Below, one piece after another: positions 1-64,000 of a DNA stretch of 64,000 nucleotides. The notes beneath the pieces were generated by a model. It was not told where the DNA came from and made no database searches. It worked only from the letters and a program-made list of their open reading frames with translations. The position numbers and the translations under genes are program-made. Every line of letters starts with the position of its first letter. The stretch's first letter is position 1. This DNA is from Actinostola sp. cb2023 (lineage: Eukaryota > Cnidaria > Anthozoa > Actiniaria > Actinostolidae): contig JAUJYZ010001308.1 in the NCBI GenBank assembly GCA_033675265.1, positions 1 through 64,000 of the forward strand, written 5' to 3'.

Positions 1-1159
1 TTGCCAGACCGACTATGTCAATATTGACATTTTTGATATAAAAATATTGCTTGATAAAGAAACAAATCAAAAAACCTTAAGTATTTACAGCTTATTTGAT
101 AAACGAGAGATTGACGCATCTAGTGGTCATGATCTTGATCGATAAAAGAAACATGAAAGTATAGTTATGTAATCAAGTTATTGTTTGTTAAAGTTTTCTA
201 TTTTGATATTTGTGAATGATTATATTGTGTTAATTGAATAAAGTATTTCTTGTACTTCACTTCAGTTCACGAGGAATACGCACTGCTCTGCTTGCTTTGC
301 TGCCTGTGTTCTGCCCAGAGCGTTCCGTGGACGTATTTAGTATAATTACACAGGTGATTATAGAAAATCAAGCGCGCTGATTGGTCGAGAACTTTCGGAC
401 TATTTCTCGATAATCACCTACAGCGTTTCGGCATGAGATGGCGGCCAAGCCAGGTTCGTCGAGGATTCAGAAGAGAAAATAAACATACTGAAAGAAACGT
501 TTCTCGAAAAACACAAATTTGCGACAAATATAGGATAAAGTTGTGAGTCCATAGATTGATAAGTTAGATAGTTTTCTGCGGTGTTTAAAGTTACTTCAAA
601 AGGCCGTAAAACAAACATGAATATAAGCCATAACAGCGAACGATTGACGGTACTTTTCATAAGATTTTCCTACGTTTTCTTGTTTGTCTTGTTATTTTTA
701 CGTTCATCTCAGTAATTATTCAGTCGTCTCGGTGAATATCCTCCAATAATCACTTCTCCTTCGGCGAATAATTGCCGAGTTAAGTAATCATTGTATGGCA
801 CGACTCCAGCCGTACTGCACACTAAAACTGAATGTATAATAAATATATCTAGTAGATAAGTTGATTTATGCTATTTACGCTCTGCACTATTTGAACAGGT
901 GGATCTATCAGTATAATAAAATTCCTGAATTCTTGTGTCTGTTGAATATCGTTCAGTAAATGTTATTACTCAAAAGAAAGCAACGTTAAATACTAAAATT
1001 AAATCATTTAACTGGACCTAGGGCTCAGAGAAGGAGAAGAGATGAAAGCTCATCAATAGGTAAACAATTCCAAAAAAGAAAACAAACAAACAAACGAACA
1101 ATAACAAAACAATAACAAACCAAAAAAAGAAAGAATGACTGAAAAAAAAACCTTGTCAC

Positions 1160-1460
1160 GGCTGGGACTCGAACCCCTAGACCCTCAGGTTCAAAAGAGA
1201 TGAATGCCGGTAATTTATCCAAAAAAGGCCCATACTCCCAGACATTGTGCTGAGTCACCGTATACATACATACACACATACGTAGTTTAATGTACCTCCC
1301 AATATGGGGTTTTCAGTATGTTGCGTATAGGATGAAGATTTCGGCCCCATCCGCGCTATCCGGGCATTACACCAATCAGCTTAGTGATCAAAGAGGGAGG
1401 GAACAGTCGACGCCTAGGCCCACTAAATAAAAATAACTGCCCGCACCACTAGGCTATCGT
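1160..1460 (-). mobile_element. Possible tRNA-derived SINE
   Basis: On the minus strand, TAGCCTAGTGG near 1447-1457 matches the RNA polymerase III box A, and GGGGTTCGAGTCCCAGC near 1163-1180 matches box B. The spacing (about 270 bp) is too long for a tRNA, so a SINE or a tRNA pseudogene with an insertion is more plausible. Confidence 0.35.
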
Positions 1461-2073
1461 GCACGCTTATTGATTTGGAGGACAAAATAACCTGGTTCGA
1501 TTCCTCGCTACGCCAAAAAAAAATTCTTCTTCTTTTCTTCTGTTTGTTTTTGTAAGAACATTTTTATACTCACGAAAATGATTATTTTAATAATGCAAAA
1601 TAATTTAAAACTAGACGCTCTTGTAGCGTTAAGTCGGGCTTCTTAAAGCAAGCAGTGGTTGCTGCGATCGGTACGGTAATCTCGACTGAATCTGATTTGC
1701 TCTCGACCATATATCCATTGTCAATGAAATATTGTCAATGGCAATAAAGCTCGAGCAAGAGCCCGCGCGCCGTAGACTAATGCATCAAACACATAGGCAA
1801 GGTAATTCATTAACGCACTATGGTTTAGAATGATCATAAAGTATTGTATATGTACAATAATCAAATCTCCCAGCACAAGAATAGCTTTTTCTAGAATATC
1901 ACAATCATCAAGAGTATTTACCATGTCTTCTACTGAATACATGAAATTCCATACACAGGACGTGACGAGATAACGATCGCTTCTACAATACTAATGAAAT
2001 GTAACCTATTTGAACTAAATATAGAATCTTATAGTGCGATTAAAACGAGCTCGATAGAACTTGCTTTCCTTGC

Positions 2074-2340
2074 AATACTCCCATTTCGAGTTTGTTTAGA
2101 CACCGCTGTACTCCTTGACAAAAGACGCGTTTGCTCAGGCTTAGCCTCAACCAGAGAATAACCCGTGCAATTAAAAAAAAAAAAAAAAATGGTTTCTATT
2201 GTTGAATGTCAACACTTTTTCGCGTTCTCGTCGGTATTTGTGAATAATTTACACTGAATTGAGGCTTAGCCTGAGCAAATGCGTCTTTTGTCAAGAACAG
2301 CGGTCATCGCTTAATTAACAACTCGAAACTGGAGTATTTC
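2074..2340. repeat. Imperfect fold-back inside a possible 1.17-kb element
   Basis: TTGACAAAAGACGCGTTTGC at 2117 pairs with its reverse complement ending near 2294; pairing extends outward with gaps. The flanking AGTCGGGCTTC (1631-1642) and GAAGCCCGACT (2790-2801) may be the outer inverted ends of a non-autonomous element spanning 1,631-2,801. Confidence 0.55.
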
Positions 2341-2699
2341 AGTACTGCGATTTCACAAACTCAGCGAATCATGAATGACAATGACATAGTTTATTTGTTA
2401 CCATAAACATATCCATACAAATACAAATACCGTATACATAAACTATTATCGGTCGGCTGAAAACCTCAGTTACAACTGTTCTCTTCTCTTCACGGCTGCG
2501 TGTATCAACTCACTTCGTTCTAAGTTCTGAAGATCTCTAAACCCTTTGCAGTACTAGTACTGGATTGATAAATCCATATCTCTATGAATTATTGTGGTTA
2601 TTTTGACAACAAGACGACATAAATTGTGAATTCAGACTCGACCAGTCTCGTAAATTGATAAATCATGTTGTTTGAGCCTTCGGTGATTATCTTAGCGGC

Positions 2700-2979
2700 C
2701 GGCACAGGGCGCATGCGCTGTAGAACCCAGTATGCTTTTTGGGGTCGACAACGAACGCTTTCTCATTTCTAGAGTCGGGTCTTCCACAGGAAGCCCGACT
2801 AATAATTTAAAAAATGTTTTCAAAAGTTATTTCATTGGGTTCCCTGTGTTTGATGTGGTCAGCGGCGTTACAAAGAAATTCAAGATGGCGGAAAGTTTAT
2901 ACATTTAGCTTTTACACCCATCATTACCCCCACAATCAAGCGTTATTATAATACGTATATCACTGAAGTCAAACACACC
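2700..2979 (+). promoter_or_regulatory. Probable PUS10 promoter and 5' UTR
   Basis: The segment just upstream of the chosen PUS10 start contains GGGCGCATGCGC (about 2708-2719) and AAGATGGCGGA (2882-2892), the same two motif types found at the NSL1 bidirectional promoter. The ATG inside AAGATGGCGGA opens only a few codons before a stop, so it is more likely a promoter/UTR element than the real start. No TATA box is evident. Confidence 0.4.
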
Positions 2980-5858
2980 ATGAAGGTTGAACGTTTGGAG
3001 ACTGTCGTGGCTGCTTTGCACAAGCTAACATTGTGTTCGCGATGTATTTTTACGTTTTATCGATGAGAGAAACTCTTCGTTGTATGAAGGAGAGTACGAG
3101 GTTTGTACACGTGATCATTGCTAGTAACAGTAGCCATTCATAGCACGTGTACACGTGATCATTGCTAGTAACAGTAGCCATTCATAGCACGTGTACACGT
3201 GATCATTGCTAGTAACAGTATGAAGTAGCCATTCATAGCACGTGTACATGTAATCATTGTGATCATTGCTAGTAACAGTAGCCATTCATAGCACGTGTAC
3301 ATGTTTTGATAGGCAGTCTCTAGATCTGTTTGTGAGAAGTATGGCATAGATGCGGAAATAGTCTCTGATGAAAAAGAAAATGGAGAAAGCAAAGAGGATG
3401 CAAGGGATGTATTGGATCACTCATGTACAGTATGTCTAGGGATTCTACAGTCACATGAATGTATAACTAAACAAGTAAGTTTCTTTACTAATAGTGGGGA
3501 ATATTTCATTTGTTTATTCTTTATGTAGTGGGGGAAGAGAGGGAGGGAGAAGGGGGGGGGGGGGGGGGGTGGGGGGGTTAGGGAGTTGCAAGGATACCAG
3601 ACACTCTAAGTTGGACACCTTTATGAATGCCTGGTTGATGCTGCACTGTCTTACTGTAAATTTGCACTTGCTATACAGCAAAGGTTGGTCATAATGCATC
3701 AGTCAATTCCAGCAATGCTCATTATTTTTTAAGGGCCCAGGGGTCGGGCATTATCGCCTGCCATTAAAACAATATAATTGGGGCATGGCTGTTTATTAAA
3801 CCAGTTCAAAATTTAATACAGGCTCGGACTTTCATTGGGCGTTCAATGAATGGATGGGCATTGCTGGAATTGACTGATGCATAAAGACCTGTATCTGGCT
3901 TTAGTTGTCATATTACATACATGTACGGAGTTGTTCATTTTTCATGACCAGATTGAAGATGCCATTGAGAGCTCAGAAATTGAATATCAAAGTTTTACAT
4001 TCTTTGTATCAATCCCTCTGTGTTGCCTGGTTAGACAGGTGAGCTTTGCTTCTTCAATAATACTTTTATACATGTATATCAGCTGAGTTCATTATGGCAT
4101 GTTTTGTTGACTTTCAGCATTCTATATTTCTGTATTTAAAAGAGAAGTTCAGGTGAGATTCATTTCAAGAAAACAGATATTGTAACTTTCATCCTGTAAC
4201 ACTTGGGCTTCCTGTGGTAGACAAGGAACAGGAAGCCCATCTATCTTATCAGTACTAAGCTTGTTTTTTTCTGGTCATCAGTGGAATATATGCAGATAAA
4301 AAATACAGTAGACTCACTGCCGTCAATAAAAGAAGTATTTAAGTGGGTGTGTGGACCTGCACTAGGTATCTCATTGGGTGTCTACTTCCAACATGAGGTT
4401 AGTTGGTTATATTTATGAAAGAAAAAATGAAAGTAAGGGAGAAGGTGAATTTTGTTTTCTCTTTGTAAGTAATTATTTTGTACCAAATTTTCAACAGAGT
4501 TCATTCCAGGTTTCCATTCATTTTGGACACAACGGGAATGAAGAATTAGAGTTCTTGTGAGTATTGAGTTCCATTGTTGATTCAATCATGTCAACACATG
4601 CATGTCACTTCATCACATTACTTTACAAACTTTACAATAAAATGTCAGGACAGAGTTTGATCCAGCACAGTTCAAGGAAAGAAAAGCCAAAAGAGTACGT
4701 ACAGTCCAAGAATCATAGAGTCGTTTTCGTATGAGTGGGAAGTAGTTACGGTACGGGTCGTGCCGTGCAGTGACCGTATCGTGCCATCATCGTGCCGTAT
4801 CCAAGCACTCTGATTGGTTGAGAAATGATTTCACGTGCTGTGATTGGTTGACCATGTACAATGTGTTCGATTCCGTACCGTGACTATAACTCGATCCATA
4901 CCGTAGGTTTCCCACTCATACGAAAACAACTCTATCAGTAGAACAGCTGCTGCTTACAGCTCTCTATATCATCAAGTTCTTGCTTCTTAGAATGTTGTTT
5001 CAGAAATGTTGAATAATGCATCCAATGTTTTTAATTGAAGAAGGACCCGAAACCAGTCTTGTTTTCTGTAACATCGGTAAGGAGAGCTCTAGAGGACTTG
5101 GATACAGCAGACAAGTTAAGAAAGTAAATAGATTTTACCTTCAAATGCTCTAATCAATTCTAATACAAAGGTTTAATTGCTTCAATATATTTTTATTATT
5201 CTAGGTATACTTACTGTCCTCCTCAACCACCAAGCTACAAATGTCATTGCACTCAAGTTTCTTGTTCCCACTCTTCTATTTTATTAGCAGGTACGATGAC
5301 AACCAATATGTATTCTGATCTGTACTGTATGTATTGCAGCATTCTATTTATATCCTTATTATTGTCATTGTTTGTACAGGTAGATATAACAAATATTCAA
5401 GACGTCTACCGCAGACACCATGGATGATAGATGGTGAACGTAAGCTGGAATCATCTGTGCAGGTTGTTTTAGTGTTTCCGTCTTGTTACATAGCCATGCA
5501 ATCTACTTTTAGATCAAATGCACAGAGATCACAGAGGCATCAGTCTGTGCATTTTGTGTTGTTTTAGGAGCTTTTCCAAAAAAGTAATTTACAGAACATT
5601 TCATTTGAATATTGTAGGAACACAGTCGAAGTATCTGTCATTTCTTTCTTTGAAGAGTATTTTTCCTTTTTTTGTATGTTACAGGAAAAAATCTGTGACA
5701 TCATCTTACCCAAGATTAAAGCAGATGGTATAGTTATAGTGATTCTATTGTATCCATAGTAAGACATTGTGCAAGCTAATTATATCTATTATTACAGACT
5801 ACAGGTTTTCATCTGGTGGACGAGAAGACATCGATGTATGCATGCTAGGAACAGGTAG

Positions 5859-5891
<33 letters not shown>

Positions 5892-6437
5892 ACTTTATTT
5901 CACGAGGGTGGAATACATATTACAGCTTAAGCTGATAAACTTATGGCCCTCCTAATCTTCCTAATATGAATATAGCTCAGCAATGTTAGGTGAATTAACT
6001 CTTCTACAGCTGACATTGCAATACGAGACCTACAAGTTGTTACTAAGTAAGTCATAATAATAACTTTTATTTAAATAAAATAAATTAAAGTTAAGAAATT
6101 AAGGTACCATATTGGGACTTTGATTTCCCATGTTGGAGGTTTGGCTTTATACTATTTGTATCAATATTTTCTATCCTTCAGGGAAAATTACGGAATACTA
6201 AAAGAAGCTGAAAGTACAAAAACTAAAACATACAGGTACATTGTGATTGTAATTAATTAACCAGGTATTTCTGTAACTAATATGTTAATTATAATTGTAC
6301 TTATCAAGTTGTCAGATTTGGACTGAGAAAAGAAATAACAAAAGAAGATCTGCTACCATTAAATGACATCAAGGTATTAATGAAATAGCTATTCAATATT
6401 ATTGTAAAAATGTTAAGAATGAAATTATTATTATTAC

Positions 6438-6469
<32 letters not shown>

Positions 6470-6493
6470 CTATTATTATTATTATTATTACTA

Positions 6494-6524
<31 letters not shown>

Positions 6525-8271
6525 TATTATTATTACTGCTATAATTACTATGCCGGTAATTATTTTTATATTATTACTAATATTATTATTTATTATTATT
6601 ATTTTATTTTTATTTTTATTATTATTAACATGAAATTGATCTAATGCCTTGATTTATTCTTGACAGGATTTAACATTAAAACAGAAAACCCCACTAAGAG
6701 TGTTACACAGGTAAATAAATACAGCTTATTTGATGGTTTGACAGATAATACGAGCGGATATTTTACGAGTTGCATAGTATTTTTCTGAGCCCATAGGGTG
6801 AGGAAAGATATGAGCAATGAGTAAAATGTCCTCAAGTATTATCTGTCGAACCATAAATAATAAGGGGTTTTTTATTCCACAATTGATTTTGTTTCCTGAA
6901 GTTTTTGAGCCATTTTTGCTGTTTTTCGTGCGTGAGCTACTGTGTAATACGCTGGCATATTTTGCGTGGTCTCTTGCCCTTATATAGTAAAATGACGCAT
7001 GAGTGAAATAATAACAACTATTAGTAGAAACCAACTAGCATACTATCACAAATCCTGCAATCTGATTGGCTAATGTACTCACTATCTATTGAGTGATAGA
7101 TAGTGAGTAGCGAAAAAGCCGGCTTTTTGAACAAAAACAAAGCGAAAATCAATAAATATTGGACTATCAATCGAAGGTAGTATGCTAGTTCTACTAAAAC
7201 AATTAGACTACTCGTTCTCTATGAGTTCAAATAGTCAACTCGACACTATGCACAGGCCTCGTTGACTATCGACTCATAGAAAACTCGTAGTCTAATTGTT
7301 AATTATTGGTAGAGTATTACACAGGTGAATTGCATGTAATTTTACCAAATAACATTATTTTTGAGAGGGCCATTATGAGGCTGTAATGCCCTGTACACAA
7401 CCGGTTTGCCTAGTTTCAGTGATTTTTGTGTTTCTTTATTGAGCCAAGCAAAGAGTGGTCAGAGATATTTTATTTTGACACATCAATAAAATTATAATGC
7501 TGTTGTATAATAAATCCATGTGTTTGCTGGAGTATTACAGGGTGATATTTTAGGAGTTGCAAATGTATTTTTTTCAAGTCTGCAGGGTGTATATATTCAT
7601 CATGAGAGAATTAACAACCAGTAATTATTGTAATCAGTATGTACATTGTAGTAAATTTAGTTACCGGTACACAGTGTTATGAATTTCTGTTACAGGAGAC
7701 CGGTAGCCATACGTGAAAAGGTTGTACATAACATGAGCTCTGAATGGATAGATGACCATCATTTTAGACTGTATCTCAAGACTATGGCTGGAACGTATCC
7801 TTTATAGAAAAGCCATTTAAAAGCCCATGAAAATGACATGTGCATACTTATATTTCTATTTTTAATAACACATGAAGAAAGTTGCACTGTCTGATTAGGG
7901 CTCCTATTGATAACAGTGTATTATATACACTGAAAGGACAACCCTGTTTAAATAAAGGTTTATTCATTCATTCATTCATTCTGTGACCAATCAGAAAAAA
8001 GTCTCATGAGATTTCAATAGAAAAAAGGTTTTATTCTTCCTTGATTGAATTAGATATGTAAAAGAATTTGTTCATGGTGATTTTGGGCGCACTAAGCCTA
8101 ATCTAGGAACATTGATGGAAACACAAACAGACATCTTGGAACTTGATGTGGAGGTAATTAACCAGTGGAAATAATCACATCTTTTTAGTTTCATCACTTT
8201 ATGTTGTTACTTTTTTAATGATTTTTCAGTCAGTGGATGTCGATTGGCCACCATCACTTGACAATCAATAG
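2980..8271 (+). CDS. PUS10: tRNA pseudouridine synthase Pus10 (left copy, 19 exons, exon 13 damaged)
   Basis: Pus10 makes pseudouridine 54/55 in tRNA and also has a nuclear role in microRNA processing (family knowledge). Exons read: 2980-3100, 3313-3474, 3952-4038, 4118-4152, 4282-4397, 4498-4556, 4649-4694, 5041-5123, 5205-5290, 5380-5462, 5685-5727, 5798-5854, 13 (remnant ending 6047), 6182-6235, 6309-6373, 6667-6710, 7696-7794, 8054-8153, 8230-8271. Visible motifs are CSRC (exon 1) and CTVCLG (exon 2), the THUMP-side GRYNKYSRRLPQTPW, the catalytic-Asp loop GGREDIDV (exon 12), TPLRVLHRRPVA and YVKEFVHGDFGRTKPN. With exon 13 taken from the right arm and three 1-nt corrections, the exons sum to about 503 codons with consistent phases (human about 529). 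Oddities: extra T near 3054-3058, extra A near 4300, extra A in exon 15 (right arm lacks it), and loss of 79 nt of exon 13. The stop lies inside the first monomer of a satellite. Confidence 0.95.
3105..3303. repeat. 44-bp tandem repeat at the PUS10 intron 1 donor
   Basis: About 4.4 copies of a 44-bp unit (TACACGTGATCATTGCTAGT...CATAGCACGTG), beginning 4 nt inside intron 1 right after the donor GTTTGT. One copy has a 5-nt insertion (TGAAG). Only the left arm reaches this region. Confidence 0.9.
3548..3577 (+). repeat. Poly-G run in PUS10 intron 2
   Basis: Eighteen G, one T, then seven G, capable of forming a G-quadruplex. Not covered by the right arm. Confidence 0.85.
4716..4934. mobile_element. 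MITE in PUS10 intron 7, 24-bp terminal inverted repeats
   Basis: The ends are TAGAGTCGTTTTCGTATGAG and its reverse complement, about 219 bp apart. There is no coding capacity. The right-arm copy begins at about 63,964 and runs off the window. Confidence 0.85.
6418..6630. repeat. (ATT)n microsatellite, PUS10 intron 15
   Basis: About 210 bp of interrupted ATT/ACT trinucleotides. Mirror copy about 62,140-62,335. Confidence 0.9.
6733..6858. mobile_element. Short MITE in PUS10 intron 16
   Basis: About 125 bp with about 35-bp imperfect inverted ends (ATGGTTTGACAGATAATACG at the left). Mirror copy about 61,913-62,037. Confidence 0.75.
7010..7200. mobile_element. Short MITE in PUS10 intron 16 with AACTAGCATACTA ends
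   Basis: The inverted ends AACTAGCATACTATC (near 7035) and GTAGTATGCTAGTT (near 7174) enclose about 150 bp with an internal hairpin (ACTCACTATCTATTGAGTGATAGATAGTGAGT). Mirror copy about 61,575-61,750. Confidence 0.6.
7199..7302. mobile_element. About 100-bp fold-back element
   Basis: CAATTAGACTACTCGTTCTC at the left pairs with GAAAACTCGTAGTCTAATTG at the right; the arms extend about 40 bp each. Mirror copy about 61,470-61,572. Confidence 0.7.
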
Positions 8272-9295
8272 ATGGGACAAGTACAATGTCACAAGAAACA
8301 TGTTAATCAATAGATGGGACAAGTACAATGTCACAAGAAACTATCAATAGATGGGACAAGTACAATGTCACAAGAAACTATCAATAGATGGGACAAGTAC
8401 AATGTCACAAGAAACGTGTTAATCAATAGATGAGACAAGTACAATGTCACAAGAAACGTGTTAATCAATAGATGGGACAAGTACAATGTCACAAGAAACT
8501 ATCAATAGATGGGACAAGTACAATGTCACAAGAAACTATCAATAGATGGGACAAGTACAATGTCACAAGAAACTATCAATAGATGGGACAAGTACAATGT
8601 CACAAGAAACTATCAATAGATGGGACAAGTACAATGTCACAAGAAACTATCAATAGATGGGACAAGTACAATGTCACAAGAAACTATCAATAGATGGGAC
8701 AAGTACAATGTCACAAGAAACTATCAATAGATGGGACAAGTACAATGTCACAAGAAACTATCAATAGATGGGACAAGTACAATGTCACAAGAAACGTGTT
8801 AATCAATAGATGGGACAAGTACAATGTCACAAGAAACGTGTTAATCAATAGATGGGACAAGTACAACATCATTGTCACAAGAAACTATCAATAGATGGGA
8901 CAAGTACAATGTCACAAGAAACGTGTTAATCAATAGATGGGACAAGTACAGTGTCACAAGAAACTATCAATAGATGGGACAAGTACAATGTCACAAGAAA
9001 CGTGTTAATCAATAGATGGGACAAGTACAGTGTCACAAGAAACTATCAATAGATGGGACAAGTACAATGTCACAAGAAACGTGTTAATCAATAGATGGGA
9101 CAAGTACAGTGTCACAAGAAACTATCAATAGATGGGACAAGTACAATGTCACAAGAAACTATCAATAGATGGGACAAGTACAGTGTCACAAGAAACTATC
9201 AATAGATGGGACAAGTACAATGTCACAAGAAACGTGTTAATCAATAGATGGGACAAGTACAACATCATTGTCACAAGAAACTTGTTAATCAAATG
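8262..9295. repeat. 37/42-bp satellite starting at the PUS10 stop codon (left)
   Basis: About 26 monomers of 37 or 42 bp (the longer has GTGTTAAT in place of TAT). The core is CAATAGATGGGACAAGTACA. The TAG of the first monomer is the PUS10 stop, so the array lies in the 3' UTR region and was probably seeded by the end of the last exon. Confidence 0.92.
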
Positions 9296-9748
9296 TCAGT
9301 GGGCCAGTACAGGCATATCTGCAAGTACAAGAAAATGCCATATTCAGTGAAATAAGATTTCTTGTGCTTGCATTGCTAGCATTTCTCCTTAGATTGAGAA
9401 CTTTTTTGTATTGTTTTTGTAATGTTTGTATTTATTAAATATATGTGTAAATTCTAGTTTTGTCTGTTTTTGTTTTATGTTTGTACTTTGCATGTGTAAC
9501 AAATAAGTGTAAATAAACTTGATTAGTTTATATTTATTAAAGTAGTTTAGAAGTAGCAGAAAGAACAACACAATCATGTTTATTTTCAGCACTAGTACAT
9601 AAAACTATTTACAGTAATAATAGTTTATAATCCATAAAAGATACATTAAAAATACAGTATACAGCACTATTATGGGATTATTAATTCTACAAGCTTCTAA
9701 ATCACAAATATTGGTATTGTAGATCACCATTTTAAATATAGACAGGAT
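9296..9748 (+). other. Likely distal PUS10 3' UTR; AATAAA at 9512-9517
   Basis: AT-rich unique sequence after the 37/42-bp satellite. AATAAA at 9512-9517 could be the PUS10 polyadenylation signal, which would place the satellite in the mature 3' UTR. No gene seen. Confidence 0.4.
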
Positions 9749-11092
9749 GCACAATAATGCCATGCCTTAGATTGGGTCATTACTCAAGAGTGGATTCAGT
9801 GCATACTTCTTCTGTACAATAATGCCATGCCTTAGATTGGGTCATTACTCAAGAGTGGATTCAGTGCATACTTCTTCTGTACAATAATGCCATGCCTTAG
9901 ATTGGGTCATTACTCAAAAGGGTGGATTCAGTGCATACTTCTTCTGTACAACAATGCCATGCCTTAGATTGGGTCATTACTCAAAAAGGGTGGATTCAGT
10001 GCATACTTCTTCTGTACAATAATGCCATGCCTTAGATTGGGTCATTACTCAAGAGTGGATTCAGTGCATACTTCTTCTGTACAATAATGCCATGCCTTAG
10101 ATTGGGTCATTACTCAAAAGGGTGGATTCAGTGCATACTTCTTCTGTACAATAATGCCATGCCTTAGATTGGGTCATTACTCAAAAGGGTGGATTCAGTG
10201 CATACTTCTTCTGTACAACAATGCCATGCCTTAGATTGGGTCATTACTCAAAAAGGGTGGATTCAGTGCATACTTCTTCTGTACAATAATGCCATGCCTT
10301 AGATTGGGTCATTACTCAAAAGGGTGGATTCAGTGCATACTTCTTCTGTACAATAATGCCATGCCTTAGATTGGGTCATTACTCAAAAGGGTGGATTCAG
10401 TGCATACTTCTTCTGTACAACAATGCCATGCCTTAGATTGGGTCATTACTCAAAAAGGGTGGATTCAGTGCATACTTCTTCTGTACAACAATGCCATGCC
10501 TTAGATTGGGTCATTACTCAAAAAGGGTGGATTCAGTGCATACTTCTTCTGTACAACAATGCCATGCCTTAGATTGGGTCATTACTCAAAAGGGTGGATT
10601 CAGTGCATACTTCTTCTGTACAATAATGCCATGCCTTAGATTGGGTCATTACTCAAAAGGGTGGATTCAGTGCATACTTCTTCTGTACAATAATGCCATG
10701 CCTTAGATTGGGTCATTACTCAAAAGGGTGGATTCAGTGCATACTTCTTCTGTACAACAATGCCATGCCTTAGATTGGGTCATTACTCAAAAAGGGTGGA
10801 TTCAGTGCATACTTCTTCTGTACAATAATGCCATGCCTTAGATTGGGTCATTACTCAAAAGGGTGGATTCAGTGCATACTTCTTCTGTACAACAATGCCA
10901 TGCCTTAGATTGGGTCATTACTCAAAAAGGGTGGATTCAGTGCATACATGTACTTCTTCTGTACAATAATGCCATGCCTTAGATTGGGTCATTACTCAAA
11001 AGGGTGGATTCAGTGCATACTTCTTCTGTACAACAATGCCATGCCTTAGATTGGGTCATTACTCAAAATGGTGGATTCAGTGCATACTTCTT
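9749..11092. repeat. 64-68-bp satellite between the PUS10 and NSL1 3' ends (left)
   Basis: About 20 monomers with core GCCATGCCTTAGATTGGGTC and a variable A/G run (ACTCAAGAG, ACTCAAAAGGG, ACTCAAAAAGGG). It occupies the convergent intergenic space. ORFs reading MPCLRLGHYSK are by-products of the repeat. Confidence 0.95.
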
Positions 11093-11253
11093 CACTGGCT
11101 TGTGCACAGTAAATGTAAAAAACAATGTTTAATACTCATCATTAAAACCTGTCAAAATAAACTACCTTTTCTTGTAAGAATGAGAAAGATACTAAACTAT
11201 CTCTTAAGAAGCCCTTTTCACATATTGCATCCTGGATTTTTCTGGCCTTATCA

Positions 11254-11408
11254 CCGATTCCGAACATGGCGACCAATTTGAATAACCATTGTTCTTCGAC
11301 TGACTGGCCTCGTGTTCATGTGGAAACACAAAAGCGTTCTCACCTGTATGAGAGGCTAGTCAGTCCAGAACAATGGTTATTCAAATTGGTCGCCATGTTC
11401 GGAATCGG
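11254..11408. mobile_element. Fold-back element next to the NSL1 MITE
   Basis: About 40-bp inverted ends beginning CCGATTCCGAACATGGCGAC enclose about 60 bp. Mirror copy about 57,608-57,767. Confidence 0.8.
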
Positions 11409-11411
11409 AGT

Positions 11412-11581
11412 ATACAGTTGATGAACCTCTACTAACAGCCAACTCTCTGTAGCGGCCAGCATTTCTTTTTTCGGCCACCAGCCAGATTTATTGTTATTGA
11501 AACCACTTCACAATGGCCACCTCTACACAACGGCCACAAAGGTTAGTCCCGAGGTGGCCATTGTAGAGAGGTTCGACTGTA
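11412..11581. mobile_element. MITE fused to the NSL1 3' end (left)
   Basis: The ends TACAGTTGATGAACCTCT and AGAGGTTCGACTGTA are inverted. The interior has paired ACGGCCAC/GTGGCC blocks. On the minus strand it supplies the last about 28 NSL1 codons, the stop at 11494 and AATAAA directly after it. Mirror copy 57439-57604. Confidence 0.85.
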
Positions 11582-14500
11582 CTTGTGTATCGGTCAGGAG
11601 TGCGTAACAATCTACTGGTTCTACGTGTACTAGGTCTTGGTGTTACAGACTTGATTTTACCAAATAGAACAGCATCAGTTTCACTGGCTTCCATTCCTTG
11701 GTGAGTCGAGATGACTTGATGAAGACCTTCAACTTTATCTTGTAAACCAGGAAATGTCTGTGGTTGAAACATGGGAGATATAATCTACATTGTATAACTG
11801 AGTGGTAGTAATTACCGGTAGGTACATTGGCAGTATAACTAAGTGCTATTTATCCTTATTAATAATAATAATTCCTTCAAAACGCATTAACCGAACTCTC
11901 AATGCTTTTTTACAATGTGTGAGGACTGTTGTTTTACCTTAGACAGCCTTGCTTGCTCTTCAATGACATCTTGCAGTCTTTGAATGTATTCGGCTTTGTC
12001 TGTAGAAAATTGAGAATCTATAATCAGCTAATGCAATTGTTGACTGTACAATGATTCATACCATAGAATCCCACTATCTTGACCTCTGTTGTCTCAAACT
12101 CCCTGCTAATCCCATATGCATACATATATACACCTATTTCAATAAACGTTGATCATGGACGATCTGAAATGGATGATCTGAGAACGAGACAAATTGTGGG
12201 TACGAGCTGCAGTTTTTAAATTTACATCACAAATCTCATAATAAATTTTGACACTGACAATTACATACTGAATTACTATAAACCACCCACAATTCCTCTG
12301 TCTCAGATCATCCATTTCAGATCATCCATGATCAATGTTTATTGAAATAGGTGTATATGCATATCCCTTGGATTTGAACACCTACATGTACACTGAAGGA
12401 CTTGGACCTCATTATATCAAACCCCTTCTATCTTGAACTATTTGTCTTGTACTGTATGTTGAGTGTTCTATACACATACGTACGTTGTTTGTTTTCTAAT
12501 TGACTGTGTTGTATTGTTTGAGTGTTCTATACATGTACTTTGTTTGTTTTCTACATGACTGTGTTGTATTGTTTGAGTGTTCTATACATGTACTTTGTTT
12601 GTTTTCTACATGACTGTGTTGTATTGTTTGAGTGTTCTATACATGTACCTTGTTTGTTTTCTACATGACTGTGTTGTATTGTTTGAGTGTTCTATACATG
12701 TACCTTGTTTGTTTTCTACATGACTGTGTTGTATTGTTGTATTGTTTGAGTGTTCTATACATGTACTTTGTATGTTTTCTACATGACTGTGTTGTATTGT
12801 TGTATTGTTTGAGTGTTCTATACATGTACCTTGTTTGTTTTCTACATGACTGTGTTGTATTGTTGTATTGTTTGAGTGTTCTATACATGTACTTTGTATG
12901 TTTTCTACATGACTGTGTTGTATTGTTGTATTGTTTGAGTGTTCTATACATGTACTTTGTTTGTTTTCTACATGACTGTGTTGTATTGTTGTATTGTTTG
13001 AGTGTTCTATACATGTACTTTGTTTGTTTTCTACATGACTGTGTTGTATTGTTGTATTGTTTGAGTGTTCTATACATGTACTTTGTTTGTTTTCTACATG
13101 ACTGTGTTGTATTGTTGTATTGTTTGAGTGTTCTATACATGTACCTTGTTTGTTTTCTACATGACTGTGTTGTATTGTTGTATTGTTTGAGTGTTCTATA
13201 CATGTACTTTGTTTGTTTTCTACATGACTGTGTTGTATTGTTGTATTGTTTGAGTGTTCTATACATGTACTTTGTATGTTTTCTACATGACTGTGTTGTA
13301 TTGTTGTATTGTTTGAGTGTTCTATACATGTACTTTGTATGTTTTCTACATGACTGTGTTGTATTGTTGTATTGTTTGAGTGTTCTATACATGTACCTTG
13401 TTTGTTTTCTACATGACTGTGTTGTATTGTTGTATTGTTTGAGTGTTCTATACATGTACCTTGTTTGTTTTCTACATGACTGTGTTGTATTGTTGTATTG
13501 TTTGAGTGTTCTATACATGTACCTTGTTTGTTTTCTACATGACTGTGTTGTATTGTTGTATTGTTTGAGTGTTCTATACATGTACTTTGTTTGTTTTCTA
13601 CATGACTGTGTTGTATTGTTGTATTGTTTGAGTGTTCTATACATGTACTTTGTATGTTTTCTACATGACTGTGTTGTATTGTTGTATTGTTTGAGTGTTC
13701 TATACATGTACTTTGTTTGTTTTCTACATGACTGTGTTGTATTGTTGTATTGTTTGAGTGTTCTATACATGTACTTTGTTTGTTTTCTACATGACTGTGT
13801 TGTATTGTTTGAGTGTTCTATACATGTACTTTGTATGTTTTCTACATGACTGTGTTGTATTGTTGTATTGTTTGAGTGTTCTATACATGTACCTTGTTTG
13901 TTTTCTACATGACTGTGTTGTATTGTTTGAGTGTTCTATACATGTACCTTGTTTGTTTTCTACATGACTGTGTTGTATTGTTGTATTGTTTGAGTGTTCT
14001 ATACATGTACTTTGTATGTTTTCTACATGACTGTGTTGTATTGTTGTATTGTTTGAGTGTTCTATACATGTACCTTGTTTGTTTTCTACATGACTGTGTT
14101 GTATTGTTGTATTGTTTGAGTGTTCTATACATGTACTTTGTATGTTTTCTACATGACTGTGTTGTATTGTTGTATTGTTTGAGTGTTCTATACATGTACT
14201 TTGTTTGTTTTCTACATGACTGTGTTGTATTGTTGTATTGTTTGAGTGTTCTATACATGTACTTTGTTTGTTTTCTACATGACTGTGTTGTATTGTTGTA
14301 TTGTTTGAGTGTTCTATACATGTACTTTGTTTGTTTTCTACATGACTGTGTTGTATTGTTGTATTGTTTGAGTGTTCTATACATGTACCTTGTTTGTTTT
14401 CTACATGACTGTGTTGTATTGTTGTATTGTTTGAGTGTTCTATACATGTACTTTGTTTGTTTTCTACATGACTGTGTTGTATTGTTGTATTGTTTGAGTG

Positions 14501-17500
14501 TTCTATACATGTACTTTGTATGTTTTCTACATGACTGTGTTGTATTGTTGTATTGTTTGAGTGTTCTATACATGTACTTTGTATGTTTTCTACATGACTG
14601 TGTTGTATTGTTGTATTGTTTGAGTGTTCTATACATGTACCTTGTTTGTTTTCTACATGACTGTGTTGTATTGTTGTATTGTTTGAGTGTTCTATACATG
14701 TACCTTGTTTGTTTTCTACATGACTGTGTTGTATTGTTGTATTGTTTGAGTGTTCTATACATGTACCTTGTTTGTTTTCTACATGACTGTGTTGTATTGT
14801 TGTATTGTTTGAGTGTTCTATACATGTACTTTGTTTGTTTTCTACATGACTGTGTTGTATTGTTGTATTGTTTGAGTGTTCTATACATGTACTTTGTATG
14901 TTTTCTACATGACTGTGTTGTATTGTTGTATTGTTTGAGTGTTCTATACATGTACTTTGTTTGTTTTCTACATGACTGTGTTGTATTGTTGTATTGTTTG
15001 AGTGTTCTATACATGTACTTTGTTTGTTTTCTACATGACTGTGTTGTATTGTTTGAGTGTTCTATACATGTACTTTGTATGTTTTCTACATGACTGTGTT
15101 GTATTGTTGTATTGTTTGAGTGTTCTATACATGTACTTTGTTTGTTTTCTACATGACTGTGTTGTATTGTTTGAGTGTTCTATACATGTACTTTGTTTGT
15201 TTTCTACATGACTGTGTTGTATTGTTTGAGTGTTCTATACATGTACTTTGTATGTTTTCTACATGACTGTGTTGTATTGTTGTATTGTTTGAGTGTTCTA
15301 TACATGTACCTTGTTTGTTTTCTACATGACTGTGTTGTATTGTTGTATTGTTTGAGTGTTCTATACATGTACTTTGTTTGTTTTCTACATGACTGTGTTG
15401 TATTGTTTGAGTGTTCTATACATGTACTTTGTATGTTTTCTACATGACTGTGTTGTATTGTTGTATTGTTTGAGTGTTCTATACATGTACTTTGTTTGTT
15501 TTCTACATGACTGTGTTGTATTGTTGTATTGTTTGAGTGTTCTATACATGTACTTTGTTTGTTTTCTACATGACTGTGTTGTATTGTTGTATTGTTTGAG
15601 TGTTCTATACATGTACTTTGTTTGTTTTCTACATGACTGTGTTGTATTGTTGTATTGTTTGAGTGTTCTATACATGTACTTTGTTTGTTTTCTACATGAC
15701 TGTGTTGTATTGTTGTATTGTTTGAGTGTTCTATACATGTACCTTGTTTGTTTTCTACATGACTGTGTTGTATTGTTGTATTGTTTGAGTGTTCTATACA
15801 TGTACTTTGTTTGTTTTCTACATGACTGTGTTGTATTGTTGTATTGTTTGAGTGTTCTATACATGTACCTTGTTTGTTTTCTACATGACTGTGTTGTATT
15901 GTTGTATTGTTTGAGTGTTCTATACATGTACTTTGTTTGTTTTCTACATGACTGTGTTGTATTGTTGTATTGTTTGAGTGTTCTATACATGTACTTTGTA
16001 TGTTTTCTACATGACTGTGTTGTATTGTTGTATTGTTTGAGTGTTCTATACATGTACTTTGTTTGTTTTCTACATGACTGTGTTGTATTGTTGTATTGTT
16101 TGAGTGTTCTATACATGTACTTTGTATGTTTTCTACATGACTGTGTTGTATTGTTGTATTGTTTGAGTGTTCTATACATGTACTTTGTTTGTTTTCTACA
16201 TGACTGTGTTGTATTGTTGTATTGTTTGAGTGTTCTATACATGTACTTTGTTTGTTTTCTACATGACTGTGTTGTATTGTTGTATTGTTTGAGTGTTCTA
16301 TACATGTACTTTGTTTGTTTTCTACATGACTGTGTTGTATTGTTGTATTGTTTGAGTGTTCTATACATGTACTTTGTTTGTTTTCTACATGACTGTGTTG
16401 TATTGTTGTATTGTTTGAGTGTTCTATACATGTACTTTGTTTGTTTTCTACATGACTGTGTTGTATTGTTGTATTGTTTGAGTGTTCTATACATGTACTT
16501 TGTATGTTTTCTACATGACTGTGTTGTATTGTTGTATTGTTTGAGTGTTCTATACATGTACTTTGTTTGTTTTCTACATGACTGTGTTGTATTGTTGTAT
16601 TGTTTGAGTGTTCTATACATGTACTTTGTTTGTTTTCTACATGACTGTGTTGTATTGTTGTATTGTTTGAGTGTTCTATACATGTACTTTGTTTGTTTTC
16701 TACATGACTGTGTTGTATTGTTGTATTGTTTGAGTGTTCTATACATGTACCTTGTTTGTTTTCTACATGACTGTGTTGTATTGTTTGAGTGTTCTATACA
16801 TGTACTTTGTTTGTTTTCTACATGACTGTGTTGTATTGTTTGTATTGTTTGAGTGTTCTATACATGTACCTTGTTTGTTTTCTACATGACTGTGTTGTAT
16901 TGTTTGAGTGTTCTATACATGTACCTTGTTTGTTTTCTACATGACTGTGTTGTATTGTTGTATTGTTTGAGTGTTCTATACATGTACTTTGTTTGTTTTC
17001 TACATGACTGTGTTGTATTGTTGTATTGTTTGAGTGTTCTATACATGTACTTTGTTTGTTTTCTACATGACTGTGTTGTATTGTTGTATTGTTTGAGTGT
17101 TCTATACATGTACTTTGTATGTTTTCTACATGACTGTGTTGTATTGTTGTATTGTTTGAGTGTTCTATACATGTACCTTGTTTGTTTTCTACATGACTGT
17201 GTTGTATTGTTGTATTGTTTGAGTGTTCTATACATGTACCTTGTTTGTTTTCTACATGACTGTGTTGTATTGTTGTATTGTTTGAGTGTTCTATACATGT
17301 ACTTTGTTTGTTTTCTACATGACTGTGTTGTATTGTTGTATGTTTGTTTGAGTGTTCTATACATGTACCTTGTTTGTTTTCTACATGACTGTGTTGTATT
17401 GTTGTATTGTTTGAGTGTTCTATACATGTACTTTGTTTGTTTTCTACATGACTGTGTTGTATTGTTGTATTGTTTGAGTGTTCTATACATGTACCTTGTT

Positions 17501-20500
17501 TGTTTTCTACATGACTGTGTTGTATTGTTGTATTGTTTGAGTGTTCTATACATGTACTTTGTATGTTTTCTACATGACTGTGTTGTATTGTTGTATTGTT
17601 TGAGTGTTCTATACATGTACCTTGTTTGTTTTCTACATGACTGTGTTGTATTGTTGTATTGTTTGAGTGTTCTATACATGTACTTTGTTTGTTTTCTACA
17701 TGACTGTGTTGTATTGTTTGAGTGTTCTATACATGTACTTTGTTTGTTTTCTACATGACTGTGTTGTATTGTTGTATTGTTTGAGTGTTCTATACATGTA
17801 CTTTGTTTGTTTTCTACATGACTGTGTTGTATTGTTGTATTGTTTGAGTGTTCTATACATGTACCTTGTTTGTTTTCTACATGACTGTGTTGTATTGTTG
17901 TATTGTTTGAGTGTTCTATACATGTACCTTGTTTGTTTTCTACATGACTGTGTTGTATTGTTGTATTGTTTGAGTGTTCTATACATGTACTTTGTATGTT
18001 TTCTACATGACTGTGTTGTATTGTTGTATTGTTTGAGTGTTCTATACATGTACTTTGTATGTTTTCTACATGACTGTGTTGTATTGTTGTATTGTTTGAG
18101 TGTTCTATACATGTACCTTGTTTGTTTTCTACATGACTGTGTTGTATTGTTGTATTGTTTGAGTGTTCTATACATGTACCTTGTTTGTTTTCTACATGAC
18201 TGTGTTGTATTGTTGTATTGTTTGAGTGTTCTATACATGTACCTTGTTTGTTTTCTACATGACTGTGTTGTATTGTTGTATTGTTTGAGTGTTCTATACA
18301 TGTACCTTGTTTGTTTTCTACATGACTGTGTTGTATTGTTGTATTGTTTGAGTGTTCTATACATGTACTTTGTTTGTTTTCTACATGACTGTGTTGTATT
18401 GTTGTATTGTTTGAGTGTTCTATACATGTACCTTGTTTGTTTTCTACATGACTGTGTTGTATTGTTTGAGTGTTCTATACATGTACCTTGTTTGTTTTCT
18501 ACATGACTGTGTTGTATTGTTGTATTGTTTGAGTGTTCTATACATGTACTTTGTTTGTTTTCTACATGACTGTGTTGTATTGTTGTATTGTTTGAGTGTT
18601 CTATACATGTACTTTGTTTGTTTTCTACATGACTGTGTTGTATTGTTGTATTGTTTGAGTGTTCTATACATGTACTTTGTTTGTTTTCTACATGACTGTG
18701 TTGTATTGTTGTATTGTTTGAGTGTTCTATACATGTACCTTGTTTGTTTTCTACATGACTGTGTTGTATTGTTTGAGTGTTCTATACATGTACTTTGTAT
18801 GTTTTCTACATGACTGTGTTGTATTGTTGTATTGTTTGAGTGTTCTATACATGTACCTTGTTTGTTTTCTACATGACTGTGTTGTATTGTTGTATTGTTT
18901 GAGTGTTCTATACATGTACTTTGTTTGTTTTCTACATGACTGTGTTGTATTGTTGTATTGTTTGAGTGTTCTATACATGTACTTTGTTTGTTTTCTACAT
19001 GACTGTGTTGTATTGTTTGAGTGTTCTATACATGTACTTTGTTTGTTTTCTACATGACTGTGTTGTATTGTTGTATTGTTTGAGTGTTCTATACATGTAC
19101 TTTGTTTGTTTTCTACATGACTGTGTTGTATTGTTGTATTGTTTGAGTGTTCTATACATGTACTTTGTTTGTTTTCTACATGACTGTGTTGTATTGTTTG
19201 AGTGTTCTATACATGTACCTTGTTTGTTTTCTACATGACTGTGTTGTATTGTTGTATTGTTTGAGTGTTCTATACATGTACTTTGTTTGTTTTCTACATG
19301 ACTGTGTTGTATTGTTTGAGTGTTCTATACATGTACTTTGTTTGTTTTCTACATGACTGTGTTGTATTGTTTGAGTGTTCTATACATGTACTTTGTATGT
19401 TTTCTACATGACTGTGTTGTATTGTTGTATTGTTTGAGTGTTCTATACATGTACTTTGTTTGTTTTCTACATGACTGTGTTGTATTGTTTGAGTGTTCTA
19501 TACATGTACTTTGTTTGTTTTCTACATGACTGTGTTGTATTGTTGTATTGTTTGAGTGTTCTATACATGTACCTTGTTTGTTTTCTACATGACTGTGTTG
19601 TATTGTTTGAGTGTTCTATACATGTACCTTGTTTGTTTTCTACATGACTGTGTTGTATTGTTTGAGTGTTCTATACATGTACTTTGTTTGTTTTCTACAT
19701 GACTGTGTTGTATTGTTGTATTGTTTGAGTGTTCTATACATGTACCTTGTTTGTTTTCTACATGACTGTGTTGTATTGTTTGAGTGTTCTATACATGTAC
19801 TTTGTTTGTTTTCTACATGACTGTGTTGTATTGTTTGAGTGTTCTATACATGTACCTTGTTTGTTTTCTACATGACTGTGTTGTATTGTTTTGAGTGTTC
19901 TATACATGTACTTTGTATGTTTTCTACATGACTGTGTTGTATTGTTTGAGTGTTCTATACATGTACTTTGTTTGTTTTCTACATGACTGTGTTGTATTGT
20001 TTGTTTGAGTGTTCTATACATGTACCTTGTTTGTTTTCTACATGACTGTGTTGTATTGTTGTATTGTTTGAGTGTTCTATACATGTACCTTGTTTGTTTT
20101 CTACATGACTGTGTTGTATTGTTGTATTGTTTGAGTGTTCTATACATGTACTTTGTTTGTTTTCTACATGACTGTGTTGTATTGTTTGAGTGTTCTATAC
20201 ATGTACTTTGTATGTTTTCTACATGACTGTGTTGTATTGTTGTATTGTTTGAGTGTTCTATACATGTACTTTGTATGTTTTCTACATGACTGTGTTGTAT
20301 TGTTGTATTGTTTGAGTGTTCTATACATGTACCTTGTTTGTTTTCTACATGACTGTGTTGTATTGTTGTATTGTTTGAGTGTTCTATACATGTACTTTGT
20401 TTGTTTTCTACATGACTGTGTTGTATTGTTGTATTGTTTGAGTGTTCTATACATGTACTTTGTTTGTTTTCTACATGACTGTGTTGTATTGTTGTATTGT

Positions 20501-23500
20501 TTGAGTGTTCTATACATGTACCTTGTTTGTTTTCTACATGACTGTGTTGTATTGTTTGAGTGTTCTATACATGTACTTTGTTTGTTTTCTACATGACTGT
20601 GTTGTATTGTTGTATTGTTTGAGTGTTCTATACATGTACCTTGTTTGTTTTCTACATGACTGTGTTGTATTGTTGTATTGTTTGAGTGTTCTATACATGT
20701 ACTTTGTTTGTTTTCTACATGACTGTGTTGTATTGTTGTATTGTTTGAGTGTTCTATACATGTACTTTGTATGTTTTCTACATGACTGTGTTGTATTGTT
20801 GTATTGTTTTGAGTGTTCTATACATGTACTTTGTTTGTTTTCTACATGACTGTGTTGTATTGTTGTATTGTTTGAGTGTTCTATACATGTACTTTGTTTG
20901 TTTTCTACATGACTGTGTTGTATTGTTGTTGTATTGTTTGAGTGTTCTATACATGTACTTTGTTTGTTTTCTACATGACTGTGTTGTATTGTTGTATTGT
21001 TTGAGTGTTCTATACATGTACTTTGTATGTTTTCTACATGACTGTGTTGTATTGTTTGAGTGTTCTATACATGTACTTTGTATGTTTTCTACATGACTGT
21101 GTTGTATTGTTGTATTGTTTGAGTGTTCTATACATGTACTTTGTTTGTTTTCTACATGACTGTGTTGTATTGTTTGAGTGTTCTATACATGTACTTTGTT
21201 TTGTTTTCTACATGACTGTGTTGTATTGTTGTATTGTTTGAGTGTTCTATACATGTACCTTGTTTGTTTTCTACATGACTGTGTTGTATTGTTTGAGTGT
21301 TCTATACATGTACTTTGTATGTTTTCTACATGACTGTGTTGTATTGTTGTATTGTTTGAGTGTTCTATACATGTACCTTGTTTGTTTTCTACATGACTGT
21401 GTTGTATTGTTGTATTGTTTGAGTGTTCTATACATGTACTTTGTTTGTTTTCTACATGACTGTGTTGTATTGTTGTATTGTTTGAGTGTTCTATACATGT
21501 ACTTTGTTTGTTTTTCTACATGACTGTGTTGTATTGTTGTATTGTTTGAGTGTTCTATACATGTACTTTGTATGTTTTTCTACATGACTGTGTTGTATTG
21601 TTGTATTGTTTGAGTGTTCTATACATGTACTTTGTTTGTTTTCTACATGACTGTGTTGTATTGTTGTATTGTTTGAGTGTTCTATACATGTACTTTGTTT
21701 GTTTTCTACATGACTGTGTTGTATTGTTTGAGTGTTCTATACATGTACTTTGTATGTTTTCTACATGACTGTGTTGTATTGTTGTATTGTTTGAGTGTTC
21801 TATACATGTACTTTGTATGTGTTTTCTACATGACTGTGTTGTATTGTTGTATTGTTTGAGTGTTCTATACATGTACTTTGTTTGTTTTCTACATGACTGT
21901 GTTGTATTGTTGTATTGTTTGAGTGTTCTATACATGTACCTTGTTTGTTTTCTACATGACTGTGTTGTATTGTTTGAGTGTTCTATACATGTACTTTGTT
22001 TGTTTTCTACATGACTGTGTTGTATTGTTGTATTGTTTGAGTGTTCTATACATGTACCTTGTTTGTTTTCTACATGACTGTGTTGTATTGTTGTATTGTT
22101 TGAGTGTTCTATACATGTACTTTGTTGTTTTCTACATGACTGTGTTGTATTGTTGTATTGTTTGAGTGTTCTATACATGTACTTTGTATGTTTTCTACAT
22201 GACTGTGTTGTATTGTTTGAGTGTTCTATACATGTACCTTGTTTGTTTTCTACATGACTGTGTTGTATTGTTGTATTGTTTGAGTGTTCTATACATGTAC
22301 CTTGTTTGTTTTCTACATGACTGTGTTGTATTGTTGTATTGTTTGAGTGTTCTATACATGTACTTTGTATGTTTTCTACATGACTGTGTTGTATTGTTGT
22401 ATTGTTTGAGTGTTCTATACATGTACTTTGTTTGTTTTCTACATGACTGTGTTGTATTGTTTGAGTGTTCTATACATGTACTTTGTATGTTTTCTACATG
22501 ACTGTGTTGTATTGTTTGAGTGTTCTATACATGTACTTTGTATGTTTTCTACATGACTGTGTTGTATTGTTGTATTGTTTGAGTGTTCTATACATGTACC
22601 TTGTTTGTTTTCTACATGACTGTGTTGTATTGTTTGAGTGTTCTATACATGTACTTTGTATGTTTTCTACATGACTGTGTTGTATTGTTGTATTGTTTGA
22701 GTGTTCTATACATGTACCTTGTTTGTTTTCTACATGACTGTGTTGTATTGTTGTATTGTTTGAGTGTTCTATACATGTACTTTGTTTGTTTTCTACATGA
22801 CTGTGTTGTATTGTTGTATTGTTTGAGTGTTCTATACATGTACTTTGTATGTTTTCTACATGACTGTGTTGTATTGTTGTATTGTTTGAGTGTTCTATAC
22901 ATGTACCTTGTTTGTTTTCTACATGACTGTGTTGTATTGTTGTATTGTTTGAGTGTTCTATACATGTACTTTGTTTGTTTTCTACATGACTGTGTTGTAT
23001 TGTTGTATTGTTTGAGTGTTCTATACATGTACCTTGTTTGTTTTCTACATGACTGTGTTGTATTGTTGTATTGTTTGAGTGTTCTATACATGTACCTTGT
23101 TTGTTTTCTACATGACTGTGTTGTATTGTTGTATTGTTTGAGTGTTCTATACATGTACCTTGTTTGTTTTCTACATGACTGTGTTGTATTGTTTCACTCT
23201 TCTCTGCTGGGGAGTATGTTTCCTACAATGCAATTCAAAACCATGTGTCCACATCATAGTTACTAAATAAGTAGAACATGTAGCCATACATTTGTACTTA
23301 CTAATAACTCGACTTTGCATTGCAGTAAAGTTTTCATGGAATTGGTAATTATTGGTGGATATTTCTTGCGTTTTCCTGTGGTTTCCCTGATCAGATCTTC
23401 CAAGGATGACCACATGTCATTTACTTCTTTCAATCTTTCTTTATTGACTAATTCTGTTTTCAAATAAATTAAATACAGTAAACATCTTGTTTGTTGACTT

Positions 23501-24995
23501 TGATCAAGAACAACATTCTGTTCTAACAGCGAGAGGCACACGGCAAGTGCTCAGTCGTGCGGCCTCATGCAGCCTGGTCATGCGGCATTAATCGTGTATT
23601 AATAAAGTTATTGTATTGTATTGTATTGCACCTGTATTGCTAAACATGCATATCTATTCAAACATGAAAGCCACATGTGCTGGCTAGCGGTCGCGCACCA
23701 TGCTGCGGGGTGCCCCAGGCTATTGCAGGGTCATGTGGTGCAATACTTGCAGATCGTCGGGGATCTAAGCAAGTGTCTCCCTCGTTTTGTTTGAGCTTTT
23801 GCTCCCAACCCACCCTCCCTTTTGGTAAGTATGGTGTAGGTAAGTACTTTCCACTGACAGCCATCAGTGTGATGGGTGCCAGGTGGTGGACACCATACAA
23901 CAGCTGAATAAAATACCGTAGCCACCCACTTTCATTATGTGAGCTATGGTTACTTTACTCATGTATGCCATCTCACCTTGTACAGTATGTGCTGTTGTAA
24001 GTAAGCTGTGGTTACTTTACTCATGTACACCATCTCACCTTGTACAGTATGTGCTGTTGTAAGTAAGCTATGGTTACTTTACTCATGTACACCATCTCAC
24101 CTTGTACAGTACGTGCTGTTGTAAGTAAGCTATGGTTACTTTACTCATGTACACCATCTCACCTTGTACAGTATGTGCTGTTGTAAGTAAGCTATGGTTA
24201 CTTTACTCATGTACACCATCTCACCTTGTACAGTATGTGCTGTTGTAAGTAAGCTATGGTTACTTTACTCATGTACACCATCTCACCTTGTACAGTATGT
24301 GCTGTTGTAAGTAAGCTATGGTTACTTTACTCATGTACACCATCTCACCTTGTACAGTATGTGCTGTTGTAAGTAAGCTATGGTTACTTTACTCATGTAC
24401 ACCATCTCACCTTGTACAGTATGTGCTGTTGTAAGTAAGCTATGGTTACTTTACTCATGTACACCATCTCACCTTGTACAGTATGTGCTGTTGTAAGTAA
24501 GCTATGGTTACTTTACTCATGTACACCATCTCACCTTGTACAGTATGTGCTGTTGTTTCAGACTGTGTTTCTATGGGTTCATCTACCCATTCCTTCCCAC
24601 TGACAGACACATTAGATTTAACAGTCTCCTGAATAACATCCTTGTACAGCTGTTGACCATATTATACATTTATAGAGATATCACTATCAGACCGAGGTCT
24701 GTACAAAAAAGACTGAGGTCTGATATTTTCCTGTACTGATCGAGCATAAGTTTGTTTAAAATCACCGAGAAATCAACGACTACTTGCATGTCAACAAATC
24801 AAACACAATCCAATAATCTATAATCCAATAATCAACTGATAAACGAACCTCAAGAAATCTTTTCTCGAATGCTTGCGCCTTTTCAACACTCCATGACTTT
24901 GCTTCCACAATCTCACTAATTTCTCTCTTCAGTTTTTGGTGGATTCTCTGCACAATCGTTTGGTTTTCCACCCAAACTTTAGAATCGTCCGCCAT
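11494..24995 (-). CDS. NSL1: Mis12 complex kinetochore subunit NSL1 (left copy, 6 exons, about 11-kb intron 4)
   Basis: NSL1 is part of the Mis12 complex, which links centromeric chromatin to the Ndc80 microtubule-binding complex (family knowledge). Exons on the minus strand: 24995-24849, 24649-24535, 23522-23302, 23222-23159, 11999-11938, 11757-11494; splice phases agree throughout. Total is about 289-290 residues, against about 281 in human. Recognition rests on SNVSVSGKEWVDEP, which matches the family motif ending in G-x-x-W, and on the coiled-coil stretch SLEDLIRETTGKRKKYP followed by I-x-x-x-M-K-T-x-L-Q-C-K-V-E-L-L. A C-terminal basic stretch (TPRPSTRRTSRLLRTPDR) follows. The start is the first ATG of a divergent promoter (AAGATGGCGG context). 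The last about 28 residues, the stop and the AATAAA lie in a MITE. Introns 2 and 4 contain satellites seeded from the adjacent exon ends. Confidence 0.9.
12112..12366. mobile_element. MITE in NSL1 intron 4
   Basis: About 85-bp imperfect inverted ends (TATGCATA...CACCTATTTCAATAAAC, GATCATGGACGATCTGAAAT) over about 255 bp. Mirror copy about 56,650-56,905. Confidence 0.8.
12455..23192. repeat. 63/55-bp satellite, about 170 monomers, in NSL1 intron 4 (left)
   Basis: Monomers are 63 bp or, lacking 8 bp, 55 bp. Three variants recur: ACCTTGTTTG, ACTTTGTTTG and ACTTTGTATG after ATGT. Read on the minus strand, the monomer next to NSL1 exon 4 is the exon's own end (reading HSHVENKQ) plus the splice donor GTACATGTATAG, so the array is built from an exon-intron junction. 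Long ORFs on both strands are by-products of the 63-bp (multiple of 3) period. A block of 20 monomers (18 of 63 bp and 2 of 55 bp, 1,244 bp) starting near 12,632 is repeated directly at 13,876. Irregular monomers are commoner beyond about 19,800. Confidence 0.95.
23535..23935. other. GC-richer repeat-like block in NSL1 intron 2 (left)
   Basis: Contains AATAAAGTTATTG followed by (TATTG)n near 23,600-23,627, a common retroposon tail, then about 270 bp of GC-richer sequence with no gene I recognise. Mirror copy about 55,405-55,800. Confidence 0.4.
23942..24556. repeat. 62-bp satellite containing NSL1 exon 2 end and donor (left)
   Basis: About ten 62-bp monomers. On the minus strand each reads ACAACAGCACATACTGTACAAG then GTGAGATGG: the first part is the last 22 nt of NSL1 exon 2 and the second its splice donor. 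The segment TTACTTACAACAG just before also resembles an acceptor, so each monomer looks like a mini-exon with both splice signals. Confidence 0.93.
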
Positions 24996-25073
24996 CTTTG
25001 AATTTTCCCGCTTTAAAAATATGCGCATGCGCAAGTATTAGGTTGCGCCAAAGCATTCTGGGAAGGATTCAAG
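24996..25073. promoter_or_regulatory. Bidirectional promoter of NSL1 and the unknown gene
   Basis: Only 78 bp separate the two divergent start codons. The interval contains the palindrome TGCGCATGCGCA at 25022-25033, which matches the NRF-1 consensus. Both start codons sit in AAGATGGCG contexts (a YY1-like element overlapping the ATG). The mirror copy is 54132-54211, with the palindrome at 54172-54183. NRF-1 and YY1 sites at TATA-less promoters are known in animals; their function here is inferred. Confidence 0.65.
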
Positions 25074-28000
25074 ATGGCGACTGTAAGTTTGTGTCAAGTT
25101 GTGATTTGCAGCGACAGTTTGAGGCATTTTGTTCTTGTTTTAACGCTTCTTTCTGTCTTCCAAGGGATCTTTAGCCTCTATTGCTGATTATGAAGATGAT
25201 GATACTGATGCAGATGATGAAACGTGAGAATTTCGAAGTTTTTCAGTTCAAATCAAAATGTTCTCTGACAGCACGATTTTCTTATTAGTTTGAGCGCATG
25301 ATATAATAATAACAAACAACATAGCACCTCATTTGATTTGATGATCTGCTTTTAACCAAGCCAAACAGCTTGCAATTATACATCATATATTCGCTGGCTT
25401 TTCTGTAACTGTCGTAACTTAAGCTTATATATTTGAGCCGGCATGTGTATGAGGTCAAAGGTGACAACTACCTCCAATCGATATCACTCAATACCAATCG
25501 ATATCAATTAATTGATTGATAATCGATGACCAATCGATGAAGGAGATGTGTGTGATAATCGATTGCCATTGGTTTCCAATAGCAATCGATAGCTTGATTA
25601 GTATCAATACTCCTAGTTCCCGGCACCATCTTGAAAGGTAGCCGTGCCTTTGCATCGAAGCGAGACTGGCGGTGATAGAGACCTTTTTTAAGGGTGGACT
25701 AACATATTTCGTTGCCATGGTAATTCATTGCTATGCAGAGTTTGAATGAGAAGAGATTTCATCGAGCAAGCGCCCAGTGTTTTTCCGCAAGACATACACG
25801 AGTTTCACTTCACAAATTACAAGTTATATATTTTATTGAACGTTATTCTTTTAATTTTAAGTTTGTTCAATGAATTATAAATATTCGAAATATGATAGAC
25901 TGCAGTAGTTTAAAGTAAAAGAAGTCAAAGAAAGCAAGCGATAATTCCACTTGAAGAGTCATTCAAAAGCAACAACACTCAACAGAGATTATTGAACCGA
26001 AGTAAAACAAGCCGACTTATCATCACAAAAACTTCAACCTAAGAGTAAAAAACCCCGATAAATCAATAAAAAACCAAAGATTACCTTACTCAACAGGTTA
26101 TTGTTCTAGACTCTGCCTGTCAAAATGAAACATGTCAAACAGTAGATGAAGTACGTCGAAGATCGGTGAAAACACCTAGTTGAAAACATGACTGAAAAAC
26201 TTTGCCGTATCGAAAGACTGCACAATTAAAGTAAATATCGATCTTCCTTTCTGGGTACATTTTTATGTACCTTGAACCAAAAGAAAGTGCAGAAAAGACA
26301 TTTTTCCAGCACACCTAAATTGTCATGTATTTGTCTTGCGAACAAAAATTATAACGACCACAGGTAGCCCAAGTCACAAAAATGGCATTTTCAGGGGAAA
26401 ACGCCGTTCTTTTCAGGTTTTCAAAAAAGTTAACTTTTTTCTTTATGTATCTGCTATGAAAAGTATTCTCCACAAACTGGAACATGGATTTTAAAAACAA
26501 AGAAAAAATGGAAAAGTTATGGACAAAAATGTCTTTATAAATGCAAAGAAACTGCCATAAAAAAAAATCAATTTTCATTGAAACGCATGCTCAGTCTTCT
26601 GCACCTTGATATAAATTTTCAGATTATACTAAAATATTTTTAATTCATCAAAACCCCATGAAAAACGGCATTTTTTTACAATTTGATGACGTCATAAAGA
26701 CGTACGTGATGACGTCATCACATGTCAAACTTCTACCCCCAACTAACACATTCCAAAAGTTTCATACCTTATGTACTGATTTTAGGAATTTTATCAGCCT
26801 TCAAAGTTTCCCTAGCAACGGGCCAAATAAATACATATGTATGTTAGTCCACCCTTAACACCTTGGACATTATTATTCACATGTCTCTATCATTGCAAGG
26901 TCGCTGCCAGTCTCGCTTCGATGCAAAGGCACGGCTCAAGTTCAAGTTTATTTTCACACACATATTTTATGTGGAATAGAGCCCAGGGAAGGGGGACTCG
27001 TGTGAAAGGAGCGGGGATGATCGTCAACAATTTGAATTAAACCCTTAAGGAGTCCAATTTGTGCATGGCTTCAGATTAATTAGACCCCTAAAAGATACCA
27101 TTCTAAAACAGACAGACAAATAAGTGCTGTAGTCACTTTATGACACCACCAACATAGTATAACATAGTATGGCAGCATTGTTTAATTCTTTGTGTGCAAC
27201 CCTAAATTGGATAAATGGCTAAAAATATTGGCGTTCTGTTGTGAACACCATAATTTACACCCCTAAAAGAGATCATCCCACCCCTCTCACATGGGAGTCT
27301 CCCAGGGAATAGACAAGTTATTTAAATCAGACCTATTTTCTATAGAACAAAGTTTGATATGCAAACAAGCATGTGAAAATGTTCATACCAGTAATTAGTC
27401 TGATATAAAGAATTGCCAGCACAAAACCACAACTGACATTTCAGTCTTGCTTGTTGCTTTGAATGCAACAATGTTTTTTTGATATACATGTAGGTGTATA
27501 GTGAACATGCTATTTAATATGTTAAAAATATTGTTATATTTCTGATGTTTCAGAACTGTTGATTGGAATATAAAGGGAACTCATTTAAGGGGAAGATTTA
27601 CCATCTCACAAGATGGTCTATGTCCTCGATGTGAAACTAGCAGTGTTGTATTTGTTATTGTTGATGAGTAAGTGTTAGGTGTTAGACACCATTCTGTTAA
27701 CTTTTAATCAAGAACTTGGTATCTTCAATGAATTGTACCTTTCAACATGTGCTTCTTCTATACAATGCTGATGTTCCTGGATGTACCGTAATGATTTGAA
27801 TAAGCGTCAGGGGCGCTTATTTGATTTTGGGGGGGGGGGCCGAATGGGGCACTTGTTAGGGAAGGGGTGCTTATTAGGGAGGGGGCCCTTATTTAAAGGA
27901 GGGCACTTATTCTAATTATTACAGTATCTAGTATAATTATGATGATATATAAAAAATAATAATTAATAATATATAAACAAGTTACCTACTCAGTCTTATT

Positions 28001-31000
28001 AATAGGTTATTCCCAATGGGTGATATGCCTGAGATACTGTGTACTCTCATAGCAAAGGGCAAGGCTGTGTTATGGTCTAGTCAAAACAAGAAAGGTTGTA
28101 AGGTAATCATGTCTAACTAGTCTTATTATAAGATAGCAATCCTTCCTTTATATTTAGACTGCTGTAATATGCCCCACTAACCCAAAAACAAAATATACCC
28201 ACTTCATTACATCATCCACCAATGCTGTGAATAAAATTTGGTAACACTTGTAAGTACAGCATTGTTGATTGCTTGACAATATTACAAGTCATGATACAAT
28301 AAATATACAAAAGAAATATACACTGAATATTCTACCGGTCTCTGATTAATAATAGCTTTAGGCCTCACTTTAGACTACACAACTTCATTAATATACACAC
28401 TTAATGTCTCTATCCCTACAGCGCTTCATTCTATACACCCAATACTCATCTCACTGGTGATGACACGACTCTCACACGCACTTCTTACTACATTCTATAC
28501 ACCCAACACTCATCTCACTAGTGGTGACACGACTCTCACACTCACTTCTTACTACATTCTATACACCCAACACTCATCTCACTAGTGGTGACACGACTCT
28601 CTCACACTCCTTACTTCATTCTATACACCCAACACTCATCTCACTGGTGATGACACGACTCTCACACTCACTTCTTACTACATTCTGTACACCCAACCTC
28701 CATCTCACTAGTGGTGACACGACTCTCGCACTCACTCCTTACTTCATTCTATACACCCAACACTCATCTCACTGGTGGTGACACGACTCTCACACCCACT
28801 TCTTACTTCATTCTATACACCCAACACTCATCTCACTAGTGGTGACACGACTCTCACACTCCTTACTTCATTATATACACCCAACACTCATCTCACTGGT
28901 GGGAACATGACTCTCACACCCACTTCTTACTTCATTCTATACACCCAACACTCATCTCACTGGTGGTGACACGACTCTCACACTCCTTACTTCATTATAT
29001 ACACCCAACACTCATCTCACTGGTGGGAACACGACTCTCACACTCACTTCTTACTTCATTCTATACACCCAACACTCATCTCACTGGTGGGAACACGACT
29101 CTCACACTCACTTCTTACTTCATTCTATACACCCAACACTCATCTCACTGGTGGTGACACGACTCTCACACTCACTTCTTACTTCATTCTATTCACCCAA
29201 CACTCATCTCACTAGTGGTGACACGACTCTCACACTCACTTCTTACTACATTCTGTACACCCAACCTCCATCTCACTAGTGGTGACACGACTCTCGCACT
29301 CACTCCTTACTTCATTCTATACACCCAACACTCATCTCACTGGTGGTGACATGACTCTCACACTCACTTCTTACTTCATTCTGTACACCCAACACTCATC
29401 TCACTAGTAATAATAATACTTGTAAATAAAGCATTCAGTTGCAAGTGATGATAATTGTAAGTAAAGCATTGTTGATTGGATGACTTCAATACTCTGGCTG
29501 CTTTCAATGTTAACATTGATCATTACCGTTTATCAAGAAGTGAGCAAGTAAGTATTAAACATTCATTTACTCTAGAAGAACATATCATAATTAGGGTAGT
29601 ATCTGGTACAGTTAATGTTAATATTGAAGAAAAGGAATGCATTTTTAATTGACAGGCCCCTCCTACTTTTTTATGCCGAGGGTTTTGTCCACCTGATCCT
29701 CTTGGAGCAGGATTTAATGTGAACTGGAGCAATGTTTCCTTGCAAGACCTCTTTTTTTCATCACAACCAAGAAATGTAAGTACATGTTTTATGGTATATA
29801 TTGTACATACTCAATGTTATCTAGATGGGTTTTACTGAAATTAAGAATATAATCTGCATGTATGTATTTATATAAAAGCATTGTTACAAGCTGTGTAAGT
29901 AAGTAAGTAAGTAAGGACTTTATTTAACAAGCGTAGCACGTAAAAGTATAAATACACTTATAAACTTGTGGCCCTTAGCTAATAAAAATTACTATAAAAA
30001 CTATTGCTATTGTAATGTACTTATTGTGCTTTGCTCTTATTAAGGCAAACACTGGTCCAACTGTACAGCAAGGTAAATAGTTAGCACATTAGTTTTTATT
30101 AGTTTTTTCTTATCTCTTGATAACCTGTAATTTTTAAAGGTCTACAAACAAACAGTCATTGTATATTTCCACAGAAGGAGAATCAAAAGATGAAAATTAT
30201 GATGTGGAGTATGGAGAAAATGGCAGTGATGATGATGATGATGATGATCTTGATGAAGATGAGTTAATAAAACAAATGTTAGCCAAAGAAGCACAAAAGA
30301 CACCACAAGAGGATATAACAGAAGAGACAGAAAACCAACCAAGTTATGAGAGTGAAACACCCCAACCTGATGATACCATTCCTCCTCATCTTAGAACAAC
30401 ACACACTGTTTATTCAACACAGAGCACATCAAGTAGTGTTCAGTCATCAACCAATACTTCTACAATAGAATCACAAGATAAAAGTTTTCAGTATCCTGTG
30501 TCTAGTGACGGCGGCTGTCCTTATTGTTACTCTAAGAATGTTAAATACATCATTGTCTTTGCTGATGGCATGCGTGATGGAGACCTGCCTTTCACACTGC
30601 GTGAACTCATTAAAAGAGATCAAGCTTTCAAGATGGCAAAAGGTATTGGATTATAGATTATTGATTCACAACAATAAATTATTGACCACAGCCATAACCA
30701 TAACAGAGCTTGTAATTATGATCCAAAAACATCTTCACTTGCATAAACATTAACTCTGATATTCTCCGCTAAACTTACTGATATCTTGACAATAATTATT
30801 ATTTAGATGTACTGTATGTACTGTATGAGCAGCCATACTGTATGGGAATTACCATGTCAAACCACAGGCAAGACATTGTAATTATCACACAGATGTGAAT
30901 ATTGTATCTCACTTATCATATCCAAACATGTATAACATCATGTTTTACTATAATAGTAAAACATGATGTTATACATGTTTGGATATGATAAGTGAGATAC

Positions 31001-34000
31001 AATATTCACATCTGTGTGATAATTACAATGTCTTGCCTGTGGTTTGACATGGTAATTCCCATACAGTATGGCTGCGCATCTAGTACATACAGTACATATA
31101 TACATCTAACAACATACATCATTATTATATACATTGTATCTACACAAGATTTTGTTGCTTGTTCATATCTTAATCCCTTTTTCTTTTCTTTCAGGTAATG
31201 TTCTCCTTGTTACAGTGTTGGATGGAGATATGATTGTACCAGGGTGTTATACTAGATGCCAGTATGATTGTACCATGGTGTTATATGCCAGTATGATTGT
31301 ACCATGGTGTTATATGCCAGTATGATTGTACCATGGTGTTATATGCCAGTATGATTGTACCAGGGTGTTATATGCCAGTATGATTGTACCATGGTGTTAT
31401 ATGCCAGTATGATTGTACCATGGTGTTATATGCCAGTATGATTGTACCAGGGTGTTATATGCCAGTATGATTGTACCAGGGTGTTATATGCCAGTATGAT
31501 TGTACCATGGTGTTATATGCCAGTATGATTGTACCATGGTGTTATATGCCAGTATGATTGTACCAGGGTGTTATATGCCAGTATGATTGTACCATGGTGT
31601 TATATGCCAGTATGATTGTACCATGGTGTTATATGCCAGTATGATTGTACCAGGGTGTTATATGCCAGTATGATTGTACCATGGTGTTATATGCCAGTAT
31701 GATTGTACCATGGTGTTATATGCCAGTATGATTGTACCATGGTGTTATATGCCAGTATGATTGTACCAGGGTGTTATATGCCAGTATGATTGTCAGTACC
31801 AGGGTGTCATACTAGATGCCAGCATCTAGTGTGAGAGTTTAGCTACAATTATAATTATTTATTTCTAATGCATTCCAAAAAAGGGATATACATAATTACA
31901 ATAATGCTGACTATTACAGTGTTGGATTGTGCCAGGGTTTATATTAGACGCCAGTATCTATTTTTATTTTATATTTTATTTATTTTATTAAATTTATTTT
32001 ATTAAATTTATTTTATTAAATTTATTTTATTAAATTTATTTTATTTAAAAAAACTCCAGTGTTAGAGTTTAGCTACAAGGGATATACAGGATATATGATC
32101 CAATTCGAATTCTCTCTTTGCGTCTGATATATGTATTTCAGGATATACAGTGGAATCACGATTTTTCGAACCTCCAAGGGAGACAATAATAAATTATTCG
32201 AAAAATTGGGAGTTCGAAAAACCGAAGGTGGCATTGGATTAAACTAGATTGATGGATATAATTGTCTTATAACAATCAAGTATTATGACACTCTTTTGCA
32301 GATCTTTATGTACAAACAAAACGTAAATTTAAAGATTAGAGTTAATTCGGCAGAACAAGAACCAATATTGATGTACATATGGTAATTCTGGAAAAGAAGT
32401 CCATGAATACATCTTACCAAAAGTTGTAATTTAGATCAAAGTGCACATAATTGGTTCCTAAATTTACAAGGTTCAAGAAATCAAGGGTAATTTTGGCTAC
32501 GGGAGCCAATAATTGGTTTGAAAAATTGGGAGTTTCGAAACATTGAGGGTTTGAAAGATCAGGAATAAATTTACAGTGTTTGACTGAAGCAAATCCAAGA
32601 GAAACGAGGTTTGGTTCGTATAATTGGGAGGTTCAAAAAATCGAGGGTTCGAAAAAATGGGATTCCACTGTATCATAATGTTGACTAACTTTGAAAAAGG
32701 GAGGATGGGAATGGGATGAAAAATGTTAACAATATTACTGTAGATCATTAAGGTGCAATGGGACCTGTTCTACAAGGGTCTGCAAACATGTAATCATATC
32801 TTGTAACTGTGGTTTGTAAAACTCTCAGATGATTTAAAAAAATACACTGTAAAAGATGATTTCTGTTCTCTTTTTTCAAGTTCTGTTTTAAGACAATGTA
32901 ACATGGCAACAAAAGAATCATCTTTCTTCAGAGTACAACAACTTCGATGTTCCAATTCAGCATGTCTGTCTATATCAAGTCCATCTTATTTCACTTTGAG
33001 TTGTGTATTAATTTACTCCCAAAAATCTGTCTATGTTATCTGTGTCTGTTTGTATCATGTCTAACCCACAATGCTCTACAATTACCTGTATGTATGATAA
33101 TTAGTAGTGTGGATCCAGACTACAGTAGTAATAGTCTCCCTTTACATTGCAGGAACAAATGATCCCCCATCATTTCAATGCCAAGTCTGTCATTATGGCT
33201 TTAACTTAGACTGGTCATCCACAAACTTGGAACTCATCTTTGGGATTGCTAAAGGAGGCTCTACTGAAACATCAAATACCACAACAACAAGTACATCAAG
33301 TGTTCCTCCACCACGGGTACCACCCCCAACAAGATATCAACCCCCCTTTCCACCTCCAGGTCTACCTCCACGTCCAGGAATGCCGCCTCCAAGAATGCCT
33401 CCCCATGGAATCCCACCACCAAGAATCCCACCTCCACGGATGTCACCAAGACTACCACCACCAAGAGTTCCACCACCTGGTTTTTCACCCCCTCGTGCCT
33501 TTCCTCCTGGGCCACGCGGAATACCTCCACCAGGTTGCCCTGCAGTTTCCACCACCACCTGGACATGTCCCACCCAGAGTGCCACCTCCTAGGATTCCAC
33601 CACCCAGAGTACCACCTCCTAGGGTACCACTTCCTAGGGTACCACCTCCTAGGGTACCACTTCCTAGGGTACCACCTCCTAGGGTACCACCTCCTAGAGT
33701 ACCACCTCCTAGAGTACCACCTCCAATGAATATACCACCCAGGGCTCCTCCACCATATGGTGGGGGACTACCACCCAGGTACCCAAGACCTCCTTATCAG
33801 TATGGGCATCATCCACATCATCCACACCACAGACCACCACCAGGCCCACCTATGTATGGGAGGTAAACTGCTGTTGTTCTTGTTATAAGTTGTTTAAATG
33901 TTGTGGTTGAAGTTTGTTTCTTCTTGTGATAGATATGCAGACTATGGTTACCATGACCCTTACTACCCACCACCAATGCCACCCATACCACCACCACCAT

Positions 34001-37000
34001 TTGGTCACTATCCTCACCATCCACGAGGATACCCACGACCCTTCCCTCCACCTCCAGTACCAGAGTACCACTACAATTACCCACCACCATCAGTACCAGC
34101 ACCCCCAGGAACATACCCAGCAAGACCTTACCCAGTATCTAGGTTCTCCAGTAATACACATGTTACTCAAGACACCCCAATCACTTCTGATGTTACTGAG
34201 AACAATGATGTTGATGAAGCTAAATCACTAGAAGATTCACACAGACTTGAAGAATTGTTGAACCAGATTGACAAGGTTCGAGGTGAAGGACAAGAAACAG
34301 ATGATAACATGAGTAGTGAAGAACCAAACTCGTTTAGTGAAGAACAGGTTGATGACAGAACAGCAGGGGATGGTAATTATACAACATTACAGTATATACA
34401 AATGTCACAGGAATCAAAGAATAACATCATTGTCAGTAGTATAGTGTGCAGGAAATGAACCCCTTTTATAGGGAGGGAAAGGGAATGTTCAATTCAGTGG
34501 ATGATGTCTGTTGTCTTTGTGCAAATCGGTGCCTATGCCTTCCAGAATAACTATGCCTTCCAGAATAACTATGCCTTCCAGAATAACTATGCCGTCCAGA
34601 ATAACTATGCCTTCCAGAATAACTATGCCTTCCAGAATAACTATGCCGTCCAGAATAACTATGCCTTCCAGAATAACTATGCCTTCCAGAATAACTACGC
34701 CTTCCAGAATAACTATGCCTTCCAGAATAACTATGTCTTCCAGAATAACTATGCCTTCCAGAATAACTATGCCTTCCAGAATAACTATGCCTTCCAGAAT
34801 AACTATGCCTTCCAGAATAACTATGCCTTCCAGAATAACTATGCCTTCCAGAATAACTATGCCTTCCAGAATAACTATGCCTTCCAGAATAACTATGCCT
34901 TCCAGAATAACTATGCCTTCCAGAATAACTATGCCTTCCAGAATAACTATGCCTTCCAATATAACTATGCCTTCCAGAATAACTATGCCGTCCAGAATAA
35001 CTATGCCTTCCAGAATAACTATGCCTTCCAGAATAACTATGCCGTCCAGAATAACTATGCCGTCCAGAATAACTATGCCGTCCAGAATAACTATGCCTTC
35101 CAGAATGACTATGCCTTCCAGAATAACTATGCCTTCCAGAATAACTATGCCTTCCAGAATAACTATGCCGTCCAGAATAACTATGCCTTCCAGAATAACT
35201 ATGCCTTCCAGAATAACTATGCCTTCCAGAATAACTATGCCTTCCAGAATAACTATGCCTTCCAGAATAACTATGCCTTCCAATATAACTATGCCTTCCA
35301 GAATAACTATGCCTTCCAGAATAACTATGCCTTCCAGAATAACTATGCCGTCCAGAATAACTATGCCTTCCAGAATAACTATGCCGTCCAGAATAACTAT
35401 GCCGTCCAGAATAACTATGCCTTCCAGAATAACTATGCCTTCCAGAATAACTATGCCGTCCAGAATAACTATGCCGTCCAGAATAACTATATAACTATAG
35501 GGATCTACCTTAATTACTCACTTATTATCAATGTGTTTGTGGTTGTGTCAATGTCATGTTTGATCCAAAACTGTTAATTCCACCTTAGGTATTCAAGACA
35601 CAGAACCAACTGAACCAACAGCAGAAATTACTGTTGGTGAAGACGAAGTGACACAACGCACAGTAACTGATGATACAGATGACAATGTTGGTGAAGAAGA
35701 AGTGACACAACGCACAGTAACTGATGATACAGACGGCAATGTTGGTGAAGACGAAGTAACACAACGCACAGTAACTCATGATACAGACGACAATGTTGGT
35801 GAAGACGAAGTGACACAACGCACAGTAACTGATGATACAGATGACAATGTTGGTGAAGACAAAGTGACACAACGCACAGTAACTGATGATACAGATGACA
35901 ATGTTGGTGAAGACAAAGTGACACAACGCACAGTAACTGATGATACAGATGACAATGATTCCAGTGAAGATCAATTTGTGACACCATGTGAGAGTGCTAG
36001 TGATTTACTTACTACCGATAAACCTAGCACATCTAAAGAAACTGAGCAATCAAGCGATGCTCTCACTACTATACAAACAATATCACCCAGGACTAAGCAA
36101 GGCCGCAAGAGAAAAGCTCCATCCAAAACAGACGAAGATGAGGAAGACGAGAATACTAAACAACAGAAAGTCACAGATGACAGTTCACAGGAAGAACTTA
36201 CTGTAGAATTAGACGTCAAAAGAACAATCACTACGAAACCAAACACAGGTAGAAGAGGACGAAGAACCAGGGCATCTCGACAAAGTAAAACCGAGTCGGC
36301 AAGGAAAAATGTGGTGTTAGAGTTACCATCTAGTGTATTGGAAATAGAAGTAACAGCCACAGTGTCATCACCACCACATAACGCCAACACATCAGATAAT
36401 GACCAGAACATAGAGGACACAAAGAGACAAACGAATTCGATAAAGAAGGAGACAAGAACTACAAGATCACGAAAGGGAGCTGACGAGGATACCTCAGAGC
36501 TGTTGTCTGGAGCAGTAGACTCCTCTCAAAAACGACGAGGTCGGCAACAGAAAGGAGTGGCTGTACCCTCTGATGACCCGCAGCCAGAAAGTGAGACTGT
36601 AGCAACAGCAATGTCTACAGATGAAGAGTCTCAGACGATTGATTCTACTGCTAGAAGACGACGAGGACGATCACGGAAAGGTGTGGCTGATAAGGGTAAA
36701 ACTACTACCAGTGAAAGCACTGACGACCCGCAGCCAGAAAGTGAGACTGTAGCAACAGCAATGTCTACAGATGAAGAGTCTGAGACAATTGATTCTACTG
36801 CTGGAAGACGACGAGGACGATCACGGAAAGGTGTGGCTGATAAGGGTAAAACTACTACCAGTGAAAGCACTGACGACCCACATCCAGAAAGTGAGACTGT
36901 AGCAAGAGCAATGACTACAGATTCTGAGACGATTGATTCTATTGCTGGAAGACGACAGGGACGATCAGGGAAAGGCGTGACTGATAAGGATAAAACTACA

Positions 37001-39228
37001 ACCAGTGAAAGCACTGACGACCTGCAGCCAGAAAGTGAGACTGTAGCAAGAGCATTGACTACAGATTCTGAGACGATTGATTCTACTGCTGGAAGACGAC
37101 GGGGGACGATCAAGGAAAGGCGTGACTGATAAGGGTAAAACTACTACCAGTGAAAGCACTGACGACCCCGCTGCCAGAAAGTGAGACTGTAGCAACAGCA
37201 ATGTCTCCAGATGAAGAGACTGAGACGATGGATTCTACTGCTGGAAGACGACGATCACGATCACGGAAAGGTGTGGCTGATAAGGATAAAACTGCTACCA
37301 GTGAAAGCACTGATGACCCGCATCCAGAAAGTGAGACTGTAGCAACAGCAATGTCTACAGATGAAGAGTCTGAGACAATTGATTCTACTGCTGGAAGACG
37401 ACGAGGACGATCACGGAAAGGTGTGGCTGATAAGGGTAAAACTACTACCAGTGAAAGCACTGACGACCCACATCCAGAAAGTGAGACTGTAGCAAGAGCA
37501 ATGACTACAGATTCTGAGACGATTGATTCTACTGCTGGAAGACGACAGGGACGATCAGGGAAAGGTGTGACTGATAAGGATAAAACTACAACCAGTGAAA
37601 GCACTGACGACCCACAGCCAGAAAGTGAGACTGTAGCAAGAGCAATGACTACAGATTCTGAGACGATTGATTCTACTGCTGGAAGACGACGGGGACGATC
37701 AAGGAAAGGCGTGACTGATAAGGGTAAAACTACTACCAGTGAAAGCACTGATGACCCGCAGCCAGAAAGTGAGACTGTAGCAAGAGCAATGACTACAGAT
37801 TCTGAGACGATTGATTCTACTGCTGGAAGACGACAGGGACGATCAGGGAAAGGTGTGGCTGATAAGGATAAAACTACAACCAGTGAAAGCACTGACGACC
37901 CGCAGCCAGAAAGTGAGACTGTAGCAAGAGCAATGACTACAGATTCTGAGACGATTGATTCTACTGCTGGAAGACGACAGGGACGATCAAGGAAAGGCGT
38001 GACTGATAAGGGTAAAACTACTACCAGTGAAAGCACTGATGACCCGCAGCCAGAAAGTGAGACTGTAACAACAGCAATGTCTACAGATGAAGAGACTGAG
38101 ACGATTGATTCTACTGCTGGAAGACGACAGGGACGATCACGGAAAGGCATGACTGATAAGGATAAAACTACTACCAGTGAAAGCACTGACGACCCGCAGC
38201 CAGAAAGTGAGACTGTAGCAAGAGCAATGACTACAGATTCTGAGACGATTGATTCTACTGCTGGAAGACGACAGGGACGATCACGGAAAGGCATGACTGA
38301 TAAGGATAAAACTACTACCAGTGAAAGCACTGACGACCCGCAGCCAGAAAGTGAGACTGTAGCAAGAGCAATGACTACAGATTCTGAGACGATTGATTCT
38401 ACTGCTGGAAGACGACGAGGACGATCACGGAAAGGCATGACTGATAAGAATAAAACTGCTACCAGTGAAAGCACTGACGACCCGCAGCCAGAAAGTGAGA
38501 CTGTAGCAAGAGCAATGACTACAGATTCTGAGACGATTGATTCTACTGCTGGAAGACGACAGGGACGATCACGGAAAGGCGTGACTGAATAAGGATAAAA
38601 CTGCTACCAGTGAAAGCACTGACGACCCGCAGCCAGAAAGTGAGACTGTAGCAACAGCAATGTCCTACAGATGAAGAGACTGAGACGATTGATTCTACTG
38701 CTGGAAGACGACAGGGACGATCACGGAAAGGTGTGGCTGATAAGGATAAAACTACTACCAGTGAAAGCACTGACGACCCGTTACAGCCAGAAAGTGAGAC
38801 TGAGATTTTTTTACTGCTTCCATTGATAGAACAGTGTTTACAGATGAAAAGCCTGCGACAACTGATTCTAACCGCTGGAAGACGACGTTCACAAACTCAG
38901 AGAGGTAAAGCCCGCGAGGGGACCAGGAAAAAAGCAGATCAAAAGTGAAGAGTCATCGCCAGCTGTTGGCAAAAGAAGACTGACAAGAAGTAGGAAAATA
39001 TCCGATACCGACGATGGCGCGGGGGAGGACCGTCGAGTATGGACGAGGACGAAGACAGTTCAGCATCCAGAGCAAAACGGTCGAGGAGATCATTGTCGAA
39101 CAAAAGCGAAGACACACATATCACTTGCAGCAAATCCATTAGAAACTGCTGATGTACAAGAAACGAACAAAACACCTACAGTAGCAATCAAACCGCCGCG
39201 CTCTACGAAAAAGAAAATAGTGCTATGA
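25074..39228 (+). CDS. Unrecognised long protein: two Cys-rich modules, Pro-rich tracts, acidic and basic repeats (left copy)
   Basis: I do not recognise the family. Exons read: 25074-25082, 25165-25223, 27554-27667, 28006-28102, one ending 29547 (acceptor unclear), 29656-29775, 30045-30072, 30175-30642, 31195 to about 31240 (donor inside a satellite), 33153-33862, 33933-34372, 35589-39228. Two similar modules are visible: CPRC...VVFVIVDELFPMGDMPE...FLCRGFC...GAGFNVNW and CPYC...VKYIIVFADGMRDGDLP...FQCQVC..GFNLDW. After them come Pro-rich segments (PPPRVPPPR type, HPHHPHHRPPPGPP), an acidic repeat VGEDEVTQRTVTDDTDDN about 6 times, then about 18 copies of a 40-residue unit with GRRRGRSRKG basic patches. 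A nuclear, disordered protein of roughly 1,900 residues is inferred. Single-base insertions break the frame near 33550, 37098, 37166, 38589 and 38664; most are absent from the right arm. TGA at 39226-39228. Confidence 0.75.
25638..26936. mobile_element. 1.3-kb non-autonomous DNA transposon in intron 2 of the unknown gene
   Basis: The left end has AGCCGTGCCTTTGCATCGAA...AAGGGTGGACTAACATA; the reverse complement of the same string, with small gaps, forms the right end. The interior has a CRE-like palindrome cluster (GATGACGTCA near 26,690-26,723) and no transposase ORF. Mirror copy about 52,266-53,567. Confidence 0.8.
27783..27928. mobile_element. MITE with GCGCTTATTTG/GCACTTATT blocks
   Basis: ACCGTAATGATTTGAATAAG at the left pairs imperfectly with CTTATTCTAATTATTACAGT at the right. 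The interior is a run of G-rich GGGGC/GCTTATT units with a G10 tract. Lies in intron 3 of the unknown gene. Mirror copy about 51,273-51,419. Confidence 0.7.
28420..29405. repeat. 56-64-bp satellite in intron 4 of the unknown gene (left)
   Basis: About 16 monomers with core CACCCAACACTCATCTCACT followed by GGTGGTGAC or AGTGGTGAC. Monomers are pyrimidine-rich, and the CACTAG variants look like splice acceptors. The exon that follows has no clear acceptor of its own. Confidence 0.93.
29895..29985 (-). mobile_element. Possible retroposon 3' tail with (TAAG)n
   Basis: A (TAAG) run is followed by GACTTTATTTAACAAGCGTA and AAACTTGTGGCCCTTAGC. A related block (CTTTATTTCACGAG, AACTTATGGCCCTCC) follows an (AAT)n run at 5,856-5,955. 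Both look like 3' ends of one LINE or SINE family inserted in reverse. Mirror copies near 49,215-49,310 and 62,940-63,040. Confidence 0.45.
30804..31110. repeat. Near-perfect hairpin, about 150-bp arms, intron 8 of the unknown gene
   Basis: Centre at 30952 (TTTTACTAT A ATAGTAAAA). The arms stay paired out to about 30,804 and 31,110 with almost no mismatch over the inner 130 bp. Mirror copy about 48,105-48,412. Confidence 0.9.
31228..31800. repeat. 29-bp satellite at exon 9 of the unknown gene (left)
   Basis: About 19 monomers TATGATTGTACCAT/GG then GTGTTATATGCCAG. The first part equals the end of exon 9 (reading GDMIVPG) and the GTGTTA matches the likely donor, so this array too spans an exon-intron junction. 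The first monomer keeps an extra CTAGA. Confidence 0.9.
32148..32670. mobile_element. Tigger/pogo-like MITE
   Basis: CAGTGGAATCACGATTTTTC at the left and AAAATGGGATTCCACTG at the right, flanked by TA on both sides, as in the Tc1/mariner superfamily. Internal TTCGAAAAATTGGGAGTTCG blocks repeat. No intact transposase. Lies in an intron of the unknown gene. Mirror copy about 46,536-47,065. Confidence 0.8.
34534..35488. repeat. 18-bp satellite TATGCCTTCCAGAATAAC, about 53 copies, intron 11 of the unknown gene (left)
   Basis: Perfect or near-perfect 18-bp units with TTC/GTC exchange. All frames stay open because 18 is a multiple of 3, which produces spurious ORFs (AFQNNY, MPSRIT, VILEGI). It lies between the donor at 34373 and the acceptor before 35589. 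Every unit contains CCTTCCAG, an acceptor-like string. Confidence 0.93.
35627..35957 (+). repeat. 54-bp coding repeat, acidic 18-residue unit (left)
   Basis: Six in-frame copies encoding VGEDEVTQRTVTDDTDDN variants at the start of the last exon of the unknown gene. Mirror copy 43243-43574, where one unit has an extra T (near 43330) that breaks the frame. Confidence 0.92.
36580..38800 (+). repeat. About 120-bp coding minisatellite, 40-residue Ser/Thr-acidic/basic unit (left)
   Basis: About 18 copies encoding SETVARAMTTDSETIDSTAG, then GRRRGRSRKGVTDK, then GKTTTSESTDDPQPE. Two length classes occur (TDSETID and STDEESETID). The basic patch resembles an AT-hook but has Ser where the core Pro (RGRP) would be. 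Mirror copy about 40,370-42,640. Confidence 0.92.
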
Positions 39229-39950
39229 GACACTTAAAGACTTCGTTAGTTACTAGTTGTGCATTTATAGACTAATCACTTCGATAATCATTGTGTTTTT
39301 ATTGAGTGAATTCTTATGTCCAAGTCATGTAAGAAAGAACTAGCTAGAAGCCCTTCAGTTTCCCGCCATCCATATCTTATTTCATTCAAAATAATGTAAC
39401 GCATTGTTTGTTGAGTTGATCATATTGTGTGTAGACATGTTGTCGGTGTAAATTGTTTTAATACTGGCAGCCTCGAAATGTCTGTACAATTGTGGTGAAC
39501 TGCGTTAAATAGACTTTTTTCCTGTATTCTGTTTCCACTGTCCACCAACAGATAGTACCGGGTCGAGAGTGGGGTAGAAATAAAGTACATGTATCTTCTA
39601 CCCCACTCTCGGACCCGGTACTTATTGTTCGTTGGGACAGTGGCACCGAATACAGAAAAAGTCTATTAACGCCAAGTCACCACAATTGTTACAGACATTT
39701 CGAGGCTGCATGCATATTAAAACATTTACACCGAAAACATGTCCTAACAAATATGATCAACTCAACAGCGTTACATTATTTGAATGAAATAAGATATGAT
39801 GGCGGGACACTGAAAGGATTCTAGCTGTTCTTTATTACATGGCCTTGGACATAAGAATTCACTCAATAAAAAAACACAAGAGTATTCGAAGTGATTAATC
39901 TATAAATGCACAACTAGTAACTACGAAGTCTTTTAAGTGTCCTCATCCGC
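39229..39950. other. Palindrome centre: 3' flank of the unknown gene and its mirror
   Basis: About 350 bp of non-coding flank on each side of the 16-nt spacer 39580-39595. The spacer region contains AATAAA (39579-39584). The two sides differ by an indel every 10-20 bases, far more than arm sequence further out. Confidence 0.8.
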
Positions 39951-42900
39951 ACTATTTTCTTTTTCGTTATAGCGCGCGGTTTAGATTGCTACTGGAGGTG
40001 TTTTGTTCGTTTCTTGTACATCAGCAGTTTCTAATGGATTTGCTGCAGTGATATGTGTGTCTTCGCTTTGTTCGACAAGGGATCTCCTCGACCGTTTTGC
40101 TCTGGATGCTGAACTGTCTTCGTCCTCGTCCATACTCGGACGGTTCCTCCCCCGCGCCATCGTCGGTATCGGATATTTTCCTACTTTTTGTCAGTCTTCT
40201 TTTGCACCAACAGCTGACGATGACTCCTTCACTTTTGATCTGCTTTTTCCTGGTTCCCTCGCGGCTTTACCTCTTGAGTTTTGGTGAACGTCGTCTTTCA
40301 GCGGTAGAACTCAGTTTTCGCAGGCTTTTCCATCTGTAAACACTGTTCTATCAATGGAAGCAGTGCTCAGTCTCACTTTTCTGGCTGCGGGTTCGTCAGG
40401 GCTTTCAATGGTAGTAAGGTTCTATCCCTTATCAGTCCACACCTGTCCCGTGATAGTGCCTGCAGTCTTCCAGCCAGTAGAATCAATCGTCTCAGTATCT
40501 TCATCTGTAGACATTGCTGTTGCTAACAGTCTCACTTTGCTCGGCTGCGGGTTCTTCAGTGCTTTCACTGGTAGTAGTTTATCCTTATCAGTCACGCCTT
40601 TCCGTGATCGTCCCTGTCGTCTTCCAGCAGTAGAATCAATCGTCAGCTCATAATCTGTAGTTCATTGCTCTTGCTACAGTCCTCACTTTTCTGGCTGCGG
40701 GTCGTCAGTGCTTTCACTGGTAGCAGTTTTATTCTTATCAGTCATGCCTTTCCCGTGATCGTCCCTCGTCGTCTCCAGCAGTAGAATCAATCGTCTCAGA
40801 ATCTGTAGTCATTGCTCTTGCTACAGTCTCACTTTCTGGCTGCGGGTCGTCAGTGCTTTCATGGTAGTAGTTTTATCCTTTATCAGTCATGGCCTTTCCG
40901 TGATCGTCCTGTCGTCTTCCAGCAGTAGAATCAATCGTCTCAGAATCTGTAGTCATTGCTCTTGCTACAGTCTCACTTTCTGGCTGCGGGTCGTCAGTGC
41001 TTTCACTGGTAGTAGTTTTATCCTTATCAGTCATGCCTTTCCGTGATCGTCCCTGTCGTCTTCCAGCAGTAGAATCAATCGTCTCAGTCTCTTCATCTGT
41101 AGACATTGCTGTTGTTACAGTCTCACTTTCTGGCTGCGGGTCATCAGTGCTTTCACTGGTAGTAGTTTTAACCCTTATCAGTCACGCCTTTCCTTGATCG
41201 TCCCTGTCGTCTTCCAGCAGTAGAAATCAATCGTCTCAGAATCTGTAGTCATTGCTCTTGCTACAGTCTCACTTTCTGGCTGCGGGTCGTCAGTGCTTTC
41301 ACTGGTTGTAGTTTTATCCTTTATCAGCCACACCTTTCCCTGATCGTCCCTGTCGTCTTCCAGCAGTAGAATCAATCGTCTCAGAATCTGTAGTCATTGC
41401 TCTTGCTACAGTCTCACTTTCTGGCTGCGGGTCATCAGTGCTTTCACTGGTAGTAGTTTTTACCCTTATCAGTCACGCCTTTCCTTGATCGTCCCCGTCG
41501 TCTTCCAGCAGTAGAATCAATCGTCTCAGAATCTGTAGTCATTGCTCTTGCTACAGTCTCACTTTCTGGCTGTGGGTCGTCAGTGCTTTCACTGGTTGTA
41601 GTTTTATCCTTATCAGTCACACCTTTCCCTGATCGTCCCTGTCGTCTTCCAGCAGTAGAATCAATCGTCTCAGAATCTGTAGTCATTGCTCTTGCTACAG
41701 TCTCACTTTCTGGATGTGGGTCGTCAGTGCTTTCACTGGTAGTAGTTTTACCCTTATCAGCCACACCTTTCCGTGATCGTCCTCGTCGTCTTCCAGCAGT
41801 AGAATCAATTGTCTCAGACTCTTCATCTGTAGACATTGCTGTTGCTACAGTCTCACTTTCTGGATGCGGGTCATCAGTGCTTTCACTGGTAGCAGTTTTA
41901 TCCTTATCAGCCACACCTTTCCGTGATCGTGATCGTCGTCTTCCAGCAGTAGAATCCATCGTCTCAGTCTCTTCATCTGGAGACATTGCTGTTGCTACAG
42001 TCTCACTTTCTGGCAGCGGGTCGTCAGTGCTTTCACTGGTAGTAGTTTTTACCCTTATCAGTCACGCCTTTCCTTGATCGTCCCCGTCGTCTTCCAGCAG
42101 TAGAATCAATCGTCTCAGAATCTGTAGTCAATGCTCTTGCTACAGTCTCACTTTCTGGCTGCAGGTCGTCAGTGCTTTCACTGGTTGTAGTTTTATCCTT
42201 ATCAGTCACGCCCTTTCCCTGATCGTCCCTGTCGTCTTCCAGCAATAGAATCAATCGTCTCAGAATCTGTAGTCATTGCTCTTGCTACAGTCTCACTTTC
42301 TGGATGTGGGTCGTCAGTGCTTTCAACTGGTAGTAGTTTTACCCTTATCAGCCACACCTTTCCGTGATCGTCCTCGTCGTCTTCCAGCAGTAGAATCAAA
42401 TTGTCTCAGACTCTTCATCTGTAGACATTGCTGTTGCTACAGTCTCACTTTTCTGGCTGCGGGTCGTCAGTGCTTTCACTGGTAGTAGTTTTACCCTTAT
42501 CAGCCACAAACCTTTCCGTGATCGTCCTCGTCGTCTTCTAGCAGTAGAATCAATCGTCTGAGACTCTTCATCTGTAGACATTGCTGTTGCTACAGTCTCA
42601 CTTTCTGGCTGCGGGTCATCAGAGGGTACAGCCACTCCTTTCTGTTGCCGACCTCGTCGTTTTTGAGAGGAGTCTACTGCTGCCTCCAGACAACAGCTCT
42701 GAGGTATCCTCGTCAGCTCCCTTTCGTGATCTTGTAGTTCTTGTCTCCTTCTTTTATCGAATTCGTTTGTCTCTTTGTGTCCTCTATGTTCTGGTCATTA
42801 TCTGATGTGTTGGCGTTATGTGGTGGTGATGACACTGTGGCTGTTACTTCTATTTCCAATACACTAGATGGTAACTCTAACACCACATTTTTCCTTGCCG

Positions 42901-45900
42901 ACTCGGTTTTAACTTTGTCGAGATGCCCTGGTTCTTCGTCCTCTTCTACCTGTGTTTGGTTTCGTAGTGATTGTTCTTTTGACGTCTAATTCTACAGTAA
43001 GTTCTTCTGTGAACTGTCATCTGTGACTTTTCTGTTGTTTAGTATTCTCGTCTTCCTCATCTTCGTCTGTTTTGGATGGAGCTTTTTTTCTCTTGCGGCC
43101 TTGCTTAGTCCTGGGTGATATTGTTTGTATAGTAGTGAGAGCATCGCTTGATTGCTCAGTTTCTTTAGATGTGCTAGGTTTATCGGTAGTAAGTAAATCA
43201 CTAGCACTCTCACATGGTGTCACAAATTGATCTTCACTGGAATCATTGTCATCTGTATCATCAGTTACTGTGCGTTGTGTCACTTTGTCTTCACCAACAT
43301 TGTCATCTGTATCATCAGTTACTGTGCGTTTGTGTCACTTTGTCTTCACCAACATTGTCATCTGTATCATCAGTTACTGTGCGTTGTGTCACTTCGTCTT
43401 CACCAACATTGTCGTCTGTATCATGAGTTACTGTGCGTTGTGTTACTTCGTCTTCACCAACATTGCCGTCTGTATCATCAGTTACTGTGCGTTGTGTCAC
43501 TTCTTCTTCACCAACATTGTCATCTGTATCATCAGTTACTGTGCGTTGTGTCACTTCGTCTTCACCAACAGTAATTTCTGCTGTTGGTTCAGTTGGTTCT
43601 GTGTCTTGAATACCTAAGGTGGAATTAACAGTTTTGGATCAAACATGACATTGACACAACCACAAACACATTGGATAATAAGTGAGTAATTAAGGTAGAT
43701 CCCTATAGTTATATAGTTATTCTGGACGGCATAGTTATTCTGGACGGCATAGTTATTCTGGAAGGCATAGTTATTCTGGAAGGCATAGTTATTCTGGACG
43801 GCATAGTTATTCTGGACGGCATAGTTATTCTGGAAGGCATAGTTATTCTGGACGGCATAGTTATTCTGGAAGGCATAGTTATTCTGGAAGGGCATAGTTA
43901 TTCTGGAAGGCATAGTTATATTGGAAGGCATAGTTATTCTGGAAGGCATAGTTATTCTGGAAGGCATAGTTATTCTGGAAGGCATAGTTATTCTGGAAGG
44001 CATAGTTATTCTGGAAGGCATAGTTTATTCTGGACGGCATAGTTATTCTGGAAGGCATAGTTATTCTGGAAGGCATAGTTATTCTGGAAGGCATAGTCAT
44101 TCTGGAAGGCATAGTTATTCTGGACGGCATAGTTATTCTGGACGGCATAGTTATTCTGGACGGCATAGTTATTCTGGAAGGCATAGTTATTCTGGAAGGC
44201 ATAGTTATTCTGGACGGCATAGTTATTCTGGAAGGCATAGTTATATTGGAAGGCATAGTTATTCTGGAAGGCATAGTTATTCTGGAAGGCATAGTTATTC
44301 TGGAAGGCATAGTTATTCTGGAAGGCATAGTTATTCTGGAAGGCATAGTTATTCTGGAAGGCATAGTTATTCTGGAAGGCATAGTTATTCTGGAAGGCAT
44401 AGTTATTCTGGAAGGCATAGTTATTCTGGAAGGCATAGTTATTCTGGAAGGCATAGTTATTCTGGAAGACATAGTTATTCTGGAAGGCATAGTTATTCTG
44501 GAAGGCGTAGTTATTCTGGAAGGCATAGTTATTCTGGAAGGCATAGTTATTCTGGACGGCATAGTTATTCTGGAAGGCATAGTTATTCTGGAAGGCATAG
44601 TTATTCTGGACGGCATAGTTATTCTGGAAGGCATAGTTATTCTGGAAGGCATAGTTATTCTGGAAGGCATAGGCACCGATTTGCACAAAAGACAACAGAC
44701 ATCATCCACTGAATTGAACATTCCCTTTCCCTCCCTATAAAAGGGGTTCATTTCCTGCACACTATACTACTGACAATGATGTTATTCTTTGATTCCTGTG
44801 ACATTTGTATATACTGTAATGTTGTATAATTACCATCCCCTGCTGTTCTGTCATCAACCTGTTCTTCACTAAACGAGTTTGGTTCTTCACTACTCATGTT
44901 ATCATCTGTTTCTTGTCCTTCACCTCGAACCTTGTCAATCTGGTTCAACAATTCTTCAAGTCTGTGTGAATCTTCTAGTGATTTAGCTTCATCAACATCA
45001 TTGTTCTCAGTAACATCAGAAGTGATTGGGGTGTCTTGAGTAACATGTGTATTTACTGGAGAACCTAGATACTGGGTAAGGTCTTGCTGGGTATGTTCCT
45101 GGGGGTGCTGGTACTGATGGTGGTGGGTAATTGTAGTGGTACTCTGGTACTGGAGGTGGAGGGAAGGGTCGTGGGTATCCTCGTGGATGGTGAGGATAGT
45201 GACCAAATGGTGGTGGTGGTATGGGTGGCATTGGTGGTGGGTAGTAAGGGTCATGGTAACCATAGTCTGCATATCTATCACAAGAAGAAACAAACTTCAA
45301 CCACAACATTTAAACAACTTATAACAAGAACAACAGCAGTTTACCTCCCATACATAGGTGGGCCTGGTGGTGGTCTGTGGTGTGGATGATGTGGATGATG
45401 CCCATACTGATAAGGAGGTCTTGGGTACCTGGGTGGTAGTCCCCCACCATATGGTGGAGGAGCCCTGGGTGGTATATTCATTGGAGGTGGTACTCTAGGA
45501 GGTGGTACTCTAGGAGGTGGTACCCTAGGAGGTGGTACCCTAGGAAGTGGTACCCTAGGAGGTGGTACCCTAGGAAGTGGTACCCTAGGAGGTGGTACTC
45601 TGGGTGGTGGAATCCTAGGAGGTGGCACTCTGGGTGGGACATGTCCAGGTGGTGGTGGAACTGCAGGGCAACCTGGTGGAGGTATTCCGCGTGCGGCCCA
45701 GGAGGAAAGGCACGAGGGGGTGAAAAACCAGGTGGTGGAACTCTTGGTGGTGGTAGTCTTGGTGACATCCGTGGAGGTGGGATTCTTGGTGGTGGGATTC
45801 CATGGGGAGGCATTCTTGGAGGCGGCATTCCTGGACGTGGAGGTAGACCTGGAGGTGGAAAGGGGGGTTGATATCTTGTTGGGGGTGGTACCCGTGGTGG

Positions 45901-48900
45901 AGGAACACTTGATGTACTTGTTGTTGTGGTATTTGATGTTTCAGTAGAGCCTCCTTTAGCAATCCCAAAGATGAGTTCCAAGTTTGTGGATGACCAGTCT
46001 AAGTTAAAGCCATAATGACAGACTTGGCATTGAAATGATGGGGGATCATTTGTTCCTGCAATGTAAAGGGAGACTATTACTACTGTAGTCTGGATCCACA
46101 CTACTAATTATCATACATACAAGGTAATTGTAGAGCATTGTGGGTTAGACATGATACAAACAGACACAGATAACATAGACAGATTTTGGGAGTAAATTAA
46201 TACACAACTCAAAGTGAAATAAGATGGACTTGATATAGACAGACATGCTGAATTGGAACATCGAAGTTGTTGTACTCTGAAGAAAGATGATTCTTTTGTT
46301 GCCATGTTACATTGTCTTAAAACAGAACTTGAAAAAAGAGAACAGAAATCATCTTTTACAGTGTATTTTTTTAAATCATCTGAGAGTTTTACAAACCACA
46401 GTTACAAGATATGATTACATGTTTGCAGACCCTTGTAGAACAGGTCCCATTGCACCTTAATGATCTACAGTAATATTGTTAACATTTTTCATCCCATTCC
46501 CATCCTCCCTTTTTCAAAGTTAGTCAACATTATGATACAGTGGAATCCCATTTTTTCGAACCCTCGATTTTTTGAACCTCCCAATTATACGAACCAAACC
46601 TCGTTTCTCTTGGATTTGCTTCAGTCAAACACTGTAAATTTATTCCTGATCTTTCAAACCCTCAATGTTTCGAAACTCCCAATTTTTCAAACCAATTATT
46701 GGCTCCCGTAGCCAAAATTACCCTTGATTTCTTGAACCTTGTAAATTTAGGAACCAATTATGTGCACTTTGATCTAAATTACAACTTTTGGTAAGATGTA
46801 TTCATGGACTTCTTTTCCAGAATTACCATATGTACATCAATATTGGTTCTTGTTCTGCCGAATTAACTCTAATCTTTAAATTTACGTTTTGTTTGTACAT
46901 AAAGATCTGCAAAAGAGTGTCATAATACTTGATTGTTATAAGACAATTATATCCATCAATCTAGTTTAATCCAATGCCACCTTCGGTTTTTTCGAACTCC
47001 CAATTTTTCGAATAATTTATTATTGTCTCCCTTGGAGGTTCGAAAAATCGTGATTCCACTGTATATCCTGAAATACATATATCAGACGCAAAGAGAGAAT
47101 TCGAATTGGATCATATATCCTGTATATCCCTTGTAGCTAAAACTCTAACACTGGAGTTTTTTTAAATAAAATAAATTTAATAAAATAAATTTAATAAAAT
47201 AAATTTAATAAAATAAATTTAATAAAAAATAAATAAAATATAAAATAAAAATAGATACTGGCGTCTAATATAAACCCTGGCACAATCCAACACTGTAATA
47301 GTCAGCATTATTGTAATTATGTATATCCCTTTTTTGGAATGCATTAGAAATAAATAATTATAATTGTAGCTAAACTCTCACACTAGATGCTGGCATCTAG
47401 TATGACACCCTGGTACTGACAATCATACTGGCATATAACACCCTGGTACAATCATACTGGCATATAACACCATGGTACAATCATACTGGCATATAACACC
47501 ATGGTACAATCATACTGGCATATAACACCATGGTACAATCATACTGGCATATAACACCCTGGTACAATCATACTGGCATATAACACCATGGTACAATCAT
47601 ACTGGCATATAACACCATGGTACAATCATACTGGCATATAACACCCTGGTACAATCATACTGGCATATAACACCATGGTACAATCATACTGGCATATAAC
47701 ACCATGGTACAATCATACTGGCATATAACACCCTGGTACAATCATACTGGCATATAACACCCTGGTACAATCATACTGGCATATAACACCATGGTACAAT
47801 CATACTGGCATATAACACCATGGTACAATCATACTGGCATATAACACCCTGGTACAATCATACTGGCATATAACACCATGGTACAATCATACTGGCATAT
47901 AACACCATGGTACAATCATACTGGCATATAACACCATGGTACAATCATACTGGCATCTAGTATAACACCCTGGTACAATCATATCTCCATCCAACACTGT
48001 AACAAGGAGAACATTACCTGAAAGAAAAGAAAAAGGGATTAAGATATGAACAAGCAACAAAATCTTGTGTAGATACAATGTATATAATAATGATGTATGT
48101 TGTTAGATGTATATATGTACTGTATGTACTAGATGCGCAGCCATACTGTATGGGAATTACCATGTCAAACCACAGGCAAGACATTGTAATTATCACACAG
48201 ATGTGAATATTGTATCTCACTTATCATATCCAAACATGTATAACATCATGTTTTACTATTATAGTAAAACATGATGTTATACATGTTTGGATATGATAAG
48301 TGAGATACAATATTCACATCTGTGTGATAATTACAATGTCTTGCCTGTGGTTTGACATGGTAATTCCCATACAGTATGGCTGCTCATACAGTACATACAG
48401 TACATCTAAATAATAATTATTGTCAAGATATCAGTAAGTTTAGCGGAGAATATCAGAGTTAATGTTTATGCAAGTGAAGATGTTTTTGGATCATAATTAC
48501 AAGCTCTGTTATGGTTATGGCTGTGGTCAATAATTTATTGTTGTGAATCAATAATCTATAATCCAATACCTTTTGCCATCTTGAAAGCTTGATCTCTTTT
48601 AATGAGTTCACGCAGTGTGAAAGGCAGGTCTCCATCACGCATGCCATCAGCAAAGACAATGATGTATTTAACATTCTTAGAGTAACAATAAGGACAGCCG
48701 CCGTCACTAGACACAGGATACTGAAAACTTTTATCTTGTGATTCTATTGTAGAAGTATTGGTTGATGACTGAACACTACTTGATGTGCTCTGTGTTGAAT
48801 AAACAGTGTGTGTTGTTCTAAGATGAGGAGGAATGGTATCATCAGGTTGGGGTGTTTCACTCTCATAACTTGGTTGGTTTTCTGTCTCTTCTGTTATATC

Positions 48901-51900
48901 CTCTTGTGGTGTCTTTTGTGCTTCTTTGGCTAACATTTGTTTTATTAACTCATCTTCATCAAGATCATCATCATCATCACTGCCATTTTCTCCATACTCC
49001 ACATCATAATTTTCATCTTTTGATTCTCCTTCTGTGGAAATATACAATGACTGTTTGTTTGTAGACCTTTAAAAATTACAGGTTATCAAGAGATAAGAAA
49101 ACTAATAAAAACTAATGTGCTAACTATTTACCTTGCTGTACAGTTGGACCAGTGTTTGCCTTAATAAGAGCAAAGCACAATAAGTACATTACAATAGCAA
49201 TAGTTTTTATAGTAATTTTTATTAGCTAAGGGCCACAAGTTTATAAGTGTATTTATACTTTTACGTGCTACGCTTGTTAAATAAAGTCCTTACTTACTTA
49301 CTTACTTACACAGCTTGTAACAATGCTTTTATATAAATACATACATGCAGATTATATTCTTAATTTCAGTAAAACCCATCTAGATAACATTGAGTATGTA
49401 CAATATATACCATAAACATGTACTTACATTTCTTGGTTGTGATGAAAAAAAGAGGTCTTGCAAGGAAACATTGCTCCAGTTCACATTAAATCCTGCTCCA
49501 AGAGGATCAGGTGGACAAAACCCTCGGCATAAAAAAGTAGGAGGGGCCTGTCAATTAAAAATGCATTCCTTTTCTTCAATATTAACATTAACTGTACCAG
49601 ATACTACCCTAATTATGATATGTTCTTCTAGAGTAAATGAATGTTTAATACTTACTTGCTCACTTCTTGATAAACGGTAATGATCAATGTTAACATTGAA
49701 AGCAGCCAGAGTATTGAAGTCATCCAATCAACAATGCTTTACTTACAATTATCATCACTTGCAACTGAATGCTTTATTTACAAGTATTATTATTACTAGT
49801 GAGATGAGTGTTGGGTGTACAGAATGAAGTAAGAAGTGAGTGTGAGAGTCATGTCACCACCAGTGAGATGAGTGTTGGGTGTATAGAATGAAGTAAGGAG
49901 TGAGTGCGAGAGTCGTGTCACCACTAGTGAGATGGAGGTTGGGTGTACAGAATGTAGTAAGAAGTGAGTGTGAGAGTCGTGTCACCACTAGTGAGATGAG
50001 TGTTGGGTGAATAGAATGAAGTAAGAAGTGAGTGTGAGAGTCGTGTCACCACCAGTGAGATGAGTGTTGGGTGTATAGAATGAAGTAAGAAGTGAGTGTG
50101 AGAGTCGTGTTCCCACCAGTGAGATGAGTGTTGGGTGTATAGAATGAAGTAAGAAGTGAGTGTGAGAGTCGTGTTCCCACCAGTGAGATGAGTGTTGGGT
50201 GTATATAATGAAGTAAGGAGTGTGAGAGTCGTGTCACCACCAGTGAGATGAGTGTTGGGTGTATAGAATGAAGTAAGAAGTGGGTGTGAGAGTCATGTTC
50301 CCACCAGTGAGATGAGTGTTGGGTGTATATAATGAAGTAAGGAGTGTGAGAGTCGTGTCACCACTAGTGAGATGAGTGTTGGGTGTATAGAATGAAGTAA
50401 GAAGTGGGTGTGAGAGTCGTGTCACCACCAGTGAGATGAGTGTTGGGTGTATATAATGAAGTAAGGAGTGAGTGCGAGAGTCGTGTCACCACTAGTGAGA
50501 TGGAGGTTGGGTGTACAGAATGTAGTAAGAAGTGAGTGTGAGAGTCGTGTCATCACCAGTGAGATGAGTGTTGGGTGTATAGAATGAAGTAAGGAGTGTG
50601 AGAGTCGTGTCACCACTAGTGAGATGAGTGTTGGGTGTATAGAATGTAGTAAGAAGTGAGTGTGAGAGTCGTGTCACCACTAGTGGAGATGAGTGTTGGG
50701 TGTATAGAATGTAGTAAGAAGTGCGTGTGAGAGTCGTGTCATCACCAGTGAGATGAGTATTGGGTGTATAGAATGAAGCGCTGTAGGGATAGAGACATTA
50801 AGTGTGTATATTAATGAAGTTGTGTAGTCTAAAGTGAGGCCTAAAGCTATTATTAATCAGAGACCGGTAGAATATTCAGTGTATATTTCTTTTGTATATT
50901 TATTGTATCATGACTTGTAATATTGTCAAGCAATCAACAATGCTGTACTTACAAGTGTTACCAAATTTTATTCACAGCATTGGTGGATGATGTAATGAAG
51001 TGGGTATATTTTGTTTTTGGGTTAGTGGGGCATATTACAGCAGTCTAAATATAAAGGAAGGATTGCTATCTTATAATAAGACTAGTTAGACATGATTACC
51101 TTACAACCTTTCTTGTTTTGACTAGACCATAACACAGCCTTGCCCTTTGCTATGAGAGTACACAGTATCTCAGGCATATCACCCATTGGGAATAACCTAT
51201 TAATAAGACTGAGTAGGTAACTTGTTTATATATTATTAATTATTATTTTTTATATATCATCATAATTATACTAGATACTGTAATAATTAGAATAAGTGCC
51301 CTCCTTTAAATAAGGGCCCCCTCCCTAATAAGCACCCCTTCCCTAACAAGTGCCCCATTCGGCCCCCCCCCCCAAAATCAAATAAGCGCCCCTGACGCTT
51401 ATTCAAATCATTACGGTACATCCAGGAACATCAGCATTGTATAGAAGAAGCACATGTTGAAAGGTACAATTCATTGAAGATACCAAGTTCTTGATTAAAA
51501 GTTAACAGAATGGTGTCTAACACCTAACACTTACTCATCAACAATAACAAATACAACACTGCTAGTTTCACATCGAGGACATAGACCATCTTGTGAGATG
51601 GTAAATCTTCCCCTTAAATGAGTTCCCTTTATATTCCAATCAACAGTTCTGAAACATCAGAAATATAACAATATTTTTAACATATTAAATAGCATGTTCA
51701 CTATACACCTACATGTATATCAAAAAACATTGTTGCATTCAAAGCAACAAGCAAGACTGAAATGTCAGTTGTGGTTTTGTGCTGGCAATTCTTTATATCA
51801 GACTAATTACTGGTATGAACATTTTCACATGCTTGTTTGCATATCAAACTTTGTTCTATAGAAAATAGGTCTGATTTAAATAACTTGTCTATTCCCTGGG

Positions 51901-54131
51901 AGACTCCCATGTGAGAGGGGTGGGATGATCTCTTTTAGGGGTGTAAATTATGGTGTTCACAACAGAACGCCAATATTTTTAGCCATTTATCCAATTTAGG
52001 GTTGCACACAAAGAATTAAACAATGCTGCCATACTATGTTATACTATGTTGGTGGTGTCATAAAGTGACTACAGCACTTATTTGTCTGTCTGTTTTAGAA
52101 TGGTATCTTTTAGGGGTCTAATTAATCTGAAGCCATGCACAAATTGGACTCCTTAAGGGTTTAATTCAAATTGTTGACGATCATCCCGCTCCTTTCACAC
52201 GAGTCCCCCTTCCCTGGGCTCTATTCCACATAAAATATGTGTGTGAAAATAAACTTGAACTTGAGCCGTGCCTTTGCATCGAAGCGAGACTGGCAGCGAC
52301 CTTGCAATGATAGAGACATGTGAATAATAATGTCCAAGGTGTTAAGGGTGGACTAACATACATATGTATTTATTTGGCCCGTTGCTAGGGAAACTTTGAA
52401 GGCTGATAAAATTCCTAAAATCAGTACATAAGGTATGAAACTTTTGGAATGTGTTAGTTGGGGGTAGAAGTTTGACATGTGATGACGTCATCACGTACGT
52501 CTTTATGACGTCATCAAATTGTAAAAAAATGCCGTTTTTCATGGGGTTTTGATGAATTAAAAATATTTTAGTATAATCTGAAAATTTATATCAAGGTGCA
52601 GAAGACTGAGCATGCGTTTCAATGAAAATTGATTTTTTTTATGGCAGTTTCTTTGCATTTATAAAGACATTTTTGTCCATAACTTTTCCATTTTTTTTCT
52701 TTGTTTTTAAAATCCATGTTCCAGTTTGTGGAGAATACTTTTCATAGCAGATACATAAAGAAAAAAGTTAACTTTTTTGAAAACCTGAAAAGAACGGCGT
52801 TTTTCCCCTGAAAATGCCATTTTTGTGACTTGGGCTACCTGTGGTCGTTATAATTTTTGTTCGCAAGACAAATACATGACAATTTAGGTGTGCTGGAAAA
52901 ATGTCTTTTCTGCACTTTCTTTTGGTTCAAGGTACATAAAAATGTACCCAGAAAGGAAGATCGATATTTACTTTAATTGTGCAGTCTTTCGATACGGCAA
53001 AGTTTTTCAGTCATGTTTTCAACTAGGTGTTTTCACCGATCTTCGACGTACTTCATCTACTGTTTGACATGTTTCATATTGACAGGCAGAGTCTAGAACA
53101 ATAACCTGTTGAGTAAGGTAATCTTTGGTTTTTTTTATTGATTTATCGGGGTTTTTTACTCTTAGGTTGAAGTTTTTGTGATGATAAGTCGGCTTGTTTT
53201 ACTTCGGTTCAATAATCTCTGTTGAGTGTTGTTGCTTTTGAATGACTCTTCAAGTGGAATTATCGCTTGCTTTCTTTGACTTCTTTTACTTTAAACTACT
53301 GCAGTCTATCATATTTCGAATATTTATAATTCATTGAACAAACTTAAAATTAAAAGAATAACGTTCAATAAAATATATAACTTGTAATTTGTGAAGTGAA
53401 ACTCGTGTATGTCTTGCGGAAAAAACACTGGGCGCTTGCTCGATGAAATCTCTTCTCATTCAAACTCTGCATAGCAATGAATTACCATGGCAACGAAATA
53501 TGTTAGTCCACCCTTAAAAAAGGTCTCTATCACCGCCAGTCTCGCTTCGATGCAAAGGCACGGCTACCTTTCAAGATGGTGCCGGGAACTAGGAGTATTG
53601 ATACTAATCAAGCTATCGATTGCTATTGGAAACCAATGGCAATCGATTATCACACACATCTCCTTCATCGATTGGTCATCGATTATCAATCAATTAATTG
53701 ATATCGATTGGTATTGAGTGATATCGATTGGAGGTAGTTGTCACCTTTGACCTCATACACATGCCGGCTCAAATATATAAGCTTAAGTTACGACAGTTAC
53801 AGAAAAGCCAGCGAATATATGATGTATAATTGCAAGCTGTTTGGCTTGGTTAAAAGCAGATCATCAAATCAAATGAGGTGCTATGTTGTTTGTTATTATT
53901 ATATCATGCGCTCAAACTAATAAGAAAATCGTGCTGTCAGAGAACATTTTGATTTGAACTGAAAAACTTCGAAATTCTCACGTTTCATCATCTGCATCAG
54001 TATCATCATCTTCATAATCAGCAATAGAGGCTAAAGATCCCTTGGAAGACAGAAAGAAGCGTTAAAACAAGAACAAAATGCCTCAAACTGTCGCTGCAAA
54101 TCACAACTTGACACAAACTTACAGTCGCCAT
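39950..54131 (-). CDS. Unrecognised two-module Cys-rich/Pro-rich/repeat protein (right copy, frameshifted)
   Basis: Mirror copy. Minus-strand exons: 54131-54123, 54040-53982, 51648-51535, 51196-51100, one near 49675-49735, 49547-49428, 49159-49132, 49031-48570, from 48017, 46055-45345, 45274-44834, and 43613 to about 39950. The acidic run in exon 8 has two fewer Asp codons than the left copy. It carries its own frame errors: a 2-nt insertion near 45692 (GCACGCGG against CACGCGG), an extra A near 45053, and many 1-nt indels from 43,330 down to about 40,000, worst near the palindrome centre. At the 3' end the TGA stop of the left copy is not present. At exon 10 and in the last exon, combining the two copies gives one open frame. 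I infer both copies represent one functional gene with assembly or read errors. Confidence 0.7.
40370..42640 (-). repeat. About 120-bp coding minisatellite (right)
   Basis: Mirror of the repeat at 36,580-38,800. It contains many single-base indels (for example TTTTTACCC and CACAAACC), increasing toward 40,400, unlike the cleaner left copy. Confidence 0.9.
43708..44672. repeat. 18-bp satellite in intron 11 of the unknown gene (right)
   Basis: Mirror of the 18-bp array, again about 53 units, with two 1-nt insertions (near 43889 and 44025). Confidence 0.92.
47400..47985. repeat. 29-bp satellite at exon 9 of the unknown gene (right)
   Basis: Mirror of the 29-bp array, similar copy number. Confidence 0.9.
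49795..50780. repeat. 56-64-bp satellite in intron 4 of the unknown gene (right)
   Basis: Mirror copy with the same number and nearly the same order of variants as the left array. It is therefore far more stable between arms than the 63-bp satellite. Confidence 0.92.
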
Positions 54132-54211
54132 CTTGAATCCTTCCCAGAATGCTTTGGCGCAACCTAATACTTGCGCATGCGCATATTTTTAAAGCGCGGG
54201 AAAATTCAAAG

Positions 54212-57200
54212 ATGGCGGACGATTCTAAAGTTTGGGTGGAAAACCAAACGATTGTGCAGAGAATCCACCAAAAACTGAAGAGAGAAATTAGTGAGATTGT
54301 GGAAGCAAAGTCATGGAGTGTTGAAAAGGCGCAAGCATTCGAGAAAATACTTCTTGAGGTTCGTTTATCAGTTGATTATTGGATTATAGATTATTGGATT
54401 GTGTTTGATTTGTTGACATGCAAGTAGTCGTTGATTTCCCGGTGATTTTTAAACAACTTATGCTCGATCAGTACAGGAAAATATCAGACCTCAGTCTTTT
54501 TTGTACAGACCTCGGTCTGATAGTGATATCTCTATAAATGTATAATATGGTCAACAGCTGTACAAGGATGTTATTCAGGAGACTGTTAAATCTAATGTGT
54601 CTGTCAGTGGGAAGGAATGGGTAGATGAACCCATAGAAACGCAGTCTGAAACAACAGCACATACTGTACAAGGTGAGATGGTGTACATGAGTAAAGTAAC
54701 CATAGCTTACTTACAACAGCACATACTGTACAAGGTGAGATGGTGTACATGAGTAAAGTAACCATAGCTTACTTACAACAGCACATACTGTACAAGGTGA
54801 GATGGTGTACATGAGTAAAGTAACCATAGCTTACTTACAACAGCACATACTGTACAAGGTGAGATGGCATACATGAGTAAAGTAACCATAGCTTACTTAC
54901 AACAGCACATACTGTACAAGGTGAGATGGTGTACATGAGTAAAGTAACCATAGCTTACTTACAACAGCACATACTGTACAAGGTGAGATGGTGTACATGA
55001 GTAAAGTAACCATAGCTTACTTACAACAGCACATACTGTACAAGGTGAGATGGTGTACATGAGTAAAGTAACCATAGCTTACTTACAACAGCACATACTG
55101 TACAAGGTGAGATGGTGTACATGAGTAAAGTAACCATAGCTTACTTACAACAGCACATACTGTACAAGGTGAGATGGCATACATGAGTAAAGTAACCATA
55201 GCTTACTTTATAACAACAGCACATACTGTACAAGGTGAGATGGTGTACATGAGTAAAGTAACCATAGCTTACTTACAACAGCACATACTGTACAAGGTGA
55301 GATGGTGTACATGAGTAAAGTAACCATAGCTTACTTACAACAGCACATACTGTACAAGGTGAGATGGCATACATGAGTAAAGTAACCATAGCTCACATAA
55401 TGAAAGTGGGTGGCTACGGTATTTTATTCAGCTGTTGTATGGTGTCCACCACCTGGCATCCATCACACTGACGGCTGTCAGTGGAAAGTACTTACCTAAC
55501 ACCATACTTACCAAAAGGGAGGGTGGGTTGGGAGCAAAAGCTCAAACAAAACGAGGGAGACACTTGCTTAGATCCCCGACGATCTGCAAGTATTGCACCA
55601 CATGACCCTGCAATAGCCTGGGGCACCCCGCAGCATGGTGCGCGACCGCTGGCCAGCACATGCGGCTTTCATGTTTGAGTAGATATGCATGTTTAGCAAT
55701 ACAGGTGCAATACAATACAATAACTTTATTTATACACGATTAATGCCGCATGACCAGGCTGCATGAGGCCGCACGACTGAGTACTTGCCGTGTGCCTCTC
55801 GCTGTTAGAACAGAATGTTGTTCTTGATCAAAGTCAACAAACAAGATGTTTACTGTATTTAATTTATTTGAAAACAGAATCAGTCAATAAAGAAAGATTG
55901 AAAGAAGTAAATGACATGTGGTCATCCTTGGAAGATCTGATCAGGGAAACCACAGGAAAACGCAAGAAATATCCACCAATAATTACCAATTCCATGAAAA
56001 CTATACTGCAATGCAAAGTCGAGTTATTAGTAAGTACAAATGTATGGCTACATGTTCTACTTATTTAGTAACTATGATGTGGACACATGGTTTTGAATTG
56101 CATTGTAGGAAACATACTCCCCAGCAGAGAAGAGTGAAACAATACAACACAGTCATGTAGAAAACAAACAAGGTACATGTATAGAACACTCAAACAATAC
56201 AACAATACAACACAGTCATGTAGAAAACAAACAAGGTACATGTATAGAACACTCAAACAATACAACAATACAACACAGTCATGTAGAAAACAAACAAGGT
56301 ACATGTATAGAACACTCAAACAATACAACAATACAACACAGTCATGTAGAAAACAAACAAGGTACATGTATAGAACACTCAAACAATACAACAATACAAC
56401 TGTCATGTAGAAAACAAACAAGGTACATGTATAGAACACTCAAACAATACAACACAGTCATGTAGAAAACAAACAAAGTACATGTATAGAACACTCAAAC
56501 AATACAACACAGTCAATTAGAAAACAAACAATGTACGTATGTGTATAGAACACTCAACATACAGTACAAGACAAATAGTTCAAGATAGAAGGGGTTTGAT
56601 ATAACGAGGTCCAAGTCCTTCAGTGTACATGTAGGTGTTCAAATCCAAGGGATATGCATATACACCTATTTCAATAAACATTGATCATGGATGATCTGAA
56701 ATGGATGATCTGAGACAGAGAGGAATTGTGGGTGGTTTATAGTAATTCAGTATGTAATTGTCAGTGTCAAAATTTATTATGAGATTTGTGATGTAAATTT
56801 AAAAACTGCAGCTCGTACCTACAATTCGTCTCGGTCTCAGATCATCCATTTCAGATCGTCCATGATCAACGTTTATTGAAATAGGTGTATATATGTATGC
56901 ATATGGGATTAGCAGGGAGTTTGAGACAACAGAGGTCAAGATAGTGGGATTCTATGGTATGAATCATTGTACAGTCAACAATTGCATTAGCTGATTATAG
57001 ATTCTCAATTTTCTACAGACAAAGCCGAATACATTCAAAGACTGCAAGATGTCATTGAAGAGCAAGCAAGGCTGTCTAAGGTAAAACAATAGTCCTCACA
57101 CATTGTAAAAAAGCATTGAGAGTTCGGTTAATGCGTTTTGAAGGAATTATTATTATTAATAAGGATAAATAGCACTTAGTTATACTGCCAATGTACCTAC

Positions 57201-57522
57201 CGGTAATTAACTACCACTCAGTTATACAATGTAGATTATATCTCCCATGTTTCAACCACAGACATTTCCTGGTTTACAAGATAAAGTTGAAGGTCTTCAT
57301 CAAGTCATCTCGACTCAACAAGAAATGGAAGCCAGTGAAACTGATGCTGTTCTATTTGGTAAAATCAAGTCTGTAACACCAAGACCTAGTACACGTAGAA
57401 CCAGTAGATTGTTACGCACTCCTGACCGATACACAAGTACAGTCGAACCTCTCTACAATGGCCACCTCGGGACTAACCTTTGTGGCCGTTGTGTAGAGGT
57501 GGCCATTGTGAAGTGGTTTTAA
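54212..57522 (+). CDS. NSL1: Mis12 complex kinetochore subunit NSL1 (right copy, short intron 4)
   Basis: Mirror copy with exons 54212-54358, 54558-54672, 55809-56029, 56109-56172, 57019-57080 and 57262-57522. All junctions are GT..AG and phases are consistent, giving 289 residues. It differs from the left copy by a few substitutions (EKILLE against EKRFLE in exon 1; STQQEMEAS against STHQGMEAS in exon 6) and by a last codon change. Intron 4 is about 0.85 kb here because the 63-bp satellite has only 6-7 monomers. Intron 2 carries about 12 copies of the 62-bp satellite. The stop (57520-57522) and the polyadenylation signal AATAAA (57527-57532) lie within the MITE at 57439-57604. The copy appears intact. 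Confidence 0.92.
54651..55400. repeat. 62-bp satellite containing NSL1 exon 2 end and donor (right)
   Basis: About twelve monomers, starting inside NSL1 exon 2 (ends 54672). Two or three more copies than in the left arm. One monomer has a small TATAACA-type insertion near 55,210. Confidence 0.93.
56137..56565. repeat. 63/55-bp satellite, 6-7 monomers (right)
   Basis: Same satellite as in the left arm but in only 6-7 monomers, beginning in NSL1 exon 4 (56109-56172) and decaying into degenerate copies by about 56,565. Splice donors GTACAT occur at 56173 and then every 63 bp. The monomers nearest the exon have AAG before the GT; the distal ones have AAA. Confidence 0.93.
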
Positions 57523-57604
57523 TAACAATAAATCTGGCTGGTGGCCGAAAAAAGAAATGCTGGCCGCTACAGAGAGTTGGCTGTTAGTAGAGGTTCAACT
57601 GTAT
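57439..57604. mobile_element. MITE fused to the NSL1 3' end (right)
   Basis: Mirror of the MITE at 11,412-11,581. Stop TAA 57520-57522 and AATAAA 57527-57532 lie inside it. Confidence 0.85.
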
Positions 57605-57926
57605 ACTCCGATTCCGAACATGGCGACCAATTTGAATAACCATTGTTCCCGACTGACCAGCCTCTCATACAGGTGAGAACGCTTTTGTGTTTCCACATGA
57701 ACACGAGGCCATGCAGTCAGTCAAAGAACAATGGTTATTCAAATTGGTCGCCATGTTCGGAATCGGTGATAAGGCCAGAAAAATCCAGGATGCAATATGT
57801 GAAAAGGGCTTCTTAAGAGATAGTTTAGTATCTTTCTCATTCTTACAAGAAAAGGTAGTTTATTTTGACAGGTTTTAATGATGAGTATTAAACATTGTTT
57901 TTTACATTTACTGTGCACAAGCCAGT

Positions 57927-59214
57927 GAAGAAGTATGCACTGAATCCACCATTTTGAGTAATGACCCAATCTAAGGCATGGCATTGTTGTACAGAAGAAG
58001 TATGCACTGAATCCACCCTTTTGAGTAATGACCCAATCTAAGGCATGGCATTATTGTACAGAAGAAGTACATGTATGCACTGAATCCACCCTTTTTGAGT
58101 AATGACCCAATCTAAGGCATGGCATTGTTGTACAGAAGAAGTATGCACTGAATCCACCCTTTTGAGTAATGACCCAATCTAAGGCATGGCATTATTGTAC
58201 AGAAGAAGTATGCACTGAATCCACCCTTTTTGAGTAATGACCCAATCTAAGGCATGGCATTGTTGTACAGAAGAAGTATGCACTGAATCCACCCTTTTGA
58301 GTAATGACCCAATCTAAGGCATGGCATTATTGTACAGAAGAAGTATGCACTGAATCCACCCTTTTGAGTAATGACCCAATCTAAGGCATGGCATTATTGT
58401 ACAGAAGAAGTATGCACTGAATCCACCCTTTTGAGTAATGACCCAATCTAAGGCATGGCATTGTTGTACAGAAGAAGTATGCACTGAATCCACCCTTTTT
58501 GAGTAATGACCCAATCTAAGGCATGGCATTGTTGTACAGAAGAAGTATGCACTGAATCCACCCTTTTTGAGTAATGACCCAATCTAAGGCATGGCATTGT
58601 TGTACAGAAGAAGTATGCACTGAATCCACCCTTTTGAGTAATGACCCAATCTAAGGCATGGCATTATTGTACAGAAGAAGTATGCACTGAATCCACCCTT
58701 TTGAGTAATGACCCAATCTAAGGCATGGCATTATTGTACAGAAGAAGTATGCACTGAATCCACTCTTGAGTAATGACCCAATCTAAGGCATGGCATTGTT
58801 GTACAGAAGAAGTATGCACTGAATCCACCCTTTTGAGTAATGACCCAATCTAAGGCATGGCATTATTGTACAGAAGAAGTATGCACTGAATCCACCCTTT
58901 TGAGTAATGACCCAATCTAAGGCATGGCATTATTGTACAGAAGAAGTATGCACTGAATCCACCCTTTTGAGTAATGACCCAATCTAAGGCATGGCATTGT
59001 TGTACAGAAGAAGTATGCACTGAATCCACCCTTTTGAGTAATGACCCAATCTAAGGCATGGCATTATTGTACAGAAGAAGTATGCACTGAATCCACCCTT
59101 TTGAGTAATGACCCAATCTAAGGCATGGCATTATTGTACAGAAGAAGTATGCACTGAATCCACTCTTGAGTAATGACCCAATCTAAGGCATGGCATTATT
59201 GTGCATCCTGTCTA
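57927..59214. repeat. 64-68-bp intergenic satellite (right)
   Basis: Mirror of the array between the PUS10 and NSL1 3' ends, about 19 monomers. Monomer types follow a similar but not identical order to the left arm. Confidence 0.94.
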
Positions 59215-59696
59215 TATTTAAAATGGTGATCTACAATACCAATATTTGTGATTTAGAAGCTTGTAGAATTAATAATCCCATAATAGTGCTGTATAGTGTA
59301 TTTTTAATGTATCTTTTATGGATTATAAACTATTATTACTGTAAATAGTTTTATGTACTAGTGCTGAAAATAAACATGATTGTGTTGTTCTTTCTGCTAC
59401 TTCTAAACTACTTTAATAAATATAAACTAATCAAGTTTATTTACAAATATTTTTATTTTTTTATTTTTTATTAGAAAGAATACACTTATTTTTTACACAT
59501 GCAAAGTACAAACATAAAACAAAAACAGACAAAACTAGAATTTACACATATTTAATAAATACAAACATTACAAAAACAATACAAAAAAGTTCTCAATCTA
59601 AGGAGAAATGCTAGCAATGCAAGCACAAGAAACCTTATTTCACTGAATATGGCATTTTCTTGTACTTGCAGATATGCCTGTACTGGCCCACTGACA

Positions 59697-60505
59697 TTTG
59701 ATTAACAAGTTTCTTGTGACAATGATGTTGTACTTGTCCCATCTATTGATTAACACGTTTCTTGTGACATTGTACTTGTCCCATCTATTGATTAACACGT
59801 TTCTTGTGACATTGTACTTGTCCCATCTATTGATAGTTTCTTGTGACATTGTACTTGTCCCATCTATTGATTAACACGTTTCTTGTGACATTGTACTTGT
59901 CCCATCTATTGATAGTTTCTTGTGACACTGTACTTGTCCCATCTATTGATTAACACGTTTCTTGTGACATTGTACTTGTCCCATCTATTGATTAACACGT
60001 TTCTTGTGACATTGTACTTGTCCCATCTATTGATAGTTTCTTGTGACATTGTACTTGTCCCATCTATTGATTAACACGTTTCTTGTGACATTGTACTTGT
60101 CCCATCTATTGATAGTTTCTTGTGACATTGTACTTGTCCCATCTATTGATAGTTTCTTGTGACATTGTACTTGTCCCCCATCTATTGATTAACACGTTTC
60201 TTGTGACATTGTACTTGTCCCATCTATTGATAGTTTCTTGTGACATTGTACTTGTCCCATCTATTGATAGTTTCTTGTGACATTGTACTTGTCCCATCTA
60301 TTGATAGTTTCTTGTGACATTGTACTTGTCCCATCTATTGATAGTTTCTTGTGACATTGTACTTGTCCCATCTATTGATAGTCCCATTTCTTGTGACATT
60401 GTACTTGTCCCATCTATTGATAGTTTCTTGTGACATTGTACTTGTCCCATCTATTGATTAACATGTTTCTTGTGACATTGTACTTGTCCCATCTATGTGA
60501 CATTG
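59697..60505. repeat. 37/42-bp satellite at the PUS10 3' end (right)
   Basis: About 20 monomers, fewer than on the left. At the gene-proximal end the first monomer is rearranged (ATGTGACATTGATTG), which removes the TAG stop and lets the PUS10 frame run through one monomer to a TAA. Confidence 0.92.
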
Positions 60506-62266
60506 ATTGTCAAGTGATGGTGGCCAATCGACATCCACTGACTGAAAAATCATTAAAAAAGTAACAACATAAAGTGATGAAACTAAAAAGATGTGATTAT
60601 TTCCACTGGTTAATTACCTCCACATCAAGTTCCAAGATGTCTGTTTGTGTTTCCATCAATGTTCCTAGATTAGGCTTAGTGCGCCCAAAATCACCATGAA
60701 CAAATTCTTTTACATATCTAATTCAATCAAGGAAGAATAAAACCTTTTTTCTATTGAAATCTCATGAGACTTTTTTCTGATTGGTCACAGAATGAATGAA
60801 TGAATGAATAAACCTTTATTTAAACAGGGTTGTCCTTTCAGTGTATATAATACACTGTTATCAATAGGAGCCCTAATCAGACAGTGCAACTTTCTTCATG
60901 TGTTATTAAAAATAGAAATATAAGTATGCACATGTCATTTTCATGGGCTTTTAAATGGCTTTTCTATAAAGGATACGTTCCAGCCATAGTCTTGAGATAC
61001 AGTCTAAAATGATGGTCATCTATCCATTCAGAGCTCATGTTATGTACAACCTTTTCACGTATGGCTACCGGTCTCCTGTAACAGAAATTCATAACACTGT
61101 GTACCGGTAACTAAATTTACTACAATGTACATACTGATTACAATAATTACTGGTTGTTAATTCTCTCATGATGAATATATACACCCTGCAGACTTGAAAA
61201 AAATACATTTGCAACTCCTAAAATATCACCCTGTAATACTCCAGCAAACACATGGATTTATTATACAACAGCATTATAATTTTATTGATGTGTCAAAATA
61301 AAATATCTCTGACCACTCTTTGCTTGGCTCAATAAAGAAACACAAAAATCACTGAAACTAGGCAAACCGGTTGTGTACAGGGCATTACAGCCTCATAATG
61401 GCCCTCAAAAATAATGTTATTTGGTAAAATTACATGCAATTCACCTGTGTAATACTCTACCAATAATTAACAATTAGACTACGAGTTTTCTATGAGTCGA
61501 TAGTCAACGAGGCCTGTGCATAGTGTCGAGTTGACTATTTGAACTCATAGAGAACGAGTAGTCTAATTGTTTTAGTAGAACTAGCATACTACCTTCGATT
61601 GATAGTCCAATATTTATTGATTTTCGCTTTGTTTTTGTTCAAAAAGCCGGCTTTTTCGCTACTCACTATCTATCACTCAATAGATAGTGAGTACATTAGC
61701 CAATCAGATTGCAGGATTTGTGATAGTATGCTAGTTGGTTTCTACTAATAGTTGTTATTATTTCACTCATGCGTCATTTTACTATATAAGGGCAAGAGAC
61801 CACGCAAAATATGCCAGCGTATTACACAGTAGCTCACGCACGAAAAACAGCAAAAATGGCTCAAAAACTTCAGGAAACAAAATCAATTGTGGAATAATAA
61901 ACCCCTTATTTTATGGTTCGACAGATAATACTTGAGGACATTTTACTCATTGCTCATATCTTTCCTCACCCTATGGGCTCAGAAAAATACTATGCAACTA
62001 GTAAAATATCCGCTCGTATTATCTGTCAAACCATCAAATAAGCTGTATTTATTTACCTGTGTAACACTCTTAGTGGGGTTTTCTGTTTTAATGTTAAATC
62101 CTGTCAAGAATAAATCAAGGCATTAGATCAATTTCATGTTAATAATAATAATAATAAAAATAAAATAATAATAATAAATAATAATATTAGTAATAATATA
62201 AAAATAATTACCGGCATAGTAATTATAGCAGTAATAATAATAATAGTAATAATAATAATAATAATA

Positions 62267-62322
<56 letters not shown>

Positions 62323-63856
62323 TAGTAATAATAATAATTTCATTCTTAACATTTTTACAATAATATTGAATAGCTATTTCATTAATACCTTGATGTCATT
62401 TAATGGTAGCAGATCTTCTTTTGTTATTTCTTTCTCAGTCCAAATCTGACAACTTGATAAGTACAATTATAATTAACATATTAGTTACAGAAATACCTGG
62501 TTAATTAATTACAATCACAATGTACCTGTATGTTTTAGTTTTTGTACTTTCAGCTTCTTTTAGTATTCCGTAATTTTCCCTGAAGGATAGAAAATATTGA
62601 TACAAATAGTATAAAGCCAAACCTCCAACATGGGAAATCAAAGTCCCAATATGGTACCTTAATTTCTTAACTTTAATTTATTTTATTTAAATAAAAGTTA
62701 TTATTATGACTTACTTAGTAACAACTTGTAGGTCTCGTATTGCAATGTCAGCTGTAGAAGAGTTAATTTCTTTTTGTAGACCAGACAGGAATTCAGCACT
62801 CAAGATGTTTTTATGAGGATTCATACACTCCACAACAAATGGACGACCTCAAAGATATATAAGATATATTATTATTATAATTAATAACATACTTACAACA
62901 GGAATAACACCTAACATTGCTGAGCTATATTCATATTAGGAAGATTAGGAGGGCCATAAGTTTATCAGCTTAAGCTGTAATATGTATTCCACCCTCGTGA
63001 AATAAAGTGTATTATTATTATTATTATTATTATTATATCTACCTGTTCCTAGCATGCATACATCGATGTCTTCTCGTCCACCAGATGAAAACCTGTAGTC
63101 TGTAATAATAGATATAATTAGCTTGCACAATGTCTTACTATGGATACAATAGAATCACTATAACTATACCATCTGCTTTAATCTTGGGTAAGATGATGTC
63201 ACAGATTTTTTCCTGTAACATACAAAAAAAGGAAAAATACTCTTCAAAGAAAGAAATGACAGATACTTCGACTGTGTTCCTACAATATTCAAATGAAATG
63301 TTCTGTAAATTACTTTTTTGGAAAAGCTCCTAAAACAACACAAAATGCACAGACTGATGCCTCTGTGATCTCTGTGCATTTGATCTAAAAGTAGATTGCA
63401 TGGCTATGTAACAAGACGGAAACACTAAAACAACCTGCACAGATGATTCCAGCTTACGTTCACCATCTATCATCCATGGTGTCTGCGGTAGACGTCTTGA
63501 ATATTTGTTATATCTACCTGTACAAACAATGACAATAATAAGGATATAAATAGAATGCTGCAATACATACAGTACAGATCAGAATACATATTGGTTGTCA
63601 TCGTACCTGCTAATAAAATAGAAGAGTGGGAACAAGAAACTTGAGTGCAATGACATTTGTAGCTTGGTGGTTGAGGAGGACAGTAAGTATACCTAGAATA
63701 ATAAAAATATATTGAAGCAATTAAACCTTTGTATTAGAATTGATTAGAGCATTTGAAGGTAAAATCTATTTACTTTCTTAACTTGTCTGCTGTATCCAAG
63801 TCCTCTAGAGCTCTCCTTACCGATGTTACAGAAAACAAGACTGGTTTCGGGTCCTT
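60458..63856 (-). CDS. PUS10: Pus10, right mirror copy, 5' part beyond window
   Basis: Reverse-complement copy of PUS10 covering exons 8 (63774-63856) to 19 (60458-60541). The window ends inside intron 7. Exon 13 (62715-62847, 133 nt) is complete here and encodes GRPFVVECMNPHKN onward, which the left copy lacks. Exon 15 is in frame because it has one A fewer than the left copy. The final exon differs: the TAG of the left copy is replaced by a small rearrangement, so the frame runs through one satellite monomer and ends at TAA 60458-60460, adding about 15 residues (DNQCHIDGTSTM...). Catalytic-loop exon 12 is 63043-63099. This copy looks functional over the part visible. Confidence 0.93.
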
Positions 63857-64000
63857 CTTCAATTAAAAACATTGGATGCATTATTCAACATTTCTGAAAC
63901 AACATTCTAAGAAGCAAGAACTTGATGATATAGAGAGCTGTAAGCAGCAGCTGTTCTACTGATAGAGTTGTTTTCGTATGAGTGGGAAACCTACGGTATG

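Follow-up and report, generated by a model that had tools for sequence, protein, structure and literature searches.

The closest described parallel to the locus reported here is the exon stuttering of birds, in which exon-derived repeats occupy 236 chicken introns (Hron et al. 2026, PMC12954441). In that report, the repeated exon part measures 20-187 bp (median 36), the units are imperfect and present in 1-44 copies (median 4), spans extend to 23,555 bp, and most cases lie on dot microchromosomes, with the authors linking the phenomenon to GC-rich DNA and G4. A human counterpart is the VNTR in intron 18 of ABCA7, which carries approximately 12 to 427 units of 25 bp each, with a largest allele of 10,678 bp (PMC5954066). 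There, the donor one unit downstream is used, and a frameshifting event that retains one unit is put at 2%, a figure that we assign by the order of the text. Units of the human IFI6/6-16 minisatellite serve as splice donors (Turri et al. 1995, cited in PMC4526556), and a report of 27 intron modifications in human paralogues describes internal tandem repeats at exon-intron borders that change splicing between paralogues or alleles (PMC2812944). Intron gain by duplication of AGGT segments (PMC4974935) likewise proceeds by tandem duplication carrying splice signals.

The locus is the NSL1 gene of a vent sea anemone, Actinostola sp. cb2023, in which two introns begin with tandem copies of their own donor. 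The initial annotation called an intron filled with copies of the adjacent 5′ splice site very unusual, a judgement that the ABCA7 and chicken examples do not bear out. As in birds, the exon edge and splice site are repeated through the neighbouring intron, and the copied part lies at the exon border, with exon parts of 36 and 22 nt against the bird median of 36. Avian intron length varies between alleles; here, two versions with 174 and 6 donors are inferred to be alleles. Unlike the avian cases, the host is an anthozoan, the units are near-identical and as many as 174 donors are present. The GC-rich setting, which for birds is a proposed association and not a strict criterion, is absent from the NSL1 arrays, with GC contents of 31% (exon 4) and 39% (exon 2) compared with 40% for NSL1 coding sequence and 37% for the analysed DNA as a whole. 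The finding extends a phenomenon that received its name in 2026, for birds, and that its authors connect with GC-rich DNA, to an AT-rich cnidarian gene without notable folding potential.

As in ABCA7, the exon-4 array starts with the exon's own GT, and its versions differ greatly in length. However, the 25-bp unit of ABCA7 shifts the frame, whereas the NSL1 unit is in frame and includes 36 exon nucleotides, and NSL1 has an array of its own at a second exon. Donor use is documented for IFI6, whereas the NSL1 array is known from genome sequence. Repeats in the human paralogues give rise to new introns within exons, whereas an existing intron has been lengthened in NSL1; unlike AGGT-mediated gain, no new intron or acceptor is seen. 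We favour, with a probability of about 0.7, a reading in which a locus-bound minisatellite has grown from the exon 4/intron 4 junction, its versions are alleles, and donor 1 is normally used while the others are decoys.

Tandem arrays at two NSL1 donors

The analysed DNA (hereafter, the window) is the 64,000-nucleotide beginning of a 649-kb contig, and contains a giant fold-back with its hinge near 39,576, such that a left and a right arm each carry an NSL1 locus (Table 1). Two proteins match the Mis14/NSL1 family PF08641 above the cut-off, QZH41_020613 (E 5.8e-06) and QZH41_019931 (E 6.5e-10). Human NSL1 chains are reached at E 2e-05 to 3e-05 with a three-sequence profile and at 0.009-0.012 with one sequence. 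NSL1, a subunit of the Mis12 complex, is a kinetochore protein of cell division. When the 242-aa frame formed by exon 4 and the array was used as a query, it retrieved one protein, QZH41_020613, among 4,256 candidates.

Table 1. Positions of NSL1 exons, donor-seeded arrays and the fold-back hinge in the window. A slash marks the exon end.
Feature	Positions	Strand	Remarks
NSL1 exon 1, left arm	24849..24995	-	
NSL1 exon 2, left arm	24535..24649	-	last 22 nt in first unit of second array
NSL1 exon 3, left arm	23302..23453	-	
NSL1 exon 4, left arm	23159..23222	-	64 nt; starts in phase 0, ends in phase 1; last 36 nt in first array unit
NSL1 exon 5, left arm	11938..11999	-	62 nt; acceptor partner of array donors
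NSL1 exon 6, left arm (part used in comparison)	11588..11757	-	
NSL1 exon 1, right arm	54212..54358	+	
NSL1 exon 2, right arm	54558..54672	+	
NSL1 exon 3, right arm	55878..56029	+	
NSL1 exon 4, right arm	56109..56172	+	
NSL1 exon 5, right arm	57019..57080	+	
NSL1 exon 6, right arm	57262..57522	+	open to a stop
Long exon-4 array, left arm	12455..23194	-	55/63-bp units; 174 exact donors and a degenerate distal unit; first GT 23158, last 12538
Short exon-4 array, right arm	56137..56557	+	6 exact donors and a degenerate unit; first GT 56173
Second donor-seeded array, left arm	23942..24556	-	62-bp units; 10 donors AAG/GTGAGATGG
Second donor-seeded array, right arm	54651..55393	+	62-bp units; 12 donors
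Fold-back hinge, ~39576	38400..40372	.	7-17% substitutions between the arms in 250-bp bins; join is an artefact; contig C856 runs through

The long array accounts for approximately 10.7 kb of an intron 4 of 11,159 bp, which is therefore filled with locally derived repeats. Its unit spans the junction, with 36 nt from the end of exon 4 and 19 nt of intron 4. Exon 4 ends with ...SETIQHSHVENKQ and the donor CAAG/GTACAT on the minus strand of the left arm; the initial annotation had reported this tail and its GTACAT donor for an exon at 23222-23159 joined to exon 5 at 11999, and both sequence and coordinates hold. Its estimate of about 170 monomers likewise agrees with the 174 exact copies of the donor core GTACATGTATAGAACACTC, which are followed by one degenerate unit, and with the 171.1 copies found by TRF (score 18,393). 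The figure of 174 is the copy number as given by a PacBio-based assembly. The reported period of 63 or 55 bp accounts for 127 and 35 of the 173 donor spacings, respectively, while the other 11 range from 56 to 66 bp. The description of the units as copies of the adjacent 5′ splice site needs the correction that 117 of the 174 donors have the weaker CAAA/GT form. Over the 35-36 nt upstream of the donor, 56 of the 173 later donors match donor 1, and the remaining 117 fail to do so because of A at position -1. Only two sites vary by substitution among the 162 units that are either 55 or 63 bp long, namely this A/G at donor position -1 and one A/T. A chance origin of the repeat pattern is excluded.

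At exon 2, the first unit of the array includes the last 22 nt of the exon. At both exons, a tandem array opens with the unit that holds the canonical donor, and a border fragment of the exon is contained with its splice site in the repeated unit.

The array was initially termed a satellite, which is too broad a word. A search of the whole genome for the unit, allowing two mismatches, gave 183 matches, comprising 170 and 6 in the window, 6 in a second contig (C856) and 1 in a paralogous locus (contig C1470). All 183 lie within NSL1 loci. At this level of mismatch a dispersed satellite is therefore rejected, and the array is a locus-bound VNTR. The fold-back, the 6-donor version, the exon-2 array and the paralogue had escaped the initial annotation.

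Two versions of the locus on a folded contig

Intron 4 measures 11,159 bp with 174 donors in one arm and 846 bp with 6 donors in the other, within one assembly of one individual. A second contig of this assembly, C856, carries the same locus, also with 6 exon-4 donors, and matches it from 347,339 to the contig's end. Because the sequence on the other side of this point (318,000-347,338) matches the window only as ten short pieces (≤229 bp, 79-92% identity, E up to 1e-5), C856 continues straight past the hinge, and the fold-back is therefore almost certainly an assembly artefact. We consider it very improbable that the palindrome is real and that two NSL1 copies with arrays of unequal length stand head to head on the chromosome, as the first 68,875 bp of the contig would have it. 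The unfolded course of C856 across the hinge speaks against this arrangement, as do the sharply bounded stretches in which the arms differ by 7-17% at the hinge, the lack of any substitution between the arms in 7,208 bp compared within 27014-36600, and the nature of the indels, 22 of 29 of which (in ten near-identical stretches) are changes of one base type beside the same base. Such fold-backs are known to arise when SMRTbell adapters are missed (PMC6218980). The case is also a warning that fold-back contigs in long-read assemblies can present two haplotypes as two genes.

In four single-copy segments within 9264-25784, 32 substitutions, including 21 transitions, separate the arms over 4,044 bp (~0.8%). 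This value is near the published heterozygosity of 0.9% (PMC10803348); by contrast, the paralogue has 88% identity over 321 bp. Three-way comparison of the same segments assigns 28 substitutions to the left arm only, 3 to the right arm only and none to C856 only. The count excludes segment 25780-27015 (2 C856-only, 1 left-only), segment 6640-8269, in which only 130 positions at the end of C856 could be compared (15 C856-only), and segment 5993-6420, which has no C856 match. Four further segments within 27014-34551 show no difference in the three-way comparison. From these data we infer that one individual carries the short and the long version as alleles. Because the arms hardly differ outside 9264-25784, this reading must assume haplotype switching.

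The long array is known from one arm only, and this arm belongs to the artefactual fold-back. The assembly was built from PacBio reads with LoRDEC, DBG2OLC, Racon and Pilon (PMC10803348), and the near-perfect uniformity of the units may be partly a product of correction by LoRDEC and Pilon. Noisy reads handled in this way, together with the location on a fold-back arm, could also have inflated or scrambled the array, so that the true long version would be shorter. Features that might be expected from such an error are one exact repeat of a 20-unit block in the order of unit types, which could represent stutter, and the 11 of 173 units that are neither 55 nor 63 bp long, 7 of which deviate by one base. 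However, apart from this block the order of unit types contains no repeat of 10 or more, unlike the product of an assembler loop. Moreover, the long reads, which total 112 Gb from a 20-kb library at a stated coverage of 280x (PMC10803348), could span the array, and flanking substitutions separate the long haplotype from the one with 6 donors. We therefore regard an inflated length as unlikely.

Choice among repeated donors

The initial annotation asked how the correct donor is chosen, and this question is real, given that the copies reproduce the donor together with its local surroundings. With 2 (in the paralogue), 6 and ~174 near-identical donors facing one acceptor in one genome, the locus offers a natural experiment on the choice of one among many equal 5′ splice sites. 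Predicted pairing with U1 is -5.6 kcal/mol for a G donor and -3.0 for an A donor, compared with -9.6 for the exon 2 donor. The exon-4 donor is thus weak, and donor 1 has no advantage in strength over the other G donors.

Judging from the sequence, splicing most likely takes place at the exon-proximal donor, with some leakage in frame to donor 2. The 64-nt exon would be defined by its own acceptor together with donor 1, which would normally be spliced to exon 5. The remaining donors would act as decoys, since the unit lacks an acceptor with a pyrimidine tract (over the 20 nt preceding any AG of the 63-bp unit, pyrimidine runs do not exceed 2) and two thirds of the donors have a weakened -1 base. 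Leakage to donor 2, and potentially up to donor 9 in the long version or donor 4 in the short one, would add 21 residues per step in frame, and these residues would fall where NSL1 is poorly conserved. The long array contains no AATAAA.

A possible but doubtful alternative is that the array works like that of IFI6, where downstream repeat units are used as donors (PMC4526556): several donors would form a working set in routine use, and the protein linker would vary by multiples of 21 residues. The 63-bp unit indeed corresponds to 21 codons that are open in the exon frame (GTCIEHSNNTTIQHSHVENKQ), donors 1-9 of the left arm and 1-4 of the right arm give open, in-frame products, and donor 2 is the one chosen in QZH41_020613, the public model of the gene in the right arm. 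In the model of the paralogue it is donor 1, however, and the public annotation is described as resting on homology and gene prediction, with RNA not mentioned (PMC10803348). An open unit is also unsurprising, as evident from the 52% of shuffles of its intron part that are open, and selection for an open unit is rejected on this basis. The prevalence of the weak A at -1 (117 of 174 donors) likewise disfavours a working set. Furthermore, among the 12 donors at exon 2 in the right arm, donor 1 is the only one whose product stays open, and the repeated donors in NSL1 are therefore not kept for reading frame. By analogy with ABCA7, the main cost of the long version may be skipping of exon 5 (62 nt, causing a frameshift) or lower expression, rather than use of a wrong donor.

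Origin and growth of the arrays

The paralogue on C1470 has 2 exon-4 donors; it also shows the 63-bp form, and its distal flank matches, so that versions with 2 donors, 6 donors (on two contigs) and 174 donors (left arm) coexist. Since the 8-bp insertion and the duplication are common to the paralogue, both most plausibly predate the split of the paralogues; the array would therefore be old and its large growth later. The array arose by local tandem duplication of a 55-bp junction piece (36 exon nt and 19 intron nt), and an internal 8-bp insertion makes the 63-bp form. We propose that its units then multiplied through slippage or unequal exchange, and that the 20-unit block was duplicated once as part of this growth; in 500 shuffles of the order of unit types, exact repeats spanned at most 10 units.

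The seeding from the exon 4/intron 4 junction that had been suggested at the outset is supported by the exon-4 tail, which is unchanged in the Actinostola paralogue and homologous, one residue shorter, in Exaiptasia (KSDTIETSRPTCQ/DES versus KSETIQHSHVENKQ/DKAE in Actinostola). For these reasons the exon most likely came before the repeat. The opposite order, with the exon end recruited from the repeat, would also explain why tail and unit agree over 35-36 nt. It is highly improbable, and the repeat as source of the exon is rejected, given the homologous tail in Exaiptasia NSL1, an exon-2 tail that is likewise common to both (TTAHTVQ/TTAKPVQ), and an exon copy that lacks the 8-bp insertion of the 63-bp form (127 units). 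Searching with a three-protein NSL1 profile recovered five already known proteins and no others, and conservation of the exon tail therefore rests on one outgroup protein, that of Exaiptasia.

Structure was rejected as a driver both for RNA (exon 4 with the first units, 246 nt, z +0.69) and for DNA hairpins (two units, either strand, z +0.42 and +0.45). It is conceivable, and we hold it only tentatively as an improbable generalization, that exon stuttering is a general, composition-independent mutational process in animal genes that recurrently seeds tandem arrays at exon-donor junctions, rather than a by-product of GC-rich bird microchromosomes. A unit with a length that is a multiple of three would then create an in-frame ladder of donors, and NSL1 alleles would create a spectrum of kinetochore-protein isoforms.

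A shared GTACATG motif is suggestive at most as a common feature of the arrays: it occurs in 3 of the 10 consensus units tested, and 5 times outside arrays where 3.3 are expected. The sequence TACATGTA occurs 4 times outside arrays compared with an expected 0.7. In a rough placement test, which is post hoc and carries little weight, the probability that both NSL1 arrays start no more than 60 nt upstream of a donor is 0.008.

Fold-back of the contig start and two versions of NSL1

Actinostola sp. cb2023 is a sea anemone of hydrothermal vents (PMC10803348), and its genome assembly comprises 424,152,321 bases. The window corresponds to bases 1-64000 of contig C1576 (649,493 bp). The NSL1 identity of the gene is based on a Pfam Mis14 match and on matches to human NSL1 chains, and a protein search with the spliced model as query returns proteins of Actinostola sp. 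cb2023. Because the start of C1576 is folded back, with 1-39576 mirroring 39577-68875, the NSL1 locus is annotated twice on this contig. Residues of the right-arm copy are found in protein QZH41_020613, and those of the left-arm copy in QZH41_020612, a partial protein that ends after exon 3.

Unique 20-mers from 4897-39576 pair with 39577-64000 in inverted order, and this pairing extends to contig base 68,875, which faces window base 1; the extension shows 7 mismatches across 4,909 columns. When the arms are compared, no substitutions are present in 7,208 bp compared across 27014-36600, one in 25780-27015, 32 (21 of them transitions) in 4,044 bp across 9264-25784, and two in 3,154 bp across 4897-8269. 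Binned comparison likewise gives 0 substitutions over 35,400-38,400, then 7-17% up to the hinge between the arms. Array copy numbers are equal between arms in the zero-substitution zone and unequal in the variable zone (Table). Ten near-identical stretches totalling 9,968 bp contain 29 indels between the arms, of which 22 change a single base type beside the same base.

Another contig in this assembly, C856 (368,417 bp), matches the locus from base 347,339 through to its end. Over C856 318,000-347,338, the window matches only as ten short pieces (≤229 bp, 79-92% identity), which by sequence look like dispersed repeats. With only such matches there, C856 therefore runs straight past the hinge. 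The simplest reading of the fold-back is a missed SMRTbell adapter, a documented origin of palindromic reads (PMC6218980); the sequencing library was a 20-kb PacBio library (PMC10803348). However, a more recent report found three PacBio samples (HiFi, MAS-Seq and Iso-Seq) to be without systematic fold-back (PMC12870357). On the missed-adapter reading, we infer a single molecule as the source of the inner 13.8 kb in each arm, beyond which the left arm would follow the other haplotype.

In a three-way count covering four single-copy segments within 9264-25784, 28 sites are unique to the left arm, 3 to the right arm and none to C856. The 0.8% divergence of the left arm fits the published heterozygosity of 0.9% (PMC10803348). 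Intron 4 spans 11,159 bp on the left arm (long version) versus 846 bp on the right (short version), where six exact exon-4 donors are present, as on C856, with -1 bases GGGGGA in both. Between 54212-57431 and the left exons (710 coding nt compared), seven codons differ, six by replacement and one silently.

About half of the left arm consists of tandem arrays (19,607 of 39,576 bp, in 13 masked intervals within 1-39576), several with copy-number differences between arms. On the left arm, open reading frames carry repeats of 18, 54 and ~144 bp (48 codons), and the last repeats adjoin the hinge. A Pfam scan of five of these frames found no family, except for a six-residue match in one.

Coordinates and copy numbers of features in the window and on C856
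Feature	Location	Coordinates	Copies on two arms	Donors
64-bp array	zero-substitution zone		15.5/15.5	
29-bp array	zero-substitution zone		19.3/19.3	
18-bp array	zero-substitution zone		53.2/53.2	
54-bp array	zero-substitution zone		6.0/6.0	
~144-bp array	zero-substitution zone		15.2/15.2	
37-bp array	variable zone		25.6/19.5	
67-bp array	variable zone		20.0/19.0	
62-bp array	variable zone		9.9/11.9	
63-bp array	variable zone		171.1/6.1	
Exon 4	left arm (-)	23222-23159		
Exon-2 array	right arm	54651-55393		12
Exon-2 array	left arm	23942-24556		10
Exon-2 array	C856			12
Donor 2 to exon 5 in public model	right arm	56109-56298		
NSL1 exon 6 end	right arm	57432-57522		
Repeat-bearing open reading frames	left arm (+)	33210-38592		

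Donor arrays behind exons 4 and 2

Exon 4 ends in ...CAAG and continues into the donor GTACATG. On the left arm, the donor core GTACATGTATAGAACACTC has 174 exact matches on the minus strand (last at 12538), with spacings of 63 bp in 127 of 173 cases, 55 bp in 35 and other values in 11. The 55-bp unit joins 36 nt of the exon 4 end to 19 intron nt, and the 63-bp unit is this form plus 8 nt. Upstream identity to the exon-proximal donor (donor 1) extends for 35 nt in 42 of the other donors and 36 nt in 14, and is absent from 117 because these carry A at -1. Across the 162 units that are either 55 or 63 bp long, substitution is confined to A>G at -1 (55/162) and a single A>T site (36/162), and the T + G combination is seen in 0 of 173 units. 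With units coded by length and the two variable sites, an exact block repeat of 20 units is present, versus a longest of 10 in 500 shuffles. Unit uniformity may result partly from short-read correction of the assembly.

Exon 2 ends in ...ACTGTACAAG followed by the donor GTGAGATGG, and its array repeats 22 nt of exon and 40 nt of intron with a 62-bp period. On the right arm, an open product results from donor 1 only (1 of 12).

An NSL1 paralogue on C1470 (672,913 bp; locus C1470:592000-601999), whose residues fit QZH41_019931, shows 88% identity over 321 bp and 87-96% in aligned pieces. It carries two exon-4 donors, the second inside a 63-type unit, then a 55-type third unit lacking a donor and a window-like flank; its exon-2 array holds 12 exact donors. 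Since donors are repeated after both exons in the paralogue, both arrays are best read, from sequence comparison, as older than the gene duplication, with the exon-4 array probably reaching 6 and 174 donors afterwards. Counting the exon-4 unit only, at ≤2 mismatches, yields 183 matches genome-wide (12 forward, 171 reverse). The window holds 176 of them (170 reverse, 6 forward), C856 six (all forward) and the C1470 locus one (reverse). A 147-aa protein fragment on a 648-bp contig (P0005, ENA) combines residues of both paralogues.

Precedents and donor choice

Donors within VNTRs have precedents in the human genes ABCA7 (PMC5954066) and IFI6 (as cited in PMC4526556). Exon-derived repeats have been described in 236 chicken introns, 190 of them on dot chromosomes, with a median exon part of 36 bp and 1-44 copies in birds, and this report ties the process to GC-rich DNA (PMC12954441). 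This was the sole source found in open-licence literature for the names 'sequence stuttering' and 'exon stuttering'. No cnidarian case was found in the listed titles and abstracts of that literature (10 of 450 papers and 9 of 9), which is weak evidence of absence because only open-licence work was covered. Relative to known cases, this one adds a new phylum, an AT-rich setting, near-identical units, its copy number and a 2-6-174 donor series.

Since each copy reproduces the immediate sequence surroundings of the true donor, local sequence cannot mark out donor 1 among G-type donors. Donor 1 differs instead in its distance from the exon-4 acceptor and in transcription order; exon definition would probably choose it, and donor 2 would receive minor leak. 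In modelled U1 pairing, the exon-4 donor reaches -5.6 kcal/mol with G at -1 and -3.0 with A, and the exon 2 donor -9.6. Over the 20 nt upstream of every AG in the 63-bp unit, pyrimidine runs do not exceed 2, and no AATAAA is present in the exon-4 array, so internal pseudo-exons and premature ends are not expected.

In ABCA7, two frameshifting events are reported at 14 and 2%, the second, by text order, a one-unit retention, and exon 19 skipping increased with a longer array (PMC5954066). Exon 5 may similarly be skipped on the long NSL1 version. Frame is kept by donors 1-9 on the long version (9/174 open) and donors 1-4 on the short (4/6 open), and the exon 4/5 junction aligns with a region of human NSL1 that shows poor conservation. 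The public model QZH41_020613 splices donor 2 to exon 5, adding 21 residues, probably a prediction choice made without RNA. The end of exon 6 reads TVEPLYNGHLG..., is absent from the paralogue protein, and resembles repeat-derived tails.
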